Part shown: one piece after another, positions 1-60,987 of the stretch
Position numbering within the stretch: position 1 is the stretch's first letter
How the letters are laid out: each line of letters starts with the position of its first letter
Assembly: GCF_030518155.1 (NCBI RefSeq)
Contig: NZ_JAULRU010000430.1
Location: 1-60,987 of the forward strand
Reading direction: 5' to 3'
Length of the DNA: 60,987 nt
Source: Gilvimarinus gilvus
Lineage (GTDB): Bacteria > Pseudomonadota > Gammaproteobacteria > Pseudomonadales > Cellvibrionaceae
The notes under the pieces: generated by a model
Seen by the model: only the letters and a program-made list of their open reading frames with translations
The model's database searches: none
Told to the model about the DNA's origin: nothing
Translations under genes and position numbers: made by a program

Positions 1-348
1 GCTTTTAATCAGCCTGCGGCAGTCGCCGTGGGCTTGATTAACCTTCCGAAATGGCTACCATAGCCTCGCTTACCACTTCCAGGCTGGCCCGTACTCGTCG
101 TTGCCACTTTTCGATGGGTGGGCACACACCGTCAAAGTGGCGCCTAGATTACGAACCAGCCTGAGAGTCTGAGTACGTAAGGGGTTTTTCAACAGCCTGC
201 TAGCCTTAGGTTAGGCAACACGATCTGGAATGCAACTTTTGACCGCCTGTGACGTCGAATAGAGGTTACGGAACCCCGTTTAGGCTGACCTGACCGGGAC
301 TGCGGAAAACAATCAACGACAACCAGACGCAGTAAAAGCGAAAATATT
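1..348. other. Gene-free stretch upstream of relA
   Basis: No convincing coding region. Positions 63-200 are the right part of the MITE described separately. Positions 1-62 contain an imperfect inverted repeat (AATCAGCC near 7 and GGCTTGATT near 31) that could be the terminator of a gene outside the window. Positions 201-348 should hold the relA promoter, but I see no strong sigma-70 match. Confidence 0.5.
63..200. mobile_element. Left-truncated MITE copy (copy 1)
   Basis: The sequence aligns closely with the right half of the complete elements at 11841-12105 and 28522-28773, including the terminal GGGGTTTTTCAACAGCCTGC followed by TA. The left terminal repeat is absent, so this is a truncated copy. 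Similarity fades at about position 63, where GCCTCGC still matches copy 2. It encodes nothing and lies directly upstream of relA. Confidence 0.8.
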
Positions 349-2592
349 ATGGTTAAAGTCCGCCAAGACCATCCCATTGCCGATGACGGCAGTGTCGATA
401 TTGATGCCTGGTTGCTCAGACTAGAAGGCATTGAGCAGCAATCACCCGCTGCCATGACCGAGATCAAGCGTGCCTGCGAGCTATGTCAGAGCGTGGATGT
501 CTTGCCCAGTGTCGCCTCCCACCGCTGGGGGGAGGGCGTCAGCTGTTTTCGCATCGGCCTGGAAATGGCAGAAATTCTCGCCGACTTGCAGCTGGACCAA
601 GACACTCTGGTAGCCGCCGTTCTCTACCGCGCCGTGCGCGAAGAAAAACTCTCCTTAGCCGATGTCGAAAAACAGTTTGGTGATATGGTTGCCAAGCTGA
701 TCAAGGGGGTGTTGCGAATGGCCGCGATTGCTTACCAGCGCAATGAGTCAGAGGAGTGTGTATTTGGTAAACAGTCCGACGAGCAGGCTGAAAATATTCG
801 CAAAATGCTGGTGGCTATGGTCGATGACGTTCGTGTCGCCCTGATCAAACTTGCCGAGCGCACTTGCGCCATTCGCGCGGTTAAAACGGCCGCTCCGGCC
901 AGGCGCCGGCAGGTGTCGCGTGAGGTCGCCGATGTGTATGCTCCGCTCGCCCATCGACTGGGCATCGGCCATATTAAATGGGAGCTCGAAGACCTCTCGT
1001 TTCGGTACCTTGAGCCCAGCGATTACAAACGCATTGCCTCACTGCTCGATGAACGGCGTATCGCCAGACAGGAATACATTGAAAAGGTGCTCGAGTTAAT
1101 TCGTCACGAATTAGCCGATGCAACGATTGAGGGCGAAGTCGCTGGCCGTGCCAAGCACATCTACAGTATTTGGCGCAAAATGCGTCGCAAGGGCATTGGT
1201 TTTTCCCAGGTTTACGACATAAGAGCAGTGCGCATTTTAGTACCGAGTGTACGTGACTGTTACACCGTGCTCGGTATTGTCCACAGTCTTTGGCGCAACA
1301 TTCCCCACGAGTTTGACGATTACATCGCCTCGCCCAAAGAAAATGGCTACCGCTCGTTGCACACCGCCGTTATCGGCCCAGAAAACAAGGTACTGGAAAT
1401 TCAGGTGCGTACCTTTTCCATGCACGAAGAGGCAGAGCTTGGGGTGTGTGCCCACTGGCGCTACAAAGGCACTGATACCAAAGGCGAGCAAGACGGTTAT
1501 GAACAAAAAATTGCTTGGTTGCGTCAGGTGCTTGAGTGGCACGATGAACTTGGTGGTGACAGTGAGCAGCTACAGGACGATTTAAAATCGTTCGATCAAG
1601 ATCGCATTTATGTGTTTACCCCTGAGGGGCACGTAGTCGACTTGCCGCACACCGCGACGCCTTTGGATTTTGCCTATCGTATCCACACCGACGTTGGTCA
1701 CCGCTGCCGTGGTGCCAAGGTCAATGGCCGGATTGTGCCGCTTAACTACCACCTAAACACCGCCGATCAGGTAGAAATTTTGACCGGTAAGCGCGAAGCG
1801 CCCAGCCGGGATTGGTTGTCTCCGGCGCTCGGTTATGTCAATACCGCCCGCGCTCGGGCCAAGGTGCAGCACTGGTTCAAAGTACAGGCGCGCGACGACA
1901 ATATTGCCGAAGGTCAGTCTTTGCTCGATCGCGAGTTTAAGCGCCTGGCGGTACACGAGTTTGATTACGAAGCGCTGGCGCAAAAACTTAATATGCATTC
2001 GTTGGATGATCTCTACGCCGCGGTGGGCGCCAGTGATATTGGTGTAGGGCAGGTGCTAAGCGCAGCGCAGCGCTTGATAGATGCTAAGAATCCGCAGCAG
2101 GATGTTATTCCGTTTAAGGCGCGCTCGCCGAAAAAGAAAAAAGACTCGGATGTATTTATCGAAGGTGTGGGCAATTTATTAACGCAAATTGCCAGCTGTT
2201 GTAATCCGGTGCCGGGCGATGCCATTACCGGATACATAACATTGGGACGCGGGGTTTCCATTCACCGCTCAGACTGTAGCAATTTACTGCAGTTACAGTC
2301 CGATGAGCCCGAACGTATTATCAAAGTTGACTGGGGCGCCGCGCCGCAAAGCAGCTACTCCGTGGATGTAATGATAGAAGCCTACGATCGTTCCGGCTTG
2401 CTGCGCGATGTCACCTCGCTACTCGACCACGAGCATATCAACATCAGCGCCATGCAAACCTTATCCGACAAGCGCAAAAACACCGTGGATATGCAAATCA
2501 CCGTCGAAATTCGCGGCTTTGAAGAGCTAAGCCGGGTACTGACGCGGCTTAATCAGCTGCCGAATATCGCCTCAGCGCGGAGGAAGTTGTAA
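349..2592 (+). CDS. relA: (p)ppGpp synthetase RelA (GTP pyrophosphokinase)
   Basis: Transfers pyrophosphate from ATP to GDP or GTP on stalled ribosomes to start the stringent response. The 747 residues fit the family length. Domains in order are a degenerate HD hydrolase region (about 25-190), the synthetase (about 220-400), a TGS domain (about 405-470) and a C-terminal ACT/RRM domain (about 665-745). The hydrolase HDxxED motif is replaced by YRAVREEK. The synthetase has EFDD before the SPKENGYRSLHT block; the acidic ExDD form is typical of monofunctional RelA and not of SpoT. The ribosome binding site is weak. mazG follows on the same strand, the usual gammaproteobacterial order. Confidence 0.96.
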   Translation: MVKVRQDHPIADDGSVDIDAWLLRLEGIEQQSPAAMTEIKRACELCQSVDVLPSVASHRWGEGVSCFRIGLEMAEILADLQLDQDTLVAAVLYRAVREEKLSLADVEKQFGDMVAKLIKGVLRMAAIAYQRNESEECVFGKQSDEQAENIRKMLVAMVDDVRVALIKLAERTCAIRAVKTAAPARRRQVSREVADVYAPLAHRLGIGHIKWELEDLSFRYLEPSDYKRIASLLDERRIARQEYIEKVLELIRHELADATIEGEVAGRAKHIYSIWRKMRRKGIGFSQVYDIRAVRILVPSVRDCYTVLGIVHSLWRNIPHEFDDYIASPKENGYRSLHTAVIGPENKVLEIQVRTFSMHEEAELGVCAHWRYKGTDTKGEQDGYEQKIAWLRQVLEWHDELGGDSEQLQDDLKSFDQDRIYVFTPEGHVVDLPHTATPLDFAYRIHTDVGHRCRGAKVNGRIVPLNYHLNTADQVEILTGKREAPSRDWLSPALGYVNTARARAKVQHWFKVQARDDNIAEGQSLLDREFKRLAVHEFDYEALAQKLNMHSLDDLYAAVGASDIGVGQVLSAAQRLIDAKNPQQDVIPFKARSPKKKKDSDVFIEGVGNLLTQIASCCNPVPGDAITGYITLGRGVSIHRSDCSNLLQLQSDEPERIIKVDWGAAPQSSYSVDVMIEAYDRSGLLRDVTSLLDHEHINISAMQTLSDKRKNTVDMQITVEIRGFEELSRVLTRLNQLPNIASARRKL

Positions 2593-2602
2593 CCGAACGT
2601 TA

Positions 2603-2827
2603 GATGTCAGATGTCTGACGTCGGATGGAAATCAAAGTGATTCTACAGCCAACGCTATTGAACGTTGCTGCTGCAGAAACTCTGACCTAATTTTAGGTTT
2701 TAAAACTTTATAGGCCATTAAAACCCAGTGAGTGGAAATATACTTTTTCTGGTGTATTGCAGCTTTAGGTTGCGAGAGCTTTTTGATTTCCTTTGTTTCC
2801 GACATCCGACATCCGACATCCGACGCT
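2603..2827. repeat. Heptamer tandem repeat with inverted partner between relA and mazG
   Basis: At 2799-2824 the heptamer CCGACAT occurs three times plus a partial copy. About 190 bp upstream, 2603-2628 carries the reverse-complement type (GATGTC, GATGTC, CGTCGGATG), degenerate but recognisable. The two arms could pair into a long stem in the relA-mazG intergenic RNA. The inner segment codes for nothing recognisable. Confidence 0.55.
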
Positions 2828-2853
2828 AACACAAACACACAGGATACGAATCA

Positions 2854-3660
2854 ATGCCCCCCCCAAACTACACCCTCGACGACCTAATCTACCTAATGCA
2901 ACGCTTGCGCGATCCGGTTGATGGGTGCCCGTGGGATGTAAAGCAGACCTATAAAACAATTGTACCTTCTACCATTGAGGAAGCTTACGAGGTAGCGGAT
3001 GCCATTGAGCGCGGGGATCTTGATCATCTAAAAGAAGAGTTAGGTGATTTATTGTTTCAGGTTATTTTCTACAGTCAGTTTGGCGCCGAGGAAAAGCGCT
3101 TTGATTTTCATCAGGTGGTGGATACTTTAGTAAGTAAATTGGTGCGGCGCCACCCGCACGTATTCCCCAACGAAAATCTTCGGGAGCGATTCGGTAACCG
3201 GCCTGCCGATGAGACCGACATTAAACAGCGCTGGGAAGATATTAAGAAGGAAGAGCGTAACGCTAAGGGAGTGAAGGGTATGCTTGACGATATTCCCGTA
3301 AATCTACCAGCGCTGACACGCGCCGCAAAGCTGCAAAAGCGCGCTGCTCGCACGGGCTTCGACTGGGATGATATTCAAGGGCCTATCGCTAAGGTTCGCG
3401 AGGAATTGTTAGAGGTTGAAGAAGCCTTGGCCAGTGGGGATATGGACGCCGTAGATCAAGAAATCGGCGATTTACTGTTTGCCGTAGTAAATATTAGTCG
3501 CAGTCTCAAACAAGATCCGGAAGGCGCTCTGCGCAGGGCGAATCACAAGTTTGAACGTCGCTTTCATTACATTGAAAATAATGCTCGTAAAGCGCTGGAA
3601 CAGATGACATTAGCAGAACTAGACACACTTTGGGATGAGGCAAAAACCAAAGGCTTATAA
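2854..3660 (+). CDS. mazG: Nucleoside triphosphate pyrophosphohydrolase MazG
   Basis: Hydrolyses NTPs and dNTPs to monophosphates and in E. coli moderates ppGpp accumulation, which suits its place after relA. The 268 residues have the tandem MazG-fold arrangement. The N-terminal half carries CPWDVKQT and the EEAYE...EELGDLLFQV metal-binding helices. The C-terminal half repeats the pattern as REELLEVEEAL...EIGDLLFAVVNISR. The start follows CAGGAT about 10 bases upstream. It converges on the minus-strand pentose operon with only 34 bp between stop codons. Confidence 0.95.
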   Translation: MPPPNYTLDDLIYLMQRLRDPVDGCPWDVKQTYKTIVPSTIEEAYEVADAIERGDLDHLKEELGDLLFQVIFYSQFGAEEKRFDFHQVVDTLVSKLVRRHPHVFPNENLRERFGNRPADETDIKQRWEDIKKEERNAKGVKGMLDDIPVNLPALTRAAKLQKRAARTGFDWDDIQGPIAKVREELLEVEEALASGDMDAVDQEIGDLLFAVVNISRSLKQDPEGALRRANHKFERRFHYIENNARKALEQMTLAELDTLWDEAKTKGL

Positions 3661-3694
3661 AATAAAGGCCGCCAGTTGGCGACCTAAAGGTGAT

Positions 3695-4540
3695 TTAAGT
3701 GTTGCGAGCGACACAGTTAGTCAGGGTGCCGATGCCGTCGACACTAATTGATATGCAATCGCCAGCCTGCAGTGTGAAATCATTGCCTGGTACGATGCCC
3801 GTTCCGGTCATCAACAGAGCACCCTGAGGGAAGCTACATTCACGAAATAAAAATCCCGCCAATTCCTCCATCCCCCTTTTTATTTGATTAATCGCAATGC
3901 TGTCGTTAAACACAACTTCATTGTCTCTCTCAATAGTAAGTCTTATGTTTGTATCACCTTTTAACGGAGATTCGGCAACCAAAATGCATGGGCCTAACGC
4001 AGCGCAGCCGTCATAAGTTTTCGCCTGAGGTAGGTACAATGGGTTTTCCCCCTCAATACTGCGGGAGCTCATATCGTTACCTATGGTATAGCCAATAATC
4101 TTACCGCTGCTGGACATAAGCAGAACTAGTTCTGGCTCCGGAACATCCCAATTCGAATCTCGCCGAATACGCACTTCTCCACCGTGCCCGACAATACGAT
4201 TGCGAGTGGCTTTAAAGAAAAGCTCTGGGCGATCTGCCTCATAGACCCGAGCATAAAAGTCAGATCCTCCAGCTTTTGCGCTTTCCTCCTGTCTTCCTTG
4301 TTTACTTCTAATGTAGGTTACGCCGCTTGCCCACAATTCCTGTCCAACAACTGGCGCATCTAGCTCGTGTTTCAGCAAGGCGTCACTGTTACTGATAGGT
4401 GATAGATTCGAAGCAATTTGCTTAACTTTTTCGTCCAGATAATCGTCATTAATGAAGCTATCCCAAGATTCGTCTTCCAGCTGATAAAAATTGTCTTGAT
4501 ACTCCAATAAAATAGATGAGTTGAGTTTGTAAATTTTCAT
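3695..4540 (-). CDS. FAH-family 2-keto-3-deoxy-pentonate dehydratase (candidate)
   Basis: Fumarylacetoacetate-hydrolase fold enzyme of 281 residues. The family core is visible: VGQELWASGVTY, a metal-ligand segment WDVPEPELVLL, GYTIGNDMSSRSIEG and LMTGTGIVPG. The short length and the RPELFFKAT segment resemble the archaeal 2-keto-3-deoxy-D-arabinonate/xylonate dehydratases more than true fumarylacetoacetases. In a Weimberg pathway this step turns 2-keto-3-deoxy-xylonate into alpha-ketoglutarate semialdehyde. The neighbours provide the preceding dehydratase and the following dehydrogenase, which supports this role. A 2,4-diketo-acid hydrolase remains possible. It is the last gene of a minus-strand operon. 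Confidence 0.75.
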   Translation of the reverse strand: MKIYKLNSSILLEYQDNFYQLEDESWDSFINDDYLDEKVKQIASNLSPISNSDALLKHELDAPVVGQELWASGVTYIRSKQGRQEESAKAGGSDFYARVYEADRPELFFKATRNRIVGHGGEVRIRRDSNWDVPEPELVLLMSSSGKIIGYTIGNDMSSRSIEGENPLYLPQAKTYDGCAALGPCILVAESPLKGDTNIRLTIERDNEVVFNDSIAINQIKRGMEELAGFLFRECSFPQGALLMTGTGIVPGNDFTLQAGDCISISVDGIGTLTNCVARNT

Positions 4541-4566
4541 ATTCTACCTGTTGCAATGATAAGGGA

Positions 4567-5895
4567 TTAGGAAAAGGTGCTGTATATGCCGAATACCACA
4601 AGTGCGGAACTGGTGCCCATTACTAAAGTGCCAAGTGTGTGGGTACGGTATCCCGTGCGGACATCCATGCCAGACATTTGGGTTACTACCCAAAAAAAAC
4701 TGTCATTTGCGTGTGAAACAACTGCTGAGCCTGCGCCAATTGCAATTACAACCAGCGCTTTATCAAGTTCCGATACAAACCCAAGTTCACCCATTAGTGG
4801 TGCTAGTATTGAAGCCGTTGTGATCAGAGCAACGGTAGAGGAACCCTGAGCCGTTTTAATGGCTGCGGCCAGTAGGAACGGTAGCCAAATCCCAAGACTC
4901 CATTCGCTGATCAGTGTGCCGAGTCCTGTCGCGATTCCGGAGTTCTGCAGGATTTTTCCAAATGCACCTCCTGCACCAGTAATCAGTATGATAGAAGCCG
5001 AGCCGGTGAGGGCTTTTCCAATCCATCCGTCACAAGAAAGCATGTTAAGTTCTAGTTTTTTCGGCAAAAGTAAAGCCAAAAAAGTGCCAGCCAGCAGTGC
5101 AATAAACGGCGTCCCCAAGAAATTGATAATAGAAAGTAAAGGGGTGGCTGGCAGTTGCAGCATTTGTGCAACAGATTTGCTGAGAATGAGTCCAATTGGA
5201 ACAATTATAGGCAAAAGTGACTTGAGTGCGCTGGGTGAATCTTTTGATGGTGCGGGGGCGGCGTCTGTAGCGCCTGTACTTGATGGATCTATATGTATAC
5301 GTGAAACATACGCCATCGCGAATAGAATGCTGACAGCTAACGCAATCAAGCTGACGGGTAATCCAATGAGCAGAACCTGACCTAAGTTTGCGTCCAGTAT
5401 GCCGGCGGCAGCAATAGGTCCAGGGGTTGGCGGTACCATAGTGTGCGAGACAGTAAGGCCAAGGCTGAGAGCAATCGTTGCGCCGGATAGGGTCAGTCCT
5501 GCGCTTTTACAAAGGGATTTTTTTAGCGGTGATAAGAGTAAAAATCCACTGTCGGCATACACTGGAATGGACACCACATATCCCATAATGCCCATGGCTG
5601 GTGTGACATTTTTTTTACCCAGAAAGCGAAGAATTTTTTCGGCTATCGCATAGGCGCCACCGGTATTTTCCAAAAATACCCCAATTATGACCCCCAGCAC
5701 TATGATCAAACCAATGCCACTTAGAGTTTTACCAAACCCCTCGTTAACGGACGCAACGATTTGATCGCTCGGCATCCCAGCTAAAAACCCATAGGTTAAC
5801 CCTACAAGTAGCAATACAATGAATGGATGGATGCGTAGTCGCGAAGTAAGGACGACAATGAGTACAATACAACCCAATAAGTAGGCTACTAGCAT
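4567..5895 (-). CDS. GntP-family sugar-acid:H+ symporter
   Basis: Inner-membrane permease of 442 residues, highly hydrophobic, with the GntP/gluconate transporter pattern: an N-terminal RLRIHPFIVLLLVGLTYG, an internal MVPPTPGPIAAAGIL loop and a C-terminal AIGAGSAVVSHANDSFFW motif. Members import gluconate and related aldonates. Lying between two sugar-acid catabolic genes, it most likely imports xylonate or a similar aldonate. The gap to the dehydratase is 153 bp and that to the FAH gene 26 bp, so co-transcription with its downstream neighbour is likely. Confidence 0.88.
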   Translation of the reverse strand: MLVAYLLGCIVLIVVLTSRLRIHPFIVLLLVGLTYGFLAGMPSDQIVASVNEGFGKTLSGIGLIIVLGVIIGVFLENTGGAYAIAEKILRFLGKKNVTPAMGIMGYVVSIPVYADSGFLLLSPLKKSLCKSAGLTLSGATIALSLGLTVSHTMVPPTPGPIAAAGILDANLGQVLLIGLPVSLIALAVSILFAMAYVSRIHIDPSSTGATDAAPAPSKDSPSALKSLLPIIVPIGLILSKSVAQMLQLPATPLLSIINFLGTPFIALLAGTFLALLLPKKLELNMLSCDGWIGKALTGSASIILITGAGGAFGKILQNSGIATGLGTLISEWSLGIWLPFLLAAAIKTAQGSSTVALITTASILAPLMGELGFVSELDKALVVIAIGAGSAVVSHANDSFFWVVTQMSGMDVRTGYRTHTLGTLVMGTSSALVVFGIYSTFS

Positions 5896-6048
5896 GACTT
5901 TCCCTGCCGGTTGGCTTATCGTGATGTTTAACCAAAAACAGCTAGTAGGACAGTCAGCGGTCCTACTATTTTGGGGCTGAAAAATACGTATTTATTGCTT
6001 TTTATTGGTAGCTCAACAGCTGCTCGCTGGCTTTTTTAGAGTGTTTTT

Positions 6049-7770
6049 CTAGTGTAAATCCCTATCTACGTTTGATCCGGATTTGCCCACAAGTACATCA
6101 AGGTCCGCGCCCTTGTGTGCTTGCTCAACATGGTCGAGATAAATTTTTACGTATCCGCGTGTCGCAAGTGGTTCAGGTGGTTGCCATTGTGCCCGGCGAG
6201 CCTCTAGCTCTTCATCGGTTACATGGAGGGCTAAGTTCCGGTTCTCCACATCCAGAGAAATTTCGTCACCATTGCAAACCAGAGCTAGGTTTCCACCGAT
6301 TGATGATTCAGGGGATACATGTAAGATGACCGTACCGTAAGCTGTGCCGCTCATACGGCCATCAGAAATCCGCACCATGTCAGTAACGCCTTCCAGAATC
6401 AACTTTTTGGGTAAGTCGAGGTTGCCGACTTCGGGCATGCCAGGGTAACCTTTAGGGCCAACGCCTTTAAGAACCATTACGCTGTCCTTATCAATTTCGA
6501 GATCAGGGTCGTCAATACGCGCGTGATAGTCTTCCATGCTTTCAAAAACCACAGCCTTACCTCTGTGCTTCATAAGAGCTTCGGTGGCGGCAGAGGGTTT
6601 AATTACCGCCCCATTTTCACAGAGGTTACCTGAGAGCACCGCAATGCCTGCGGCTGGGTGCAGCGGTTGCTCTCGGGTTCGAATGACATCAGAGTCATAA
6701 CAGGTAGCTTGCGGGTAATTTTGCTTGATAGATTGGCCGTTAATGGTCAGATTGTCTTGCAGCAGATCTCCTAACTCATTGACTACGACTCCCAGCCCCC
6801 CAGCGTAAAAATAGTCTTCCATTAGGTACTTTCCTGACGGCATCAGGTTTACTAGCAATGGCACTTGACTGCCCAGTTTATCGAAATCCGCCAGTTCTAA
6901 CGGTACTTCCATTCGCCCGGCAATGGCCTGTAAGTGAATAATAAAATTTGTGGACCCGCCAATTGCCGCATTGGTCACTATTGCATTTTCGAACGCTGTT
7001 CGGGTTAAAACTTTGTCCATGCTTAGGTTTTCTTTTACCATGTCAACAATTCGGCGTCCCGAAAGTTGCGCCATTAATTTCTTACGTGAATCAACGGCGG
7101 GAATCTCTGAAGCACCGGGCAGTGTGAGGCCTAACATTTCGGCCATGGTTGCCATGGTAGAAGCTGTACCCATGGTGTTGCAGTGTCCGGCACTGCGTGC
7201 AGCACAGATCTCAGCTTCTTGTAAGTCGGCATCTGAAAACTCGTTAGTTTCAATTTTTTCTTTGATTTTCCAGTTGAAAGACCCCGATCCAAGTTCTGTG
7301 CCACGAAATTTACCGTTAAGCATTGGGCCGCCTGGTACAACGAGTGTCGGCAGGCCGACACTGGCGGCTCCCATTATGAGTGAGGGGGTGGTTTTGTCGC
7401 AGCCTGTCAGCAATACAATGCCGTCTAGGGGGTTGGCCCGGATAGATTCCTCGACGTCCATACTGGCGAGGTTGCGGAAAAGCATAGTCGTAGGGCGCAT
7501 AATGGTTTCCCCGAGCGACATAACCGGAAATTCAAAAGGCACGCCTCCCGCTTCGAGTATTCCGCGTTTAACGACTTCCGCTATGTCGCGTAAGTGACCA
7601 TTACAGGGCGTCAACTCCGACCATGTATTGCAGATTCCGATTACCGGTTTGCCGCGAAAATAGTCATCGGGGTACCCTTGGTTGCGCAACCATGATCGAT
7701 GAACAAAACCCATCTTATCGTTGCTGCCAAACCAATCTTGGCTGCGTAGTTTATTGTTCTTTTTTTTCAT
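6049..7770 (-). CDS. IlvD/Edd-family pentonate dehydratase (D-xylonate or L-arabonate)
   Basis: Iron-sulfur dehydratase of 573 residues that converts a pentonate to its 2-keto-3-deoxy acid. The start of the protein (LRSQDWFG...MGFVHRSWLRNQG) is typical of the xylonate/arabonate branch and not of IlvD proper. Cluster-ligand cysteines are visible at C47 (GICNTWSELTPC), C124 (LTGCDKTTPS) and C197 (GHCNTMGTAS). The semialdehyde dehydrogenase gene is directly upstream on the same strand. Substrate choice between D-xylonate and L-arabonate cannot be settled from sequence alone; the xyl-box-like operator and the xylosidases elsewhere in the window favour xylonate. Confidence 0.87.
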   Translation of the reverse strand: MKKKNNKLRSQDWFGSNDKMGFVHRSWLRNQGYPDDYFRGKPVIGICNTWSELTPCNGHLRDIAEVVKRGILEAGGVPFEFPVMSLGETIMRPTTMLFRNLASMDVEESIRANPLDGIVLLTGCDKTTPSLIMGAASVGLPTLVVPGGPMLNGKFRGTELGSGSFNWKIKEKIETNEFSDADLQEAEICAARSAGHCNTMGTASTMATMAEMLGLTLPGASEIPAVDSRKKLMAQLSGRRIVDMVKENLSMDKVLTRTAFENAIVTNAAIGGSTNFIIHLQAIAGRMEVPLELADFDKLGSQVPLLVNLMPSGKYLMEDYFYAGGLGVVVNELGDLLQDNLTINGQSIKQNYPQATCYDSDVIRTREQPLHPAAGIAVLSGNLCENGAVIKPSAATEALMKHRGKAVVFESMEDYHARIDDPDLEIDKDSVMVLKGVGPKGYPGMPEVGNLDLPKKLILEGVTDMVRISDGRMSGTAYGTVILHVSPESSIGGNLALVCNGDEISLDVENRNLALHVTDEELEARRAQWQPPEPLATRGYVKIYLDHVEQAHKGADLDVLVGKSGSNVDRDLH

Positions 7771-7797
7771 AATATGTCTCGCTCGCCTACAGGGTTT

Positions 7798-9396
7798 TTA
7801 ACGCGTTACCGGGTCTTGGGTCAGGTTGTTGTTGACGCGTCTTACAATATTTAGCGGGTTATCGTCTTTAAGCGCGTCTGGCAGAACACAATTGGGCGCA
7901 TCCTGGAAACAAACGGGGCGTAGGAAACGCTCAATTGCGGCGGTCCCCACGGATGTAAAACGGGTGTCAGTGGACGCTGGGAAAGGTCCTCCATGGACCA
8001 TAGAGGGACATACTTCCACTCCGGTGGGGAAACCGTTAAAGACCAGTCTGCCAACGCGAGCACGCAAGCAATCAGTTAAGTCCTGATAGTTGTCAAGTTC
8101 ACCCTCTGCCGCATGAATCGTCCCGGTTAGCTGGCCGCTAAGGCAAGAAATGGCCGCCATCAGCTCGTCTTGGTCGCGGCATACCACTACCAGTGACACA
8201 GGGCCAAAGATTTCCTCTCGTAGTGATACATTGCTAATAAAATTTTCAGCACTGGTTCTGGCAAGCATGGCCTGCGCCGGATAGCCCGCTGAGTTACCCG
8301 TAGCTTGACCTGAAGCCAAAATCGTCACGCCATTTGTGTTCTGCAGAGCTTCTGTGCTTTGTGTATAGGCATCACAGATTCGCTGATTCAACATGATCCC
8401 GCTATCGACTTGTGCCAGAGCGCTACAGGTGGCTGTAAAAAATTCCTCAAGCTCAGGTGTATCTAATGCCAGCACAACGCCGGGGTTTACACAAAACTGC
8501 CCAACTCCAAGCGTAAGTGAACCAACAAAACCTTCGGCAATACCCGTACAGTTTGAATCCAGTGCCTGCGGCAATAATACAACCGGGTTCAGGCTACCCA
8601 TCTCGGCAAAGACTGGGATGGGCTCCTGGCGTGTATTGGCAAGTTTGTGTAAAGCCATACCGCCCTGAAGAGAGCCGGTAAAACCCACGGCTTTAATTTC
8701 GGGAGCGGCAACCAGAGCACTGCCGACTTGCCGGCCTTCTCCCATTACCAGTGAGAAAACGCCGGGAGGCATATGACAGCTGAGAGCGGCACGGGCGATT
8801 GCCTGAGCGACCAGCTCGCAGGTGCCAGGATGAGATGAATGACCTTTTACAATCACCGGGCAGCCAGCTGCTAGTGCCGATGCAGTATCTCCACCGGCAA
8901 CCGAAAATGCCAACGGGAAATTACTTGCGCCAAAAACAGCGACAGGTCCTAGAGCTTGATTGCAGTAGCGAGTGTCGGGCTTGGGCGCTGGCTTACGAGC
9001 GGCATCAGCGGTGTCAATACGGGCATCCAGGTGATCGCCTTTGGCGACAAAGTCTGCGAACATCCGTAATTGTCCGCAAGTGCGCGCACGCTCCCCTTCC
9101 GCTCGCATTTTAGGGTAGCCGGTTTCCTGACAAACCCGTTCGGTGAGTTGGTCGCCAAGAGCCATAATCTCATCGGCTATGGCATTCAGAAAGGAAGCGC
9201 GGTCGACTGGAGATGTTTGTTGATAGGGGGCTAGGGCACGTTGCGCGGCGGCAAGGGCTTCAGAGACTTGCGCCTCGCTCGCTTTCGTGAGTACAGGGTC
9301 AATCGGAAGGCCTGTGGCAGGGTTTTCCGCTTGGTATTGACCCCCCTCGCCAGATTGCCAGCGTCCGTTAAAGTAGAGGTTTCCGGTAACGCTCAT
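7798..9396 (-). CDS. Alpha-ketoglutarate semialdehyde dehydrogenase (ALDH family)
   Basis: Oxidises 2,5-dioxopentanoate to 2-oxoglutarate, the last step of oxidative pentose breakdown. The 532-residue protein has the aldehyde dehydrogenase fold, with VAVFGASNFPLAFSVAGGDTA for NADP binding, the catalytic glutamate in FAEMGSLNPVV and the catalytic cysteine in VGQFCVNPG. The long form with FPTGVEV near the C-terminus matches the KGSADH class. It is the first gene of the minus-strand operon. An AGGAG site lies 6-7 bases before the ATG, and a perfect 14-bp palindrome is centred about 50 bp upstream. Confidence 0.9.
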   Translation of the reverse strand: MSVTGNLYFNGRWQSGEGGQYQAENPATGLPIDPVLTKASEAQVSEALAAAQRALAPYQQTSPVDRASFLNAIADEIMALGDQLTERVCQETGYPKMRAEGERARTCGQLRMFADFVAKGDHLDARIDTADAARKPAPKPDTRYCNQALGPVAVFGASNFPLAFSVAGGDTASALAAGCPVIVKGHSSHPGTCELVAQAIARAALSCHMPPGVFSLVMGEGRQVGSALVAAPEIKAVGFTGSLQGGMALHKLANTRQEPIPVFAEMGSLNPVVLLPQALDSNCTGIAEGFVGSLTLGVGQFCVNPGVVLALDTPELEEFFTATCSALAQVDSGIMLNQRICDAYTQSTEALQNTNGVTILASGQATGNSAGYPAQAMLARTSAENFISNVSLREEIFGPVSLVVVCRDQDELMAAISCLSGQLTGTIHAAEGELDNYQDLTDCLRARVGRLVFNGFPTGVEVCPSMVHGGPFPASTDTRFTSVGTAAIERFLRPVCFQDAPNCVLPDALKDDNPLNIVRRVNNNLTQDPVTR

Positions 9397-9439
9397 ATGC
9401 CGCTCCTATTGTTGATCATATGGTGTTGTTGACCATAAG

Positions 9440-9453
9440 TGGTAGCGCTACCA
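9440..9453. promoter_or_regulatory. xyl-box-like palindromic operator
   Basis: TGGTAGCGCTACCA is a perfect 14-bp palindrome 44 bp upstream of the semialdehyde dehydrogenase ATG. It is one base from the xyl-box TGGTAGCGCTAACA recognised by LacI-type XylR regulators in Xanthomonas and Caulobacter. It probably controls the pentonate operon running leftward. No gene for its regulator lies next to it. Confidence 0.75.
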
Positions 9454-9855
9454 TAACCTATTTGTATTACTATTTTCAAGAGTGTCGCACTCGCGATTTT
9501 CGACACCTGAATTGGTGGATGGCTTGATTGAAAAGTACCAAGACAGGGGGGCGTTGCTGTGATGGCACCAGTGGCGCTGCGGTTTTTCAGGGCAGCCTGG
9601 CACGCAAATACACATGGCGAATGAGGCTAGCAATGCACGTCATTCGAATTATTGAATGATCGAACTATCAACTTGGCCGAGTCTTCGCACGGGGAAGCTA
9701 TTAATGCTTTAGAGGTGCAAGTTTTCGCCTGCTGTGATCAGTTTGCCGTGGGTGTGTGGACGCTCAGTGCGGTTAGAAAGTGCAAATGCATTTTTAGTGT
9801 TGAACCAAAACAGTTGTTGTCAGTCAGACTTTCGAACGCACCAAGGAAATGGTAC
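9454..9855. other. Gene-poor spacer between the pentonate operon and the lipoprotein gene
   Basis: No full-length gene. Positions 9503-9562 read in one plus-strand frame as a short protein-like tail ending in a stop (TPELVDGLIEKYQDRGALL), which could be the remnant of a lost gene or chance. The open frame extending upstream of 9856 lacks lipoprotein-like features and is judged not translated. Confidence 0.4.
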
Positions 9856-10473
9856 ATGCAAATAAAATTAACTGTTATTGTGCTTTTGATGGTTCTGTCT
9901 GGTTGTAGCTCGATGCCACTTTCTACCATGTACAAACTGCGTAAGTTCGACCCGCTTACTCAAGACCCAAAGGCACTTCAGCTGGCGGTTGTCATCCCCA
10001 AAAGTATCGATTTAACGCTTGCCCATGTAGTGATGCTAATGGGGTTTGATGCCGAGGACGATCAGTCGGATATACACGAACAACTAAAGTTCACCCTGCA
10101 GGACTATGAGCGACCACCGGCCGACCTTTTTTACAACTTAAAACATGATGAGCGTTTAATTATCGTTTCATTTGCGCCAGAAGAAATTGAGCGCATGCGC
10201 CAGTTGCAAAAAGAAATCACTATCAAAAAAGACTCAGACATTAAGGGCAGTGGCTACGTCGGTTTCAATATTAATGGGTTTTGTTTGAGCGACTTAGCCG
10301 ATTATGACTCATTGATAGCGAGCTTTTTTATCAAAATTGATGCCAATGAGGACTATATGCTTTTGATTGATAAGATGAATCTTGCCGACCAAGAGTTGGG
10401 GGCCGAAGAAATTCTTTGCTCCAATTGGGGCAAGTATCAGGAGCAGGTCGTTCAGGGAGGCGATCAATTGTGA
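9856..10473 (+). CDS. Putative lipoprotein, function unknown
   Basis: Protein of 205 residues with a classic lipoprotein signal: MQIKLTVIVLLMVLSGCSS, lipid-anchor cysteine in LSGC. The start at 9856 is chosen because AAGGA lies 8 bases upstream and the signal begins exactly there, although the frame stays open for 68 further codons. The mature part has no motif I recognise. Its stop overlaps the start of the beta-lactamase gene (TGATG), so the two are translationally coupled. A periplasmic role tied to the cell wall is a guess from that coupling. Confidence 0.82.
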   Translation: MQIKLTVIVLLMVLSGCSSMPLSTMYKLRKFDPLTQDPKALQLAVVIPKSIDLTLAHVVMLMGFDAEDDQSDIHEQLKFTLQDYERPPADLFYNLKHDERLIIVSFAPEEIERMRQLQKEITIKKDSDIKGSGYVGFNINGFCLSDLADYDSLIASFFIKIDANEDYMLLIDKMNLADQELGAEEILCSNWGKYQEQVVQGGDQL

Positions 10474-11342
10474 TGCTGTTGAGTGCTTTTCACAAATTCA
10501 AAGGTTCGCTGTGGTTGCCGGGCATTCTTCTGATAATGCCGTTTTCCAGCATTACCTCAGCACAAACATTGCGGTTGTGTGAGCAGCCTGCAGCGCAATG
10601 TACAGCGATTATTTACCATGAATCATCTAACACGAGTCAATATTATAATACGAAGCGTAGCCAAGAGCGGTTCTCACCTTTTTCGACATTCAAAGTACCC
10701 AATAGCGTTATTTTTCTGGAAGAAGGGCTAGTGAATTCTTTCTCGCAAATGTTAGATTTCGACCGTGCCCAGTACCCACCAGAGGGCTGGTGGCCAGAAT
10801 CGTGGCAGCGCACGCCTATGACTTTTAGGCAGGCCTTGCAGCGATCCGCTGTGCCCATCTACCGTAGTTTGTCCTCTGAGGTAGGCGCACAGAAAATGGC
10901 TAAGTGGTTGGAAACGTTCGACTACGGCAATCAAGATATCAGTGCCGGAATTGATACCTTCTGGCTTGGCGCCAGCCTGAAAATAAGCGCCCGCGAGCAA
11001 ATTCAATTTTTGCGCCGCCTGCGTGCAGGTGAATTCAACGTACGAGAGGCATCGTTGGCCGCCCTGCAAGAAATGATGTTGGTCGAGAAGCGTGAGGATT
11101 ACCTGCTTTATGCCAAAACCGGAGCGGGCAATTTGCCCGCAGGCGGGGCGATAGGCTGGTATGTGGGGTGGCTTGACCGTGGCACCGATAGACAATACTT
11201 TGCCCTTAACGTTTCTGCCGCTACTTTCTCTGAGTTGCTGGCAGAGCGAGCTACACTGATCGAATTACTGGTACAGGAGTTAACGGATGCACCGTCAAGC
11301 CATTGGGCTAATCGAAAATGGGGATTGGGAGGGCGCTCATAA
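10473..11342 (+). CDS. Class D (OXA-type) beta-lactamase
   Basis: Serine hydrolase of 289 residues with a signal peptide (about 1-30). All class D landmarks are visible: S71-T-F-K74 nucleophile motif, S125-A-V127, Y151-G-N153, W164 in FWLGASLKIS and K215-T-G217. It should open beta-lactam rings in the periplasm, though spectrum cannot be predicted, and some family members act as penicillin sensors. The ATG at 10473 overlaps the previous stop and has GGGAGG 12 bases upstream; a GTG at 10470 is an alternative. The next gene overlaps its 3' end. Confidence 0.9.
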   Translation: MLLSAFHKFKGSLWLPGILLIMPFSSITSAQTLRLCEQPAAQCTAIIYHESSNTSQYYNTKRSQERFSPFSTFKVPNSVIFLEEGLVNSFSQMLDFDRAQYPPEGWWPESWQRTPMTFRQALQRSAVPIYRSLSSEVGAQKMAKWLETFDYGNQDISAGIDTFWLGASLKISAREQIQFLRRLRAGEFNVREASLAALQEMMLVEKREDYLLYAKTGAGNLPAGGAIGWYVGWLDRGTDRQYFALNVSAATFSELLAERATLIELLVQELTDAPSSHWANRKWGLGGRS

Positions 11343-11508
11343 CCTGGTACAGGATGAGAGCGATACACTCTCCTGCTTGCTGCACGCCTATTTACACCGC
11401 GATGAAGGGGATATAGGCAATGCCGGTTATTGGTACCGAAGGGCAGGGGAGAGTTTTCCCGATAACAGTCTGAGCGAAGAGCTAGAGCGCCTAAAATCGA
11501 TGCTTTGA
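11287..11508 (+). CDS. Small conserved hypothetical protein, TPR-like
   Basis: A 73-residue acidic protein with no signal or membrane segment. It contains GDWEGAHNLVQDESDTLSCLLHAYLHRDEGDIGNAGYWYRRAG split as two helix pairs like one to two tetratricopeptide units. It overlaps the end of the beta-lactamase gene by 56 bp in another frame, but has a good AGGAG site 7-8 bases before the ATG and protein-like composition, so it is considered real. I recall similar small proteins in many proteobacteria without an assigned function. Confidence 0.8.
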   Translation: MHRQAIGLIENGDWEGAHNLVQDESDTLSCLLHAYLHRDEGDIGNAGYWYRRAGESFPDNSLSEELERLKSML

Positions 11509-11510
11509 GT

Positions 11511-12509
11511 ATGCCTCAGTTCGATAAAAACGCAGAAAATTACCTTCGATACCGTCCAGACGTTGATAGTAGAATATTGCCTTGGGTGTTGGAGCATTGC
11601 GGCCTTGCAGGCGAGTTAAAGATATTGGAAATTGGTTGCGGCGCGGGCCAAGCAACGAACTTATTTCAATCTCTGGCCCCGAGCCAGCTGTGCATAGATC
11701 CAGGTGCGAGGTTGCTTAAGTTAAGTGAGAAGCGTTTTCCCGACAGATCCCACTACCAATTTCAGAATGTGAGCTTTGAAGCGCTTAACGCGAATAGTGC
11801 GTTCGATGTCATCTATGCCGCCACGAGTTTCCATTGGCTAGCAGGCTGTTGAAAAACCCCTTGCATGCTCAGCGAGGCCTGAAGCGTGCAGCTGTCGTGC
11901 CTTGTCTCGACGGACAGGGTGGTTCCCTTTCCTAGAGGCAAGGTGCGGCAGGTGTGCGCTTCAGGCCTCGCCCTGCGGGACTTCCAGGCTGGTCCGTACT
12001 CGTCGTTGCCACTTCTCGATGGGTGGGCACAGACCTTCAAAGCGGCGCCTAGATTACGAACCAGCCTGAAAGTCTGAGTACGTAAGGGGTTTTTCAACAG
12101 CCTGCTAGATGCCAGGGTTGGCTTTAAGAAAGTCGCTGAGCTGCTTAACCCGGCTGGTATTTTTTTGCTTATCACCGACAGGCACATAAAGAAAAGGGAT
12201 TTTTTTCACCAGGTTCAGTCCGTCTACAGTAAGTTTACACCTGAAATGGAAGCCGCCAGCCCCCAACGGCTTGAGTTGCCGAATGGCATTGGTTTGGAAA
12301 GGGTTGGAGCCGCGCAGTTCGAAAGGAGTTTTGACTATTCGACGCAGGCGTATCTTGGTTTGTTAAGTACTTTTTCCAGTCATATTGCTTTAGGGCCAGA
12401 TCTTCTAGACAAGCTGTTGAATGCCGTTGGTGATTTAATCGACCGTCAATTTGACGGGCAAGTCACTAAAATACTGTCCACTGAGGCGGTTATTTACCGC
12501 CGTAAATAG
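11511..12509 (+). pseudogene. Class I SAM methyltransferase gene split by a MITE
   Basis: Positions 11511-11840 encode the N-terminal part of a Rossmann methyltransferase, with motif I ILEIGCGAGQAT and the later FDVIYAATSFHWL. The frame then runs into the terminal repeat of the element at 11841-12105 and stops at 11850-11852. After the element, 12108-12509 continues in the same frame (DARVGFKKVAELLNPAG, then LLITDRHIK to the stop). Joining 11840 to 12108 removes the element and one TA and restores about 243 residues, the normal length. The gene is probably inactive, although a truncated N-terminal product could be made. A TTG at 11505 is an alternative start. Confidence 0.92.
11841..12105. 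mobile_element. Complete MITE (copy 2) with TA target duplication
   Basis: The 265-bp element is bounded by perfect terminal inverted repeats GCAGGCTGTTGAAAAACCCC and GGGGTTTTTCAACAGCCTGC. TA occurs at 11839-11840 and again at 12106-12107, while the interrupted gene needs it once, so the target duplication is TA. Internal stems are also present: CGAGGCCTGAAGCG (11873-11886) with its complement at 11957-11970, and CAGGCTGGT with ACCAGCCTG further right. No transposase is encoded. TA targeting suggests mobilisation by an IS630/Tc1-mariner type enzyme elsewhere. Confidence 0.9.
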
Positions 12510-12523
12510 CAAGGCTCGTTGAA

Positions 12524-13435
12524 CTAACCTTGGGCGAAAAGCTTGTGCGCCTCTTCCACTACAAAAGCATGCCGCTTGGCCAGTGCTTTGCGGTCGTCAT
12601 CATAACCACCGCCAATCACAGTCGCCACAGGTATGCCTTTGTCTCGGCAGTGCTTTAAAACTAAGTGATCACGCTCGCAGATGCCTTGCTCGCTGACATT
12701 CAGCAGGCCCAGCGGGTCGTGGGTATAGATGTCTACACCGGCATCGTATAGTACAAGTTCTGGCCTTTCATCATCCAGCAATTGTTGGAGGTGGGTGTCT
12801 ACTGTGGCGATATAGTCGGCATCTGTCGTGTTGGGGGCAAGGCTTACGTCTAGATCACTTTTGGCTTTGCGGGCGGGGAAGTTCTTGTCGCAATGTATTG
12901 AGCAGGTATATGCCCCGGTCTCATTAGCTAAAATACTGGCCGTACCGTCGCCTTGGTGCACGTCACAATCAAATATAAGTACTTTGCCCACCTTGCCCTG
13001 AGCCAGCAGTGTCGCTGCGGTAACCGCAAGGTCATTGATGATGCAAAACCCCGAGGCGAAATCGTAATGAGCGTGGTGGGTGCCCCCGGCCAGATGGCAG
13101 GCTATCCCGTGCTGCAATGCCAGGTGTGCTGCCATTAGAGTACCGTTGGGGGAAATCAAGGTGCGTTTCACCAACCCCTCGCTCCAGGGCAGGCCCATTC
13201 GTCTTAACTCTTGGGAGGTTAACTGGTTCTGGCTAAATCGGCGTATGTAATCAGAACAGTGGGCTGTACTTAATACGTCGGTGCGCGCCTTGCCTGGCCG
13301 AATCAGATTGGTGGGCGTGGCAATGCCCAGATGCCGCAGCCATTCGGTCAATAAAGCAAACTTCTCCATCGGGAACCGATGCCTACCAGGGAAGGGGTAA
13401 GAGTATGCAGGGTGGGTAACCAAAGGGATGCTCAT
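12524..13435 (-). CDS. Histone deacetylase-like amidohydrolase
   Basis: Zinc-dependent deacetylase fold of 303 residues. The active-site blocks are visible: GGTHHAHYDFASGFCIINDLA (paired histidines), FDCDVHQGDG (zinc aspartate and histidine), LYDAGVD (zinc aspartate) and GGGYDDD. Bacterial members remove acetyl groups from small molecules or proteins such as acetylpolyamines; the substrate here is unknown. It stands alone on the minus strand, converging with the broken methyltransferase gene 14 bp away and diverging from the HD-GYP gene. Confidence 0.9.
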   Translation of the reverse strand: MSIPLVTHPAYSYPFPGRHRFPMEKFALLTEWLRHLGIATPTNLIRPGKARTDVLSTAHCSDYIRRFSQNQLTSQELRRMGLPWSEGLVKRTLISPNGTLMAAHLALQHGIACHLAGGTHHAHYDFASGFCIINDLAVTAATLLAQGKVGKVLIFDCDVHQGDGTASILANETGAYTCSIHCDKNFPARKAKSDLDVSLAPNTTDADYIATVDTHLQQLLDDERPELVLYDAGVDIYTHDPLGLLNVSEQGICERDHLVLKHCRDKGIPVATVIGGGYDDDRKALAKRHAFVVEEAHKLFAQG

Positions 13436-13576
13436 CAGAAATATGGATTCGCCCAGATGTTGAAAATTGTGCCAATCTATGAGCCGAGCTTATTTTATTG
13501 ATTTTGTAAGCTCGTGCTCGGGGCAGGATTAGCTATAGTGTAAGTGGCAACAATAAAACGGTGCAAGGGGAGCTGA

Positions 13577-14833
13577 GTGACTGACTTTCGGCAAGTAAAG
13601 GCAGGCTTTTACGATAAAAGTAAGCGCAGCGTTAAAGTCCCGGTGGGCGAACTCCGTGTCGGCATGTTTGTGTCAAGGCTCGATCGCGATTGGCTGGAAA
13701 CGCCCTTTCTCATGCAGGGCTTTTTGCTTGAAAGTCAGGACGATATAGATACCGTCATCGACTACTGTGAGCACGTTTGGATTGATGCGGTACAGCCTAA
13801 GTGGGTACCTCCGGAGGAGCGAGGCAACATTGAGGGCCCACGCCGTAAAACAACCTATATCAACAAGATATCTGCGCAGGATGAGCACCGCCAGGCCATG
13901 GGCGTATTTCGCGAGGCGCGCCGCCTGACCAAAACCTTAGTGGATGATATTCGGCTCGGCGGCACCATCAACAATGACGAAGCGAAAGCGACGGTAAAGT
14001 CGTGCGTTGACAGTATTTTGCGCAACCCAGACGCCTTGTTATGGATGACCAAAATCCGCAATCAGGACAACTATACCGCTGAGCACTGCCTCAATGTGTG
14101 TATTCTGGCCATAGCCTTTGGCAGGCACTTGGGGATGAGTGAAGCTGAGCTGGAAAAGCTTGGTTTGTGCGGCCTACTGCACGATGTTGGCAAGATGCGA
14201 ATACCCCCAGAGGTGCTCAATAAGCCTGGCAAGTTAACGGAAAAAGAGTGGAAGCAAATGAGCGCCCACGTCATCCATGGCAGAAACCTTCTGCTTGCGT
14301 CCCCAGGGGTAGCTAACGCAGCCGTCGATGTGGCCTACAGTCATCACGAGCGAATGGATGGCAAAGGTTATCCCCGCAAACTTAAGTCTGCAGGTATTTC
14401 CGAATTCTCTCGAATCATATCAATTGTCGATGCCTATGATGCGATGACGGCCAATCGTTGTTACGCGCCGGCTATACCCACTACTCAAGCATTGAAAATC
14501 ATATATAAAGATCGTGGCACTCATTTTGATGAACGACTGGCACTCGCTTTTATCAAAAGCGTAGGGCTCTATCCACCGGGCAGTATTGTGGAGCTTAAAA
14601 ATGGGCTGATAGGGTTAGTGCTTGAGGGGAATAAGCGGTATCGCCACCTTCCCAAGGTGATATTGCTCAACCAAGGCAGTGAACCACTGCAAAAAGAAAA
14701 AATAATAGATTTAGCACAAATTGAAGCCGGTAAGCTCAGTAAAGAACACCTCATTCGTGACACCATGCCCGACGGTAGTCACGGTATATTTGTACAAGAG
14801 TTCCGCAACAAAGGCTTGGTTTTTAAAGGTTAG
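13577..14833 (+). CDS. HD-GYP domain cyclic-di-GMP phosphodiesterase with DUF3391
   Basis: Cytoplasmic protein of 418 residues. The N-terminal part (about 15-135) matches the DUF3391 module (KVPVGELRVGMFVSRLDRDWLETPF). The C-terminal part (about 150-330) is HD-GYP, with HCLNVCILA, LLHDVGK, AYSHHERMDGKGYP and DAYDAMT, so HD and GYP residues are intact and cyclic-di-GMP hydrolysis is likely. The GTG start has AAGGGGAG just upstream. The 3' end overlaps the convergent greB gene by 11 bp. Confidence 0.93.
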   Translation: MTDFRQVKAGFYDKSKRSVKVPVGELRVGMFVSRLDRDWLETPFLMQGFLLESQDDIDTVIDYCEHVWIDAVQPKWVPPEERGNIEGPRRKTTYINKISAQDEHRQAMGVFREARRLTKTLVDDIRLGGTINNDEAKATVKSCVDSILRNPDALLWMTKIRNQDNYTAEHCLNVCILAIAFGRHLGMSEAELEKLGLCGLLHDVGKMRIPPEVLNKPGKLTEKEWKQMSAHVIHGRNLLLASPGVANAAVDVAYSHHERMDGKGYPRKLKSAGISEFSRIISIVDAYDAMTANRCYAPAIPTTQALKIIYKDRGTHFDERLALAFIKSVGLYPPGSIVELKNGLIGLVLEGNKRYRHLPKVILLNQGSEPLQKEKIIDLAQIEAGKLSKEHLIRDTMPDGSHGIFVQEFRNKGLVFKG

Positions 14834-15335
14834 TATACTTTTCGTATTCAATCTTCTCGATGTAATAAACCCGCTCGCCCTGATCGTTGCGCACGACTAC
14901 CTCATCGTCGATTTGCTTTTTTAGCATAGCGCGCGCCAGTGGTGAATCCATGCTGATTTTGCCTTCGCGCACATTGAACTCGTCGGGGCCGACAATTCGG
15001 TAGCGCACCTGTTTTCCGTCTTCATCTTCCAGGGTCACCCATGCGCCGAAAAATACCCGGCTTTTGTCATCGGGTATGCGGTCGACAATGGTTAAAGCTT
15101 CCAGGCGCTTGGTGAGAAAGCGTACCCGGGAGTCAATTTCACGCAATCGCTTCTTGCCGTAAATATAGTCCCCGTTTTCAGACCGGTCGCCATTTTTGGC
15201 GGCCTCGTGCACAACCTCCGTTACCTTCGGCCGTTCGTCTTTCCACAGGTAGCGCAGCTCATCGCGCAACGCAGAGGCTCCTTCGGGGGTAATATACGCC
15301 GAGCCTTTCGGTCGAGGTGGTCGCCATCTGCCCAT
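14823..15335 (-). CDS. greB: Transcription elongation factor GreB
   Basis: Rescues backtracked RNA polymerase by stimulating transcript cleavage. The 170 residues have the N-terminal coiled coil with the acidic tip (KNGDRSENGDYIYGKKRLREID) and the C-terminal FKBP-like domain (VFFGAWVTLED...YRIVGPDEFNVREGKISMDSPLARAMLKK). GDYIYGKK at the tip indicates GreB over GreA. It overlaps the HD-GYP gene tail to tail and is followed upstream by a long gene-free stretch. Confidence 0.95.
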   Translation of the reverse strand: MGRWRPPRPKGSAYITPEGASALRDELRYLWKDERPKVTEVVHEAAKNGDRSENGDYIYGKKRLREIDSRVRFLTKRLEALTIVDRIPDDKSRVFFGAWVTLEDEDGKQVRYRIVGPDEFNVREGKISMDSPLARAMLKKQIDDEVVVRNDQGERVYYIEKIEYEKYTNL

Positions 15336-16057
15336 AATCTATGTGTTACACCCGCGTGTATTGTTAGTCGAGAAAGAATACTTGGGAACTGACAAGAGAT
15401 GCAACCAAATTTCGCTGTGTCGTTTTTGAAAAGCAATATATTTCAATGTATTTGCATTTTTTAGTTAAGGCTAGATGATGGCTTCCTACCTACGCGTGCC
15501 GGCAAATACTAAAACTATTTATCGGGCGGTGCGAGGTAATTTATTGCATAAAGATACTCTAAGGCTAAAAGGTATGGCAGTACAAATTCATTCTTTTGGA
15601 TTCATAGCCATAAGTAGATTAGGTTTTTATTGAGTGATGAATGTTAAAAGTAGCAGAAAAATCAATGCGATACATTGAAGTTTCCGATGTCCACTCTGGA
15701 GTGTTTCTCTTTCTGAATTCGCGAAAACGAACTCGACTTGCTGCGTTCGTTTTCGGAGTTTGAGAATGCACAGCGGTTCTGTTTTCTTCAAATATTGAAT
15801 CTTGAACTCTTCGGTACGAAATTAAGTGTTAGTCTCGATCGACCGACTGGCGATCTTCTCCATAGGTAGGGCTGAGTGATTTCAGCTTGAGAGGACTGTA
15901 GTCTCAATGATGCGCTTTACGTGTTTTAGTCACTAGCAGGCGCGCAATTTTTAGACGGCGAATACTAATAATAAGCGCTCGTCATTAATGTCGAACGTTC
16001 ACATCCGTGCTAGTGCAATAATATTTAGCACCCCAAATCTCTACCAAGGAGAGTATT
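15336..16057. other. 720-bp gene-free region
   Basis: AT-rich and without a credible coding frame. It contains a perfect 10-bp stem (CGAAAACGAA at 15722-15731, TTCGTTTTCG at 15746-15755) with a 14-base loop and no T run. The right end carries the AAGGAGAG ribosome binding site of the secreted protein at 16058. The greB promoter should lie at the left end. Confidence 0.4.
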
Positions 16058-17107
16058 ATGCGATACCTAAGTCGAATACTAATTGCCCCTGTTGCGGGTA
16101 CAACACTATTGCTATTGAGTCATATGGGGTTTTCCCAATCGTGTCCGGCAAGCCATCCTTTTCAATGCGGGGGAGCCTGTTATGTAGACGCGGCCCAAGC
16201 ACAAGCAGGTGGGTGTAGTGAATCATCGACATCGAGTAGTAGCGGTCAATCATCGAGCAATTCTTCGGACAATAGCAATAATGCCGGTAACAATCTTACG
16301 TGTGCAAGCGATGAAAACCCTTCGCATGTTGTTTCGGGCCGTCGCCAGCAATTCACCCAGCCATGGTGTGATACCGTTTGTGTCACTTATGTGGGTAATG
16401 GCACCGGTTGCTTAAATGCCGCTGGTACTTTTGTCAGCAATGCCAGTATCTGCAGCGATCCGGCCAATGCTCGCGAGGCTATCATTGATATTGAGTACAA
16501 CCTGGGTATCGAGATTGACGATCAGTTTCAGGCAATGTCTGGTTATCAGGGCGCGCCGCCCTCTATTAATCCTACCATGACAGTGGCCGATGCAGAGACT
16601 TATTTTAGCGCTCTTATTGGCGAGCAGAAAGGCGTAGAGCTAGTGAGTCTGCTGAATACTAATGGTGACAATATAGTTACCCGTAACGAGGCCAGCCAGG
16701 CGAAAGGTTCTGATCCGCGCCAACTATTAAACACAGGATTTGGTTGCGGCTTGTCGACCGATGACATAATGGCCTACGTGGGGCTGTATGTCGGAGATGG
16801 AGCGATTGACAAATACGCTGGCGATTTGGATGATTCAGTCAAAGCCGCCATGCTTGAGTTTACACGCAGTTGGCAGCCAGGCGTAGACGCGCAGGCTTGC
16901 GAGTATCGCGGTGGCTGTAATGGCAATAACCCGGTAAGTTCGAGCTCAAGCAGTGTATCGTCGTCCAGCTCAAGCTCGGTCTCCAGCGCAAGTTCGAGCT
17001 CCCCGGGTAACCCTAACTGCCCAGCTTCACATCCACTGTGGTCGCAAAGCTGCGCACAGTGCTTTACCGATGCTGCTCAAGCGGCATCGGCAGGTTGTTC
17101 TCAATAG
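16058..17107 (+). CDS. Secreted polyserine-linked protein with two small Cys-rich modules
   Basis: A 349-residue exported protein with signal peptide about 1-27. Residues 29-53 (CPASHP...CGGACYVDAAQAQAGGC) and 321-347 (CPASHP...CAQCFTDAAQAASAGC) are two copies of a Cys-rich module. Each is joined to the centre by a polyserine linker (about 54-75 and 292-316) as in Cellvibrionaceae carbohydrate-active enzymes. The centre (80-285) has four to six cysteines and one EF-hand-like loop at about 200-211 (NTNGDNIVTRNE). I do not recognise the central domain. By layout the end modules may bind carbohydrate; this is inference. Confidence 0.85.
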   Translation: MRYLSRILIAPVAGTTLLLLSHMGFSQSCPASHPFQCGGACYVDAAQAQAGGCSESSTSSSSGQSSSNSSDNSNNAGNNLTCASDENPSHVVSGRRQQFTQPWCDTVCVTYVGNGTGCLNAAGTFVSNASICSDPANAREAIIDIEYNLGIEIDDQFQAMSGYQGAPPSINPTMTVADAETYFSALIGEQKGVELVSLLNTNGDNIVTRNEASQAKGSDPRQLLNTGFGCGLSTDDIMAYVGLYVGDGAIDKYAGDLDDSVKAAMLEFTRSWQPGVDAQACEYRGGCNGNNPVSSSSSSVSSSSSSSVSSASSSSPGNPNCPASHPLWSQSCAQCFTDAAQAASAGCSQ

Positions 17108-17119
17108 TAAGTAGGGCCT

Positions 17120-17146
17120 CTGCGACAGTTTCTCCAGCTGTCGCAG
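17120..17146 (+). other. Intergenic hairpin
   Basis: Perfect 9-bp stem CTGCGACAG / CTGTCGCAG with a 9-base loop between the secreted protein gene and the next gene. There is no T run, so it is more likely an RNA-processing or stability element than a terminator. Confidence 0.5.
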
Positions 17147-17166
17147 GGATTAATCGACGCTACGTT

Positions 17167-17778
17167 ATGAATTTAAAACCATCTCTAACTTTATTTTCCA
17201 TGTTTATTGTGCTGGGGTTCTCATGGTTGGTGTTTAATACATTGTTGAAAGTGACGCCCCCTAAGCAGCAAGAGATTTCTATTTCTCTCACTCCCATGGC
17301 TGAGGATTCCGTTTCCTCTGCTATTTCAAAGAGTCTTATACCAACGCCTGCAGTGGATGACGTTCTATCTTCACTTGTGACAAAGCCAGTTAAATCTTTA
17401 CCCCAAAACGCGAGCACCTCTATATCTTCAGAGGAGTTTGTCGAACGCAAAAGACGAGCAATTTGGCAGGACCATCACGGAAACTTCCGCTCGGAAGTTT
17501 ATATTGAAGACCGCTCGCAATGGCAGCAAATTATCTCTGATGGCCCTCTATTTTATCCCAATCAGGGGCAGCTGTTGGAATCTTTGCAAGGCTGCTCAGC
17601 CGCTGGATATTATGTCGACGGGCAAACGACTGTTGCTCTGATTGATAGGCATGGGGATATAGTTCGTGTTTTCTATTATCTTTGCTCCGTTGTTGAAACA
17701 ACAGGTGACTACATCTTTCTGGAAGTGCAGGCAGTTGATCATTTAATGGAGAGCGTGGAGGTTAATTACCTTGAGTGA
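17167..17778 (+). CDS. Hypothetical membrane-anchored protein
   Basis: A 203-residue protein with one N-terminal membrane segment or uncleaved signal (about 9-27, LFSMFIVLGFSWLVFNTLL), a Ser/Thr/Pro-rich spacer to about 95, and a C-terminal globular region containing two cysteines (QGCSAAGYYVDG and YYLCSVVE). The start is placed at the ATG at 17167 because the upstream extension overlaps the previous gene and lacks a signal. No family recognised. Its stop overlaps the TTG start of the following heme protein gene, so they are probably co-translated and related in role. Confidence 0.72.
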   Translation: MNLKPSLTLFSMFIVLGFSWLVFNTLLKVTPPKQQEISISLTPMAEDSVSSAISKSLIPTPAVDDVLSSLVTKPVKSLPQNASTSISSEEFVERKRRAIWQDHHGNFRSEVYIEDRSQWQQIISDGPLFYPNQGQLLESLQGCSAAGYYVDGQTTVALIDRHGDIVRVFYYLCSVVETTGDYIFLEVQAVDHLMESVEVNYLE

Positions 17779-19171
17779 TAATGCAAGAAACCGTGTCTCT
17801 TTGTTTACGATAAGCATCTTTTTTGTTCTGGTCGGTAGCCCGGTTGGCGCACTGACGTCTGATGATTTCGAGCAGCGGTTATTCCACTCAGGAGGCGTGG
17901 CCGGTAATTTTCGGCTTTGCCCCAAGAGTGCTTTCGATACTATCGTCCCTCTGAGCGATTCATCTGCTGGCGAGTCTATTACTGATATGACCATCGCTGG
18001 TGTTAACCGTTACATTCAAGAAAACAATGTTCGCTCTATTGATGAGTTGTTGACCCGGTTGCCTGTGCATTACCGTACTAATTTTTCGTTGGTCGAGCAT
18101 ACCCGTGCAACAGGACAGTCAAGTCTGGAGCGGCCCAGAATTATTCTATTTGGCTCAGACGGAATGTTGCTGATGAATATCGGTACGAAGCCCGATGACC
18201 CAACCTATCACAAGTTGGACATTGCGCAACTTCATAAAGAGACGGGGGCTTGGGAGTTCTCGGTGTTTGATTTTACTCAGCAAGAGCCTGTTCTTACTCG
18301 TAACGCCGAAAGTTGCAGAGAATGTCATGGTGGTAAGAATTCACGGCCAGTATGGGGGACAAACCTAGATTGGCCAGGGGTTTTTGGAGACAATATCGCC
18401 GAAGGTCCACAAGGTGAGGCGCTCGATGACCGCCATGCACGCGCTATGAACTCTATTATGGCTGGCGAAGGGGCCTCTGGCCGGTTCTCTTTTCTGCTCT
18501 GGCGCGATGAGCTTCTACAGCGCGGAGGAAAAAGACAAATTGCACACCATGATTTTGGCGCAGAGCTTCTGCTTTCCAATATCGCTATGGGCAGTGCCAC
18601 TGCCCGAGGGGCGTTTACCCGCTTAAAGAACCATCACAAATACGATACAGCGAAAAGCGCGCTGATATTGGCCTATTACTTAAGAAAAGGGAATGCATTT
18701 CTCTCGCATAACGAGCAAAAAAAGGCCGATAAATTCGCTCGTGAACTGGGCGCCAATGAATTTACCTTAGATGCTTTGCTAGAGGGGTTGGGTGTCGATC
18801 CTCATGAAGCGTTTTCACTGGCAACCCTGCACAGTCTTGAGCCGCCCCATACGAATTGGAGCCTGGGGCGGGCTGATCTTTATGATTTGTTAATGTTGCA
18901 GGTGTTTAATGACCTTCGCAATGAAAATGAAAATGTGGATCGACTGCTGAGTAATCGGCGTTCCGAGCTGGGAGTGCTGGACTGCCCGACGACCGCCCAC
19001 ACGATTGCGGACGTGATTGATTTTAAGATGGTACATTTATTTTATCTTACAGGTTATCAACGCTATCAAGTGAACCGTGTGTTTTATCCTCTCGACCTTG
19101 AAGACATATACGATCGTGTATTCTTGCCTGTGTCTGCAGCCATGATCGCTTTGAGCAAAAGAGCGTTATAG
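17771..19171 (+). CDS. Exported protein with one c-type heme motif
   Basis: A 466-residue protein with signal peptide about 1-27 and a single CxxCH site, C182-R-E-C185-H186, followed by GGKNSRPVWGTN. This should attach one heme c in the periplasm or outside. The rest, mostly helical, matches no family I can name. The TTG start overlaps the previous stop (TTGAGTGA) and has GGAGG 9-10 bases upstream; no ATG occurs until residue 132. Its position before the diheme GH26 fusion suggests a shared electron-transfer function, which is inference. Confidence 0.8.
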   Translation: MSDNARNRVSLFTISIFFVLVGSPVGALTSDDFEQRLFHSGGVAGNFRLCPKSAFDTIVPLSDSSAGESITDMTIAGVNRYIQENNVRSIDELLTRLPVHYRTNFSLVEHTRATGQSSLERPRIILFGSDGMLLMNIGTKPDDPTYHKLDIAQLHKETGAWEFSVFDFTQQEPVLTRNAESCRECHGGKNSRPVWGTNLDWPGVFGDNIAEGPQGEALDDRHARAMNSIMAGEGASGRFSFLLWRDELLQRGGKRQIAHHDFGAELLLSNIAMGSATARGAFTRLKNHHKYDTAKSALILAYYLRKGNAFLSHNEQKKADKFARELGANEFTLDALLEGLGVDPHEAFSLATLHSLEPPHTNWSLGRADLYDLLMLQVFNDLRNENENVDRLLSNRRSELGVLDCPTTAHTIADVIDFKMVHLFYLTGYQRYQVNRVFYPLDLEDIYDRVFLPVSAAMIALSKRAL

Positions 19172-19530
19172 CTGTATAACCCCTTGAAAATTCGATCTGT
19201 TTACGGGTGCCGCTAAGGAAGAATGATGAGACCGATGGATTACTTCCTAGTGTATAAGCCACAGTAACGCAGATATTGATTCAACATGTGCTTTGAGGCT
19301 CGACTTGTGTGTTTGCACTTAGTCTCTGACGACATGGGGGGGGCAGTCGGGGTGCGGCAGATTCAGGCACAAACTGTCAAAGTGGGACGATTTTCGATGA
19401 TTCACCAATAGCGGTTGTTAACGTTAACTTTCTAGATTACTATAAAATTCGATAGTTGAAGCTAGAGCAGAGCACGGAACTCAACAATAACGATAATTTT
19501 CCTGAGGTGATATCGACTACAGGTACCGTG
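19172..19530. other. Spacer upstream of the AraC-type regulator
   Basis: About 360 bp without a supported gene. It contains the 12-bp palindrome GTTAACGTTAAC at 19417-19428. An in-frame TTG at 19456 could extend the regulator by 25 residues, but it has no ribosome binding site. Confidence 0.45.
19417..19428. promoter_or_regulatory. Candidate LacI-type operator, copy 1
   Basis: GTTAACGTTAAC is a perfect 12-bp palindrome upstream of the AraC-type regulator. The same word occurs before the TonB receptor (30148) and the GH43 gene (37140), and a shorter relative lies before the GH26 fusion (20785). Confidence 0.6.
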
Positions 19531-20700
19531 ATGCAACAATTTTACGTTTGGTTCAATAAAGCTCAATTTAATGCCTATGACCTGATTTTGATCATGTTGA
19601 TGGTTCAATGCGCGGTATTTGGTTTCTTGATGCTGATCCGGCCCCCGCGCCCACTAAGCCAGCGACTTTTGTCTGTCTTTCTAATGTCGTTAGCTGTAGG
19701 CCAATTGGTCTTTCTTTTGACGTATAACCCCGTTTTGTTTAGCACCTTTCATCCTTTGTGGGGTGATCGAGGGTATGCACTCTGGGCATTGGTTTATAGC
19801 ACTCACGGTCCTATGCTGTATCACTATACGCGCGCTTTGACCTCAGAGTCTTACTCCTGGCGTTGGGCTTTTCTGTGGCCGCTCGCACCCGGCTTCGCAG
19901 TTATTGTGCTGGAACCCCTCGGCTGGCACTCGCTGGTAGAGCTGATGTTTTGGCGTGAGTTTGTTCTCGTGTGCGTTCTGGGGTTTGTTATTTCCGTTGG
20001 GTTTGCAATCGCCACTCTTTTTCATATCGAGCGTTATTCCGAACATCTCAAGAATCACTTCTGTACAGTTGAGCTTATGGAGTATGGCTGGCTAAGGCTT
20101 ATGGTGTGGGGATTTTTACTGGTCTGGGTGTTGGAGGTTTTACCACCGTTTTTCTACGCTTGGGCACCCTGGCCACTAATGGAAACGGTGGTCCATTTGC
20201 CGGGCGTACTGGAGTTGGCCTTAATCTATTTTATTGTGTTCGCGGGATTGTTTTACGCGCGTGCCACCCGCCAGATTCCTGTGACTGAGGAGGAAAAAGT
20301 GACAAGGCGTGATGACGCCTCTCAAGAGGAAAGTCAATCACATCAGTCCTATATAGCCAAGCGGATGACGGAGGAAAAATTGTATTGTCGGCCACGTCTG
20401 AATATTGAACGCTTGGCTGAAGAGCTGTCTTTGTCTCCGCGCCAATTATCTCAGATTATCAATCGTGAGCTCGGTAAAAACTTTTTCGAATTTATCAACG
20501 ACTATCGTTTGGAAGAAGTTAAGCAGCGGTTAAGAAGTGTGGAGTGGGCCGATTCTTCGATACAGGAGATCTATGAGTCAGTAGGTTTTCGTTCACGATC
20601 TTCTTTTTTTACATTGTTTAGAAAATACGTGGGTATGACACCGAGTCAGTACCGCGATGCAATTTTGCCTCAAGAGCCAGAACCGGAAAGTGGCACATAA
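19531..20700 (+). CDS. Membrane-integrated AraC-family transcriptional regulator
   Basis: Residues 1-245 contain about seven hydrophobic membrane segments. Residues 285-380 form an AraC double helix-turn-helix (NIERLAEELSLSPRQLSQIINRELGKNFFEFINDYRLEEV and IQEIYESVGFRSRSSFFTLFRKYVGMTPSQYR, each seen in pieces). Such proteins sense a periplasmic or membrane signal and bind DNA in the cytoplasm. The start at 19531 is chosen for its weak CAGG site and the following membrane segment. It is directly upstream of the GH26 fusion on the same strand and is a candidate activator of it. Confidence 0.88.
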   Translation: MQQFYVWFNKAQFNAYDLILIMLMVQCAVFGFLMLIRPPRPLSQRLLSVFLMSLAVGQLVFLLTYNPVLFSTFHPLWGDRGYALWALVYSTHGPMLYHYTRALTSESYSWRWAFLWPLAPGFAVIVLEPLGWHSLVELMFWREFVLVCVLGFVISVGFAIATLFHIERYSEHLKNHFCTVELMEYGWLRLMVWGFLLVWVLEVLPPFFYAWAPWPLMETVVHLPGVLELALIYFIVFAGLFYARATRQIPVTEEEKVTRRDDASQEESQSHQSYIAKRMTEEKLYCRPRLNIERLAEELSLSPRQLSQIINRELGKNFFEFINDYRLEEVKQRLRSVEWADSSIQEIYESVGFRSRSSFFTLFRKYVGMTPSQYRDAILPQEPEPESGT

Positions 20701-21059
20701 CTCATTATCATGCTGAGTTCATATTTATTTTCCTAAAGTCGAACGATCATTTTATAAGCTCGTAAACATCGAAATTAGCAATATGTAACGTTACCGTTAC
20801 CGGCAGATAAATGGTAACAAACTTCACTGACTGCTCTCAGGACGGGCGCTCATATGTTACCCACACTGTGTTCGGGATTGAAACGAACTTCTATTTAGTT
20901 GCTCAGACGTTCTGTCGCTTTGCAGTACGTTTTACTCACCCCTCCAATGCCTAACCTAGAACTTGTCCCTATATTTAATCTGCGATTTTATGGTTAACGC
21001 TTGGTTATATGCCAGCTGCGTATTCATTAAGACAATAGACAATAAAGGTAGGGTAAACC
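20701..21059. other. Promoter region of the GH26 fusion gene
   Basis: A 359-bp non-coding stretch. It contains GTAACGTTAC at 20785-20794 overlapping CGTTACCGG, that is, repeated TAACG half-sites. A ribosome binding site (AAAGGTAGGG) lies just before the ATG at 21060. Confidence 0.5.
20785..20794. promoter_or_regulatory. Candidate LacI-type operator, copy 2 (variant)
   Basis: GTAACGTTAC is a perfect 10-bp palindrome followed by a third half-site (CGTTACC). On the reverse strand it reads GGTAACGGTAACGTTAC. This resembles the extra half-site found after the palindromes at 30148 and 37140. Confidence 0.5.
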
Positions 21060-24000
21060 ATGAGTAGCTCTTGGAAAGACTTTCGCCGCCATAGTCTCAC
21101 GCTGGGTATTGCTCTCAGCGCCTCACAGGCGTTTGCGGTAAGCGGTACGCTTGTTCCGGACGATGGCGTTATGCTGTCGGTGGGGCAAGACATCGAAAGT
21201 ATCGGTGATTATGTGTCATCGGTAGGCACACAGCCTGCAGGCGTGACCAATTATGTTGGTATCACAAATCTGGACGGTTTGAACAACAGCGCAGACGCTG
21301 GCGCCGGGCGCAATAACGTCGCCGAGCTTGCCACCACCTACCCCGATCGCGCATTGGTGGTTGGAGTATCCATGAACGGTGTAATCGATCAGGTTGCAGC
21401 CGGCACTTACAACGCTAATATCGATACGCTGTTAAACACCCTAGGTGGTTATAACCGCCCCGTGTACTTGCGTTGGGCCTACGAGGTGGACGGCCCCTGG
21501 AACAACCACAACCCCGCCGCGGTTAAATCCACATTCGCTTACGTACACAACCGCATTGAGCAGCTGGGTTATGACGACCGCATCGCGCTTGTATGGCAAA
21601 CCGCCACCTACTGCCCAGTGCCTATTAACCCTGATGAGTGGTACCCCGGCGATGACGTAGTCGACTGGGTGGGTATCTCGTATTTTGCGCCTCAGGATTG
21701 TAACTGGGCTGAAGTGCGCAAGGTGGCAGACTTTGCCGTTGCTCACAATAAGCCACTGTTTATTAATGAATCCACTCCGCAGCGCTATAAAACCGGCGCG
21801 TTAACCTATTCCACCGACGCGGCTTTTGGCAATAACCAGGTCAACAAAACCGCCGACCAAGTGTGGAATGAGTGGTATCAGCCGTACTTTGATTTTATTG
21901 CGGAATACTCTAGCGGCAGTAAAGATGTTCTGCGCGCGATCACTTATATCAACGCTAACTGGGACGCCCAGCCACGCTGGAACCCTAACGACGGCGTCTA
22001 TGGCCCAGAGGGTTACTGGGGCGATAGCCGGGTTCAGGCCAACAGCACTATTTTAAACCGTTGGGAAAACACTACCGGCGGCACCGATTTTATTCGAGCT
22101 GGGGCCAATCTGTTCAGCAAGCTCAATTTTGGTGATCAGGGTTCGGTTGATCGGCAAAACCCTAGCGTCAACTTAGTGGCGCAAAATTCAGAAGTGGTGG
22201 CCGGCGAGAGCTTTACAGTTGACGTAAGCGCCAGCGATGCCGATGGTTCGGTAACCAGCGTCAGCTTGTATGTTACCGCGCCCAACAGCAGTGAGGTGCT
22301 GGTCGGGACCTCGCAAGGTGCGACGGCTACCTTTACCGTCAATACGTCAGTGGCAGGTAGTTACACCTTGCGCGCAGTCGCCACCGATAACGATGGCCGC
22401 ACTGACGACGCGATAAGCAATAAAAATGTGGTGACTGAAGACGGTGGCGAGCCCAACCCAGCGCCGAATGCTGAGTTTGGTATTCGCTATATCGACGACA
22501 CTACCTTACAAGTATTCCATCAGGATAACCCCGACTGGGAAGGTGGTTTCGCTTACTTATGCTTAGACGCTTACTGTTTGTCAGCGACCCGAGAAAATGG
22601 TTTATTTACCCGAAACTTTAGCGGGACGTTAGATCAAAGCTACGCTATTGAGTTTAAGGTTCAGGACAACGAAACCGGGCAGTACATGGTTCAGGATCAG
22701 GCGATCTTTACCAAAGGCAGTACCAATCCTGTGGACGACCCCAATGCCGCACCCGCGGTGTCCGCCAGCACGAATGCAGGCGTGGTGATCGAGGGCGGTG
22801 TTATTTCGGTGGCGGTGAGCGCCGATGACAGTGATGGCAACGTAGAATCTGTAACCTTGTACATGACTGCTCCCGGCGGTAGCGAGACATTGGTAGATCA
22901 GGTTTCTGGTAATATTCACACCTTTGACGTCGCCGTTAATACGGCAGGCAACTACCAGTTCCGTGCCGTGGCTGTGGACGATCAAGGCGCCACAGCAGAG
23001 GCCACCACCAGCAAAACCGTGGTGCAAGATAACAGCAGTAGTGGCGACCCCACCAGCCTGACACTGGAGGCCGAAGCCGCCACCGTGTTTGGCGGCGCGC
23101 GCTTATACCCGGATACAGCGGCCAGTGGTGGCGAGGGTGTGGCTTACATCAGCAGCAATGGCGCAGGCTTTCGCATTGAGAGCGCACCGCAGGCCGATAC
23201 CGTCAGCATTACCTACGCCTCAGAAGTATCAGGGCGTATCACGTTGCGGGTAAACGGTAGCGATACGGCTGTGCCTTTTGCCAGCACCGGCTCTTGGGTT
23301 GGTAGCTATAACACCGTTGATGTAGACGTTCAGGTGCCTGAAGGCGCCAGTGTAGAAGTGCGCTACGAAAATGGCGATGCGGCTATGAATGTTGATTTGC
23401 TGGACTTTACTCTGCAAGGTGGCAGTACAGACCCTGTCGAGAATCAGGCACCTTCGGTCACCTTAAGCCAACCGGCCGCTGCAACCCTAGGGGACACAGT
23501 TAACCTGACGGCAAGTGCTTCAGACAGCGACGGTAATGTGGTCAGTGTTTCCCTTTACGCGACAGCTCCGGGTATGTCTGAGACCTTGGTGAGCACAAAA
23601 AACAATGCACCCTACGGTTTTAGCGTTACCGCCGATCAAGTGGGTACGTGGCAATTTCGTGTCGAGGCCACGGATAACGACGGCGCTGTGGAGTCTGATA
23701 CCGTGCAGGTTCAGGTGAGCGATCAACCAGCCCCACAAGGCACAGTGGGTATCACCTCACCGGCCAATGGTGCGAGCTTTAGCGAGGGTGAGAGCGTTAC
23801 ACTGGGCTTTGCGGTAAACAACTGGCCGCTGGCGCAAAACGATGGTCATGTGCATTACTTTGTTAATGGTGAAGATCAGGGGCCGCTATACAGCAGCGCC
23901 GACGTGGTTATAGATGGGTTGGCTGTGGGCACACATACCCTCGCGGTTGAACTGGCCGAAGCCGATCATACCCTGACCGGTGTGCGCGATGAGGTGAGTG

Positions 24001-26078
24001 TACAAGTGGCGGCCGCTGATGATGGCAATCCCGGAGATGACGGCGGCAACGGCGATGAGCCGTTTGGCGTTAGCGGCAGCACCCTGTGGTTTGCCGTGCA
24101 GCCAGGTTGGCCCGACTCCGGCACTTACTATTTGTGTCGTGATCTGGAAGCCGACTGTTACACCGCGAGCCAAAACGGCGATCGTTACGAGCACACCTTC
24201 GCAAATTTGCCTGGCGGTAGCTTTACCGCACAGTTAAAGGTGCCTGGCATGGGCGCTGATCAATTCCCCCGTTATGACTACACTACCAATGGCGCCGACG
24301 GCGGCAATGATGGCGGTAACGACGGCGGCAACGGTGATCCGGGTGATAATATCGACCCAGACTCACCCTTTGCCCACCTCGACTGGACAAGCAATTCACT
24401 CACTGACGGTGAAGTGGGACCTCCACCGCGGGCAAACCCCGTGTATGCGCTGGCCACACCTGAAAATGGCCATGCACCTACCAGCCACGGCTTTGCCTTT
24501 GATGTGGACGGGAACCAGTTAACATGGCGCTGGGGGCCTTACATTATCAAGGGAGCCGGTGATTCGGGGCTTGAGATGCACTGCTCGGACGATGGCGACT
24601 TAACCTTTAAGAAAGTAGCGGTAAGCGGTGGTACAGCGACCATCCCCTGTAGTGGTGATTACAATTACTTCTTCCGCTATTTGCATCCTCAGGCGCTAAA
24701 CAATAATCCGGCTACGCAGTGGATTTGGACAGGTTTGTTTACCACCGAAGGTGCGCGGGTTAACCCCCATAACTACGAGCCGTTTGTGGATGGCTCCTCC
24801 AACTGGATGCGTTTCCGTCACCCGATTACCCAAGACGGAACCACCGCAGCCGTACTGGATGCGCACCACAATAATGATCGTCTGCGTAACCTTGACCGTT
24901 ACACCATCTGGACCGAAGACAGCCCTGGTGATGTGCACTTAGGTTTTGGTATCAACGGCAGCATTTTGCGTAACGAATCGATGCGCAACACCGCCGGTGG
25001 GCCAAACGGCCAGCAGTTTTTTGCCCTGACTCAAAACCCCGGTTTTGACTCGGCTTACAGCTACGGTCAGGTGATCAGCTTTGAAGTAACCGCTATTGCC
25101 GGTAACACCGGTGCACAAACCTACAACGACTTCTCCCACTATGTAGTGGGCTGTGGTTGGTGTGGTAAGTACGGTGATCCGCGATTAAACCCAGCCGGTA
25201 AAGCCGGTACCAGCCAGGTGTTCTCTGACTCGGGTGGTTACATCGATCTGGAGCACAACGCGATCTTCACTCAGCCCATGGTGACCTTGCACAAAGAAGA
25301 CATGGTGGATGATTTTATCCTGGGGCATCACCTGTTCCACGGTGTGGATCCCAACAAGTTAGGCTCCAGTGAGTTTAACGATCCGGATGTACAAATTGGT
25401 CGTGACACCTGTGGTAACTGTCACTTCCGTGATGGTCGTGGTACCGAGCCTGTCAACGTGCCAGGTAAAGGTATGCGCTTGCCGCCACCGGTATACGGCG
25501 TAAAACTGCTCGAAGCCATTGAAGGCCGCGAAGCTGGTTTTGCCTGGGATGGCTCGGCACCTACTGTGGCCGATCAGGTTAAATCGGCACTGAGGGTGGA
25601 TCATGGTGTGGAGCCTGACGAGATGCCACCTCGTTTGCTGGAGCTGTTAACCACCTATGTTGAGGTGTTAACCGTACCGGCGCGCGACCCGGGCACTTAC
25701 AGTGATCCGGCGGTGAGCCAGGGTGAAGTCGCGTTTGATAATATCGGTTGTGCCAGCTGTCACACGCCGAAGCAAAAGACTCGCGCCGATGCGCCGACGC
25801 ACCTGCGTAACCTGGCCATTCGTCCCTATACCGACATGAAACTTTGGGATCTGGGCGAAGGTGAGTTCCGCACAGCGCCGCTGTGGGGTATTGGTCAGAA
25901 CATTCACTTGTTAGAGCGCAATGGCCACGAGATGCTGTATATGCACGACGGTGCGTCTGGCAGCGTAGCCGATGCTATTAGCCGTCACGGCGGTGATGCA
26001 GCAGACTCGCGCGCGGCTTACAACAGCCTCAGTGCAAGTGAGCAGCAGGCCGTACAGGCATTTGTAGAAACTCTGTAA
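21060..26078 (+). CDS. Secreted GH26 (beta-1,3-xylanase-like) / CBM / diheme DHOR oxidoreductase fusion
   Basis: A 1672-residue exported protein with signal peptide 1-26. Residues 28-340 are a GH26 domain of the beta-1,3-xylanase type (VPDDGVMLSVGQD, RWAYEVDGPWN, WYPGDDVVDWVGISYFAPQDCNW, WGDSRVQAN), with acid/base E142 and nucleophile E237. Ig-like units follow at about 366-458, 560-656, 796-888 and 893-984. Two paralogous Cys-paired modules lie at 468-552 and 1002-1076, and a CBM35/CBM6-like module at 664-788. After a Gly/Asp linker (1076-1100) comes a poorly recognised region to about 1440. The end is a DHOR-type cytochrome with hemes at C1451-GN-CH and C1564-AS-CH, plus the RTAPLWGIG and HDGASGSVADAISRHGG blocks. 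It has its own terminator at 26109. Confidence 0.9.
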   Translation: MSSSWKDFRRHSLTLGIALSASQAFAVSGTLVPDDGVMLSVGQDIESIGDYVSSVGTQPAGVTNYVGITNLDGLNNSADAGAGRNNVAELATTYPDRALVVGVSMNGVIDQVAAGTYNANIDTLLNTLGGYNRPVYLRWAYEVDGPWNNHNPAAVKSTFAYVHNRIEQLGYDDRIALVWQTATYCPVPINPDEWYPGDDVVDWVGISYFAPQDCNWAEVRKVADFAVAHNKPLFINESTPQRYKTGALTYSTDAAFGNNQVNKTADQVWNEWYQPYFDFIAEYSSGSKDVLRAITYINANWDAQPRWNPNDGVYGPEGYWGDSRVQANSTILNRWENTTGGTDFIRAGANLFSKLNFGDQGSVDRQNPSVNLVAQNSEVVAGESFTVDVSASDADGSVTSVSLYVTAPNSSEVLVGTSQGATATFTVNTSVAGSYTLRAVATDNDGRTDDAISNKNVVTEDGGEPNPAPNAEFGIRYIDDTTLQVFHQDNPDWEGGFAYLCLDAYCLSATRENGLFTRNFSGTLDQSYAIEFKVQDNETGQYMVQDQAIFTKGSTNPVDDPNAAPAVSASTNAGVVIEGGVISVAVSADDSDGNVESVTLYMTAPGGSETLVDQVSGNIHTFDVAVNTAGNYQFRAVAVDDQGATAEATTSKTVVQDNSSSGDPTSLTLEAEAATVFGGARLYPDTAASGGEGVAYISSNGAGFRIESAPQADTVSITYASEVSGRITLRVNGSDTAVPFASTGSWVGSYNTVDVDVQVPEGASVEVRYENGDAAMNVDLLDFTLQGGSTDPVENQAPSVTLSQPAAATLGDTVNLTASASDSDGNVVSVSLYATAPGMSETLVSTKNNAPYGFSVTADQVGTWQFRVEATDNDGAVESDTVQVQVSDQPAPQGTVGITSPANGASFSEGESVTLGFAVNNWPLAQNDGHVHYFVNGEDQGPLYSSADVVIDGLAVGTHTLAVELAEADHTLTGVRDEVSVQVAAADDGNPGDDGGNGDEPFGVSGSTLWFAVQPGWPDSGTYYLCRDLEADCYTASQNGDRYEHTFANLPGGSFTAQLKVPGMGADQFPRYDYTTNGADGGNDGGNDGGNGDPGDNIDPDSPFAHLDWTSNSLTDGEVGPPPRANPVYALATPENGHAPTSHGFAFDVDGNQLTWRWGPYIIKGAGDSGLEMHCSDDGDLTFKKVAVSGGTATIPCSGDYNYFFRYLHPQALNNNPATQWIWTGLFTTEGARVNPHNYEPFVDGSSNWMRFRHPITQDGTTAAVLDAHHNNDRLRNLDRYTIWTEDSPGDVHLGFGINGSILRNESMRNTAGGPNGQQFFALTQNPGFDSAYSYGQVISFEVTAIAGNTGAQTYNDFSHYVVGCGWCGKYGDPRLNPAGKAGTSQVFSDSGGYIDLEHNAIFTQPMVTLHKEDMVDDFILGHHLFHGVDPNKLGSSEFNDPDVQIGRDTCGNCHFRDGRGTEPVNVPGKGMRLPPPVYGVKLLEAIEGREAGFAWDGSAPTVADQVKSALRVDHGVEPDEMPPRLLELLTTYVEVLTVPARDPGTYSDPAVSQGEVAFDNIGCASCHTPKQKTRADAPTHLRNLAIRPYTDMKLWDLGEGEFRTAPLWGIGQNIHLLERNGHEMLYMHDGASGSVADAISRHGGDAADSRAAYNSLSASEQQAVQAFVETL

Positions 26079-26108
26079 AACCCGAGCTGCCCCGATAGGG
26101 GAGCGTCC

Positions 26109-26136
26109 AAAGAGCCGGCGATCTCGCCGGCTCTTT
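26109..26136 (+). terminator. Intrinsic terminator after the GH26 fusion gene
   Basis: Perfect stem AAAGAGCCGGCGA / TCGCCGGCTCTTT 30 bp after the stop codon, with a two-base nominal loop. The downstream T run is short, but the stem is very strong. Confidence 0.85.
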
Positions 26137-26501
26137 GCTATTGTAGCAATAGGATTTACGCTTCTAAGAAAACGTTTGAGTTAGTGTTATTTCAGACTGT
26201 TGTAACATTCGTAGTGGTGGTGATTCTCAGGGCTTATCGGGGTTTACCTCAGTGTGACACTTCAACAATTAATGTTTGTCGACTGTGAGCCGGTCGCAGT
26301 AATAAAACTGGCCTCGCCTTTATTTTTCAGGTGCTAGTTAATTGGGCAAGATCTGCAGCCTTGCATTAAGAGTGGCTTTGTTGATGTTTGTGGAATCGGT
26401 ACCGGGACGCAGGTTATTCGGGTGTACGAAAACGAAGTGACTTGATCTGCGGCAATTGGAGGGCCCACAATCGTGAGCCCTTTTTTTGTGCAAACCTAGG
26501 G
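26137..26501. other. Intergenic region with an orphan plus-strand terminator
   Basis: No coding frame. The fusion gene is already terminated at 26136 and the next gene is on the minus strand, yet a second plus-strand terminator occurs at 26460-26487. A short non-coding RNA ending there is possible; no strong promoter is evident. Confidence 0.4.
26460..26487 (+). terminator. Orphan intrinsic terminator
   Basis: Stem AGGGCCCAC / GTGAGCCCT (one mismatch) with loop AATC, followed by seven T residues on the plus strand. No plus-strand gene ends nearby, and the orientation is wrong for the adjacent GH120 gene. Confidence 0.75.
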
Positions 26502-28331
26502 TTAGCGTGCAGAGGAGTTTTCGATAAACGCTTTGGCTTTCTGATATCGCTCGCTCAAAGGTAGTAGCGGGTAGCTATGGCGGCCAGGTGTTAAGTGAAC
26601 AAATGGGCCGGGGGCGTAGTAATCGGTTGGACGAGGACTTCCAGCGAACCCTTCCGGTACAGAGGGGGTAATAGTTAACGACAGGTTAATCATATCCGCT
26701 TTTACCGGTGTTACATTGAGCCCCTCTGCGCTCTGCGGAAGAGTCAGCTGCAAGCTCAGGCCCGTTTCGTCCTCGTGAAGCGCCCACTCGACTTCGCCCG
26801 AGAGCGTTGTTGCGTCAGCTTCTTGCGGTAGCGGTTTCGCACCGGCAAGGTAGGCGTTGTGACGATAGTGAAAATCGGTCGCTTCTATCTCTGGATCCAG
26901 CCCTTTGCCAATAAACAGATTGTTTAACCAATAGCTGTCCGCTAGGGTGGGGCGGCCCTGCCAGTCTTGATTTCCCCAAGCGTGCTCGATATCCAAAAAC
27001 AAATTGTGCAGCATTACATCCCCGCGAGATGAGTAGGCCGAGACCTGCCCCCCGACAATGACGTTGTTGGCGAAAACGTTAGGGTAGCCGTCCCAATTGG
27101 CTTCAAATAGAATCGATGAGGCCTCTGCGCCGATAATTACGTTGCTCTCGATGCGCCAATCTTTGTTTTTAAAGTCGTTCCAGATGCCGTGGGCTGCTCC
27201 GCGCTCGGGGTCCAAGGTATAGATATTACGGATCAGGTTGTTTTTGATTACCAGGTTCGATGTATTATGGTGTTTTATCCCGGCTGTTTCCCAGCCCCCG
27301 AACTCTTCGCGGTAGTTTATGTCCTCTATATGGTTGCCCGCTATCAGCGAGTGTTTATTCCAGGTTTCGCCGGCAATGCCGCCCTGGCCGCAGCGAAGTA
27401 ACACATTATCTATGACTTGATGATAACCGCTGTTCGCTTTGTCCGCCGCGCCGTTAGGGTTGCCAATAGAAATACATACTGCCTTGCTGTAGAGCACTGT
27501 GTTGTTCTTGATCACCCAATGACTGCCGCCATTGGGGCCAATGGCACCGGGCTGGAAAACCGTGGGGGGCGCCCAGTGCGTGGCGATATTTTCAAAGGAA
27601 AACCCTTCAACGGTAATATGACTTAGACCCGGCTTACTGGGGAAGAAAGCAAAGGGGCGACTGGTAACCTCTACCGAAGCCTGGCTGGGATCCAGGTCGG
27701 CTAAGTTGGCCCATAAAATGGTGTTGCCGTTGTCTTCGCGCACGAACCAGCTCATAGGATGGTCGGCTAGATCTTCCAAGGTTTCGCGCTCGGTTAACCC
27801 TTTACCGTCCGCGATAATATCGCCGCGATGTGTCCAGCGGCCGTATTTTAACCAGCCCCAGCCGTCACCTTCTTCATCGGCCTCGACATATTCCGGATGG
27901 CGAGTGAGTTGAGAGAAGGGGTTGAAATCGCCAAAAAAATCGGGATCGAGTGAGACTCGGTAAAGGCCGTTGTTCTGTCTTTGCCAGCCGCTAACTCGCT
28001 CAGATCCGAGAATGCGAACTTGGCCATCGCTGGCGGCTTTGTAAACAATGGGGCCTTGCTCGACGTTGCCGCCGCGGGGTGGGTTGACCCATTCTCTATA
28101 GGTTCCAGCATGCACCAGCACAGTATCTCCTGGTTGCGCTTTTTGCGCCGCGGCATTAATGGAATTTAGAGGTGCGTTGGCGGTACCGCTGGCACCATTC
28201 GAGCCTTGGGGCGAGACATGGTAGGTGCGTGGGGTTGGCTGGGGACCGACTTGGCAGCTGGAAAGAAAAAGTGGAAGGGCGAGAGCCGTGATGAATAGAT
28301 AAATACGAGTGCTAATAGGTCGTTTTGTCAC
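26502..28331 (-). CDS. GH120 beta-xylosidase, lipoprotein
   Basis: Right-handed beta-helix glycosidase of 609 residues. The N-terminal half follows the GH120 pattern known from Thermoanaerobacterium XylC: TYHVSPQGSNGASG, GDTVLVHAGTYREWV, GSERVSGWQ, FFGDFNPF, HWAPPTVFQPGAIGPNGG. Candidate nucleophile D386 (GIWNDF) and acid/base E410 (ILFEANWDG) align with the XylC pair. The N-terminus is a lipoprotein signal with lipobox LSSC (C26), so it is probably membrane anchored. The GTG at 28331 is chosen because AGGA lies 7 bases upstream and the signal begins there. It should release xylose from xylo-oligosaccharides. Confidence 0.85.
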   Translation of the reverse strand: MTKRPISTRIYLFITALALPLFLSSCQVGPQPTPRTYHVSPQGSNGASGTANAPLNSINAAAQKAQPGDTVLVHAGTYREWVNPPRGGNVEQGPIVYKAASDGQVRILGSERVSGWQRQNNGLYRVSLDPDFFGDFNPFSQLTRHPEYVEADEEGDGWGWLKYGRWTHRGDIIADGKGLTERETLEDLADHPMSWFVREDNGNTILWANLADLDPSQASVEVTSRPFAFFPSKPGLSHITVEGFSFENIATHWAPPTVFQPGAIGPNGGSHWVIKNNTVLYSKAVCISIGNPNGAADKANSGYHQVIDNVLLRCGQGGIAGETWNKHSLIAGNHIEDINYREEFGGWETAGIKHHNTSNLVIKNNLIRNIYTLDPERGAAHGIWNDFKNKDWRIESNVIIGAEASSILFEANWDGYPNVFANNVIVGGQVSAYSSRGDVMLHNLFLDIEHAWGNQDWQGRPTLADSYWLNNLFIGKGLDPEIEATDFHYRHNAYLAGAKPLPQEADATTLSGEVEWALHEDETGLSLQLTLPQSAEGLNVTPVKADMINLSLTITPSVPEGFAGSPRPTDYYAPGPFVHLTPGRHSYPLLPLSERYQKAKAFIENSSAR

Positions 28332-28999
28332 AATCAATCCTGCCTTAATTCGTATCGGGTTGTGGTTAAAATAATGGAGTGAATATTGATGCCACAGTAT
28401 GCCACTCAGCAATATCGATAGTTTTGTATATAGAGGGTAAGTGGGATCTTTTGGGGTTCGTTATTACGACAGGTAGAGTTCGATTTTTGTTATCGTGACG
28501 CGGAGTGCCGCTGTAGGGCTCGCAGGCTGTTGAAAAACCCCATGCATGCTCAGCGTTGCCTGAAGCGTGCAGATGTCTTGTCTCGACGGACAGGGTGGCT
28601 CCCTTTGCTAGAGGCAAGGCGCGGCAGGTGTGCGCTTCAGGTCACGCCCTGTGGGGCTTTCAGGCTGGCCCGCACTCGTCGTTACCCTTTTTCGATGTGT
28701 GGACACACACGGTCAAAAGGCCGCCTAGATTATGAGCCAGCCTGAGTACGCTTGGGGTTTTTCAACAGCCTGCTAAGACTGAGTACCTATTGTTACAACG
28801 AAAGAACATATAGACATCAACATGCTGGACAACTAAGTGATTCGCTCGTGTTTTTGGTGGCGTTTTATTCGTCATCATCGAATACCATAGTTATGGTCTT
28901 GCATGGTAAATTGTTCGCGTTTGTGATACTAAGAAACCCGCTCGAGATCTGCTTGGAGCGCGGAACTTGGCTTGTTGCAGCAGACAATGTGGATATTAG
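28332..28999. other. Divergent intergenic region containing a MITE
   Basis: Lies between GH120 (leftward) and the LacI regulator (rightward). Positions 28522-28773 are MITE copy 3; the remainder should hold both promoters. Short frames here overlap the MITE and are not credible genes. I see no GTTAACGTTAAC or xyl-box word. Confidence 0.45.
28522..28773. mobile_element. Complete MITE (copy 3)
   Basis: A 252-bp element with the same termini as copy 2 (GCAGGCTGTTGAAAAACCCC at the left, GGGTTTTTCAACAGCCTGC at the right) and clear internal similarity. The right flank is TA but the left flank is TC, so the target duplication is lost or mutated. It has small internal deletions relative to the 265-bp copy 2. 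Confidence 0.88.
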
Positions 29000-30046
29000 A
29001 TGAATAAAAAGCAACGCTCTGGTAAATCGACCAGGGTCACTATGAAAGATGTCGCCGAGCGAGCGGGCGTCTCTTTGATGACAGTTTCAAGAGTCCTAAA
29101 TAACGATCGGGTGGCGATAGCGACCCACGACAAGGTGATGGAATCCGTTCGCGCTTTGAATTATCGTCTCGATGCCTCGGCTCGCAGCTTATCGAGTGCT
29201 CAGTCTTATTTAATGGGCTTTTTTTACGATAACTCTTTAGGGGGTTACATCAGCCAGTACCTAATTGGCGTGCTCCAGCGTTGTAACGAGTTGGGCTATC
29301 ATCTAGTGATAGAGTCCTGTTCTTACGGCGAGAGTGATGTGGACTCCATAGTTGAAGGCTTGACCGGGCGTTACATGCTTGATGGTGTGATCCTCCCTCC
29401 GCCCCTTTGCGAATACGCTCCTCTTCTGGATGCACTTGATAAGGCGGGGGTTCGTTATGTACGGGTAGGTCCGGGTTTGGAGTTGGAGCGCTCATCGTAT
29501 GTCTCCATTGATGATTACCGGGCCACCTTCGAGATGACTGAACGCTTAATTGCCCAAGGGCATAGGGCGATAGGGTTTATTAAAGGTGATATACATCAGG
29601 GAGTTGCGGTCACTCGTTTCGAAGGGTTTCGGGATGCGATGGACAAGCATGAGCTGCCCGTAGATGCAGCGCTGGTCGCGGAAGGCAGCTTCTCTTTCGC
29701 TAGTGGCATGGAGGCTTGCGAGCAAATACTGGGAGCCGGTAAACCCGTAAGCGCCATATTCGCCAGTAATGACGATATGGCCAGCGCGGTAATCGCCACT
29801 GCTCATCGCCGTGGTATTCGGGTGCCGGAAGAGTTGGCAGTGGCTGGTTTTGATGATACCAATATCGCCACCTCAATCTACCCTCAGCTTACGACAGTGC
29901 GTCAACCTATCGAAGAATTGTCCGGCCAATCGGTTAATCTGTTGATTGAGGTGATCAGGGCCGACAGTCTTCTAGACATTAAGCTGCAGAAAAAAGAGAT
30001 TTTGGCCCACTCCATTATCGAGCGAGATTCAACGCTCATCAGCTGA
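29000..30046 (+). CDS. LacI-family transcriptional regulator
   Basis: A 348-residue DNA-binding protein. Helix-turn-helix at about 14-40 (MKDVAERAGVSLMTVSRVLNND), followed by a periplasmic-binding-type effector domain (MGFFYDNSLGGYISQYLIGVLQ, AIFASNDDMASAV, VAGFDDTNIATSIYPQLTTVRQP). Placed between the GH120 xylosidase and the TonB receptor, it is the best local candidate to bind the GTTAACGTTAAC palindromes and perhaps the xyl-box-like site at 9440. Its ribosome binding site is weak. Confidence 0.93.
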   Translation: MNKKQRSGKSTRVTMKDVAERAGVSLMTVSRVLNNDRVAIATHDKVMESVRALNYRLDASARSLSSAQSYLMGFFYDNSLGGYISQYLIGVLQRCNELGYHLVIESCSYGESDVDSIVEGLTGRYMLDGVILPPPLCEYAPLLDALDKAGVRYVRVGPGLELERSSYVSIDDYRATFEMTERLIAQGHRAIGFIKGDIHQGVAVTRFEGFRDAMDKHELPVDAALVAEGSFSFASGMEACEQILGAGKPVSAIFASNDDMASAVIATAHRRGIRVPEELAVAGFDDTNIATSIYPQLTTVRQPIEELSGQSVNLLIEVIRADSLLDIKLQKKEILAHSIIERDSTLIS

Positions 30047-30147
30047 ATACCAATCGCCTGACCTGATCCTCGCCACTAAATACAAGACCGCAAATTGATT
30101 GATTAACGCGCAGGAAAAAATCCTGTTGACGGCCTGATAACGTTTTT

Positions 30148-30159
30148 GTTAACGTTAAC
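30148..30159. promoter_or_regulatory. Candidate LacI-type operator, copy 3
   Basis: GTTAACGTTAAC followed by GATAACG, 78 bp upstream of the TonB receptor start. Another TAACG half-site (GATAACGTTTTT) lies just to the left, giving four half-sites in about 30 bp. Confidence 0.65.
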
Positions 30160-30236
30160 GATAACGAGCACTCAATGTAGTGCAGTTGCGTTAACTAGAG
30201 CCCATCGTTAAGCAGACAACCTGGAGTAAAAAAATA

Positions 30237-33224
30237 ATGAGTCAACTAACATTAAAAAAACGTCTTTTATCGTCATCCATTGCTTTGGTAATGGGGGGCG
30301 CGGCCGCAAATACTGTAGCGCAAAGCGCGGAAGCCGATATCGGCATGTTGGAGGAAGTAATCGTCACCGGTATCCGTGCCTCTCTGGACCGGGCTATGGA
30401 TATCAAGCGCGACTCCCAAGGGGTGGTCGATGCCATTTCCGCGGAGGATATAGGTGATTTTCCTGATACTAACTTAGCAGAGTCACTGCAGCGTGTGACT
30501 GGCGTGTCCATCGATCGTCAAAATAACGAAGGTTCCCGTGTGACCGTGCGTGGTTTTGGCCCTGATTACAACATGATTACCCTCAATGGGCGCCAAATGC
30601 CTACGGCTAATCTAGGCGAAACTTCTACCAACAACTCCCGTTCTTTTGATTTTTCGCAGCTGGCGGCTGAAAGCGTCAGTGGCGTGGAGATTTATAAAAC
30701 GGGTAAGGCAACTTTAACCACTGGTGGTATCGGTTCGACTATTAATATCCAAACCACCCGCCCGCTGGAAAACGCCGGGGTGAATGCGAGTTTTGGGGTA
30801 AAGGCCGTGGCCGACAGCACCAACCGTATTGGCGATGATGTAACCCCCGAGATTTCCGGTATTTACAGCAACACCTTTGCTGATGACACCATTGGTGTAG
30901 CAGTATCGGCGAGCTATCAACAACGCGACTCAGCACAGCTTTCTGGGAACGTATCATCCGGTTGGAACAGCTTGCGTGTGGCTGAGGGTGACCCGCTGAT
31001 CGATGCCTACCCTGTAGCGGCGGGTGATTTAATGTCTACCCCGCAAAACTACATGTATCGCATTGATGATTACTCTCGCGAACGTACTAATGCCCAGGCG
31101 ACTTTACAGTGGCAGCCTGTTGACAGTATTACCGCTACCGCCGATTACACTTATACTGAGCAGTCTGTAGACCGGGAGCGCCAAGAGCTTTCGGCATGGT
31201 TTGGCGGTGGTTTTAGCTCGCAAGGCGACAGCGATGTGTATGCTGGCAGCGATGTGGTAACTCCTTCTTACCTGGTGGCTACCGATTGCTGCGATGTGGG
31301 TTTCGGTGTTGGCAGCTGGGGAACCGATAGCCGCATGGACTCTTTAGGTATTAACCTTGAGTGGCAAGCGACGGATAACCTTACGTTGGCGTTGGATGCT
31401 CACTCCTCTGAAGCTGAAGCCAAACCCCAAGATTACCGCGGTAGTGACAACATTGTGACCGCTGCGGCCTTTATCCGGACTAGAACTACCGTAGATTTCC
31501 GTCAGGACCTACCGCTAATGAGTGTAGAACTGGATGATGGGGCGTTGACGGCAGACGATATTATATCTACTGGTACCAGCCATCGTAACTCTTACCAGAA
31601 AACCGAAATCGATCAGGTCAAACTAGACGGCACCTATGAGTTCGACGAGTCCGTCGTTAAAAGCATAGACTTTGGCTTGGCAGCCACTAAAATTGAAAAC
31701 CGTACCGCGTTTAGCCTAAACCAAGGCGGTAACTGGGGTGGCGTGGGTTACACCAATATTGGTGGTGACTGGAACTCCGCTGCCGGTGATGGTGATAACA
31801 ATTATGATGACGCAGCTTTCGAGTTTGCAAGCTTGTCTGGTGAGTTTGGAGAGCTTTCATCTGGTGGTGTTCATGGTCAATATGTCGACGTAAACTACGA
31901 TCAGTTTTCTGGAGATCTTGCACGTTTCTATGAGCAATACCCTGACGGCCAAGGTGCTGGCGGAAATGTTTTTACTCACTGTGACCCGGGCAGTTTGTGC
32001 ATCAACCCTGAATACGCCGTAGACAACCGTATGAAAGAAGAGCAATCTTCTGCCTATGTTCAGGTGAGCTTAGGGTGGGATACCGCTGGAATGGCAACCG
32101 ATTTGGCTATCGGTTTGCGCTACGAAGAAACTGAAGTGACGTCTAACTCTCTTCTGCCGAATTACTTCAATGGTCAATGGAAAACAGCTAACGAACTATT
32201 GCTGGAAGCCGATGGTGGAATTTTCCGTGAGGGGACAGGCTCCTACGATAACTTGCTGCCCAATATTGATTTTGCCCTTCATCCCATAGACGATGTTGTA
32301 GTGCGGGCCTCGTTTAGCCAGACTATCGCGCGCCCTAACTACGGCAATTTGCAAGGTACAGCGATTCCGGATAGCCCTCAGGCGCGTACGTTCGATAACA
32401 GTACAGCGGGCTCTGGTAATCCGGACCTGGATCCGTTTGAGTCCACCAACTTCGATTTCTCTGGTGAATGGTATTACGGCGAAGGCAGCTACGTTTCTTT
32501 GGGCTACTACCAAAAAGATGTAGAGAATTTTATCGGTACCAGTATTGAAAACGAAGTGCTGTTTCCCTCGGTAGTTAATCCCGCAACTGGTGTGCACTAT
32601 GATGAAGCTGCTGCACAGGCTTCTGTTGATAATTTTGGTCAGGATGTTCGCGATTATTATGTGGCTCAGGGCTGGATTGACGGAACCAGTGGTGAAATTT
32701 TGGGTGATCGCAGTAGCTACGATCCGTTGATGTATACCATCCGTGTTCCGGTAAACGAAAAAGAAGCATCTATTGACGGCTTTGAATTTGCCTTGCAACA
32801 TATGTTTGGCGAGTCTGGATTTGGGGGCATAGTTAACTTCACCACTGTCGATGGCGATATTGGCTACGATAATGATGTGATTAATGAAAACCAATTTGCA
32901 TTATTGGGTTTGAGTGATTCGGCCAATGTGGTTGCGTTTTATGATAACTATGGCCTTCAGGCCCGAATTGCTTATAACTGGCGCGATGAGTTCTTAAGTG
33001 GTACGGCTCAAGGCAATGGTCAGCAAGAACCAGTGTATACCGAAGCCTATGGTCAGGTAGATATTTCTGTCAGCTACGACTTTACAGACAACCTGTCGGT
33101 CGTTTTTGAAGGGCTGAATGTAACTGAAGAAGATATTCGTGTTCACGGTCGTACTGACAATATGCTGGTATTCTACGGTGAGCAGGGCGCGCGTTACGCG
33201 TTAGGTGCTCGCTACTCGTTCTAG
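30237..33224 (+). CDS. TonB-dependent receptor, Caulobacter type
   Basis: Outer-membrane importer of 995 residues for carbohydrate oligomers. Signal peptide about 1-29, TonB-box region EEVIVTGIR at about 40-48, plug domain (ISAEDIGDFPDTNLAESLQRVTGVSI, VRGFGPDYNMITLNGRQMPTA) and a long beta-barrel ending in aromatic F (GARYALGARYSF). This long receptor class is common in oligosaccharide loci of Caulobacter, Xanthomonas and Cellvibrionaceae. Neighbouring xylosidases suggest xylo-oligosaccharides as ligand. An operator-like palindrome precedes it and a strong terminator follows. Confidence 0.94.
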   Translation: MSQLTLKKRLLSSSIALVMGGAAANTVAQSAEADIGMLEEVIVTGIRASLDRAMDIKRDSQGVVDAISAEDIGDFPDTNLAESLQRVTGVSIDRQNNEGSRVTVRGFGPDYNMITLNGRQMPTANLGETSTNNSRSFDFSQLAAESVSGVEIYKTGKATLTTGGIGSTINIQTTRPLENAGVNASFGVKAVADSTNRIGDDVTPEISGIYSNTFADDTIGVAVSASYQQRDSAQLSGNVSSGWNSLRVAEGDPLIDAYPVAAGDLMSTPQNYMYRIDDYSRERTNAQATLQWQPVDSITATADYTYTEQSVDRERQELSAWFGGGFSSQGDSDVYAGSDVVTPSYLVATDCCDVGFGVGSWGTDSRMDSLGINLEWQATDNLTLALDAHSSEAEAKPQDYRGSDNIVTAAAFIRTRTTVDFRQDLPLMSVELDDGALTADDIISTGTSHRNSYQKTEIDQVKLDGTYEFDESVVKSIDFGLAATKIENRTAFSLNQGGNWGGVGYTNIGGDWNSAAGDGDNNYDDAAFEFASLSGEFGELSSGGVHGQYVDVNYDQFSGDLARFYEQYPDGQGAGGNVFTHCDPGSLCINPEYAVDNRMKEEQSSAYVQVSLGWDTAGMATDLAIGLRYEETEVTSNSLLPNYFNGQWKTANELLLEADGGIFREGTGSYDNLLPNIDFALHPIDDVVVRASFSQTIARPNYGNLQGTAIPDSPQARTFDNSTAGSGNPDLDPFESTNFDFSGEWYYGEGSYVSLGYYQKDVENFIGTSIENEVLFPSVVNPATGVHYDEAAAQASVDNFGQDVRDYYVAQGWIDGTSGEILGDRSSYDPLMYTIRVPVNEKEASIDGFEFALQHMFGESGFGGIVNFTTVDGDIGYDNDVINENQFALLGLSDSANVVAFYDNYGLQARIAYNWRDEFLSGTAQGNGQQEPVYTEAYGQVDISVSYDFTDNLSVVFEGLNVTEEDIRVHGRTDNMLVFYGEQGARYALGARYSF

Positions 33225-33260
33225 TCGTGTTATTTACTAACGTTCTTTGTTAGTTTTGTA

Positions 33261-33295
33261 AGCCGCTATCGTGTATACGATAGCGGCTGTTTTTG
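33261..33295 (+). terminator. Intrinsic terminator after the TonB receptor
   Basis: Perfect 12-bp stem AGCCGCTATCGT / ACGATAGCGGCT with loop GTAT, followed by GTTTTTG. It is 30 bp before the halogenase gene, so the receptor is probably expressed above the downstream genes through partial termination. Confidence 0.88.
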
Positions 33296-33324
33296 TTATA
33301 CGAGAACAATAAAAGAGGTCGGGT

Positions 33325-34797
33325 ATGAGTCAGAGAATTCGCGAATTAACCATTGTTGGCGGCGGTACTGCAGGGTGGATGGCCGCGGCGGCTTTAAGTA
33401 AAGTTTTCAATAGGTTAAAAGTCACACTCGTTGAGTCCGACTCAATCGGTACGGTGGGTGTGGGTGAGGCGACCATTCCTACACTGCTATTTTTCAATCA
33501 ATTACTCGGCATAGACGAGCGCGAATTTATTCGGGAAACTCAGGCAACATTTAAGCTGGGCATCCAGTTTGAAGGGTGGCGCTCAGAGGAGCATCAGTAT
33601 TTCCATGGTTTTGGTGCTACCGGTAAGAATTACTGGGCCGCAGGTTTTCATAATTTTTGGCGGCGTGGTATGGATGAGGGTATTGCAGAGCCGTTCGGCC
33701 GCTATTGCCGTGAAGTTCAGGCCGCCCAGGCGGACAAATTTTTTATAGGTTCCAAAAGTGGGCTGAACTACGCCTACCATCTGGATGCAACCAAGTACGG
33801 CCGGTATTTGCGCAAAATAGCCGAACGCAATGGAGCGACGCGAATAGAGGGGAAGGTTGCCCGTGTCGTGCAATGTGAAACAACTGGCAACATTACCTCG
33901 GTAGATCTGGATAACGGCAAAAGCGTGGAAGGCGATTTATTTATCGATTGCACGGGCTTTGCTGCATTGTTAATTGAACAAACATTGCAAACGGGCTATG
34001 ACGACTGGAGTCATCTATTACCCTGTGACAGAGCCATTGCTTTGCAAACTGAGTTGACCGCTGAACCTAAACCCTATACTCGTGCGGTGGCTCACAAGGC
34101 CGGGTGGCGTTGGGAGATTCCGCTGCAGCATCGTCGCGGAAATGGCATTGTCTACTCCAGTGAGCATTTAGGCGACGATGAAGCTTTCGAGATATTAAGC
34201 CAATCTGTTGTCGGTAAAGCGAAATCGGAGCCCAATAAAATTCGCTTTGTGACTGGCAAGCGTAAGCTGCAGTGGAATAAAAACTGTATCGCACTGGGGC
34301 TCGCGGGTGGGTTTTTAGAACCGTTAGAGTCCACTAGTATTCATTTAATTCAACAGAATATATTAAAGTTGATTAAGCTGTTTCCCGCTAGTCTTGATTG
34401 CGCGATTGACCGTGAGGAATTTAATCGCCGGGCCGATGCCGAGTATCGCCAGGTGTTGGACTTTATTGTGCTGCACTACTGTTTGACGGAGCGACAAGAC
34501 TCACCATTCTGGCAGCACTGCGGCAATATGAAAGTGCCGGACTCTTTGGCGCGCCGTATGACACAATTTAAAGAGACTGGAAGATTTTTTCTTGAAGATG
34601 GTGAGCTGTTTGTGGACTCTTGGTTTCAGGTCATGATCGGACAGGGGTTAATTCCAAAGACTTATCACTCAGTTGTTGATGAAATGCCGAAGAGTGAGCT
34701 TGCCACGATGCTGGGGCAGCTGTCTCACAACATTCAGGCTCAAGTTTCACAACTACCTACTCACGCTGAGTTTTTAAAACGCTATCTATCAGTATAA
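33325..34797 (+). CDS. Flavin-dependent tryptophan halogenase-family protein
   Basis: A 490-residue FAD enzyme. GGGTAGWMAA (12-21) is the dinucleotide-binding loop, VGVGEATIP follows, FKLGIQFEGW carries the family lysine, and WRWEIPLQ is the WxWxIP motif that blocks monooxygenase chemistry. All key residues for halogenation are therefore present. Homologues sit beside TonB receptors in many carbohydrate loci, but their substrates there are not established. No dedicated flavin reductase is visible nearby. The gene follows the receptor after a terminator. Confidence 0.88.
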   Translation: MSQRIRELTIVGGGTAGWMAAAALSKVFNRLKVTLVESDSIGTVGVGEATIPTLLFFNQLLGIDEREFIRETQATFKLGIQFEGWRSEEHQYFHGFGATGKNYWAAGFHNFWRRGMDEGIAEPFGRYCREVQAAQADKFFIGSKSGLNYAYHLDATKYGRYLRKIAERNGATRIEGKVARVVQCETTGNITSVDLDNGKSVEGDLFIDCTGFAALLIEQTLQTGYDDWSHLLPCDRAIALQTELTAEPKPYTRAVAHKAGWRWEIPLQHRRGNGIVYSSEHLGDDEAFEILSQSVVGKAKSEPNKIRFVTGKRKLQWNKNCIALGLAGGFLEPLESTSIHLIQQNILKLIKLFPASLDCAIDREEFNRRADAEYRQVLDFIVLHYCLTERQDSPFWQHCGNMKVPDSLARRMTQFKETGRFFLEDGELFVDSWFQVMIGQGLIPKTYHSVVDEMPKSELATMLGQLSHNIQAQVSQLPTHAEFLKRYLSV

Positions 34798-34827
34798 TGG
34801 TCTTTTGAGCGTAAATTGGAGGGGATT

Positions 34828-36375
34828 TTGCTAATTTGGCGAGTAGTGGTGCTACTTACGGTATGGTTGTTAAGTGCTGCGCAGGCAACGGCCGCCGAAC
34901 AGCAAAAAATAAAGCCTGAACAAATAGTGGCGCTTGTTCAGCAGTATTGTGGCGCCTGTCACACCACGCCTTCGTCTCAATTGTTGCCTAAAGCCAGTTG
35001 GCCTGTGGTTATCGACTCTATGGCTGAATTGTCCGCGCAGCGCTTTGGTAAACCGTTTATTCCCGATTCTGCACTTCATCATATTAAAGCCTTGTATTAC
35101 GGCAGCGCTCCCAAAGCCTTGCCGGTACTGCCTTATATTGATAAGCCCCACTCACAGGTTCAATTTGCCAGACATTCACTATCGGCGCCGACTCAGGTGC
35201 CGCAAATTATGTCGGTCACAAAGGTGACGCAAAGCGCGCACGGCTTTGAGTTTTTATTGGCCGATGCCGAAACTGGTCAGTTGAAAAAGTTATGGGGTGA
35301 AGTGGGGCAATTGGAGCAGTGGCAGGAGCAAAGTATAGCCGAGATTGGGCTGCCGGTGGCCGTGGATACACTTGATGTTAACGGCGACAATTTGCTTGAT
35401 TATATTGTCGCTGATTTAGGGGAGTTGCCTCCCAACGGAAATCCCTCGGGCAAGGTGTATGTGTTACTCAACAACGGCAAGGGCGGCTTTGAGAAAAAGC
35501 TGTTGGTAGAGAAACTGGGGCGGGTGAGTGATGTAAATGCACTGGACTTGGATCAGGATGGCGATACGGACATTGCTATTGCGGTATTTGGGGGGCAGGG
35601 CAAAGGCGAGGTGTTGTGGTTGGAGAAAACCTCAACAGGCTATCAGCCTCACACTTTACTTACTATGAGTGGCGCGCTAAATATTGAGGATACGGATTTA
35701 AATAAGGATGGTATTGTCGATTTGGTTACACTGGTGGCACAGGAGCATGAAACTCTGATTGCATTTGTCGGAGTTGGAGATGGACAGTTCGAGCGTCATG
35801 ACCTGGTTAGCGCTGGTCATCCCATGTTTGGGGCTACCAGTTTGACAGTGGTAGATCTTGATAGCGATGGTGATGATGATTTACTTTTTACCAATGGCGA
35901 TGCTTTTGACACGCAAACCGACCCTAAGCCATATCACGGCGTACAATGGCTCGAAAACAGAGGCAAGCTGAAATTTACCGCTCGTGATGTTGGGCGTTAC
36001 TACGGTGCAGTCAACGCTAAAGCCGCCGATATGGACGGTGACGGGGATCTGGATATCGTTGCCAGTAGTTGGGTTAATTATTGGGACGATCCGAAACGTA
36101 ATGCACTTGTTTGGTATGAAAATAAGGGGGATCAGCAATTTCACCCGTATCCGATCAGCCAGCAGTTGCGAGGTCTGGTGCCGTTGGTGATCGAGGACTT
36201 TACCGGCGATGGTAGGGCGGATATCCTCACGGGCTCCTTTAGGATGGACTTGTTGCACCAGGTCCTGAAGCGCGAAGGCGATACTTTGAGTTTTGAGATT
36301 AACCGCTCTGACGAAGCACCGCGCAGTGATCGATTAATGATGTTTATATCGCAACCTATTAAAAACTCCGAATAG
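34828..36375 (+). CDS. Secreted c-type heme protein with FG-GAP/VCBS repeats
   Basis: A 515-residue exported protein. Signal peptide about 1-22, then one heme c site C41-G-A-C44-H45. The remainder is a beta-propeller of FG-GAP/VCBS repeats marked by Asp-rich calcium loops: DVNGDN, DLDQDGDTD, DLNKDGIVD, DLDSDGDDD, DMDGDGDLD and DFTGDGRAD. Such propellers bind ligands or partner proteins at the cell surface. The TTG at 34828 is chosen because GGAGGGG lies just upstream; a TTG at 34816 would place the ribosome binding site inside the gene. It follows the halogenase by 30 bp, so probably the same operon. Confidence 0.82.
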   Translation: MLIWRVVVLLTVWLLSAAQATAAEQQKIKPEQIVALVQQYCGACHTTPSSQLLPKASWPVVIDSMAELSAQRFGKPFIPDSALHHIKALYYGSAPKALPVLPYIDKPHSQVQFARHSLSAPTQVPQIMSVTKVTQSAHGFEFLLADAETGQLKKLWGEVGQLEQWQEQSIAEIGLPVAVDTLDVNGDNLLDYIVADLGELPPNGNPSGKVYVLLNNGKGGFEKKLLVEKLGRVSDVNALDLDQDGDTDIAIAVFGGQGKGEVLWLEKTSTGYQPHTLLTMSGALNIEDTDLNKDGIVDLVTLVAQEHETLIAFVGVGDGQFERHDLVSAGHPMFGATSLTVVDLDSDGDDDLLFTNGDAFDTQTDPKPYHGVQWLENRGKLKFTARDVGRYYGAVNAKAADMDGDGDLDIVASSWVNYWDDPKRNALVWYENKGDQQFHPYPISQQLRGLVPLVIEDFTGDGRADILTGSFRMDLLHQVLKREGDTLSFEINRSDEAPRSDRLMMFISQPIKNSE

Positions 36376-37139
36376 CTTTTTGGTGAGCAAGAATTAACTC
36401 GCTGTTTGTTTCGGGGGCGTAATTTTTTATCGCTATGTAATAATATAGGGCAATCTTGGATAAAGTTTGTTTATCTCAATTAGAGCAACGTATGAACTTT
36501 GAATAGGCGATATTCTTGCGTCTATCCTTGGTCCTGAGATAGCTCTCGTATCAAATATTAAATAAATTTATTGAAATCGTATTCGAACGTTTCAGGTGAG
36601 ACAGTCAGGAGATATTAATAGCCAGGCGCGTAAATTTTGAAACAGAGCGAACATGGTTTGATCAACGAAGTACAAGCGAATAGTGTTCTAATGCTGAACG
36701 ACGAAATGTATAAAGTTATAAAACGTTTTTACTACACAGGGGAGTGCATCATCGCATAGCGTAGTGTTAGAGTCCGCCTTGCCAGTGCCGCCTGTGATGC
36801 GAGCAAGAGTTGCAACTGTCATCATTCTCAGCAGGGCAAGGTGAAACCGTTACCGCTGAATGGTTGCGGCACAACCAATTTGGAAAACCCTATTCCCCTG
36901 CCCATCCATGCCATCAGCCAGTTACGACGCAAAATTTAGTGTTGGTCTCAGTCTAACAATCTTCTCGGTATCAAGTCGCAAAGGTAAAAAGACTGGCTGG
37001 CTTGTTTAGCGAGCGGAATTTGACAGCGAGAGCTTAAACAATGTGTTTCAGTTGGGGGTGTTTTGAGTGGATTTACAGTCCGAAGAGGTTTCCGCCGAAT
37101 ATCAGTAAAAAACTTTTATTGACTTGGTTAGGTGCAAAT

Positions 37140-37151
37140 GTTAACGTTAAC
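37140..37151. promoter_or_regulatory. Candidate LacI-type operator, copy 4
   Basis: GTTAACGTTAAC followed directly by GGTAACGG, an extra half-site as at 30148. It lies about 335 bp upstream of the GH43 gene and 103 bp upstream of an intrinsic terminator. Confidence 0.65.
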
Positions 37152-37253
37152 GGTAACGGATCTAGTCATTCGCTTTGGTTTGGAGGAAGTGAATTTGGAT
37201 TGAGGCTTTTCCTAGATTGGTTTCCGTTTAGCATGCTCTCTTATGTGCATTTT

Positions 37254-37278
37254 AGCTGCCTTCGGGCAGCTTTTTTTC
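37254..37278 (+). terminator. Intrinsic terminator in the GH43 leader
   Basis: Perfect stem AGCTGCC / GGCAGCT with a TTCG tetraloop, followed by seven further T residues. It lies between the operator at 37140 and the GH43 start at 37486, so it either attenuates the operon or ends a short RNA. Confidence 0.9.
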
Positions 37279-37485
37279 GCTACGGACGTTGTAAACAAAG
37301 CAATAAACCTGAATGCAAGTCTCGGTGACTGGTGGGCTAAAAAACGACTGTACGGTTGTATAAGTTTATGTCGCCCGCGACGCCAAGCCAGTCGCATTCA
37401 CTTAGCAGACATTAGAAATCAGAGGCCCTTGAGAAGAGCCCTGTGTATTAGACACTAATAAGCAAAATAAGGCAGATGTTACGCC

Positions 37486-39090
37486 ATGAGCCCCAAACAC
37501 ATTAAAAATCCTATCCTTCCGGGGTTCAACCCCGATCCATCCATCGTACGCGTCGGAGATGATTTCTATATTGCTACCTCCACTTTCGAGTGGTACCCAG
37601 GCGTGCAGGTCCATCACTCCCGTGATCTAAAGCACTGGCGGCTGGTGAGCCGTCCACTTAACCGGGCGGCGCTTCTGGATATGACCGGCGAGCCGGATTC
37701 TTGTGGTGTCTGGGCGCCTTGTCTGACTTGGGCTGATGGGGTTTTCTGGCTGGTCTACACCGACGTCAAGCGCTTTGACGGAAATTTTAAAGATACGCAT
37801 AACTATCTCACCACCTGTGAGAGTATTGATGGCGAGTGGAGCGATCCTATTTATTTAAACAGTAGTGGTTTTGATCCATCACTATTTCATGACGATGATG
37901 GTCGCAAATGGTTGACTAATATGGTTTGGGACCATAGAGCTGACAGGACGTTTTTTGGCGGTATTATGCTGCAAGAGTACGATACTTCCTCTGGAAAACT
38001 TGTCGGTTCACCGCAGAATATATTCAAAGGATCCGAGCTTGGTTTTACGGAAGGGCCCCACATATACAAGCGCGATGGATATTATTATCTTTTGACTGCC
38101 GAAGGTGGTACGGGCTATAACCACGCGATGACTTTGGCTCGCTCGCGCTCATTAAGTGGTCCTTACGAGTTGGATCCTAACGGCCATTTTATTACCGCTA
38201 AAGATAATCCCGATCTTCCTCTGCAGCGCTGTGGTCATGGCTCGGTGGTGGATACCCCCGATGGGCGTGACCATTATGCTGTGCACTTATGCTCGCGCCC
38301 GTTCTCCCCTCAAGACCGGCATAGTCCTATGGGGAGAGAAACGGCCATTCAGCGCGTCCACTGGGACGAGCAAGGGTGGCTGCGCCTAGATAATGAGGAA
38401 GGGGTGCCAGAGACCTCGGTGCAAGCGCCGGACCTGCCGGAGCAACCCTGGCCAATACCGGCGACTGATTTTGACTTTGAACAGAGCGAGCTGCCATCGG
38501 CATTTCAATGGTTGAGAACACCGCGCCACGAGCGTTTGTTCAGCTTTACGGATCGTTCAGGTTACCTTCGTTTGTTTGGGCGCGAGTCTCTAGGCAGCCA
38601 TTACGAGTCCTCTCTTGTTGCTCTGCGCCAGGACAGTCTGAACTGTGAAGCCAGCACCATAGTGGAGTTTGAGCCCGAGAGTTTTCAGCAAATGGCTGGT
38701 CTTGTGTGCTACTACAATTCACAGAAGTTTCATTACCTATACATCTCTCATGATGAAGAAAAAGGCAAGCAGCTGGCTATTATGTCCTGTCACGCTGAGC
38801 AGGGCTTGGAAGCCAGCTTTCCGGTCGAGCCCATTGCGCTGAAGCCCGGTTGCCAAGTGCACCTGAAAGCGGTTGTGCGTCGAGCGGAGCTGACGTTCTC
38901 TTATCGTTATGACGATAGAGAGTGGATTGAGCTGCCGGTAGCGCTGGATTATCGCTACCTCTCCTGCGAGGCGGGGAAAGGGGAGGGAGCCAGCTTTACC
39001 GGGACGTTTATCGGAATGGCTTGTCAGGATTTGACCGGCACGGCCCGAGCGGCGGACTTTGGCCATTTCTCGTACCGTAGAGAGTCTTAA
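37486..39090 (+). CDS. GH43 beta-xylosidase (XynB type)
   Basis: A 534-residue cytoplasmic glycosidase with no signal peptide. The five-bladed propeller (1-310) has catalytic base D17 (GFNPDPS), the pKa-modulating D130 (GFDPSLFHDDDG) and acid E189 (FTEGPHIYK). A C-terminal beta-sandwich (about 330-534) is typical of the XynB branch. It hydrolyses xylo-oligosaccharides, possibly with arabinofuranosidase side activity. It opens an operon with PhyH, symporter, Gfo/Idh and GH26 genes. Confidence 0.92.
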   Translation: MSPKHIKNPILPGFNPDPSIVRVGDDFYIATSTFEWYPGVQVHHSRDLKHWRLVSRPLNRAALLDMTGEPDSCGVWAPCLTWADGVFWLVYTDVKRFDGNFKDTHNYLTTCESIDGEWSDPIYLNSSGFDPSLFHDDDGRKWLTNMVWDHRADRTFFGGIMLQEYDTSSGKLVGSPQNIFKGSELGFTEGPHIYKRDGYYYLLTAEGGTGYNHAMTLARSRSLSGPYELDPNGHFITAKDNPDLPLQRCGHGSVVDTPDGRDHYAVHLCSRPFSPQDRHSPMGRETAIQRVHWDEQGWLRLDNEEGVPETSVQAPDLPEQPWPIPATDFDFEQSELPSAFQWLRTPRHERLFSFTDRSGYLRLFGRESLGSHYESSLVALRQDSLNCEASTIVEFEPESFQQMAGLVCYYNSQKFHYLYISHDEEKGKQLAIMSCHAEQGLEASFPVEPIALKPGCQVHLKAVVRRAELTFSYRYDDREWIELPVALDYRYLSCEAGKGEGASFTGTFIGMACQDLTGTARAADFGHFSYRRES

Positions 39091-39200
39091 GCGTGATAAA
39101 AAATGTCGGGTGTTACGCATAGATGTAAGGCTTTACAAGCCGGCACCTGTTGAATAACTGACTTTACAATAACGAAAGACCCTAAAGGGTCGGGGGTTAT

Positions 39201-39923
39201 ATGAACTACGAAGCGTTAGCCCAACAATTCTGGCGCGATGGTTATCTCGCGCTGGAGGATTTTTTTGATTCCGACTTGATGGATCAATATCAAGAGCTTA
39301 TTGTTCGTCATTTTGGCTCGAGCCCGGTATTTCTTCACACAGATGAATTTTTGAATAAGTCTGCGACGGAAGTTATTCCTTGGTTTCCGCAAAAAGAAGG
39401 AGAGAATGCATTTGATGTAGTGGAGAATGATCCGCGCCTCAAGGCGTTGACCGAAGCGCTACTGGGAGAAGGCTGGTACTCGCTGTACTGCATGACGATG
39501 TTTTCTCGCAAAGGTACCAAAGGCCAGGCCTGGCACCAAGACTGTGACCCGGAAGAAAGCGCATCACGCTTCAACGTCAACCGTCTGATCTATACCGACG
39601 ATATTCGCGAAGAAGTCGGTGGCCAGACTTTGGTCGTTCCCGGTTCGCATCGCAGGGGTACTATTACTGTGGGCGAGGTGAACGAAGAGTTTGCAGACCA
39701 GGTGGTGCTGACACCCAAGAAAGGCACGCTGGTAATGCTTCATGGGCATACTTGGCATCGGGTGCGACCTGTGGTCGGCGGCTATCGAGTCTCCACTAAT
39801 TACCGCTGTTGCCCTCAGGGCACACCGGAAGACATTACCGATGTGTGTGTTTATCGCAATATGCGGTACAAGTTCGCAACCAGTTCGGTGGTAGAAGATC
39901 GGCTTGCGGGAGGTATTAAATGA
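39201..39923 (+). CDS. Phytanoyl-CoA dioxygenase (PhyH) family protein
   Basis: Non-heme Fe(II)/2-oxoglutarate dioxygenase fold of 240 residues. Candidate iron ligands are the H and D of WHQDCDP and the distal H in HGHTWHRVRP; a 2-oxoglutarate-binding R follows. The substrate is unknown. A small stem-loop (GACCC-TAAA-GGGTC, 39178-39191) sits beside the G-rich ribosome binding site. Its stop overlaps the symporter start (ATGA), so it belongs to the xylan operon. Notably, the oxidative pentose pathway would yield 2-oxoglutarate, its likely cosubstrate. Confidence 0.85.
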   Translation: MNYEALAQQFWRDGYLALEDFFDSDLMDQYQELIVRHFGSSPVFLHTDEFLNKSATEVIPWFPQKEGENAFDVVENDPRLKALTEALLGEGWYSLYCMTMFSRKGTKGQAWHQDCDPEESASRFNVNRLIYTDDIREEVGGQTLVVPGSHRRGTITVGEVNEEFADQVVLTPKKGTLVMLHGHTWHRVRPVVGGYRVSTNYRCCPQGTPEDITDVCVYRNMRYKFATSSVVEDRLAGGIK

Positions 39924-41521
39924 GCCAGCTTTCAGCCACTGTACCCGACGCCCCCACAGGTGGTACAGCTCAAACTTTTCGCTTGGCTATTGTGGTGGCG
40001 CTGGGCGGTTTTCTTTTTGGATTTGACGCATCGGTTATTTCCGGGGCGATTAATGCCATTGCAGCTGATTTTGCCCTGTCGGATTGGGAAATGGGCTTGG
40101 TGGTTGCATCGCCCACTTTGGGCGGCATTATCGCGGGCGGTTCGGCGGGGCCGCTCAGTGATCGTTTTGGCCGAAAACCGATTCTCTTGCTGATTGCCAT
40201 CCTGTATACCGTTTCTGCGGCTATTTCGGCACTGGCACCTGATTTCCTCACCATTACTCTTGCACGCTTTATCGGCGGCTTGGGTTTTGGCTCGCTCTCG
40301 TTGGCACCGATTTACATTGCTGAGATCTCCCACCCTTCACAGCGTGGACGTATGGTGTCCATTAACCAGTTGAATATCGTTGTGGGCTTTTCTGCGGCGT
40401 ATTTTGCCAACTACGCTCTTTTGTCGACGGCGGCTTCCGACGCCGGCTGGGTGAGCTCGATCGGTTTAAATTCGCACACTTGGCGCTGGATGCTGGGCAT
40501 CGAGTTGATACCAGCAAGTTTATACGTGTTGATGTTGTTACGTATTCCCGAGAGCCCTCGGTGGTTGGTCTTGAACAACCAAACAGATCGTGCCCTAAAG
40601 GTCATTCGCAAACTGACGCCGGGAGTGAATGCTGAGCGCGAAGTACAAGAGATCCGGGCGAGCCATGCAAGTGCATTGGAGCCGTTTTTCAAGCGACTCG
40701 CGAAGCTAATGAAGCCGAGTGTTCGGCTCGCGTTAGTTGTGGGGCTGGTATTGGGGGTCGCTCAGCAAATTACGGGTGTGAACGCTATTTATTTTTATGC
40801 TCCTACGATTTTTGAGCAGAGTGGCGTGGGTACCAACGCAGCATTCGCGCAAGCAATATGGGTAGGGTTGACCAATGTCGTATTTACTTTGGTTGCAATG
40901 TTTTGCATTGACCGGTATGGCCGCCGCCCTCTACTTTTGGTGGGCTTATTTGGCGTTATTCTCAGTATGGTGGTGTGTGCCTATGGATTTAAGCAGGCCA
41001 CCTTTGTACTAGGAGATGCCCAGGCTATTGAAATTGAAGATGTTGAGTTGAAATCTCGGTTGGCACCACTGGAGGGCGTGGTTTATGAGACGGATGTGGC
41101 TTTCAAGAATGCGCTCCGAGAGCATCTCAGTGAAAGTGAGCTGCGCGAGAAACAGGGGCAAATTATCAAGGCCGCTATCGACATGCAGCCGACACTTATT
41201 TTGATCGGCATTCTCGGATTTGTAGCATCATTTGCGGTTTCTCTTGGCCCGGTAATGTGGGTTCTGTTGTCGGAAATTTTCCCCAATCATTTGCGGGGCG
41301 TCGGTATGGCGCTTATCGGAGTGATTAACAGCGCCGTCAGTTTTTTGGTGCAGTTTATCTTTCCGTGGCAGTTGTCCAACTGGGGCTCCGCGATCACCTT
41401 CCTGAATTACGGTGTATTTGCGGTGATTGGTCTGGTGCTGGTGTATTGGTTACTGCCAGAAACCAAAGGCAAAACCTTGGAGGAACTGGAAGCGGACTTT
41501 ACTCGGGGGGCGCAATCATGA
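39920..41521 (+). CDS. MFS sugar porter (candidate xylose:H+ symporter)
   Basis: Inner-membrane carrier of 533 residues with 12 predicted helices. Sugar-porter signatures are GFDASVISGAI, GPLSDRFGRKP, PESPRWLVL, GVNAIYFYAPTIFEQSG and a terminal LPETKGKTLEELE. An unusually long hydrophilic segment (about residues 360-410) lies in the second half. Operon context favours xylose or a short xylo-oligosaccharide. The start and stop both overlap neighbours by ATGA. Confidence 0.9.
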   Translation: MSQLSATVPDAPTGGTAQTFRLAIVVALGGFLFGFDASVISGAINAIAADFALSDWEMGLVVASPTLGGIIAGGSAGPLSDRFGRKPILLLIAILYTVSAAISALAPDFLTITLARFIGGLGFGSLSLAPIYIAEISHPSQRGRMVSINQLNIVVGFSAAYFANYALLSTAASDAGWVSSIGLNSHTWRWMLGIELIPASLYVLMLLRIPESPRWLVLNNQTDRALKVIRKLTPGVNAEREVQEIRASHASALEPFFKRLAKLMKPSVRLALVVGLVLGVAQQITGVNAIYFYAPTIFEQSGVGTNAAFAQAIWVGLTNVVFTLVAMFCIDRYGRRPLLLVGLFGVILSMVVCAYGFKQATFVLGDAQAIEIEDVELKSRLAPLEGVVYETDVAFKNALREHLSESELREKQGQIIKAAIDMQPTLILIGILGFVASFAVSLGPVMWVLLSEIFPNHLRGVGMALIGVINSAVSFLVQFIFPWQLSNWGSAITFLNYGVFAVIGLVLVYWLLPETKGKTLEELEADFTRGAQS

Positions 41522-42492
41522 GCCGGGTTATTCGCTGGGGGCTGTTGAGTGCGGGCAATATAGTCAGTCAGTTTGCCCGAGATTTTAGCGTTGTGGAAAA
41601 TGCCGTGATTCACGCGGTGGCTGCGCGAAACGGTGAAAACGCGCGCGCCTTCGCCCGAGAGCATGGTATCGCCAACGCCTACGAAGGCTACGAGGCGTTG
41701 CTGGCCGACCCGGAGATCGACGCGATTTATATCGGTACTCCTCACAATTTGCATTTTGAGCATGCGAAAGTTGCCTTAGAGCATGGAAAAGCGGTGTTGT
41801 GTGAAAAACCTATGACGGTAACGCCTCAGGAGTGCGAGCAGCTGCAGAGTGTGGCCGAACATCGAGGCGGCTACCTGATGGAGGCCATGTGGACTTATTT
41901 TCTGCCGCCGGTGCAGAAGGCGTTGCGCTGGGTGCAAGAGGGCCGTATTGGACGTGTTTGTCATATCAAAGCGGACTTTGGTTACCCCCAGTTTCCTTAT
42001 GACTCCAAAAAGCGTGTTTATGACGCCAGTCTCGCTGGCGGCTGCTTACTGGAAATGGGCGTATACCCAGTGGCGTTAGCGTGGTTGTTTATGCAGCAGG
42101 ACCCGACTGACATCCAGGTAATGGCACGCTTCGCGCCCAATGGTGTTGAGGACGACTTGTCAGTGTTATTTAATTATCCAGAGTCGGTTGCAATCCTCGG
42201 TACCTCTTTTCGTTGCAAGCTACAAAACTGGGCCTACATTATTGGTGACGAAGGCTATATAGCTATTCCTGATTTTTGGCGTGCACGCGAAGCTTCTTTG
42301 CATGTTCTGGATGACCGGGTCGATCATTTTGTGGACGAACGGGCGACAGACGGCTTTCATTATGAAGCTCAGGCGATGACAAATGATCTACTGGCGGGCA
42401 GGGCAGGCTCTTCGGTGGTGACCGCGCGGGACAGCTTGGCCATTCAACGCCAAATGGCCATGATTCGGGAGGCGTTTGCCGATGATGCGTAG
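41518..42492 (+). CDS. Gfo/Idh/MocA oxidoreductase, candidate D-xylose 1-dehydrogenase (NADP+)
   Basis: A 324-residue NAD(P)-dependent oxidoreductase. The N-terminal Rossmann domain has WGLLSAGNI and IYIGTPHNLHFEHAKVALEHGKAVLCEKPMT with the EKP catalytic lysine. The C-terminal sheet domain has MEAMWTYFLPP and GGCLLEMGVYPVALA. The pattern fits the dihydrodiol dehydrogenase / D-xylose dehydrogenase branch, which oxidises xylose to xylonolactone. It would feed the pentonate pathway at 3695-9396. The ATG overlaps the symporter stop; the longer upstream frame is inside the symporter and is rejected. Confidence 0.85.
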   Translation: MSRVIRWGLLSAGNIVSQFARDFSVVENAVIHAVAARNGENARAFAREHGIANAYEGYEALLADPEIDAIYIGTPHNLHFEHAKVALEHGKAVLCEKPMTVTPQECEQLQSVAEHRGGYLMEAMWTYFLPPVQKALRWVQEGRIGRVCHIKADFGYPQFPYDSKKRVYDASLAGGCLLEMGVYPVALAWLFMQQDPTDIQVMARFAPNGVEDDLSVLFNYPESVAILGTSFRCKLQNWAYIIGDEGYIAIPDFWRAREASLHVLDDRVDHFVDERATDGFHYEAQAMTNDLLAGRAGSSVVTARDSLAIQRQMAMIREAFADDA

Positions 42493-43606
42493 AATGATTA
42501 CCCAAACCGCCTCGATCCTGTTGGTCTTGTTGGCACTGAGTCTGGTTGCCTGTGGTGGCTCCGGAGGTGGTTCTGCTGAGCCGTCTTCCGGCTCACCTGC
42601 CCCGTCGCCCACTGAACCCGAGCCCACCGCTCCGCTGGAGCCGGCCCCGGTTTCGGACCTGCCCCCGTTAAATCGTCCGGAAATCGACAAAACCTGGTTG
42701 TTTATCGGCCAGGACAACGCTTCTGTCGGGGGCAACTTCACCTATGAAAACGGTTATGTAGACCACCTGGGCGTACCAGCAGGGATCACCTCGTATGTCG
42801 GCTTTGGGTTTGACTGCCTGCCAGAGTTGCCCGGCCTGGCCACCACCGTAGACTATGGCGCCGGCCCCATTAATCTGAAGCATTATCTGGATTCGAGCAC
42901 CCTCGATGGGGTGCGGATACACTTGTCCATCGATATGGCCTACAACGACTCGGAAGTGGCCACCGCCAATGGCAGCAAAGGCGCCTGTATTGAACAGGTG
43001 GCCCGTTTCATGGGCGATTATCCGAAGGTGTTTTTCTTTGTGCGTCCGGGGTATGAGTTTGACGGGCCCCACAACCACTACGACGCCGCTGCTTTCAAAC
43101 AAGCCTTCCGCCGAATCGTGGATACCTTTCTGGCCCACGAGTTGACCAACTTCAACACCGTGATGAGTTCCGTGACACCAGCGACCTCTGCGGCGGCGTG
43201 GGAACGCTACTGGCCCGGCGATGCGTATGTGCAGTGGGTGGGGTACTCGGTGTTTGATGCAGGCTTGGTTTCGGGCATGTCTGAACCCGCCACTGTGCAG
43301 TTTGCCCGAAACAAACAAAAACCGGTGTTTATCGCCGAAGCTGCGCCGCGCGGTTATCAACTGGATGAGCTTTCTGAAGCTCAGTCGCTCGAGTTATGGG
43401 ATAACTGGTATCGTCCGGTGTTTGCCCATATCGAACAGTATGCCGACATCATTGGTGCTTTTGCCTATATCAATGCTGACTGGGAGTCTCAGGCTTTATG
43501 GAGGGGGGAAGGTTGGGGAGACAGCCGAATACAGACCAATGTTCGGGTGCGCGCGCTTTGGGAAGATAGAATGGCCTTGCAAAGCGTTATCGGCTCGCCC
43601 GAATAG
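42482..43606 (+). CDS. GH26 lipoprotein (candidate beta-1,3-xylanase)
   Basis: A 374-residue surface or periplasmic glycosidase. Lipobox LVAC puts the anchor at C24, followed by a Gly/Ser and Pro/Glu linker to about 60. The GH26 domain has FIGQD, FVRPGYEFDGPHN with acid/base E192, VFIAEAAPRGY with nucleophile E286 and GWGDSRIQTN. It resembles the first domain of the protein at 21060 but is clearly divergent. A GGGAGG site lies 9 bases before the ATG at 42482. It overlaps the end of the oxidoreductase gene and ends the xylan operon. Confidence 0.85.
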   Translation: MMRRMITQTASILLVLLALSLVACGGSGGGSAEPSSGSPAPSPTEPEPTAPLEPAPVSDLPPLNRPEIDKTWLFIGQDNASVGGNFTYENGYVDHLGVPAGITSYVGFGFDCLPELPGLATTVDYGAGPINLKHYLDSSTLDGVRIHLSIDMAYNDSEVATANGSKGACIEQVARFMGDYPKVFFFVRPGYEFDGPHNHYDAAAFKQAFRRIVDTFLAHELTNFNTVMSSVTPATSAAAWERYWPGDAYVQWVGYSVFDAGLVSGMSEPATVQFARNKQKPVFIAEAAPRGYQLDELSEAQSLELWDNWYRPVFAHIEQYADIIGAFAYINADWESQALWRGEGWGDSRIQTNVRVRALWEDRMALQSVIGSPE

Positions 43607-43774
43607 GGAATCGATAGGAGGGGCACAGGTATATCTGCATAACCTTCTACTTTTCGCTTGGTTAAAAATGTGGGGGGATTACCGGGAGATTGAAGCTGCC
43701 TTAAGTCTCGAAAGGCAGCCTGCTAGACTGATGAATCTAAAAACGGAGCTACACAAGGGAGATGCTCTCGCCGG

Positions 43775-44536
43775 TTACCGAACAGTGTTGTCGGCAATAG
43801 TACAAATCTCTGAGAAATGTTCAGGGTCTAAACTAGCGCCGCCGACTAAAACGCCGTTGACGTGAGGTGTCGACAAAAGCTCTGCAACATTATTTTTGCT
43901 AACACTACCACCGTATAGGACGTGCACTCGGTTGGCTTTTTCTACACCTAGGATTTCGACAAGCTCCTGATATATAAAGCTATGTACGGCTTCGACTTGC
44001 TCCGTACTGGCGGCTTTTCCGGTACCTATCGCCCAAACCGGTTCATAAGCAATACACAGCTCTTTACCATTAAGATCCAGGCCCGGTAAGGCTTGATGTA
44101 ACTGACGATAGAGAATGTCGTTGGTAAGACCAAGTTCGTACTGCTGCAAGTTTTCACCTATACACAAAATGGGCATGAGGTTGTTTGCGAGGGCTTTTTC
44201 TAGCTTGGTATGACAAGAGTGATCGTTTTCCAGAAAAACCTGTCGTCGTTCAGAGTGGCCGATCAAGCAAAACTGACAACCTACCTCAGTGAGCATTTGC
44301 GCTGATGTTTCACCTGTGTAAGCACCGGAGGCAAACTTGCTGACATTCTGGCTGCCTACCATGATGTTGGAATTGCGAAGAAAGCTCACCATGTCACCAA
44401 TGTAGACATAAGGAGGCGCTATACCAATTTTGACTTCAAATTGTTTGTTTAGCATCGACGCCACAGATGTGCAGGTTAGATCTATTCCGCCATTAAGTTT
44501 CCAGTTGGCGATTACAAAAGGAGCGCGTTTACTCAT
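43775..44536 (-). CDS. tpiA: Triosephosphate isomerase
   Basis: Interconverts dihydroxyacetone phosphate and glyceraldehyde 3-phosphate. The 253 residues carry NWKLNG (substrate N and K), LIGHSERRQ (catalytic H), AYEPVWAIGTGKAAS (catalytic E) and LYGGSVSKNN (phosphate loop). GAGGAAA precedes the start. The housekeeping tpiA normally sits near secG or gapA, so this may be a second, catabolic copy. It lies downstream of a GntR regulator gene on the same strand, which suggests induction with the alginate genes. Confidence 0.95.
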   Translation of the reverse strand: MSKRAPFVIANWKLNGGIDLTCTSVASMLNKQFEVKIGIAPPYVYIGDMVSFLRNSNIMVGSQNVSKFASGAYTGETSAQMLTEVGCQFCLIGHSERRQVFLENDHSCHTKLEKALANNLMPILCIGENLQQYELGLTNDILYRQLHQALPGLDLNGKELCIAYEPVWAIGTGKAASTEQVEAVHSFIYQELVEILGVEKANRVHVLYGGSVSKNNVAELLSTPHVNGVLVGGASLDPEHFSEICTIADNTVR

Positions 44537-44811
44537 CTGTCAATTTCCTCAACTTTAAGAAAGCCGTTAATTCATTAAAGCAACATTAGCCATTGACCTT
44601 CATACATGGCTAAGCGATTGGCTGAGGATGTTAGGAGAAAATTGGTTAACAATCACCTCAAAAACGACATTATCTAAAAGTGATTCGATTTATCTGGTAT
44701 TGGCTTACCATAAGCCTGCTAGGTTATTTGGGTGACGTGAAAATAGTAAGCAAGGCTGCGGGTAAGACAGCCTTGTTCACGTAAGGGAAGGGCAATTCCA
44801 GCTCGCTGCAG

Positions 44812-45588
44812 TTAATCGGCCATATATTGTATGCGGTTGAGTGAAAAGCGCTCGCGTCTTTCGGTGAGCTGCTTCTGTATCTCTTCAACGGCGCGTTGCT
44901 CTGTTGTGGCATGCAGGGCATCAAGGGAGCGAGAGAAGTGGTTTCTCATGGATACGCGAGCAGCATGCGGGTCCTTGGCTTTTAGCGCCTCAAGTATTGC
45001 TCGGTGCTCGTTAATACGCGTCGCTCCATCAGTCTTACAGATAGACTGGTGTGCGGTTTTAATTTCCGGGAGGTTTGCCTGAATATCCCAAAGGTGCTGA
45101 ATCATACTGATTAACGGACGGTTTTGGGTAGAGTTGGCAATGACCATATGAAACCTTCTATCTGCAACTTCTGAGGTGAGGTTGCCGGTCTCGTTTTCGC
45201 TGATCATGTCTTCCAGGGCAGCCTGAAGCTCTTCGAGCTCTTCATTGGACATAGTCGAGGCCGCTAGAGCGGCCACTTCGGATTCAACCAGCACCCGAGC
45301 CTCGGTGACTTCAAAGGGGCTGTACTCGCGAGGGTTGTTGCTATTGGTATTAAATGATTTGAGCGCGTACACCCCTGAGCCAGTTTGCACGTCAACCCGC
45401 CCCATAACCTCGAGAGCAATGATTGCTTCGCGAATTGTTGGGCGACTGACACCATATCTTTCCGAAAGCTCACGTTCAGGGGGGAGTCGAGCACCCGCGG
45501 GGAATTCGCCGGAGTCGAGAGCTGCCAACATTTTCTGCGCTACCTTACGATAGGTACGTCTGTTGCCGCCGTTAGTACTATCGCTCAT
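44812..45588 (-). CDS. GntR/FadR-family regulator 1 of the alginate locus
   Basis: A 258-residue repressor type. Winged helix at about 10-75 (RKVAQKML, LPPERELSERYGVSRPTIREAIIALE, GSGVYALKSF) and a FadR C-terminal ligand domain to about 235. The ATG at 45588 is chosen because AGGAG is 7 bases upstream, whereas it almost abuts the ATG at 45594; this also gives the same length as its paralogue at 48997. By eye the two proteins are about three-quarters identical. It is divergent from the reductase gene at 46268. Confidence 0.93.
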   Translation of the reverse strand: MSDSTNGGNRRTYRKVAQKMLAALDSGEFPAGARLPPERELSERYGVSRPTIREAIIALEVMGRVDVQTGSGVYALKSFNTNSNNPREYSPFEVTEARVLVESEVAALAASTMSNEELEELQAALEDMISENETGNLTSEVADRRFHMVIANSTQNRPLISMIQHLWDIQANLPEIKTAHQSICKTDGATRINEHRAILEALKAKDPHAARVSMRNHFSRSLDALHATTEQRAVEEIQKQLTERRERFSLNRIQYMAD

Positions 45589-45652
45589 TTGCATGCTCCT
45601 GATAATAATTTTAACTAACTAATACGCGCTCAATAGTAACACAAATCATTTT

Positions 45653-45664
45653 ATTGGTAATACA
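45653..45664. promoter_or_regulatory. GntR operator-like site near regulator 1
   Basis: ATTGGTAATACA followed by TTTTGGT. The same word (ATTGGTAATACACTTTGGT) occurs upstream of regulator 2 as part of a perfect palindrome. Only one half is conserved here. TTGGT...ACCAA cores are typical of UxuR/ExuR-like FadR-subfamily operators. Confidence 0.55.
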
Positions 45665-45819
45665 TTTTGGTCGACGCTTACCCTCTGACCTCGTTCACCT
45701 AGCTTTCTGGCACATAAATCATCCCCGGGGGTGGTTGCCCGGCATTGTACGTTGACTTGCCACGATTTTGCGGTGTTATTTATCTCGCAGGTAACTCATT
45801 CGCCCCTCCAGACAATCCG

Positions 45820-45863
45820 GTAATAATAATTGGTTGACATTTTGGGTGCACCGTTGGTAATCT
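45820..45863 (+). promoter_or_regulatory. Sigma-70 promoter for the reductase gene at 46268
   Basis: TTGACA at 45834-45839, an 18-bp spacer and TAATCT at 45858-45863. The 21 bp from 45820 to 45840 are identical to 50058-50078 before the PL6 gene. TTGGT words overlap both the -35 and -10 boxes, so repression by the GntR proteins is plausible. Confidence 0.7.
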
Positions 45864-46010
45864 TAAATCTCAGGCATGAGTGACGGTTGAGCTTGGCTTT
45901 GGGCATTGTTAAATGGTGCGTAACAAGGGGCTTTTGTTCTGGCTGTTCATTTACGCTGACTTTACTGGAAATTAGCTGATCCGCTGAGTTCTAGTGTGTG
46001 GCTCTCCTTG

Positions 46011-46049
46011 GGCCGGACCTCGCGTGCGAGTGGGGTTCGGCCGATTTTT
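46011..46049 (+). terminator. Leader terminator/attenuator upstream of the reductase gene
   Basis: Stem GGCCGGACC / GGTTCGGCC (one G-T pair), with an inner stem CTCGC / GCGAG, followed by GATTTTTC. It lies about 150 nt after the predicted promoter and 220 nt before the gene. Confidence 0.75.
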
Positions 46050-46267
46050 CGAAGAGCTGTAGTTTGAAGGATATGAAAATAAAAACGTGATCTGAGAGAT
46101 CATATATTTATCGTTTTCCTAAGCTAACGCAGAAACAAACTACCCAGTTGCGAATTTACTTTAAGAGCACAGTTTATAGGCGGTTGTTGCTCAAATTTAC
46201 CTGAGGCCTGTGGGGCTTGGGTTTAATCAATTAGTTGAGATTGATATACACTTTTTAGGAGTCGGAT

Positions 46268-47146
46268 ATGACCAAACCTGTCATCGGATTTATTGGCTTA
46301 GGTCTTATGGGCGGTAACATGGTTGAAAACCTGCAAAAAAAAGGTTTTGAGCCCGTTGTTATGGATCTAAATCAAGAGGCTGTAAACGCCGTTTTGGCGC
46401 GTGGTGCAAAACAAGCAAAAACAGCCAAAGAGCTCGCTGAAGCGAGCGATATTATTATGCTTTGTCTCACTACGTCGACTGTTGTTGAAAAGCTCGTGTA
46501 CGGTGATGATGGTATATTGGCTGGCATCAAAAAAGGTGCAGTACTCGTTGACTTTGGTACGTCTATACCGGCCTCTACACGCAAGATTGGTGCTGATTTA
46601 GCCGAGAAGGGAGCTGGAATGGTTGATGCGCCACTAGGGCGAACACCAGCTCATGCCAAAGATGGATTGCTTAACATTATGGCCTCTGGAGACAAAGAGA
46701 CCTTTGAAAAAGTCAAGCCGATACTAGAGCAGCAGGGCGAAAACGTGTTCTACCTAGGCGCGTTGGGGGCAGGACATACTACGAAGCTGATCAATAATTT
46801 TATGGGAATGACCACCGTTTGTGCTATGTCGCAAGCATTCGCAGTTGCTGATCGCGCCGGTGTGGATCGGCAGCAACTGTTTGACATTATGTCGACTGGC
46901 CCTTCTGCGTCACCGTTTATGAATTTTTGCAAAAACTACGCGGTTGACGGCGTTAGTGATTTGGGATTTTCAATTGCGAATGCAAATAAAGATTTGGGCT
47001 ACTTCATTCAGATGGTGGATGACCTGGGCAGTAAAGCACCCATTGCAGAGGGCACATCCGCTGGCCTGCAAGCGGCTTATGATGCGGGCATGGGTAATGG
47101 CAATGTGCCTGAAATATTCGACTATTATCTCAAGCTAGAAAAATGA
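46268..47146 (+). CDS. 3-hydroxyisobutyrate dehydrogenase-family reductase (candidate DEH reductase, DehR type)
   Basis: A 292-residue beta-hydroxyacid dehydrogenase. The Rossmann motif is GFIGLGLMGGNMVENL, the substrate motif DAPLGRTPAHAKDG, and the catalytic lysine lies in GAGHTTKLINNFM. Family members in Vibrio alginate loci reduce 4-deoxy-L-erythro-5-hexoseulose uronate (DEH) to 2-keto-3-deoxygluconate. Alginate lyases nearby and the shared promoter with PL6 support that role. Tartronate semialdehyde reductase is an alternative. AGGAG lies upstream of the ATG and a terminator follows at 47167. Confidence 0.85.
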   Translation: MTKPVIGFIGLGLMGGNMVENLQKKGFEPVVMDLNQEAVNAVLARGAKQAKTAKELAEASDIIMLCLTTSTVVEKLVYGDDGILAGIKKGAVLVDFGTSIPASTRKIGADLAEKGAGMVDAPLGRTPAHAKDGLLNIMASGDKETFEKVKPILEQQGENVFYLGALGAGHTTKLINNFMGMTTVCAMSQAFAVADRAGVDRQQLFDIMSTGPSASPFMNFCKNYAVDGVSDLGFSIANANKDLGYFIQMVDDLGSKAPIAEGTSAGLQAAYDAGMGNGNVPEIFDYYLKLEK

Positions 47147-47166
47147 GTTGAGGTAGTATTGAATAC

Positions 47167-47206
47167 AAAAACCGCGTTTCGGCACCGTACGAAGCGCGGT
47201 TTTTTT
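47167..47206 (+). terminator. Intrinsic terminator after the reductase gene
   Basis: Stem ACCGCGTTTCG / CGAAGCGCGGT (one G-T pair) with an eight-base loop and seven T residues. Confidence 0.9.
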
Positions 47207-47400
47207 ATGTCTTGTATTTCTTTTCAAACAGGTTAGATTCGCGTCCGTTGGCATATTTCTCTCTCCTTGCCGTTCCACCTACAGTAAACTTTTTGGCCCA
47301 TATTTAACGTCCTGTCCACATTCTTGTGCGATGATGGCTATTGTCCTATTGTCCCGCTAAGGCCTGTGTATGATTGTACTTGGTTTGGCGGGTAGAGGAA

Positions 47401-47412
47401 TGGTAATACACT
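47401..47412. promoter_or_regulatory. Isolated GntR operator-like word
   Basis: TGGTAATACACT is identical to the word in the regulator 2 operator (49842-49853) but lies between two convergent genes. The opposite half-site is not evident, so function is doubtful. Confidence 0.3.
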
Positions 47413-47472
47413 AAAGGGAAGATCGTGGCGGATGCACCGCTGGCTGCAAGTAGGAAGGATTATTAAAGCGCT

Positions 47473-47517
47473 AAAAAAACCTTTCGTCATAATGCCTGGC
47501 ATTTGGCGAAAGGTTTT
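47473..47517 (-). terminator. Intrinsic terminator of the MFS transporter gene
   Basis: Read on the minus strand: stem AAAACCTTTCG / CGAAAGGTTTT with a 20-base loop, ending in seven T residues. It lies 35 bp past the transporter stop codon. Confidence 0.82.
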
Positions 47518-47551
47518 AGGGGGAATAACCGGCTCTCCTAAAAGTTAAGAT

Positions 47552-48856
47552 TTACTCCTTAGCTTTGAGCGGTTCGACGGTAGGAATAAGAATCCAAATG
47601 GCGGCCAGGGCGATTAGTGCCAATGATGCGCCAATCACAAAAGCGGGCGTGTAATTTCCACCTTGAGTTAACCAGGGAACGAAAACCGTCAGTCCCCATG
47701 CAGAGAACTTAGCCGCCATACCGGCAAAGCCAGATAAGGAGCCCACCGACTTTTGGCTCAACATGTCAGCGGGGAGAGTTTGCACGCTACTGATAGTGGT
47801 CTGGAAGCCGAATAAGATGACGCCCATCAGAAGTACAGCTGTGACTGGTCCACCCGGGTTCGCCATAGCTAGAAGACAGGGCAGCATTAGCAGACACCCA
47901 AGCGTGATAACAAACTTACGAGTCTTATTAATGCTCCAGCCAGCACCAATTCGATTTTGTGATAAAAGACCACCAAACCAAGCACCGAACATAGCGCCTA
48001 CATAGGGGACCCAGCCGTAAAGGGCAATGCCTTTAACATCCATACTATAAACTTCAGCTAAATACGTTGGAATCCAAAAGACGAACAGCCACCAGATTGG
48101 ATCAATGGCCGCTGACGCAATAATAACGCCCCAACTTTGTTTTCGAGATAGCATTTCTTTGGTATTGGGGGCGTATTCGGTTTCGACGTTATTGTCGTCC
48201 GTAGCGGGCGTTGTTTTTTGACCGGTTAGAATGTAATCGCGCTCTTCTTCGGTGATCCAGGGGTGGCTACCTGGAGGCGCTTTTACCAGTACCATCCAGG
48301 GAATCAGCCACAGCAAGCCGATAAGGCCCACGATGACAAAGATCGCTTGCCAGCTAAAATATACAGCTAAAAACGCGATGATGGGAATGGATACCAGGCC
48401 GCCAATAGCAGCCCCAGAATTAAAGATTCCCTGAGCGAGCGCACGCTCTTTTGAGGGAAACCATTCGGCATTGCCTTTTGCGGCCCCGGGCCAATTGCCG
48501 GCCTCCGCAACACCAAGAAGGCTTCGAAAGATACTTAAAGAGACGACGCCTTGGCCAAACGCATGCAGCGCTGTGGCTATAGACCATACGCCAATTGACA
48601 GAGCAAAACCAATACGGGTGCCAATCCAGTCAAAGATTTTGCCAAAAACTGCCTGACCTATAGCGTATGCAAGAATAAAAAATCCAGAGATTGTCCCGTA
48701 AATCGCTTTACGGCCATCAGCATCTAAATCAGGGTAGAGCTCTTCGCCCATACTTGTTGCCCAAAGCACGTTCATTGTTTGCCGGTCTATATAGTTAATA
48801 ATAGTGGCTAAAGCGATTAACGAGATCACCCACCACCGTAAGTTCTTAAGCTTCAT
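47552..48856 (-). CDS. MFS transporter, anion:cation symporter (hexuronate) type
   Basis: Inner-membrane carrier of 434 residues with about 12 helices. The start LRWWVISLIALATIINYIDRQTM and the GNAEWFPSKERALAQGIFNSGAAIGG segment are characteristic of ExuT/GudP-like transporters of the ACS family. In this context it probably imports DEH or other alginate-derived uronates. It is downstream of regulator 2 on the same strand with a 140-bp gap, so it may be co-regulated or have its own promoter. Confidence 0.9.
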   Translation of the reverse strand: MKLKNLRWWVISLIALATIINYIDRQTMNVLWATSMGEELYPDLDADGRKAIYGTISGFFILAYAIGQAVFGKIFDWIGTRIGFALSIGVWSIATALHAFGQGVVSLSIFRSLLGVAEAGNWPGAAKGNAEWFPSKERALAQGIFNSGAAIGGLVSIPIIAFLAVYFSWQAIFVIVGLIGLLWLIPWMVLVKAPPGSHPWITEEERDYILTGQKTTPATDDNNVETEYAPNTKEMLSRKQSWGVIIASAAIDPIWWLFVFWIPTYLAEVYSMDVKGIALYGWVPYVGAMFGAWFGGLLSQNRIGAGWSINKTRKFVITLGCLLMLPCLLAMANPGGPVTAVLLMGVILFGFQTTISSVQTLPADMLSQKSVGSLSGFAGMAAKFSAWGLTVFVPWLTQGGNYTPAFVIGASLALIALAAIWILIPTVEPLKAKE

Positions 48857-48996
48857 TATTGTTACTCCATCAGAGGTTGTTTTCGAATTCGGTGCGTCTA
48901 AGTGCGGGAGTATTGTGCAGCCGCTCCCATATTAAGGTTGTGCATCTATTGTTGGCGATACGAAAAATTAACTCACTTAGAGTGCGTGCATCGCAA

Positions 48997-49773
48997 TTAT
49001 TCGGATGAATATTTAATTCGGCTCAGTGAGAACCGCTCTCTTCGTTCTACAAGTTGTCTCTGAATTTCCTCTACTGCCTTTTGTTCTGTCATCGTATGCA
49101 GAGCATCCAGTGAGCGCGAAAAGTGATTGCGCATCGCTACCCTGGCTGCATGACAGTCCTGGTTTTTGAGTGCATTGAGAATGTCACGATGCTCTTCAAT
49201 TCGTTTCGATCCATCGGTTTTGCACACTGACTGGTGTACCGTTTTAATCTCCGGTAAATTAGCCTGTATGTCCCAGAGGTGCTGGATTATGCTTATCAAA
49301 GGCCGGTTCTGGGTAGCATGTGCAATAATTGAATGAAACTTTCTATCGGCCACTTCAGAGGTGAGGTTGCCGCTGTCATTTTCTGCAATCATTTCACCGA
49401 GCGCGTCCGTTAGCTCAATTAGCTCATCCGCGGTAATGGTGGAGGCCGCAAGCGCCGCTGCCTCGCACTCAACTAATACCCGGGCTTCGGTAATTTCAAA
49501 TGGACTGTACTCTCTTGGGTTGCCGCCGCTCGCCTTGAAGGACTTGAGTGCATATACACCTGATCCGGTTCGAACCTCCACTCGCCCCATGACCTCAAGG
49601 GCGATGATCGCTTCACGGATCGTCGGTCGGCTCACGCTGTAACGTTCTGAAAGCTCTCTCTCTGGCGGCAGGCGTGCGCCAGCAGGGAATGCGCCAGAGT
49701 CGAGCGCTACCAGCATCTTTTGGGCAACCTTGCGGTAGCTACGCTGGTTTTTATTGCCGCCGGGTTTGGTCAT
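48997..49773 (-). CDS. GntR/FadR-family regulator 2 of the alginate locus
   Basis: A 258-residue winged-helix regulator (LPPERELSERYSVSRPTIREAIIALE) with a FadR ligand domain. It is a close paralogue of regulator 1 across its whole length, differing mostly in the loop after GSGVYALKSF and the ligand domain. It is divergent from the PL6 operon, with a perfect 16-bp palindrome about 60 bp upstream. In related bacteria such regulators respond to KDG or DEH; the effector here is not known. Confidence 0.93.
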   Translation of the reverse strand: MTKPGGNKNQRSYRKVAQKMLVALDSGAFPAGARLPPERELSERYSVSRPTIREAIIALEVMGRVEVRTGSGVYALKSFKASGGNPREYSPFEITEARVLVECEAAALAASTITADELIELTDALGEMIAENDSGNLTSEVADRKFHSIIAHATQNRPLISIIQHLWDIQANLPEIKTVHQSVCKTDGSKRIEEHRDILNALKNQDCHAARVAMRNHFSRSLDALHTMTEQKAVEEIQRQLVERRERFSLSRIKYSSE

Positions 49774-49832
49774 GGTCTATCTCCGCCGAAATCGCTTATG
49801 TTTATAGCTATAACGTTAATCCTAGCACAAAG

Positions 49833-49848
49833 ATTACCAATTGGTAAT
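49833..49848. promoter_or_regulatory. GntR operator, perfect 16-bp palindrome
   Basis: ATTACCAATTGGTAAT is fully symmetric and lies about 60 bp upstream of regulator 2, so autoregulation is likely. The TTGGTAATACA half recurs at 45653 and 47401. Confidence 0.75.
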
Positions 49849-50057
49849 ACACTTTGGTAAACTTTTTTGGGGGTTAATACTACCGTAGAGTGTCGCTATG
49901 TCTTCAGTGGTCAATCTGAAGTGTTAAATTGATCAAATTGTCGTGGATTTCTGCCTCTTTAGGCTGGCTAGATACCGAATCTCCTTCTGTGACGCCTAAA
50001 TCTCCGAATCAGCTGTGGGCAACATTAGTGCGCAGGTGATTCATGGTAACCGGATCT

Positions 50058-50101
50058 GTAATAATAATTGGTTGACATAATTGTAGTGCTGCTGTTAGTC
50101 T
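50058..50101 (+). promoter_or_regulatory. Sigma-70 promoter of the PL6-PL17 alginate operon
   Basis: TTGACA at 50072-50077, an 18-bp spacer and TAGTCT at 50096-50101. The 21 bp 50058-50078 match the promoter at 45820 exactly. The AATTGGT overlapping the -35 box is a likely GntR contact. Confidence 0.7.
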
Positions 50102-50148
50102 GGCGTGGTAAAGGGCTGTTGTTTTTAGTTGCGACCTTGTTCTTTTTG

Positions 50149-50189
50149 GGTTGAGTCGAAGCGTGGTGGTGCGGAACAACCGACTTTTT
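50149..50189 (+). terminator. Candidate leader attenuator before PL6
   Basis: GGTTG (50149-50153) can pair with CAACC (50177-50181), or AGTCG with CGACT, directly before TTTTTG. It is weaker than the hairpin at 46011 but placed similarly downstream of the matching promoter. It ends only 24 bp before the PL6 start. Confidence 0.4.
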
Positions 50190-50213
50190 GAATGAATTCT
50201 TGGTGTGCTTAAG

Positions 50214-52433
50214 ATGAATAATAATATTGCGGTTATATCTGGTTTACTTGTTTTGTCGTTTATTTGTGCGGCGAGTTCTGCGAAAGATTATGAGGTCGCC
50301 GACTTCGCTGAGTATCAGAGTGTGGTAGCTAAACTTGAGCCGGGTGACCGGGTGCTTTTAGAGGATGGCCACTGGCGCGATGTCGAGTTTGTTTTCTCTG
50401 CCAGAGGTACCCAAACAAACCCCATTACTCTTGCGGCAGCCAACCCTGGCAAAGCGATTATAAGTGGTCGTTCCAATCTTAAGTTGGCCGGCGAGCATTT
50501 GGTTGTGCGCGGACTTGTATTCAAAGACGGCTATACACCAACGGATTCGGTAATTTCATTTCGTACAGCGAAGCCCAAGAGTGCAGAAGACTACTCGACG
50601 GTTGCCGTTAATACTCGTCTCACTGAAGTAGTGATTGATGACTTCAGTAACCCAGACCGCTATGAGACAGACTACTGGGTGAGCGTGTATGGAAAAAACA
50701 ATCGTATTGATCACAACCACTTTAGCTTTAAGCGCAACAAGGGCGTAACTATGGCGGTTAGGCTGGACACTGTACACAGCCGCGAAAATAATCATGTTAT
50801 TGATTACAACTATTTCGGGCCGCGCCCAGTTCTTGGCTCCAATGGAGGCGAGACTCTGCGGATTGGGACCAGTCACTTCTCACTGAGTGACTCACTCACT
50901 ACGGTGGCGCACAACTATTTTGAGCACTGCGATGGTGAAGTTGAAATAATCTCAAATAAGTCTGGTAAAAATGTTCTCAAGAATAATGTCTTTTTTGAGT
51001 CACGAGGTACTCTAACGCTGAGGCACGGCAACGGCAATCTGGTTGAGGGGAATGCCTTCATAGGCAATGGTGTCGACCATACCGGTGGAATTCGTGTCAT
51101 TAATGCCGATCAAGTCATTAGGAATAACTATTTATCAGGGCTGGCGGGTTCGCGCTTTGGTGGCGGCTTGGTGGTAATGAATGGTGTGCCAGACTCGCCA
51201 ATCAACCGCTATCACCAAGTGGATAACGCTATGATTACTGGCAACACTTTGGTAAATGTAGAGCGAATCATCTTCGGTGCAGGAAGCGATGAAGAGCGCA
51301 GTGCGGTGCCATCCAATAGCCGTTTTATTGGCAACACCATTATAAACGAATCGATGATGTCGCCTTTTGAATTGCATGACAGTGTTAAGGGGATTGACTT
51401 CGCTGAAAACAGAGTCAACTTCGAGGTGGAGGAAGCGTTACAGGGCGGATTTGCAAAAATTTCTAATGTTGAACTTGCAGTGCCTGAGTTGCCGGTGAAA
51501 AAGAGTGAAGTCGGTGTCGCGTGGTACCCGAAATACGAGAAATCAGATCGATTTATAAACGGTAAAAGCGTCAGCGTAGCGCCGGGTACAGATACTGTAA
51601 TTGAGGCTTACGGTGAGCTCAGTAGTGCAGGCGAACTACTGCTCGATGAAGGTGACTATCATTTCTCCAAAACGCTAATGTTAGATAAGGCATTGGTAAT
51701 TCGCGGCGCCGGGAAGGGAAAAACTCGCCTCACTTTTGCCCGTAAGTCTCTGGTTGATATGTTAAACGGTAGCGCATTGCGCTTGCAGGATTTGAGTGTG
51801 AGTGGTCTTCGTGCACCAGACGACAAAGCCAATGCGGTTATTCGCTCTGACAGTAAACCTATGAACAAAAATATGCAGTTGGAACTGCTGGGCGTGGAAA
51901 TTCGCGATCTGGACATAAACAAAGACTTTGATGTCATCAAATTGCGTAAAAGCACTTTCGCCGACAATGTTGTTGTTAAAGCATCTAGCTTTGTGAATAT
52001 TAAAGGCACGGTTCTGAAGCTCGATACAGAAAAAGACGACTACGGAATGTATAACGCAGAGTATATAAATGTAGAAAACAGTCAGCTCAGTAATGTAACG
52101 GGTGGATTGATGGCGGTCTATCGCGGTGGCACTGATGAGAGTACTTTTGGGCCGCATGTACACGTCGACAGGGTTAGCTTGGAATCTTCTCCTGCTGCGA
52201 GTAGCACAAGTAGCAGTATTCTATTGCACGGTGTCCAACGTGGTTTGATTGAAAATAGTAAATTCGATAATAGCGCGCCAATACTTGTAAGACACACAGT
52301 GGGTGGACCGGTAATTCGAATTGAAGACAACGTCTACAAAAATAATCCTCTGTATAAGGTCGAAAGTGTTGTGTCTGGTATGGAATCCACATTCACGGCA
52401 AACAACAATTCCTTGTTGGGTGATCAACCATGA
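50214..52433 (+). CDS. PL6 alginate lyase, two-domain (AlyGC-like)
   Basis: Secreted beta-helix lyase of 739 residues, close to the length of two-domain PL6 enzymes. Signal peptide about 1-23. The N-terminal catalytic helix has NGGETLRIG, EIISNKS (Lys249 as candidate base) and LTLRHGNGN (Arg270 as candidate acid). The C-terminal half (about 430-739) is a second beta-helix. PL6 enzymes of this shape act mainly on polyguluronate or mixed alginate. The ATG at 50214 is preferred over an upstream GTG; the ribosome binding site is poor. It overlaps PL17 (ATGA). Confidence 0.9.
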   Translation: MNNNIAVISGLLVLSFICAASSAKDYEVADFAEYQSVVAKLEPGDRVLLEDGHWRDVEFVFSARGTQTNPITLAAANPGKAIISGRSNLKLAGEHLVVRGLVFKDGYTPTDSVISFRTAKPKSAEDYSTVAVNTRLTEVVIDDFSNPDRYETDYWVSVYGKNNRIDHNHFSFKRNKGVTMAVRLDTVHSRENNHVIDYNYFGPRPVLGSNGGETLRIGTSHFSLSDSLTTVAHNYFEHCDGEVEIISNKSGKNVLKNNVFFESRGTLTLRHGNGNLVEGNAFIGNGVDHTGGIRVINADQVIRNNYLSGLAGSRFGGGLVVMNGVPDSPINRYHQVDNAMITGNTLVNVERIIFGAGSDEERSAVPSNSRFIGNTIINESMMSPFELHDSVKGIDFAENRVNFEVEEALQGGFAKISNVELAVPELPVKKSEVGVAWYPKYEKSDRFINGKSVSVAPGTDTVIEAYGELSSAGELLLDEGDYHFSKTLMLDKALVIRGAGKGKTRLTFARKSLVDMLNGSALRLQDLSVSGLRAPDDKANAVIRSDSKPMNKNMQLELLGVEIRDLDINKDFDVIKLRKSTFADNVVVKASSFVNIKGTVLKLDTEKDDYGMYNAEYINVENSQLSNVTGGLMAVYRGGTDESTFGPHVHVDRVSLESSPAASSTSSSILLHGVQRGLIENSKFDNSAPILVRHTVGGPVIRIEDNVYKNNPLYKVESVVSGMESTFTANNNSLLGDQP

Positions 52434-54589
52434 AAATATCCCATTTGGTCGTAAAAACCATTGCTGCGGTCTGTTTGTTGTTGGCTAGTGTGTCAGCTTT
52501 CTCGTCTGCCGCACCCTCCCTGGTGCTCAGCGAGAAAGACATTACTGCACTACAAGGTGCTGGTGGAGGACTTCTCGGGCAGTCTTTGGCTCAGAACAAG
52601 CGGGTGGCTGATATGGCTTTGGGGGAAGGTATAATCGTACCCTGGCCGGAAGACGCAGGGGGGGGATACACTCATGAGCAACACAAACGCAATTACAAAG
52701 CGATGTATGCGGCGGGTCTGCAGTATCAGCTAAGTGGAGATAAGGCTTACAGTGACTACGTAGTTGAAATGCTAATCGCCTATGCTGAAATGTATCCAAA
52801 GCTTGGCTTGCATCCAGAGAAAAAAGAGCAAACTCCAGGAAAGTTGTTTTGGCAAAGCCTTAATGAAGCAGTTTGGTTGGTCTATACCGTTCAAGCCTAT
52901 GATTTTATCGCGGAGACATTAAGTGAAGGGCAAAATCAGAGCATATTAAACGATCTTTTGTACCCGGTTGCTGACTATCTTTCAATTGGCCAGCCGCAGA
53001 CTTTCGACAAAATTCACAACCATGGTACTTGGGCCGTTGCTGCGGTTGGCATGGTCGGATATGCGACGAATCGTGAAGATTACGTTGCACAAGCGTTGAC
53101 CGGGCTGAATCGGAGCGGAGAGTCTGGCTTTTATCAGCAATTGGACAAGCTTTTTTCACCCGATGGCTATTATACAGAGGGGCCATACTACCAGCGCTAT
53201 GCGCTTTTACCGTTTGTTTGGTTTGCAAAGGCAATTGATACCAATGAACCAGATGAAAACATTTTTGGGTACCGCGACGGAATTTTGCTAAAGGCCATAA
53301 GAACCACTATTGAATTAAGCTACAACGGTCTGTTTATCCCTATTAACGACGCGATCAAAGACAAGGGGATTAAAACGGAAGAGTTGGTTCAGGCCCTGGC
53401 GATTGCCTACGATATAACATCCGACCGATCATTGAGTGATGTTGCACGTCAACAAGAGCGTGTTAGTCTCAGTGCCGGAGGTGTAGCTCTATCCAACATT
53501 ATTGCTCGTGATCAAGTCATACCATATCCGTACCAGTCAAAAGTATACAGCGATGGCGCTGATGGAGATCAGGGCGGGCTGGCATTGATGCGTTCCGGCG
53601 ACAATGAAACGGGTTCGTTGGTGGTCGCAAAAAATACGAGTCAGGGAATGGGGCACGGCCATTTCGATCGTTTAGGTTGGCAGTTCTACGACAACGGACA
53701 AGAGGTGGTTACCGACTACGGCGCAGCTCGATACCTTAATGTCGAGGCGAAATATGGCGGCCACTACTTGCGTGAGAACGATACGTGGGCCAAGCAAACC
53801 GTTGCTCACAATGCCGTGGTAGTGGATCAGGCAAGCCAGTTCGGTGCTGACCTCATGCTGGCTAATGCAAGACCTGCAGAGCAGGTAGCATTTGAATCCA
53901 GCAAAGTGGCGGATATTAGTATTGGCCGTTTGAATACGGCGTACCAAGGCGTCATGCTGACACGAGTGCTGGCTCTGGTTAAACCGGAACTGGCTAACCC
54001 CTTCGTTATAGATGTGGTGACCATTGAGTCAGACAAAGTTCATCAATACGATCTACCTTTTCACTTCAGTGGTCAAATCATCGACCACAATCTGACGCAT
54101 TATAAGGCCTTTGATACCTGGAAGGTCATGGGGGAAAGCAGCGGTTATCAGCATATGCTGTTGCGCAGCGAAGGCAAGAGTGCCGTCAGCAATAATCGCT
54201 TAACGTGGCTTCTAGACGATCGTTTCTATTCGTATACCTTTGGGCATTCAGTGCAAGCCGAAGTTTCCGGAAAAACACTGTTTTTCCAGCTAGGTGCAAA
54301 TGATCCCGACCATAACTTACGACGCGAGCAAGGTCTACTTAGGCGCCTCAAGTCAACCAATGCTGTTTTCTATTCCGTCGTTGAACCACATGGAGAGTAC
54401 AACGGCACTCATGAATACGTTCGAGACTCATCCAGCAAAGTAAAGAATTTGGAGTTTCAGGCTTCAAAGTTGAACTCTAAACTCATTGTTGATATGGGAG
54501 AGTTTGGTAAATACATATTGATTATGACTACTAAAAGTTCTGGGTCAGGACCATATCAGGCAACAGTTGTGCGAGACATCAATGAGTAG
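52430..54589 (+). CDS. PL17 oligoalginate lyase (Alg17C-like)
   Basis: Exolytic lyase of 719 residues that releases unsaturated monouronate from alginate oligomers. Signal peptide about 1-27. The N-terminal (alpha/alpha) barrel has KIHNHGTWAVAAVGM (N197, H198) and YYTEGPYYQRY (candidate catalytic Tyr254). The heparinase II/III-like beta-sandwich has GHGHFDRLGWQFYDNG and VVTDYGAARYLN. These match the residues used by Saccharophagus Alg17C. It is coupled to PL6 by a 4-bp overlap. Confidence 0.93.
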   Translation: MKISHLVVKTIAAVCLLLASVSAFSSAAPSLVLSEKDITALQGAGGGLLGQSLAQNKRVADMALGEGIIVPWPEDAGGGYTHEQHKRNYKAMYAAGLQYQLSGDKAYSDYVVEMLIAYAEMYPKLGLHPEKKEQTPGKLFWQSLNEAVWLVYTVQAYDFIAETLSEGQNQSILNDLLYPVADYLSIGQPQTFDKIHNHGTWAVAAVGMVGYATNREDYVAQALTGLNRSGESGFYQQLDKLFSPDGYYTEGPYYQRYALLPFVWFAKAIDTNEPDENIFGYRDGILLKAIRTTIELSYNGLFIPINDAIKDKGIKTEELVQALAIAYDITSDRSLSDVARQQERVSLSAGGVALSNIIARDQVIPYPYQSKVYSDGADGDQGGLALMRSGDNETGSLVVAKNTSQGMGHGHFDRLGWQFYDNGQEVVTDYGAARYLNVEAKYGGHYLRENDTWAKQTVAHNAVVVDQASQFGADLMLANARPAEQVAFESSKVADISIGRLNTAYQGVMLTRVLALVKPELANPFVIDVVTIESDKVHQYDLPFHFSGQIIDHNLTHYKAFDTWKVMGESSGYQHMLLRSEGKSAVSNNRLTWLLDDRFYSYTFGHSVQAEVSGKTLFFQLGANDPDHNLRREQGLLRRLKSTNAVFYSVVEPHGEYNGTHEYVRDSSSKVKNLEFQASKLNSKLIVDMGEFGKYILIMTTKSSGSGPYQATVVRDINE

Positions 54590-54646
54590 TTAATCGGACA
54601 GCTTGAGTAAACGATTCCACCCTTAAAAATTGTATAGGTGATTTGA

Positions 54647-54988
54647 ATGCTAGTTGAATCGAAGAAATTTATTGAAATGGAAACCATCGAAGAAGAAGTG
54701 GTAGCCCCCGGAGTAAAACGGCGTGTGATGGGGTACAACGAGCAGATAATGGTTGTTCGGGTTACCTTTGACGAGGGAAGCGAAGGCTACGTGCATAGCC
54801 ACTTTCACTCTCAGGTGGCCTATGTTGAGCGAGGAAAGTTTGAAGTCATGATTGATGGCGAAAAGAAAGTCCTCAAAAGTGGCGACTGTTTTTATGTTCC
54901 GCCTAATGAAGAACATGGCGCTGTTTGTCTTGAGGCCGGCATACTGATTGATATTTTTAGCCCAATTCGCGCAGATTTTATCAGCTAA
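54647..54988 (+). CDS. kdgF: KdgF-type cupin, unsaturated monouronate linearisation
   Basis: A 113-residue single-cupin protein. Metal-binding motif 1 is HSHFHSQVAYVERGKFEV and motif 2 is PPNEEHGAVC. KdgF proteins speed conversion of 4,5-unsaturated monouronates to linear ketouronates (DEH), the step after PL17. It sits directly after PL17 in the operon with a GGTGA site upstream. Confidence 0.9.
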   Translation: MLVESKKFIEMETIEEEVVAPGVKRRVMGYNEQIMVVRVTFDEGSEGYVHSHFHSQVAYVERGKFEVMIDGEKKVLKSGDCFYVPPNEEHGAVCLEAGILIDIFSPIRADFIS

Positions 54989-55070
54989 CAATAGTTTTCA
55001 GATCAGAAAAAGGCTAATAAATAGACGGTCCTCTTTATTAATGTAATCCTGAATGACAGGTGGGCGTAGT

Positions 55071-55823
55071 ATGAAATTAGAAAACCGAGTGTGTGTTATC
55101 ACTGGCGGTGGCCGAGATATAGGTAAGTCAATCTCTCTCAAGCTCGCGCAAGAGGGAGCGAAGTTAGTGATTAACTATTATGGTAGCCAAGAAAGCGCAG
55201 AGCAGACCTTGTCTGAGGTTAAAGCAATAGGCGCCGAAGCCATATTATTTCGTGGCGACATGAGCAAACCTGAAGAGGTTCAGGCATTGGTCGAAAAGAC
55301 CAAGGCGACCTTCGGTGAAAAAATTGACATTCTGGTCAATGTGGCCGGGGGCTTGGTTGCACGCAAAACAGTAGATGAAATGGATCCCGATTTCTTCGAC
55401 TTTGTCGTCCGGCTCAACCTTACCAGTACCTTCCTGTTAACCAAATATGTAACACCCCATATGGACAGTGGGAGTGTCATTATTAATTTCTCCTCGCAGG
55501 CCGGTCGCGATGGCGGTGGCCCAGGTGCGTCTGCCTACGCAACAGCCAAAGGTGCTGTGATGACTTTCACACGCTCTATGGCAAAAGAGCTCGGTCCTAA
55601 AGGAATACGTGTCAATTCATTGTGCCCCGGTATGATCAGCACCACATTTCACGATACGTTCACCAAAGACGAGGCGCGGAAAAACGTCGCAGGATCGACA
55701 CCGCTTCGAAGAGAGGGGGCGCCTGGTGAAGTGGCAGATGCGGTCGCTTATCTTGCCAGCGACGAAGCATCATTCTTAACGGGCGTTAATTTGGATATTA
55801 ACGGCGGGTTACTCTTCTCTTAA
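55071..55823 (+). CDS. SDR-family oxidoreductase (candidate DEH reductase, A1-R type)
   Basis: A 250-residue short-chain dehydrogenase. Cofactor motif GGGRDIGKS replaces the usual GxxxGIG, NVAGG is the N-A-G motif, and the active site is S in NFSSQAGRDGG with YATAKG (Y, K). SDR enzymes reduce DEH to KDG in Sphingomonas-type alginate metabolism, which fits the position between KdgF and KdgK. The ATG at 55071 has AGGTGG upstream; a start at 55053 is less likely. Confidence 0.85.
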   Translation: MKLENRVCVITGGGRDIGKSISLKLAQEGAKLVINYYGSQESAEQTLSEVKAIGAEAILFRGDMSKPEEVQALVEKTKATFGEKIDILVNVAGGLVARKTVDEMDPDFFDFVVRLNLTSTFLLTKYVTPHMDSGSVIINFSSQAGRDGGGPGASAYATAKGAVMTFTRSMAKELGPKGIRVNSLCPGMISTTFHDTFTKDEARKNVAGSTPLRREGAPGEVADAVAYLASDEASFLTGVNLDINGGLLFS

Positions 55824-55877
55824 TCTCTAGTTATTCGGTCGGCAACAAGTCCGGCCATTTCTTTGACGAGGTAGTTT

Positions 55878-56804
55878 GTGAAAATTGCGGCAATTGGGGA
55901 GTGCATGCTGGAGATGTCCAGTGGTAGCTTGTCACCAGACCAAGCTAAAATTCCCGCTCATCTTGGTTATGGTGGAGATACACTTAACACAGCAGTGTAT
56001 CTGGCCCGGCTAGGTTCACAGCCTAGCTTTGTGACTGTAATGGGAGAAGATCAAGCAAGTCGCTGGATGACATCTCAATGGCGTCACAATGGAGTGGATA
56101 CTAGTTTGGTCAAAATCGACTCTAACAAGCGACCGGGCGTGTATCATATCAGCAATGATGAGAATGGTGAGCGTCATTTCATATACTGGCGCAACGACTC
56201 CGCAGCTAAGTACATCTTGGATTCGGACGCCAAAATGACTGAGCTAAAATCTCAGCTTACACAGTTCGACTGCATATATTTGTCTGGTATTAGCCTCGCA
56301 ATTTTAGATGCTCCATCACAAGATCGCCTGTTTACGATTCTGCAAGAGTTACGATCTGAGGGAAAGAAGATCGTTTTCGATGGCAATTACCGTCCAATTT
56401 TATGGGAAAGCACTGATCTTGCTCAAAAGGCGTTCAGTCGGGCTTACGCCATCAGCGACATAGCCCTGCCCACCATTGATGATGAATCGCTACTTTTTGG
56501 CGAGTCTGACAAGGATGCTGTAATCGAAAGAATTAGACGATGTGGCGCCCTTGAAATCATTCTAAAAATGGGTGCTGAGGGTTGTTGTATCGATAGTGGT
56601 GAATCACGCTTCATGGTAACTGGCCGAAAGGTCTCCGTAGTCGACACAACCTCAGCCGGTGACTCATTTAACGCAGCTTACCTGCACTATCGCTCACAAG
56701 GCGCAGAGCATGTTGTTGCTGCACAGAATGGCCACACCCTGGCTTCTACTGTGATACAGCATAAAGGCGCCATTATTGCTGAAAGTGATATGCCCAGCTT
56801 TTAG
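55878..56804 (+). CDS. kdgK: 2-keto-3-deoxygluconate kinase (PfkB family)
   Basis: Phosphorylates KDG to KDPG. The 308 residues have the PfkB signature near the start (GYGGDTLNTAVYLARLG) and the ATP/anion-hole motif DTTSAGDSFNAAYL, in which the usual DTxGAGD glycine is replaced by Ser. The GTG start follows GAGG. It is placed between the SDR reductase and the aldolase in the alginate operon. Other sugar kinases share the fold, so the name rests partly on context. Confidence 0.88.
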   Translation: MKIAAIGECMLEMSSGSLSPDQAKIPAHLGYGGDTLNTAVYLARLGSQPSFVTVMGEDQASRWMTSQWRHNGVDTSLVKIDSNKRPGVYHISNDENGERHFIYWRNDSAAKYILDSDAKMTELKSQLTQFDCIYLSGISLAILDAPSQDRLFTILQELRSEGKKIVFDGNYRPILWESTDLAQKAFSRAYAISDIALPTIDDESLLFGESDKDAVIERIRRCGALEIILKMGAEGCCIDSGESRFMVTGRKVSVVDTTSAGDSFNAAYLHYRSQGAEHVVAAQNGHTLASTVIQHKGAIIAESDMPSF

Positions 56805-56848
56805 TTAATTAAGCTTTACGCATCCAGTTTTTTACAAGAGATTTGTCC

Positions 56849-57922
56849 ATGATCAACAAACTAACGCTACCAGATAACGTAATTCTTGGTGATGCGGTTA
56901 CGCAAACGTTTTCTTATGCTAAGAGTCAGCGTATGGCTCTACCAGCCGTTAACATTACCAGTTCTAGTACGGCGAACAGCGTTATGGCAGTTGCCGCTGA
57001 AATCAGTGCGCCAATCATTATTCAACTTTCCCATGGTGGCGCGGCGTTTTACGGCGGTAAATCTGTTTCGAATGCGAATCATCATGGGTCAATTAAAGGT
57101 GCAGTTTCGGCGGCATTACATGTTCACGCTATGGCGCCTACCTATGGAGCCAATGTAATGCTGCATACAGACCATGCAGCTCGTAAGCTCTTACCTTGGA
57201 TTGATGGGTTGCTTGATGCCGGTGAAGACTTTTTCCAACAGCACGGAATGCCGCTTTTCTCCTCCCATATGATTGATTTATCAGAAGAGTCCTTAGAGGA
57301 CAATATCGAAACCTGCTGTCACTATCTTAAGCGCATGAGCACTATGGGAATGACACTGGAAATAGAGCTAGGTGTTACTGGCGGAGAAGAGGATGGTGTC
57401 GATAACACTGGAGTCGACGCTTCTCGTCTTTACACACAGCCCTCTGAGGTCGCATATGCCTATGAGAAGCTAAGTGAAGTCAGCGATAAGTTCACAATTG
57501 CGGCCTCGTTTGGTAACGTTCACGGCGTATACTCTCCTGGTAACGTTTCATTGCGCCCTGAAATTTTGAAAAACTCACAAGACCACCTTAGTGAACGTCT
57601 TGGCTTGGGGCGCAATCCAGTCGATTTTGTTTTCCATGGCGGTTCAGGGTCGTCTGCTGAAGATATCGCACTGGGCATTGACTATGGTGTCGTTAAAGTC
57701 AATGTAGACACCGACTTACAGTGGGCGTACTGGTCGGGGGTAAGAGAGTTTTACGAAGATCGTAGAGAGTACCTACAAGCGCAAATAGGTAACCCTGAAG
57801 GTTCCGATGTACCAAACAAGAAATTCTATGATCCACGAGTGTGGCTCCGAAAAGCAGAGGAAGGATTCTCTTCGAAGCTTGCGGATATATGCCGCCAACT
57901 TAACTGTGAAAGTGTATTTTGA
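56849..57922 (+). CDS. fbaA: Class II fructose-bisphosphate aldolase
   Basis: Zinc aldolase of 357 residues, the E. coli FbaA (class IIA) length. Motifs are LHTDHAA (zinc H and catalytic D), IELGVTGGEEDGVDN, FGNVHGVY and FHGGSGSS. It condenses triose phosphates to fructose 1,6-bisphosphate, or the reverse. Position next to kdgK and fbp suggests a gluconeogenic direction during growth on alginate. It is not of the KDPG aldolase (Eda) fold. ATG 56849 has AAGAG upstream. Confidence 0.93.
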   Translation: MINKLTLPDNVILGDAVTQTFSYAKSQRMALPAVNITSSSTANSVMAVAAEISAPIIIQLSHGGAAFYGGKSVSNANHHGSIKGAVSAALHVHAMAPTYGANVMLHTDHAARKLLPWIDGLLDAGEDFFQQHGMPLFSSHMIDLSEESLEDNIETCCHYLKRMSTMGMTLEIELGVTGGEEDGVDNTGVDASRLYTQPSEVAYAYEKLSEVSDKFTIAASFGNVHGVYSPGNVSLRPEILKNSQDHLSERLGLGRNPVDFVFHGGSGSSAEDIALGIDYGVVKVNVDTDLQWAYWSGVREFYEDRREYLQAQIGNPEGSDVPNKKFYDPRVWLRKAEEGFSSKLADICRQLNCESVF

Positions 57923-57937
57923 TTGTCTGGAAAATTT

Positions 57938-59611
57938 ATGAATCCCACGTTGAGTCAATTTTCGGCCAGTACCTATAGAGTGTTCCTTTCGGACCTACAT
58001 GGGCAAGGGGACGTATTTGATTATTTGCTGCAAGAGAAATTTGGCGTTGTAGAGAAACTCGTCGTGGATGCCTCTAGTGGTTGCAATGCACTCGAGTCAC
58101 TCTACCGCCACTATCTCATACCGGGCAATACGGTAGCCGGCACAGTGTATGGGGAAATGGCCCATGTCTCTCAAATGCTAAAATTGTTGCTTGGCTTTAA
58201 GAGTCAGCGCCGATTTTGGCCAGTTTGTGTGGAAGTCTTCTCCAGTTGCAGCTGGATTCTGGCAATAATCGAGCAATGTGCGCTTCGCGGTGAAGTAGTG
58301 GAGGGGGATCTTGAGTCAATATTACTTCTTGATGTTCAAGATCGAGATTCTCTTTGTCAGTTAGTTGGCAAGGCGGTACATTGTCTCCTGACCTACCGTT
58401 TGTACATCGTCGGAGATATCTATGATCGTGGGGCGAATGCTCCAGAAATTATGGATAAGCTTGAAAAAATGTCGTCTGTCAGCATTCAGTGGGGTAATCA
58501 TGACGTACTGTGGATGGGTGCTGCTTCTGGTTCATTGGAGTGTATCGCAACTGTGGTTCGTCTATGTATTCGGTATGGACATATTGATACTCTCACCAAA
58601 GATTATGAAATAGCGCTGGATTCTCTCAAACAATTATCAGTGAATTGTTATTCCGACGATCCTTGTGAAAATTTCATTCCTTTTGATAAAAATGAATCCT
58701 GGTCAGCGCAGACGCTGGCAGCTATGCACAAAGCCATCTCTATTATTCAGTTTAAGCTAGAACAGCAGATAATTCGCCGCAATGCGAATTTTTCGATGGG
58801 TGAAAGGCTGGTTTTGGATAGGCTGGATATCGACGCCGGTGAGATGGAGGTCAATGGGGAAAGGGTCGAGCTAACCGATACGAAATTTCCAACCCTAAAT
58901 CGAGAGTCTCCATCTTCACTGACGGAAGATGAATGGGGTGTTATTGAAGATTTAAAATCTCAGTTCGTTGGTTCGACTCGATTGCAACGTCATGTACATT
59001 TCCTATTTTCCAACGGCAGTTTAATTGAGACAGACGAAAATTACGTAATGTTTCATGGTTGCGTACCGGTGGATGAAGAGGGTAACTTTATGTCGCTTTC
59101 GATGGCAGGCCGAGAGCTAAGCGGTAGTGCCTTGTTTGATGCTCTAGAGTTACAGCTTAGAAAGGCTCATTCAAGGCGGAATGCTTCTAGTTGCAAGTAT
59201 TTGTCCGACGTAGCCTGGTACTTGTGGTGTGGACCTCGGTCACCGCTATTCGGAAAGCAGCAGATGACCACTTTCGAACGATATTTTATATCCGATGACA
59301 AATATCATCATGAAGGGAAGAACTCGTACTTTACTGCGAGAAATGACACATCTTTTGTGCAAAGAGTTTCAGTTGAAATGGGTGGCGAAAAAGACAGTAT
59401 TGTCGTGAATGGGCATGTGCCCGTGAAGCTTGCTTCTGGTGAGTCTCCTCGGCACGCTGAAGGCCAGCTACTCTGTATAGATGGCGGTTTCTCTAAGGCA
59501 TATCGGTCACGCACTGGTGCCGCTGGTATGGTTTTGATTGCAAACAACGAAAATCACCAACTATTTTCAGTTGAAGAGATAAATTCCAGTTTTCAATTAT
59601 TTGAAATTTAA
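57938..59611 (+). CDS. fbp: Class III fructose-1,6-bisphosphatase
   Basis: A 557-residue metallophosphatase. The calcineurin-like core is visible: LSDLHGQGDVF, VGDIYDRG, WGNHDVLWMG, FHGCVPV and NGHVPVKLASGESP. These define the Firmicutes-type (class III) FBPase, somewhat shorter than the usual 640-670 residues. It would turn fructose 1,6-bisphosphate into fructose 6-phosphate. The gene starts 15 bp after the aldolase stop, with GGA at 6-7 bases. Class III enzymes are uncommon in gammaproteobacteria, so horizontal gain is plausible. Confidence 0.9.
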   Translation: MNPTLSQFSASTYRVFLSDLHGQGDVFDYLLQEKFGVVEKLVVDASSGCNALESLYRHYLIPGNTVAGTVYGEMAHVSQMLKLLLGFKSQRRFWPVCVEVFSSCSWILAIIEQCALRGEVVEGDLESILLLDVQDRDSLCQLVGKAVHCLLTYRLYIVGDIYDRGANAPEIMDKLEKMSSVSIQWGNHDVLWMGAASGSLECIATVVRLCIRYGHIDTLTKDYEIALDSLKQLSVNCYSDDPCENFIPFDKNESWSAQTLAAMHKAISIIQFKLEQQIIRRNANFSMGERLVLDRLDIDAGEMEVNGERVELTDTKFPTLNRESPSSLTEDEWGVIEDLKSQFVGSTRLQRHVHFLFSNGSLIETDENYVMFHGCVPVDEEGNFMSLSMAGRELSGSALFDALELQLRKAHSRRNASSCKYLSDVAWYLWCGPRSPLFGKQQMTTFERYFISDDKYHHEGKNSYFTARNDTSFVQRVSVEMGGEKDSIVVNGHVPVKLASGESPRHAEGQLLCIDGGFSKAYRSRTGAAGMVLIANNENHQLFSVEEINSSFQLFEI

Positions 59612-59656
59612 ATAGGTTTGACTCGCTTGGTAGAATGTCAGATGCAGGAGAATAAG

Positions 59657-60742
59657 ATGATAAAAAGTATTGATGCCACCCGTTTGTTGCAGCTCGTTTT
59701 CGTGTCCACACTCGCCGCTTTAGCCGGGTGTCAGGGCCAACCACAAGCTTCGCAGTCGAGTTCCGAATCGATGGATGTTAGGGGTAAGCGCGCTCCGGGT
59801 ACTGTAATTGATCTATCGCAATGGAAAATTACTTTACCTATGGACAGCAATCGCGACGGGAAGATTGATGAGGTCGGTCCGCCTACGATCAGTCGCTTGC
59901 TTGAGCCACGCTTTTTTTATGCAAATAGCGAAGGTGGCGTGGTATTTACGGCGCCGAACAAAGCAATAACGACTTCAAACTCTACCAATACGCGCAGCGA
60001 ACTGCGTCAAATGATTGATGCCAGCGGATCTAAGACCAAAGCACCCGGTAACAATTTTGTGCTGGCGGCGCATCCTAATGCCTCGCGATACGGCTCAATT
60101 GGGGGCACTTTATCGGCTAAATTGGCTGTAAATCATGTGGCTATTGAAGCGAAAAATCCTGATAAGAAACCCGCATTCTCTGTTGTTGTCGGTCAGATTC
60201 ATGCGGGCAAAGACAGCAGTATGGCGAAAGGTTTTGGTTATGGTAATGAGCCATTAAAGATCTATTACAAAAAGTGGCCCGATCATGAATATGGGTCCGT
60301 CTTTTGGACTTATGAGCGTAACTTAGAGCGTGATGATCCCAACCGTACCGATATCGCATACCCCGTGTGGGGCAATCTGTGGGATTCGAGCGAGAGTCCA
60401 CAGGAGCAAGGGGTCAAGCTTAACGAGCCTTTTAGTTACGTTGTGGATATAGATGGCAGCGTAATGACATTAACCTTTAGCGCAGAGGGAAAGCCCACTG
60501 TTAATTACAGCGTGGATCTTTCAAATAACGTCGACCCTGAAGGGAGGCTTGATGAGCTGGATAACCCAAAGGGCTACAGTGGTGATTGGTTCTACTTCAA
60601 AGCCGGTGCCTATAACCAGTGCAGTGCTAAAGATCAAGACGGTATGTGGTATGCAGGTTGTGCAGGCTCTGGTATTTGGAGCGAGGACTCCCAAAACGGA
60701 CATTACGCACAGGCGACTTTTTACTCTTTAACGCTGAAGTAG
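59657..60742 (+). CDS. PL7 alginate lyase, lipoprotein
   Basis: A 361-residue jelly-roll lyase. Lipobox LAGC places the anchor at C25, followed by a Ser-rich linker. Family motifs are RSELR (113-117), QIH (180-182) and YFKAGAYNQ (313-321), which carry the catalytic R, Q, H and Y. QIH enzymes usually prefer polyguluronate or mixed blocks. AGGAG lies before the ATG at 59657. It closes the operon; a GC-rich stem (CCTCGCCC / GGGCGAGG, 60758-60791) without a T run follows. Confidence 0.92.
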   Translation: MIKSIDATRLLQLVFVSTLAALAGCQGQPQASQSSSESMDVRGKRAPGTVIDLSQWKITLPMDSNRDGKIDEVGPPTISRLLEPRFFYANSEGGVVFTAPNKAITTSNSTNTRSELRQMIDASGSKTKAPGNNFVLAAHPNASRYGSIGGTLSAKLAVNHVAIEAKNPDKKPAFSVVVGQIHAGKDSSMAKGFGYGNEPLKIYYKKWPDHEYGSVFWTYERNLERDDPNRTDIAYPVWGNLWDSSESPQEQGVKLNEPFSYVVDIDGSVMTLTFSAEGKPTVNYSVDLSNNVDPEGRLDELDNPKGYSGDWFYFKAGAYNQCSAKDQDGMWYAGCAGSGIWSEDSQNGHYAQATFYSLTLK

Positions 60743-60850
60743 TCACTCCGCTACTATCCTCGCCCCTATCGTCTTGGCGTGAAGGGCGAGGCCAATACGT
60801 GTCACAAGAGTCTACATTCAGATCATCTACCGGTAAGTGTAACCCGCTAG

Positions 60851-60987
60851 GGAGCCTCTGATTAAGTCCTCAGTGGCCTCTGGCTTACAGAGCTTTTCGA
60901 GGTCAAGGCGGCGATCCGATGGCGTGCCGATGGCCCGGTGAGGGGAGCCAACACAGAGATCGGAAAGCTCTGCAAGCCCCGAAGGGC
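60851..60987. repeat. Possible repeat or mobile-element end at the window edge
   Basis: From GGAGCCTCTGATTAAG at 60851 the sequence becomes GC-rich with no coding frame and is preceded by CTAG. It looks like the end of an insertion sequence or MITE, but only one end lies in the window and no second copy was found here. Confidence 0.3.

Follow-up and report, generated by a model that had tools for sequence, protein, structure and literature searches.

Recurrence of a di-heme DHOR module on 1,3-xylanases, GH16 proteins and CBM-only proteins, viewed from the Xyn65 ortholog of Gilvimarinus gilvus

The window, as we call the whole stretch of 60,987 nucleotides from Gilvimarinus gilvus that was analyzed, encodes a 1672-residue protein in which a GH26 1,3-xylanase domain and carbohydrate-binding modules are joined to a compact di-heme DHOR domain. 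Judged by its sequence this protein is an ortholog of the published Xyn65, and hence is not new. The Xyn65 paper (PMC9638140), which in the part available to us states that DHOR domains were not found in glycoside hydrolases, left the domain as the oddity of one enzyme, whereas our survey shows a recurring design: a di-heme module from separate DHOR lineages is carried by 1,3-xylanases, by proteins of the GH16 1,3-glucanase type and by CBM-only proteins, together with two co-occurring genes of no assigned family, one of them encoding a CxxCH protein. What is new beyond that paper is the invariance of the heme sites with a prediction of their ligands, the GH26-DHOR proteins of other loci, the GH16/CBM56 fusions, the two co-occurring genes and a survey of LPMO_10. 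As a whole, these comparisons are best explained by a substrate-tethered di-heme enzyme of peroxidase or oxygenase type acting on 1,3-xylan, a reading to which we give an even chance. The role of the DHOR module is now open to direct experiment, and the question is raised whether bacteria carry out heme chemistry on beta-1,3-glycan fibres.

The frame opens with an ATG and runs to its end with zero internal stops, in agreement with the earlier note, which had also correctly read the signal-like start of a secreted chain, the GH26, CBM and DHOR domains, their order and the di-heme C-terminus. From the N-terminus, the signal-like segment is followed by GH26, CBM31 and the CBM6-like module with interspersed Ig-like domains, the middle region and the compact DHOR, as follows:

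21060..26078, + strand: GH26-CBM31-CBM6-like-Big-DHOR protein, ortholog of Xyn65, ORF of 1672 aa
21060..21140, + strand: signal-peptide-like N-terminus, about residues 1-27, read from the sequence
21141..22136, + strand: GH26 beta-1,3-xylanase domain, residues 28-359, phmmer match to 2ddx (E 3.9e-133), catalytic E142 and E237
22161..22376, + strand: Big_7 Ig-like domain, residues 368-439 (Pfam)
22455..22724, + strand: CBM31, residues 466-555 (PF11606, E 4.4e-39)
23064..23426, + strand: CBM6-like module, about residues 669-789 (PF03422, E 2.2e-5 for the piece scanned alone, below the Pfam cut-off)
23442..23711, + strand: Ig-like domain, residues 795-884 (Big_9 / K319L-like_PKD, Pfam)
23742..23948, + strand: Big_7 Ig-like domain, residues 895-963 (E 4.9e-6)
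24390..25301, + strand: middle region, 304 residues, 1111-1414, alignable across 19 compact-DHOR proteins
25302..26075, + strand: compact DHOR di-heme domain, residues 1415-1672 (PF06537, E 1.1e-20; CCP_MauG, E 1.6e-6)
25410..25424, + strand: heme c site 1, CGNCH (C1451-H1455), in 24/24 modules, predicted to be the catalytic heme and open
25545..25547, + strand: W1496, aligned with Trp94 of the P. aeruginosa peroxidase (1eb7), in 24/24 modules
25749..25763, + strand: heme c site 2, CASCH (C1564-H1568), in 24/24 modules
25986..25988, + strand: H1643, aligned with Met275 of the same peroxidase, in 24/24 modules, predicted to ligate heme 2 as its second axial residue

As the whole frame (residues 1-1672) is kept in two other Gilvimarinus species, G. 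chinensis (93% identity) and G. xylanilyticus (92%), a sequencing or assembly error hiding a stop, the weak point that the earlier note had named, is very unlikely.

The GH26 domain was recognized through the XYL4 beta-1,3-xylanase (2ddx), while the Pfam model Glyco_hydro_26 (PF02156) gave no match to the protein at E ≤ 1. Both catalytic glutamates picked out in the earlier note are conserved in all eight GH26-DHOR proteins compared and, by alignment, in the second GH26 protein of the window. CBM31 scored far above its cut-off (133 bits versus 25), and PF03422, with 25.2 bits against 28.9, did not reach its own when the CBM6-like module was scanned alone. Big_7 matched three stretches in the Pfam scan of the full-length protein, and a suspected second CBM31 at residues 990-1100 was unsupported (BLAST E 0.49; no Pfam match). 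DHOR was above cut-off (65.8 bits versus 22; E 3.6e-18) in the full-length scan, a match of residues 1511-1672 that covers only profile positions 327-499. No convincing relative of the middle region was detected in Pfam or the PDB. Among its matches, two weak ones lie outside the family (L061 and L062); L061 is presumably a penicillin-binding-type protein, and its match is therefore attributed to chance.

The earlier note held that no GH26-DHOR fusion had been described; Xyn65 of Gilvimarinus xylanilyticus HB14, published in 2022 with the identical order GH26-CBM31-CBM6-Big-DHOR and, according to that paper, accession WP_253968372.1 (PMC9638140), overturns that statement. It is the ortholog from another species, and it is not known to differ in function. 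The product of the HB14 gene (locus L005) shares 92% identity with the window protein from end to end, and the computed masses (178.8 kDa for the full precursor, 175.7 once residues 1-27 are removed) agree with the published 176.6. In the part of PMC9638140 available, Xyn65 has a signal peptide predicted by SignalP 5.0 and a CBM6 at the place of our CBM6-like module, and it is a secreted, active 1,3-xylanase that accounted for 82.3% of the 1,3-xylanase spectra of the secretome. Hydrolysis of 1,3-xylan, demonstrated for this ortholog, would be expected of the GH26 domain in the window. XYL4 and other GH26-CBM31 1,3-xylanases share with the window protein the GH26 domain, its catalytic Glu pair and CBM31, but are without a heme module in the architectures of Table 3 of that paper, Xyn65 excepted.

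To compare the heme modules, a set of 24 was assembled from the window module and 23 of 31 matches; six of those omitted duplicate these genes in other loci, and the others are L039, which is of the GH16 type, and L052, a partial copy nearly identical to L053. L050 (G019) was left out of DHOR alignment A2 and of the middle-region alignment, and four divergent rows were also left out of the latter. The two CxxCH sites, already located at C1451 and C1564 in the earlier note, are invariant in this set, as are W1496, D1514, H1629 and H1643, while Q1506 is kept in 22/24 and M1593 in 20/24. Two or more CxxCH motifs within the last 562 residues occurred in none of 20,000 shuffles, and CcmH, for heme c maturation, is encoded in the genome. 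A regular-expression test for a His 14 residues after HDG found 18/24 C-terminal modules, against 24/24 in the aligned column, because the expression can catch an earlier HDG, such as the one that some sequences have in their middle region. The two CxxCH, the Trp, the HDG and the C-terminal His motifs are common to DHOR / DUF1111 / EfeB-type proteins (PF06537), from which the window module differs in the spacing between hemes: it has 113 residues there, whereas among 23 other DHOR proteins 21 have 221-251 and two have 135. One of two ideas in PMC9638140, as far as its text was available, is that the DHOR is no longer redox-active and serves just to bind xylan or to stabilize the protein; recombinant Xyn65 from E. 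coli was indeed active as a xylanase, but the retention of both heme sites and of the predicted ligands H1455, H1568 and H1643 in every one of the modules, which come from several genera, makes this extremely improbable.

Bacterial di-heme cytochrome c peroxidases have a Trp between the hemes with a Gln nearby, a Met as axial ligand of the C-terminal heme, and a distal His71. In the alignment to 1eb7, W1496 and Q1506 fall on Trp94 and Gln104, and H1643 falls on Met275; we take Met275 to be an axial ligand, Trp94 to lie between the hemes and Gln104 to be the nearby Gln. The first pair of features is thus present, whereas the second is absent, His replacing Met275 and no His standing in the window module at the place of H71. 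Nothing in the module corresponds exactly to Glu114, presumably the peroxidases' acid residue; the nearest candidate, D1514, is offset by two residues in the alignment. The His at the Met275 place is found in all 24 modules and in 23/23 further DHOR proteins; as it and the missing distal His are common to other DHORs, one canonical DHOR included, they do not single out a polysaccharide chemistry. M1593 could replace H1643 as ligand of heme 2. By whole-sequence E, the DHOR profile matched the peroxidases 1iqc (1.2e-5), 3o5c (2.2e-4) and 1eb7 (0.002), matches that are weak per single aligned stretch (0.27, 0.18 and 0.061, respectively), and the gamma subunit of hydrazine synthase, 5c2v (2.7e-8).

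From these alignments, the N-terminal heme is predicted to be open and the C-terminal one to have two His ligands, the arrangement of RoxA-type oxygenases. According to the accessible parts of PMC6311187 and PMC4496055, RoxA has a bis-His C-terminal heme, an N-terminal heme with one protein ligand and, like the window module with W1496, a Trp between the hemes; modelled FadCcp oxygenases are listed there with the same ligand pattern. RoxA and RoxB, rubber oxygenases, and the FadCcp oleate oxygenases are likewise extracytoplasmic di-heme enzymes (PMC6311187, PMC4496055), but they differ from the window module in length and act on rubber or fatty acids, and they were absent among the 58 PDB sequences matched at E ≤ 5. 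The window sequence is compatible with a bis-His C-terminal and a ligand-free N-terminal heme of RoxA type. Structure predictions, each with seven sequences from the window and related loci, had a mean pLDDT of only 36.8 for the C-terminal 562 residues and 38.8 for the 258-residue DHOR core, too low for a reliable view of ligand geometry.

A search for further two-domain proteins, as the earlier note had suggested, found at least eight GH26-DHOR proteins, which fall in separate DHOR lineages. DHOR is also fused to GH16/CBM56 proteins of the beta-1,3-glucanase type, among them one in the G. gilvus genome and one in Pseudoalteromonas, and to CBM-only proteins. Apart from one Pseudoalteromonas plasmid, the 1,3-xylanases, GH16 proteins and CBM-only proteins with the module come from a single bacterial family. 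GH26 and CBM31 are present in 10/10 compact-module genomes, partly by construction. No relative of the module was found in the viral contigs scanned.

In our preferred reading, GH26 would cut the 1,3-xylan chain, as in Xyn65, and CBM31 and the CBM6-like module would, going by their families, anchor the protein on the polymer. By sequence, the C-terminal 562 residues include a c-type di-heme redox enzyme that belongs with the bacterial cytochrome c peroxidases and MauG in one superfamily. Its N-terminal heme (H1455), lacking the peroxidase distal His, is predicted to offer H2O2 or O2 an open site, and its C-terminal heme to be bis-His (H1568/H1643), with W1496 between the two. Most likely the module would use up H2O2 or O2 where the protein sits on the 1,3-xylan fibre surface, oxidizing the polymer or something bound there; use of peroxide, as the earlier note had proposed, fits the peroxidase-like sequence. 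Pfam detects neither a flavin nor a PQQ or copper domain anywhere in the protein, which leaves that note's oxidation of released sugar ends unsupported. A bolder version, in which DHOR modules would do with heme, on beta-1,3-linked glycans, what lytic polysaccharide monooxygenases do elsewhere (open-heme RoxA-like oxygenases or peroxygenases carried by their own hydrolase and binding modules, onto 1,3-xylan by GH26/CBM31 and onto 1,3-glucan by GH16/CBM56, loosening the fibre by oxidation), is unlikely as it stands. The module could instead be a protective peroxidase that clears H2O2, from the alga or from redox reactions of the bacterium itself, near the substrate with an extracellular or outer-membrane donor, leaving the polymer untouched. 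Pfam describes DHOR as a putative peroxidase and the module is similar to bacterial peroxidases; nevertheless, a scavenger needs neither fixing on 1,3-xylan by CBMs nor fusion, in more than one lineage, with GH26/CBM31 and with GH16/CBM56, and no donor is known, so that we hold this possible but somewhat unlikely.

The earlier note also suggested that the module delivers electrons to a lytic oxidase, as has been proposed for CBM-linked cytochromes such as Cbp2D. Cbp2D and Cbp2E of Cellvibrio japonicus resemble the window protein as CBM-linked cytochromes with a role in polysaccharide breakdown, and CjX183 of Cbp2D reduces LPMOs; the available part of PMC8981238 names CBM, FN3, X158, X183, X132 and DUF1587 for Cbp2D, and neither a GH nor DHOR. 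LPMO searches were made for the LPMO_10 family (AA10), which is present in 11/13 other genomes tested and in 7/9 other compact-module genomes, yet was not found in the G. gilvus genome (estimated completeness 100%, 852 contigs), G063 or G058, all with a compact module. The lack of a match in G. gilvus disfavors this role, and the module resembles catalytic di-heme enzymes rather than a small electron carrier; we regard the role of LPMO donor as very doubtful.

Around the fusion gene the window holds the following genes:

16058..17107, + strand: g16058, Cys-rich, signal-like start, EF-hand-like stretch (by eye), no Pfam match
17038..17778, + strand: g17038, hydrophobic segment and small domain, start uncertain, no Pfam match
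17771..19171, + strand: g17771, of 466 aa with a single CxxCH (C182-H186) and a signal-like N-terminus, only a weak match to Cytochrome_P460 (E 0.005)
19456..20700, + strand: AraC-type regulator
26502..28412, - strand: GH120-type protein (PF21258, E 2e-10), which we take to be of a beta-xylosidase family
29000..30046, + strand: LacI-type regulator
30237..33224, + strand: TonB-dependent receptor
37486..39090, + strand: GH43 with beta-xylosidase-type C-terminal domain
42476..43606, + strand: second GH26 1,3-xylanase-like protein, unmatched in Pfam at 0.01, sharing 33% identity (E 7.9e-25) with the GH26 domain of the fusion

This is very probably a Gilvimarinus beta-1,3-xylan locus, with the fusion protein as its main extracellular 1,3-xylanase. 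Homologs of g16058 and g17771 are both present in 10/10 compact-module genomes, each occurring in only 15/144 genomes overall. In G028 and three Gilvimarinus, no more than about 8 kb separates both of them from the fusion gene. The CxxCH of g17771 is conserved in 13/13 aligned sequences, and the g16058 domain is also fused to GH26-CBM31 in L051. Such co-occurrence would suit an extracellular electron chain in which the module, with no chemistry of its own, relays between a polymer-bound enzyme, g17771 and the cell. Co-occurrence is, however, no proof of contact. The two genes lie more than 120 kb from the fusion gene, on the same contig, in G063 and G094, and on other contigs of the draft genomes G019, G029, G058 and G081, and they occur without a compact module in G072, G122 and, in part, G110 (g17771 only in G096 and G103). 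A pure relay is accordingly very unlikely in our view. For the substrate-tethered enzyme, electrons might enter or leave through heme 2, exchanged with a second secreted protein that may be g17771.

Two candidates at this locus were rejected: g16058 as an LPMO-like protein, there being no His after its apparent signal peptide (by eye), and an FG-GAP protein with CxxCH (34816-36375) as a partner, with no counterpart at E 1e-20 in the fetched stretches of two sister loci. As a side observation, several other DHOR-bearing proteins are likewise built for beta-1,3-linked sugar polymers; beta-1,3-xylan is a polymer of seaweeds, and the host is marine.

An uninterrupted open frame of 1672 codons occupies window positions 21060-26078 (+), and its product was matched at residues 28-359 by the beta-1,3-xylanase XYL4 (2ddx, E 3.9e-133), the match of AlXyn26A to the GH26 part being far weaker (1.9e-24). 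The Pfam GH26 model gave no match to this protein at E <= 1. Pfam placed CBM31 at residues 466-555 (4.4e-39), Big_7 in three stretches and, in the full-length scan, DHOR at residues 1511-1672 (3.6e-18). Scanned as separate pieces, residues 665-792 matched CBM6 at 2.2e-5, under the Pfam cut-off, and residues 1415-1672 matched DHOR (1.1e-20) and CCP_MauG (1.6e-6). The heme c sites are C1451-H1455 and C1564-H1568. The open frame, the domain matches and the location of both CxxCH motifs confirmed that GH26 and DHOR are joined in a single chain, at the residues and coordinates proposed in the earlier note.

That note had also taken such a fusion to be undescribed, a claim refuted by Xyn65, the protein of Gilvimarinus xylanilyticus HB14 described in 2022 (PMC9638140). 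This strain and G. chinensis DSM 19667 provided the closest records in the genome collection, with 92% and 93% identity over residues 1-1672, and 93% and 94% over the last 562 residues, respectively. Xyn65 is reported to have the architecture GH26-CBM31-CBM6-Big-DHOR and to contribute 82.3% of 1,3-xylanase spectra when the secretome on 1,3-xylan was analyzed; of four xylans, the recombinant protein of ~180 kDa hydrolyzed only 1,3-xylan (PMC9638140). Its authors described DHOR as previously unseen in glycoside hydrolases, and proposed for it either a new activity or merely a role in binding or stability. Of three papers matched by Xyn65 or the species name, PMC9638140 alone describes the enzyme; each of the other two mentions the species a single time and does not name Xyn65. 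PMC9638140 was also the only paper naming DHOR among the matches listed (10 of 318) in a search for papers combining three or more of DHOR, glycoside hydrolase, heme and polysaccharide.

Some match to residues 1111-1672 was detected in 105 of 144 same-family genomes, mostly to the DHOR part only among the matches listed. The middle region (1111-1414) was matched too in 10/144 (G000, G019, G028, G029, G044, G048, G058, G063, G081, G094), and we call it, together with the DHOR di-heme domain (1415-1672), the compact module. Across 369 genomes drawn from the whole class, the G. gilvus genome itself matched the middle region, and two others did so weakly; one of these two matches, once inspected, was rejected as chance. 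Both CxxCH motifs, W1496, D1514, Y1533, W1609, H1629 and H1643 were invariant in an alignment of 24 modules, which speaks against a decayed DHOR domain, and Q1506 was kept in 22 of them.

A profile of 24 DHOR cores (the window's, 22 from the fetched loci and one canonical DHOR) matched seven PDB sequences at E <= 0.01. It detected hydrazine synthase gamma subunit (5c2v, 2.7e-8) and the di-heme peroxidases 1iqc (1.2e-5), 3o5c (2.2e-4), 1eb7 (0.002), 2c1u and 1nml, single aligned stretches scoring weakly (1iqc 0.27, 3o5c 0.18, 1eb7 0.061); the match of 9l08, a linked cytochrome c555 trimer, was confined to the surroundings of the second CxxCH. Aligned with 1eb7, the residues W1496, Q1506 and H1643 occupy the positions of Trp94, Gln104 and Met275, no His of the DHOR core lies opposite His71, and no acid lies opposite Glu114, D1514 being two residues off. 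In the peroxidase, Trp94 lies between the hemes, Met275 is an axial heme ligand and His71 is the distal His. Because H1643 stands at Met275 and no His at His71, heme 1 is predicted to be open and heme 2 should be bis-His, with caution against over-reading this ligand, as His is also found at the H1643 position in 23/23 further DHOR proteins and in the canonical DHOR. The predicted ligation resembles that described for RoxA, in which the H195 heme carries bound O2 and H394/H641 are the other heme ligands (PMC6311187), and that listed for PA2077/PA2078 (PMC4496055). Our best reading is that the window protein is a putative polymer-tethered di-heme enzyme of the peroxidase/oxygenase type.

Eight proteins with GH26 and DHOR were found, three of them in Gilvimarinus and the others at the following fetched loci (G058 is Marinibactrum halimedae by contig match).

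L051:5912-10543, GH26-DHOR, genome G028
L047:11014-15324, GH26-DHOR, genome G058
L054:12832-16587, GH26-DHOR, genome G058
L056:1451-5398, GH26-DHOR, genome G058
L057:719-4270, GH26-DHOR, genome G006

The GH26 call for L056 and L057 comes from 28-29% identity (5.8e-19, 4.4e-28) and aligned Glu pairs, Pfam reporting no GH26 at 1e-3 for either, nor for the window protein. A further M. halimedae frame (contig C65, 1100 aa) had a weak GH26 match. The DHORs of the eight proteins were placed in three distinct regions of the tree. This tree needed five changes between GH26 and no-GH26 labels, and well-supported branches force four; one or more of the changes may be spurious, since G019 was scored as lacking GH26 but is cut by a contig end. 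CBM31 occurred without a GH26 match in other members (e.g. L044, L042, L007, L049). A paralog class of the compact module carries Lipoprotein_15 repeats, with CBM31 in 4 of the 7 scanned.

L041:3934-7572, Lipoprotein_15 paralog
L053:3259-7029, Lipoprotein_15 paralog
L055:5937-9233, Lipoprotein_15 paralog
L043:1543-5133, Lipoprotein_15 paralog
L054:2158-5688, Lipoprotein_15 paralog
L046:3284-6985, Lipoprotein_15 paralog
L045:4754-8353, Lipoprotein_15 paralog

In G. xylanilyticus, such a paralog gene directly follows the fusion gene. GH26 was matched in 19/144 genomes and CBM31 in 15/144; both were present in all ten compact-module genomes, partly by construction, given the fusion.

A single further DHOR protein was detected in the G. 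gilvus genome (L039:9311-14533, contig C332, 1740 aa); it combines a GH16-type domain resembling endo-1,3-beta-glucanases (4crq, 2.1e-29) with CBM35/CBM6, CBM56 and DHOR. The same set is present in WP_007375536.1 (L059:2452-6831) from plasmid pPBSW1 of Pseudoalteromonas sp. Bsw20308. Among 22 DHOR frames, taken from L039 and from 20 additional stretches selected for their size and genus rather than at random, 10 had GH16, 4 had CBM56 without GH16, 1 had CBM31 and 7 had none of the searched domains; one of these seven, L093, has regions similar to glucanase/chitosanase modules (4zy9, 6.9e-21). Judged by domain content, the GH16-CBM6/35-CBM56-DHOR proteins are a second, putatively 1,3-glucanase-type class of glycoside hydrolase joined to DHOR, of which our literature search found no published description, its three matches lacking CBM56 and being unrelated by title. 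Halogenase-like homologs also lie near the DHOR gene of L039.

1,3-Glucans form triple helices too. Because of this shared structure with natural 1,3-xylan, described as microfibrils of triple helices (PMC13351767), an LPMO-like oxidative role of the DHOR module on 1,3-linked glycans was considered, and we regard it as unlikely. LPMO_10, the Pfam family for AA10 LPMO and the only one searched, had no match in the G. gilvus genome (an assembly in 852 contigs), G058 or G063. It was matched in 11 of the 13 genomes tested besides that of G. gilvus, including 7/9 other compact-module genomes, so the search works, and an AA10 LPMO, though common, is not a required partner.

Three cassette genes lie at window 16058-19171: g16058 (Cys-rich, with a signal-like start and EF-hand-like), g17038 (small, with a hydrophobic segment) and g17771 (one CxxCH); no confident family was found for any of their products. 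Matches to g17771 and to g16058 were each detected in 15/144 genomes (for g16058, weak in G006 and G014 and partial in G110), and both were present in 10/10 compact-module genomes. For g17771 the hypergeometric P is 4e-12 ignoring kinship and 1.4e-4 by genus (4/4 vs 5/32); class-wide, it was matched in 1/369 genomes, that of G. gilvus. Both genes are near the fusion gene in the three Gilvimarinus and G028, >120 kb from the fusion or module gene in G063 and G094, on other contigs in G019, G029, G058 and G081, and present without the compact module in G072 and G122. A GH26-CBM31 xylanase of G028 (L051:1176-3563) carries the g16058 domain as a fusion.

The fusion gene has as neighbors genes for AraC and LacI regulators, GH120, a TonB receptor, a tryptophan-halogenase-like protein, GH43, PhyH, an MFS sugar transporter, GFO/IDH and a second GH26. 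This content is similar to the GH26-GH43-MFS content of an experimentally studied 1,3-xylan locus (PMC12125979), and the available part of that paper does not mention cytochrome, oxidoreductase, heme, DHOR or LPMO. The G. chinensis and G. xylanilyticus loci retain much of the window gene order, with differences: the cassette genes are downstream of the fusion gene in both and upstream in the window, and the G. xylanilyticus halogenase-like and TonB genes are only 30% and 43% identical to their window counterparts. The halogenase-like gene (window 33325-34797) lies within the xylan locus and adjoins the TonB receptor gene. Between it and the GH43 gene, window 34816-36375 encodes an FG-GAP repeat protein whose N-terminus is signal-like and which has a single CxxCH; the two sister loci, as far as they were fetched, showed no counterpart of it. 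Polysaccharide lyases of chondroitinase B and heparinase/alginate lyase types are encoded at window 50205-54589, presumably a neighboring alginate-type locus, to judge the substrate from the lyase family.
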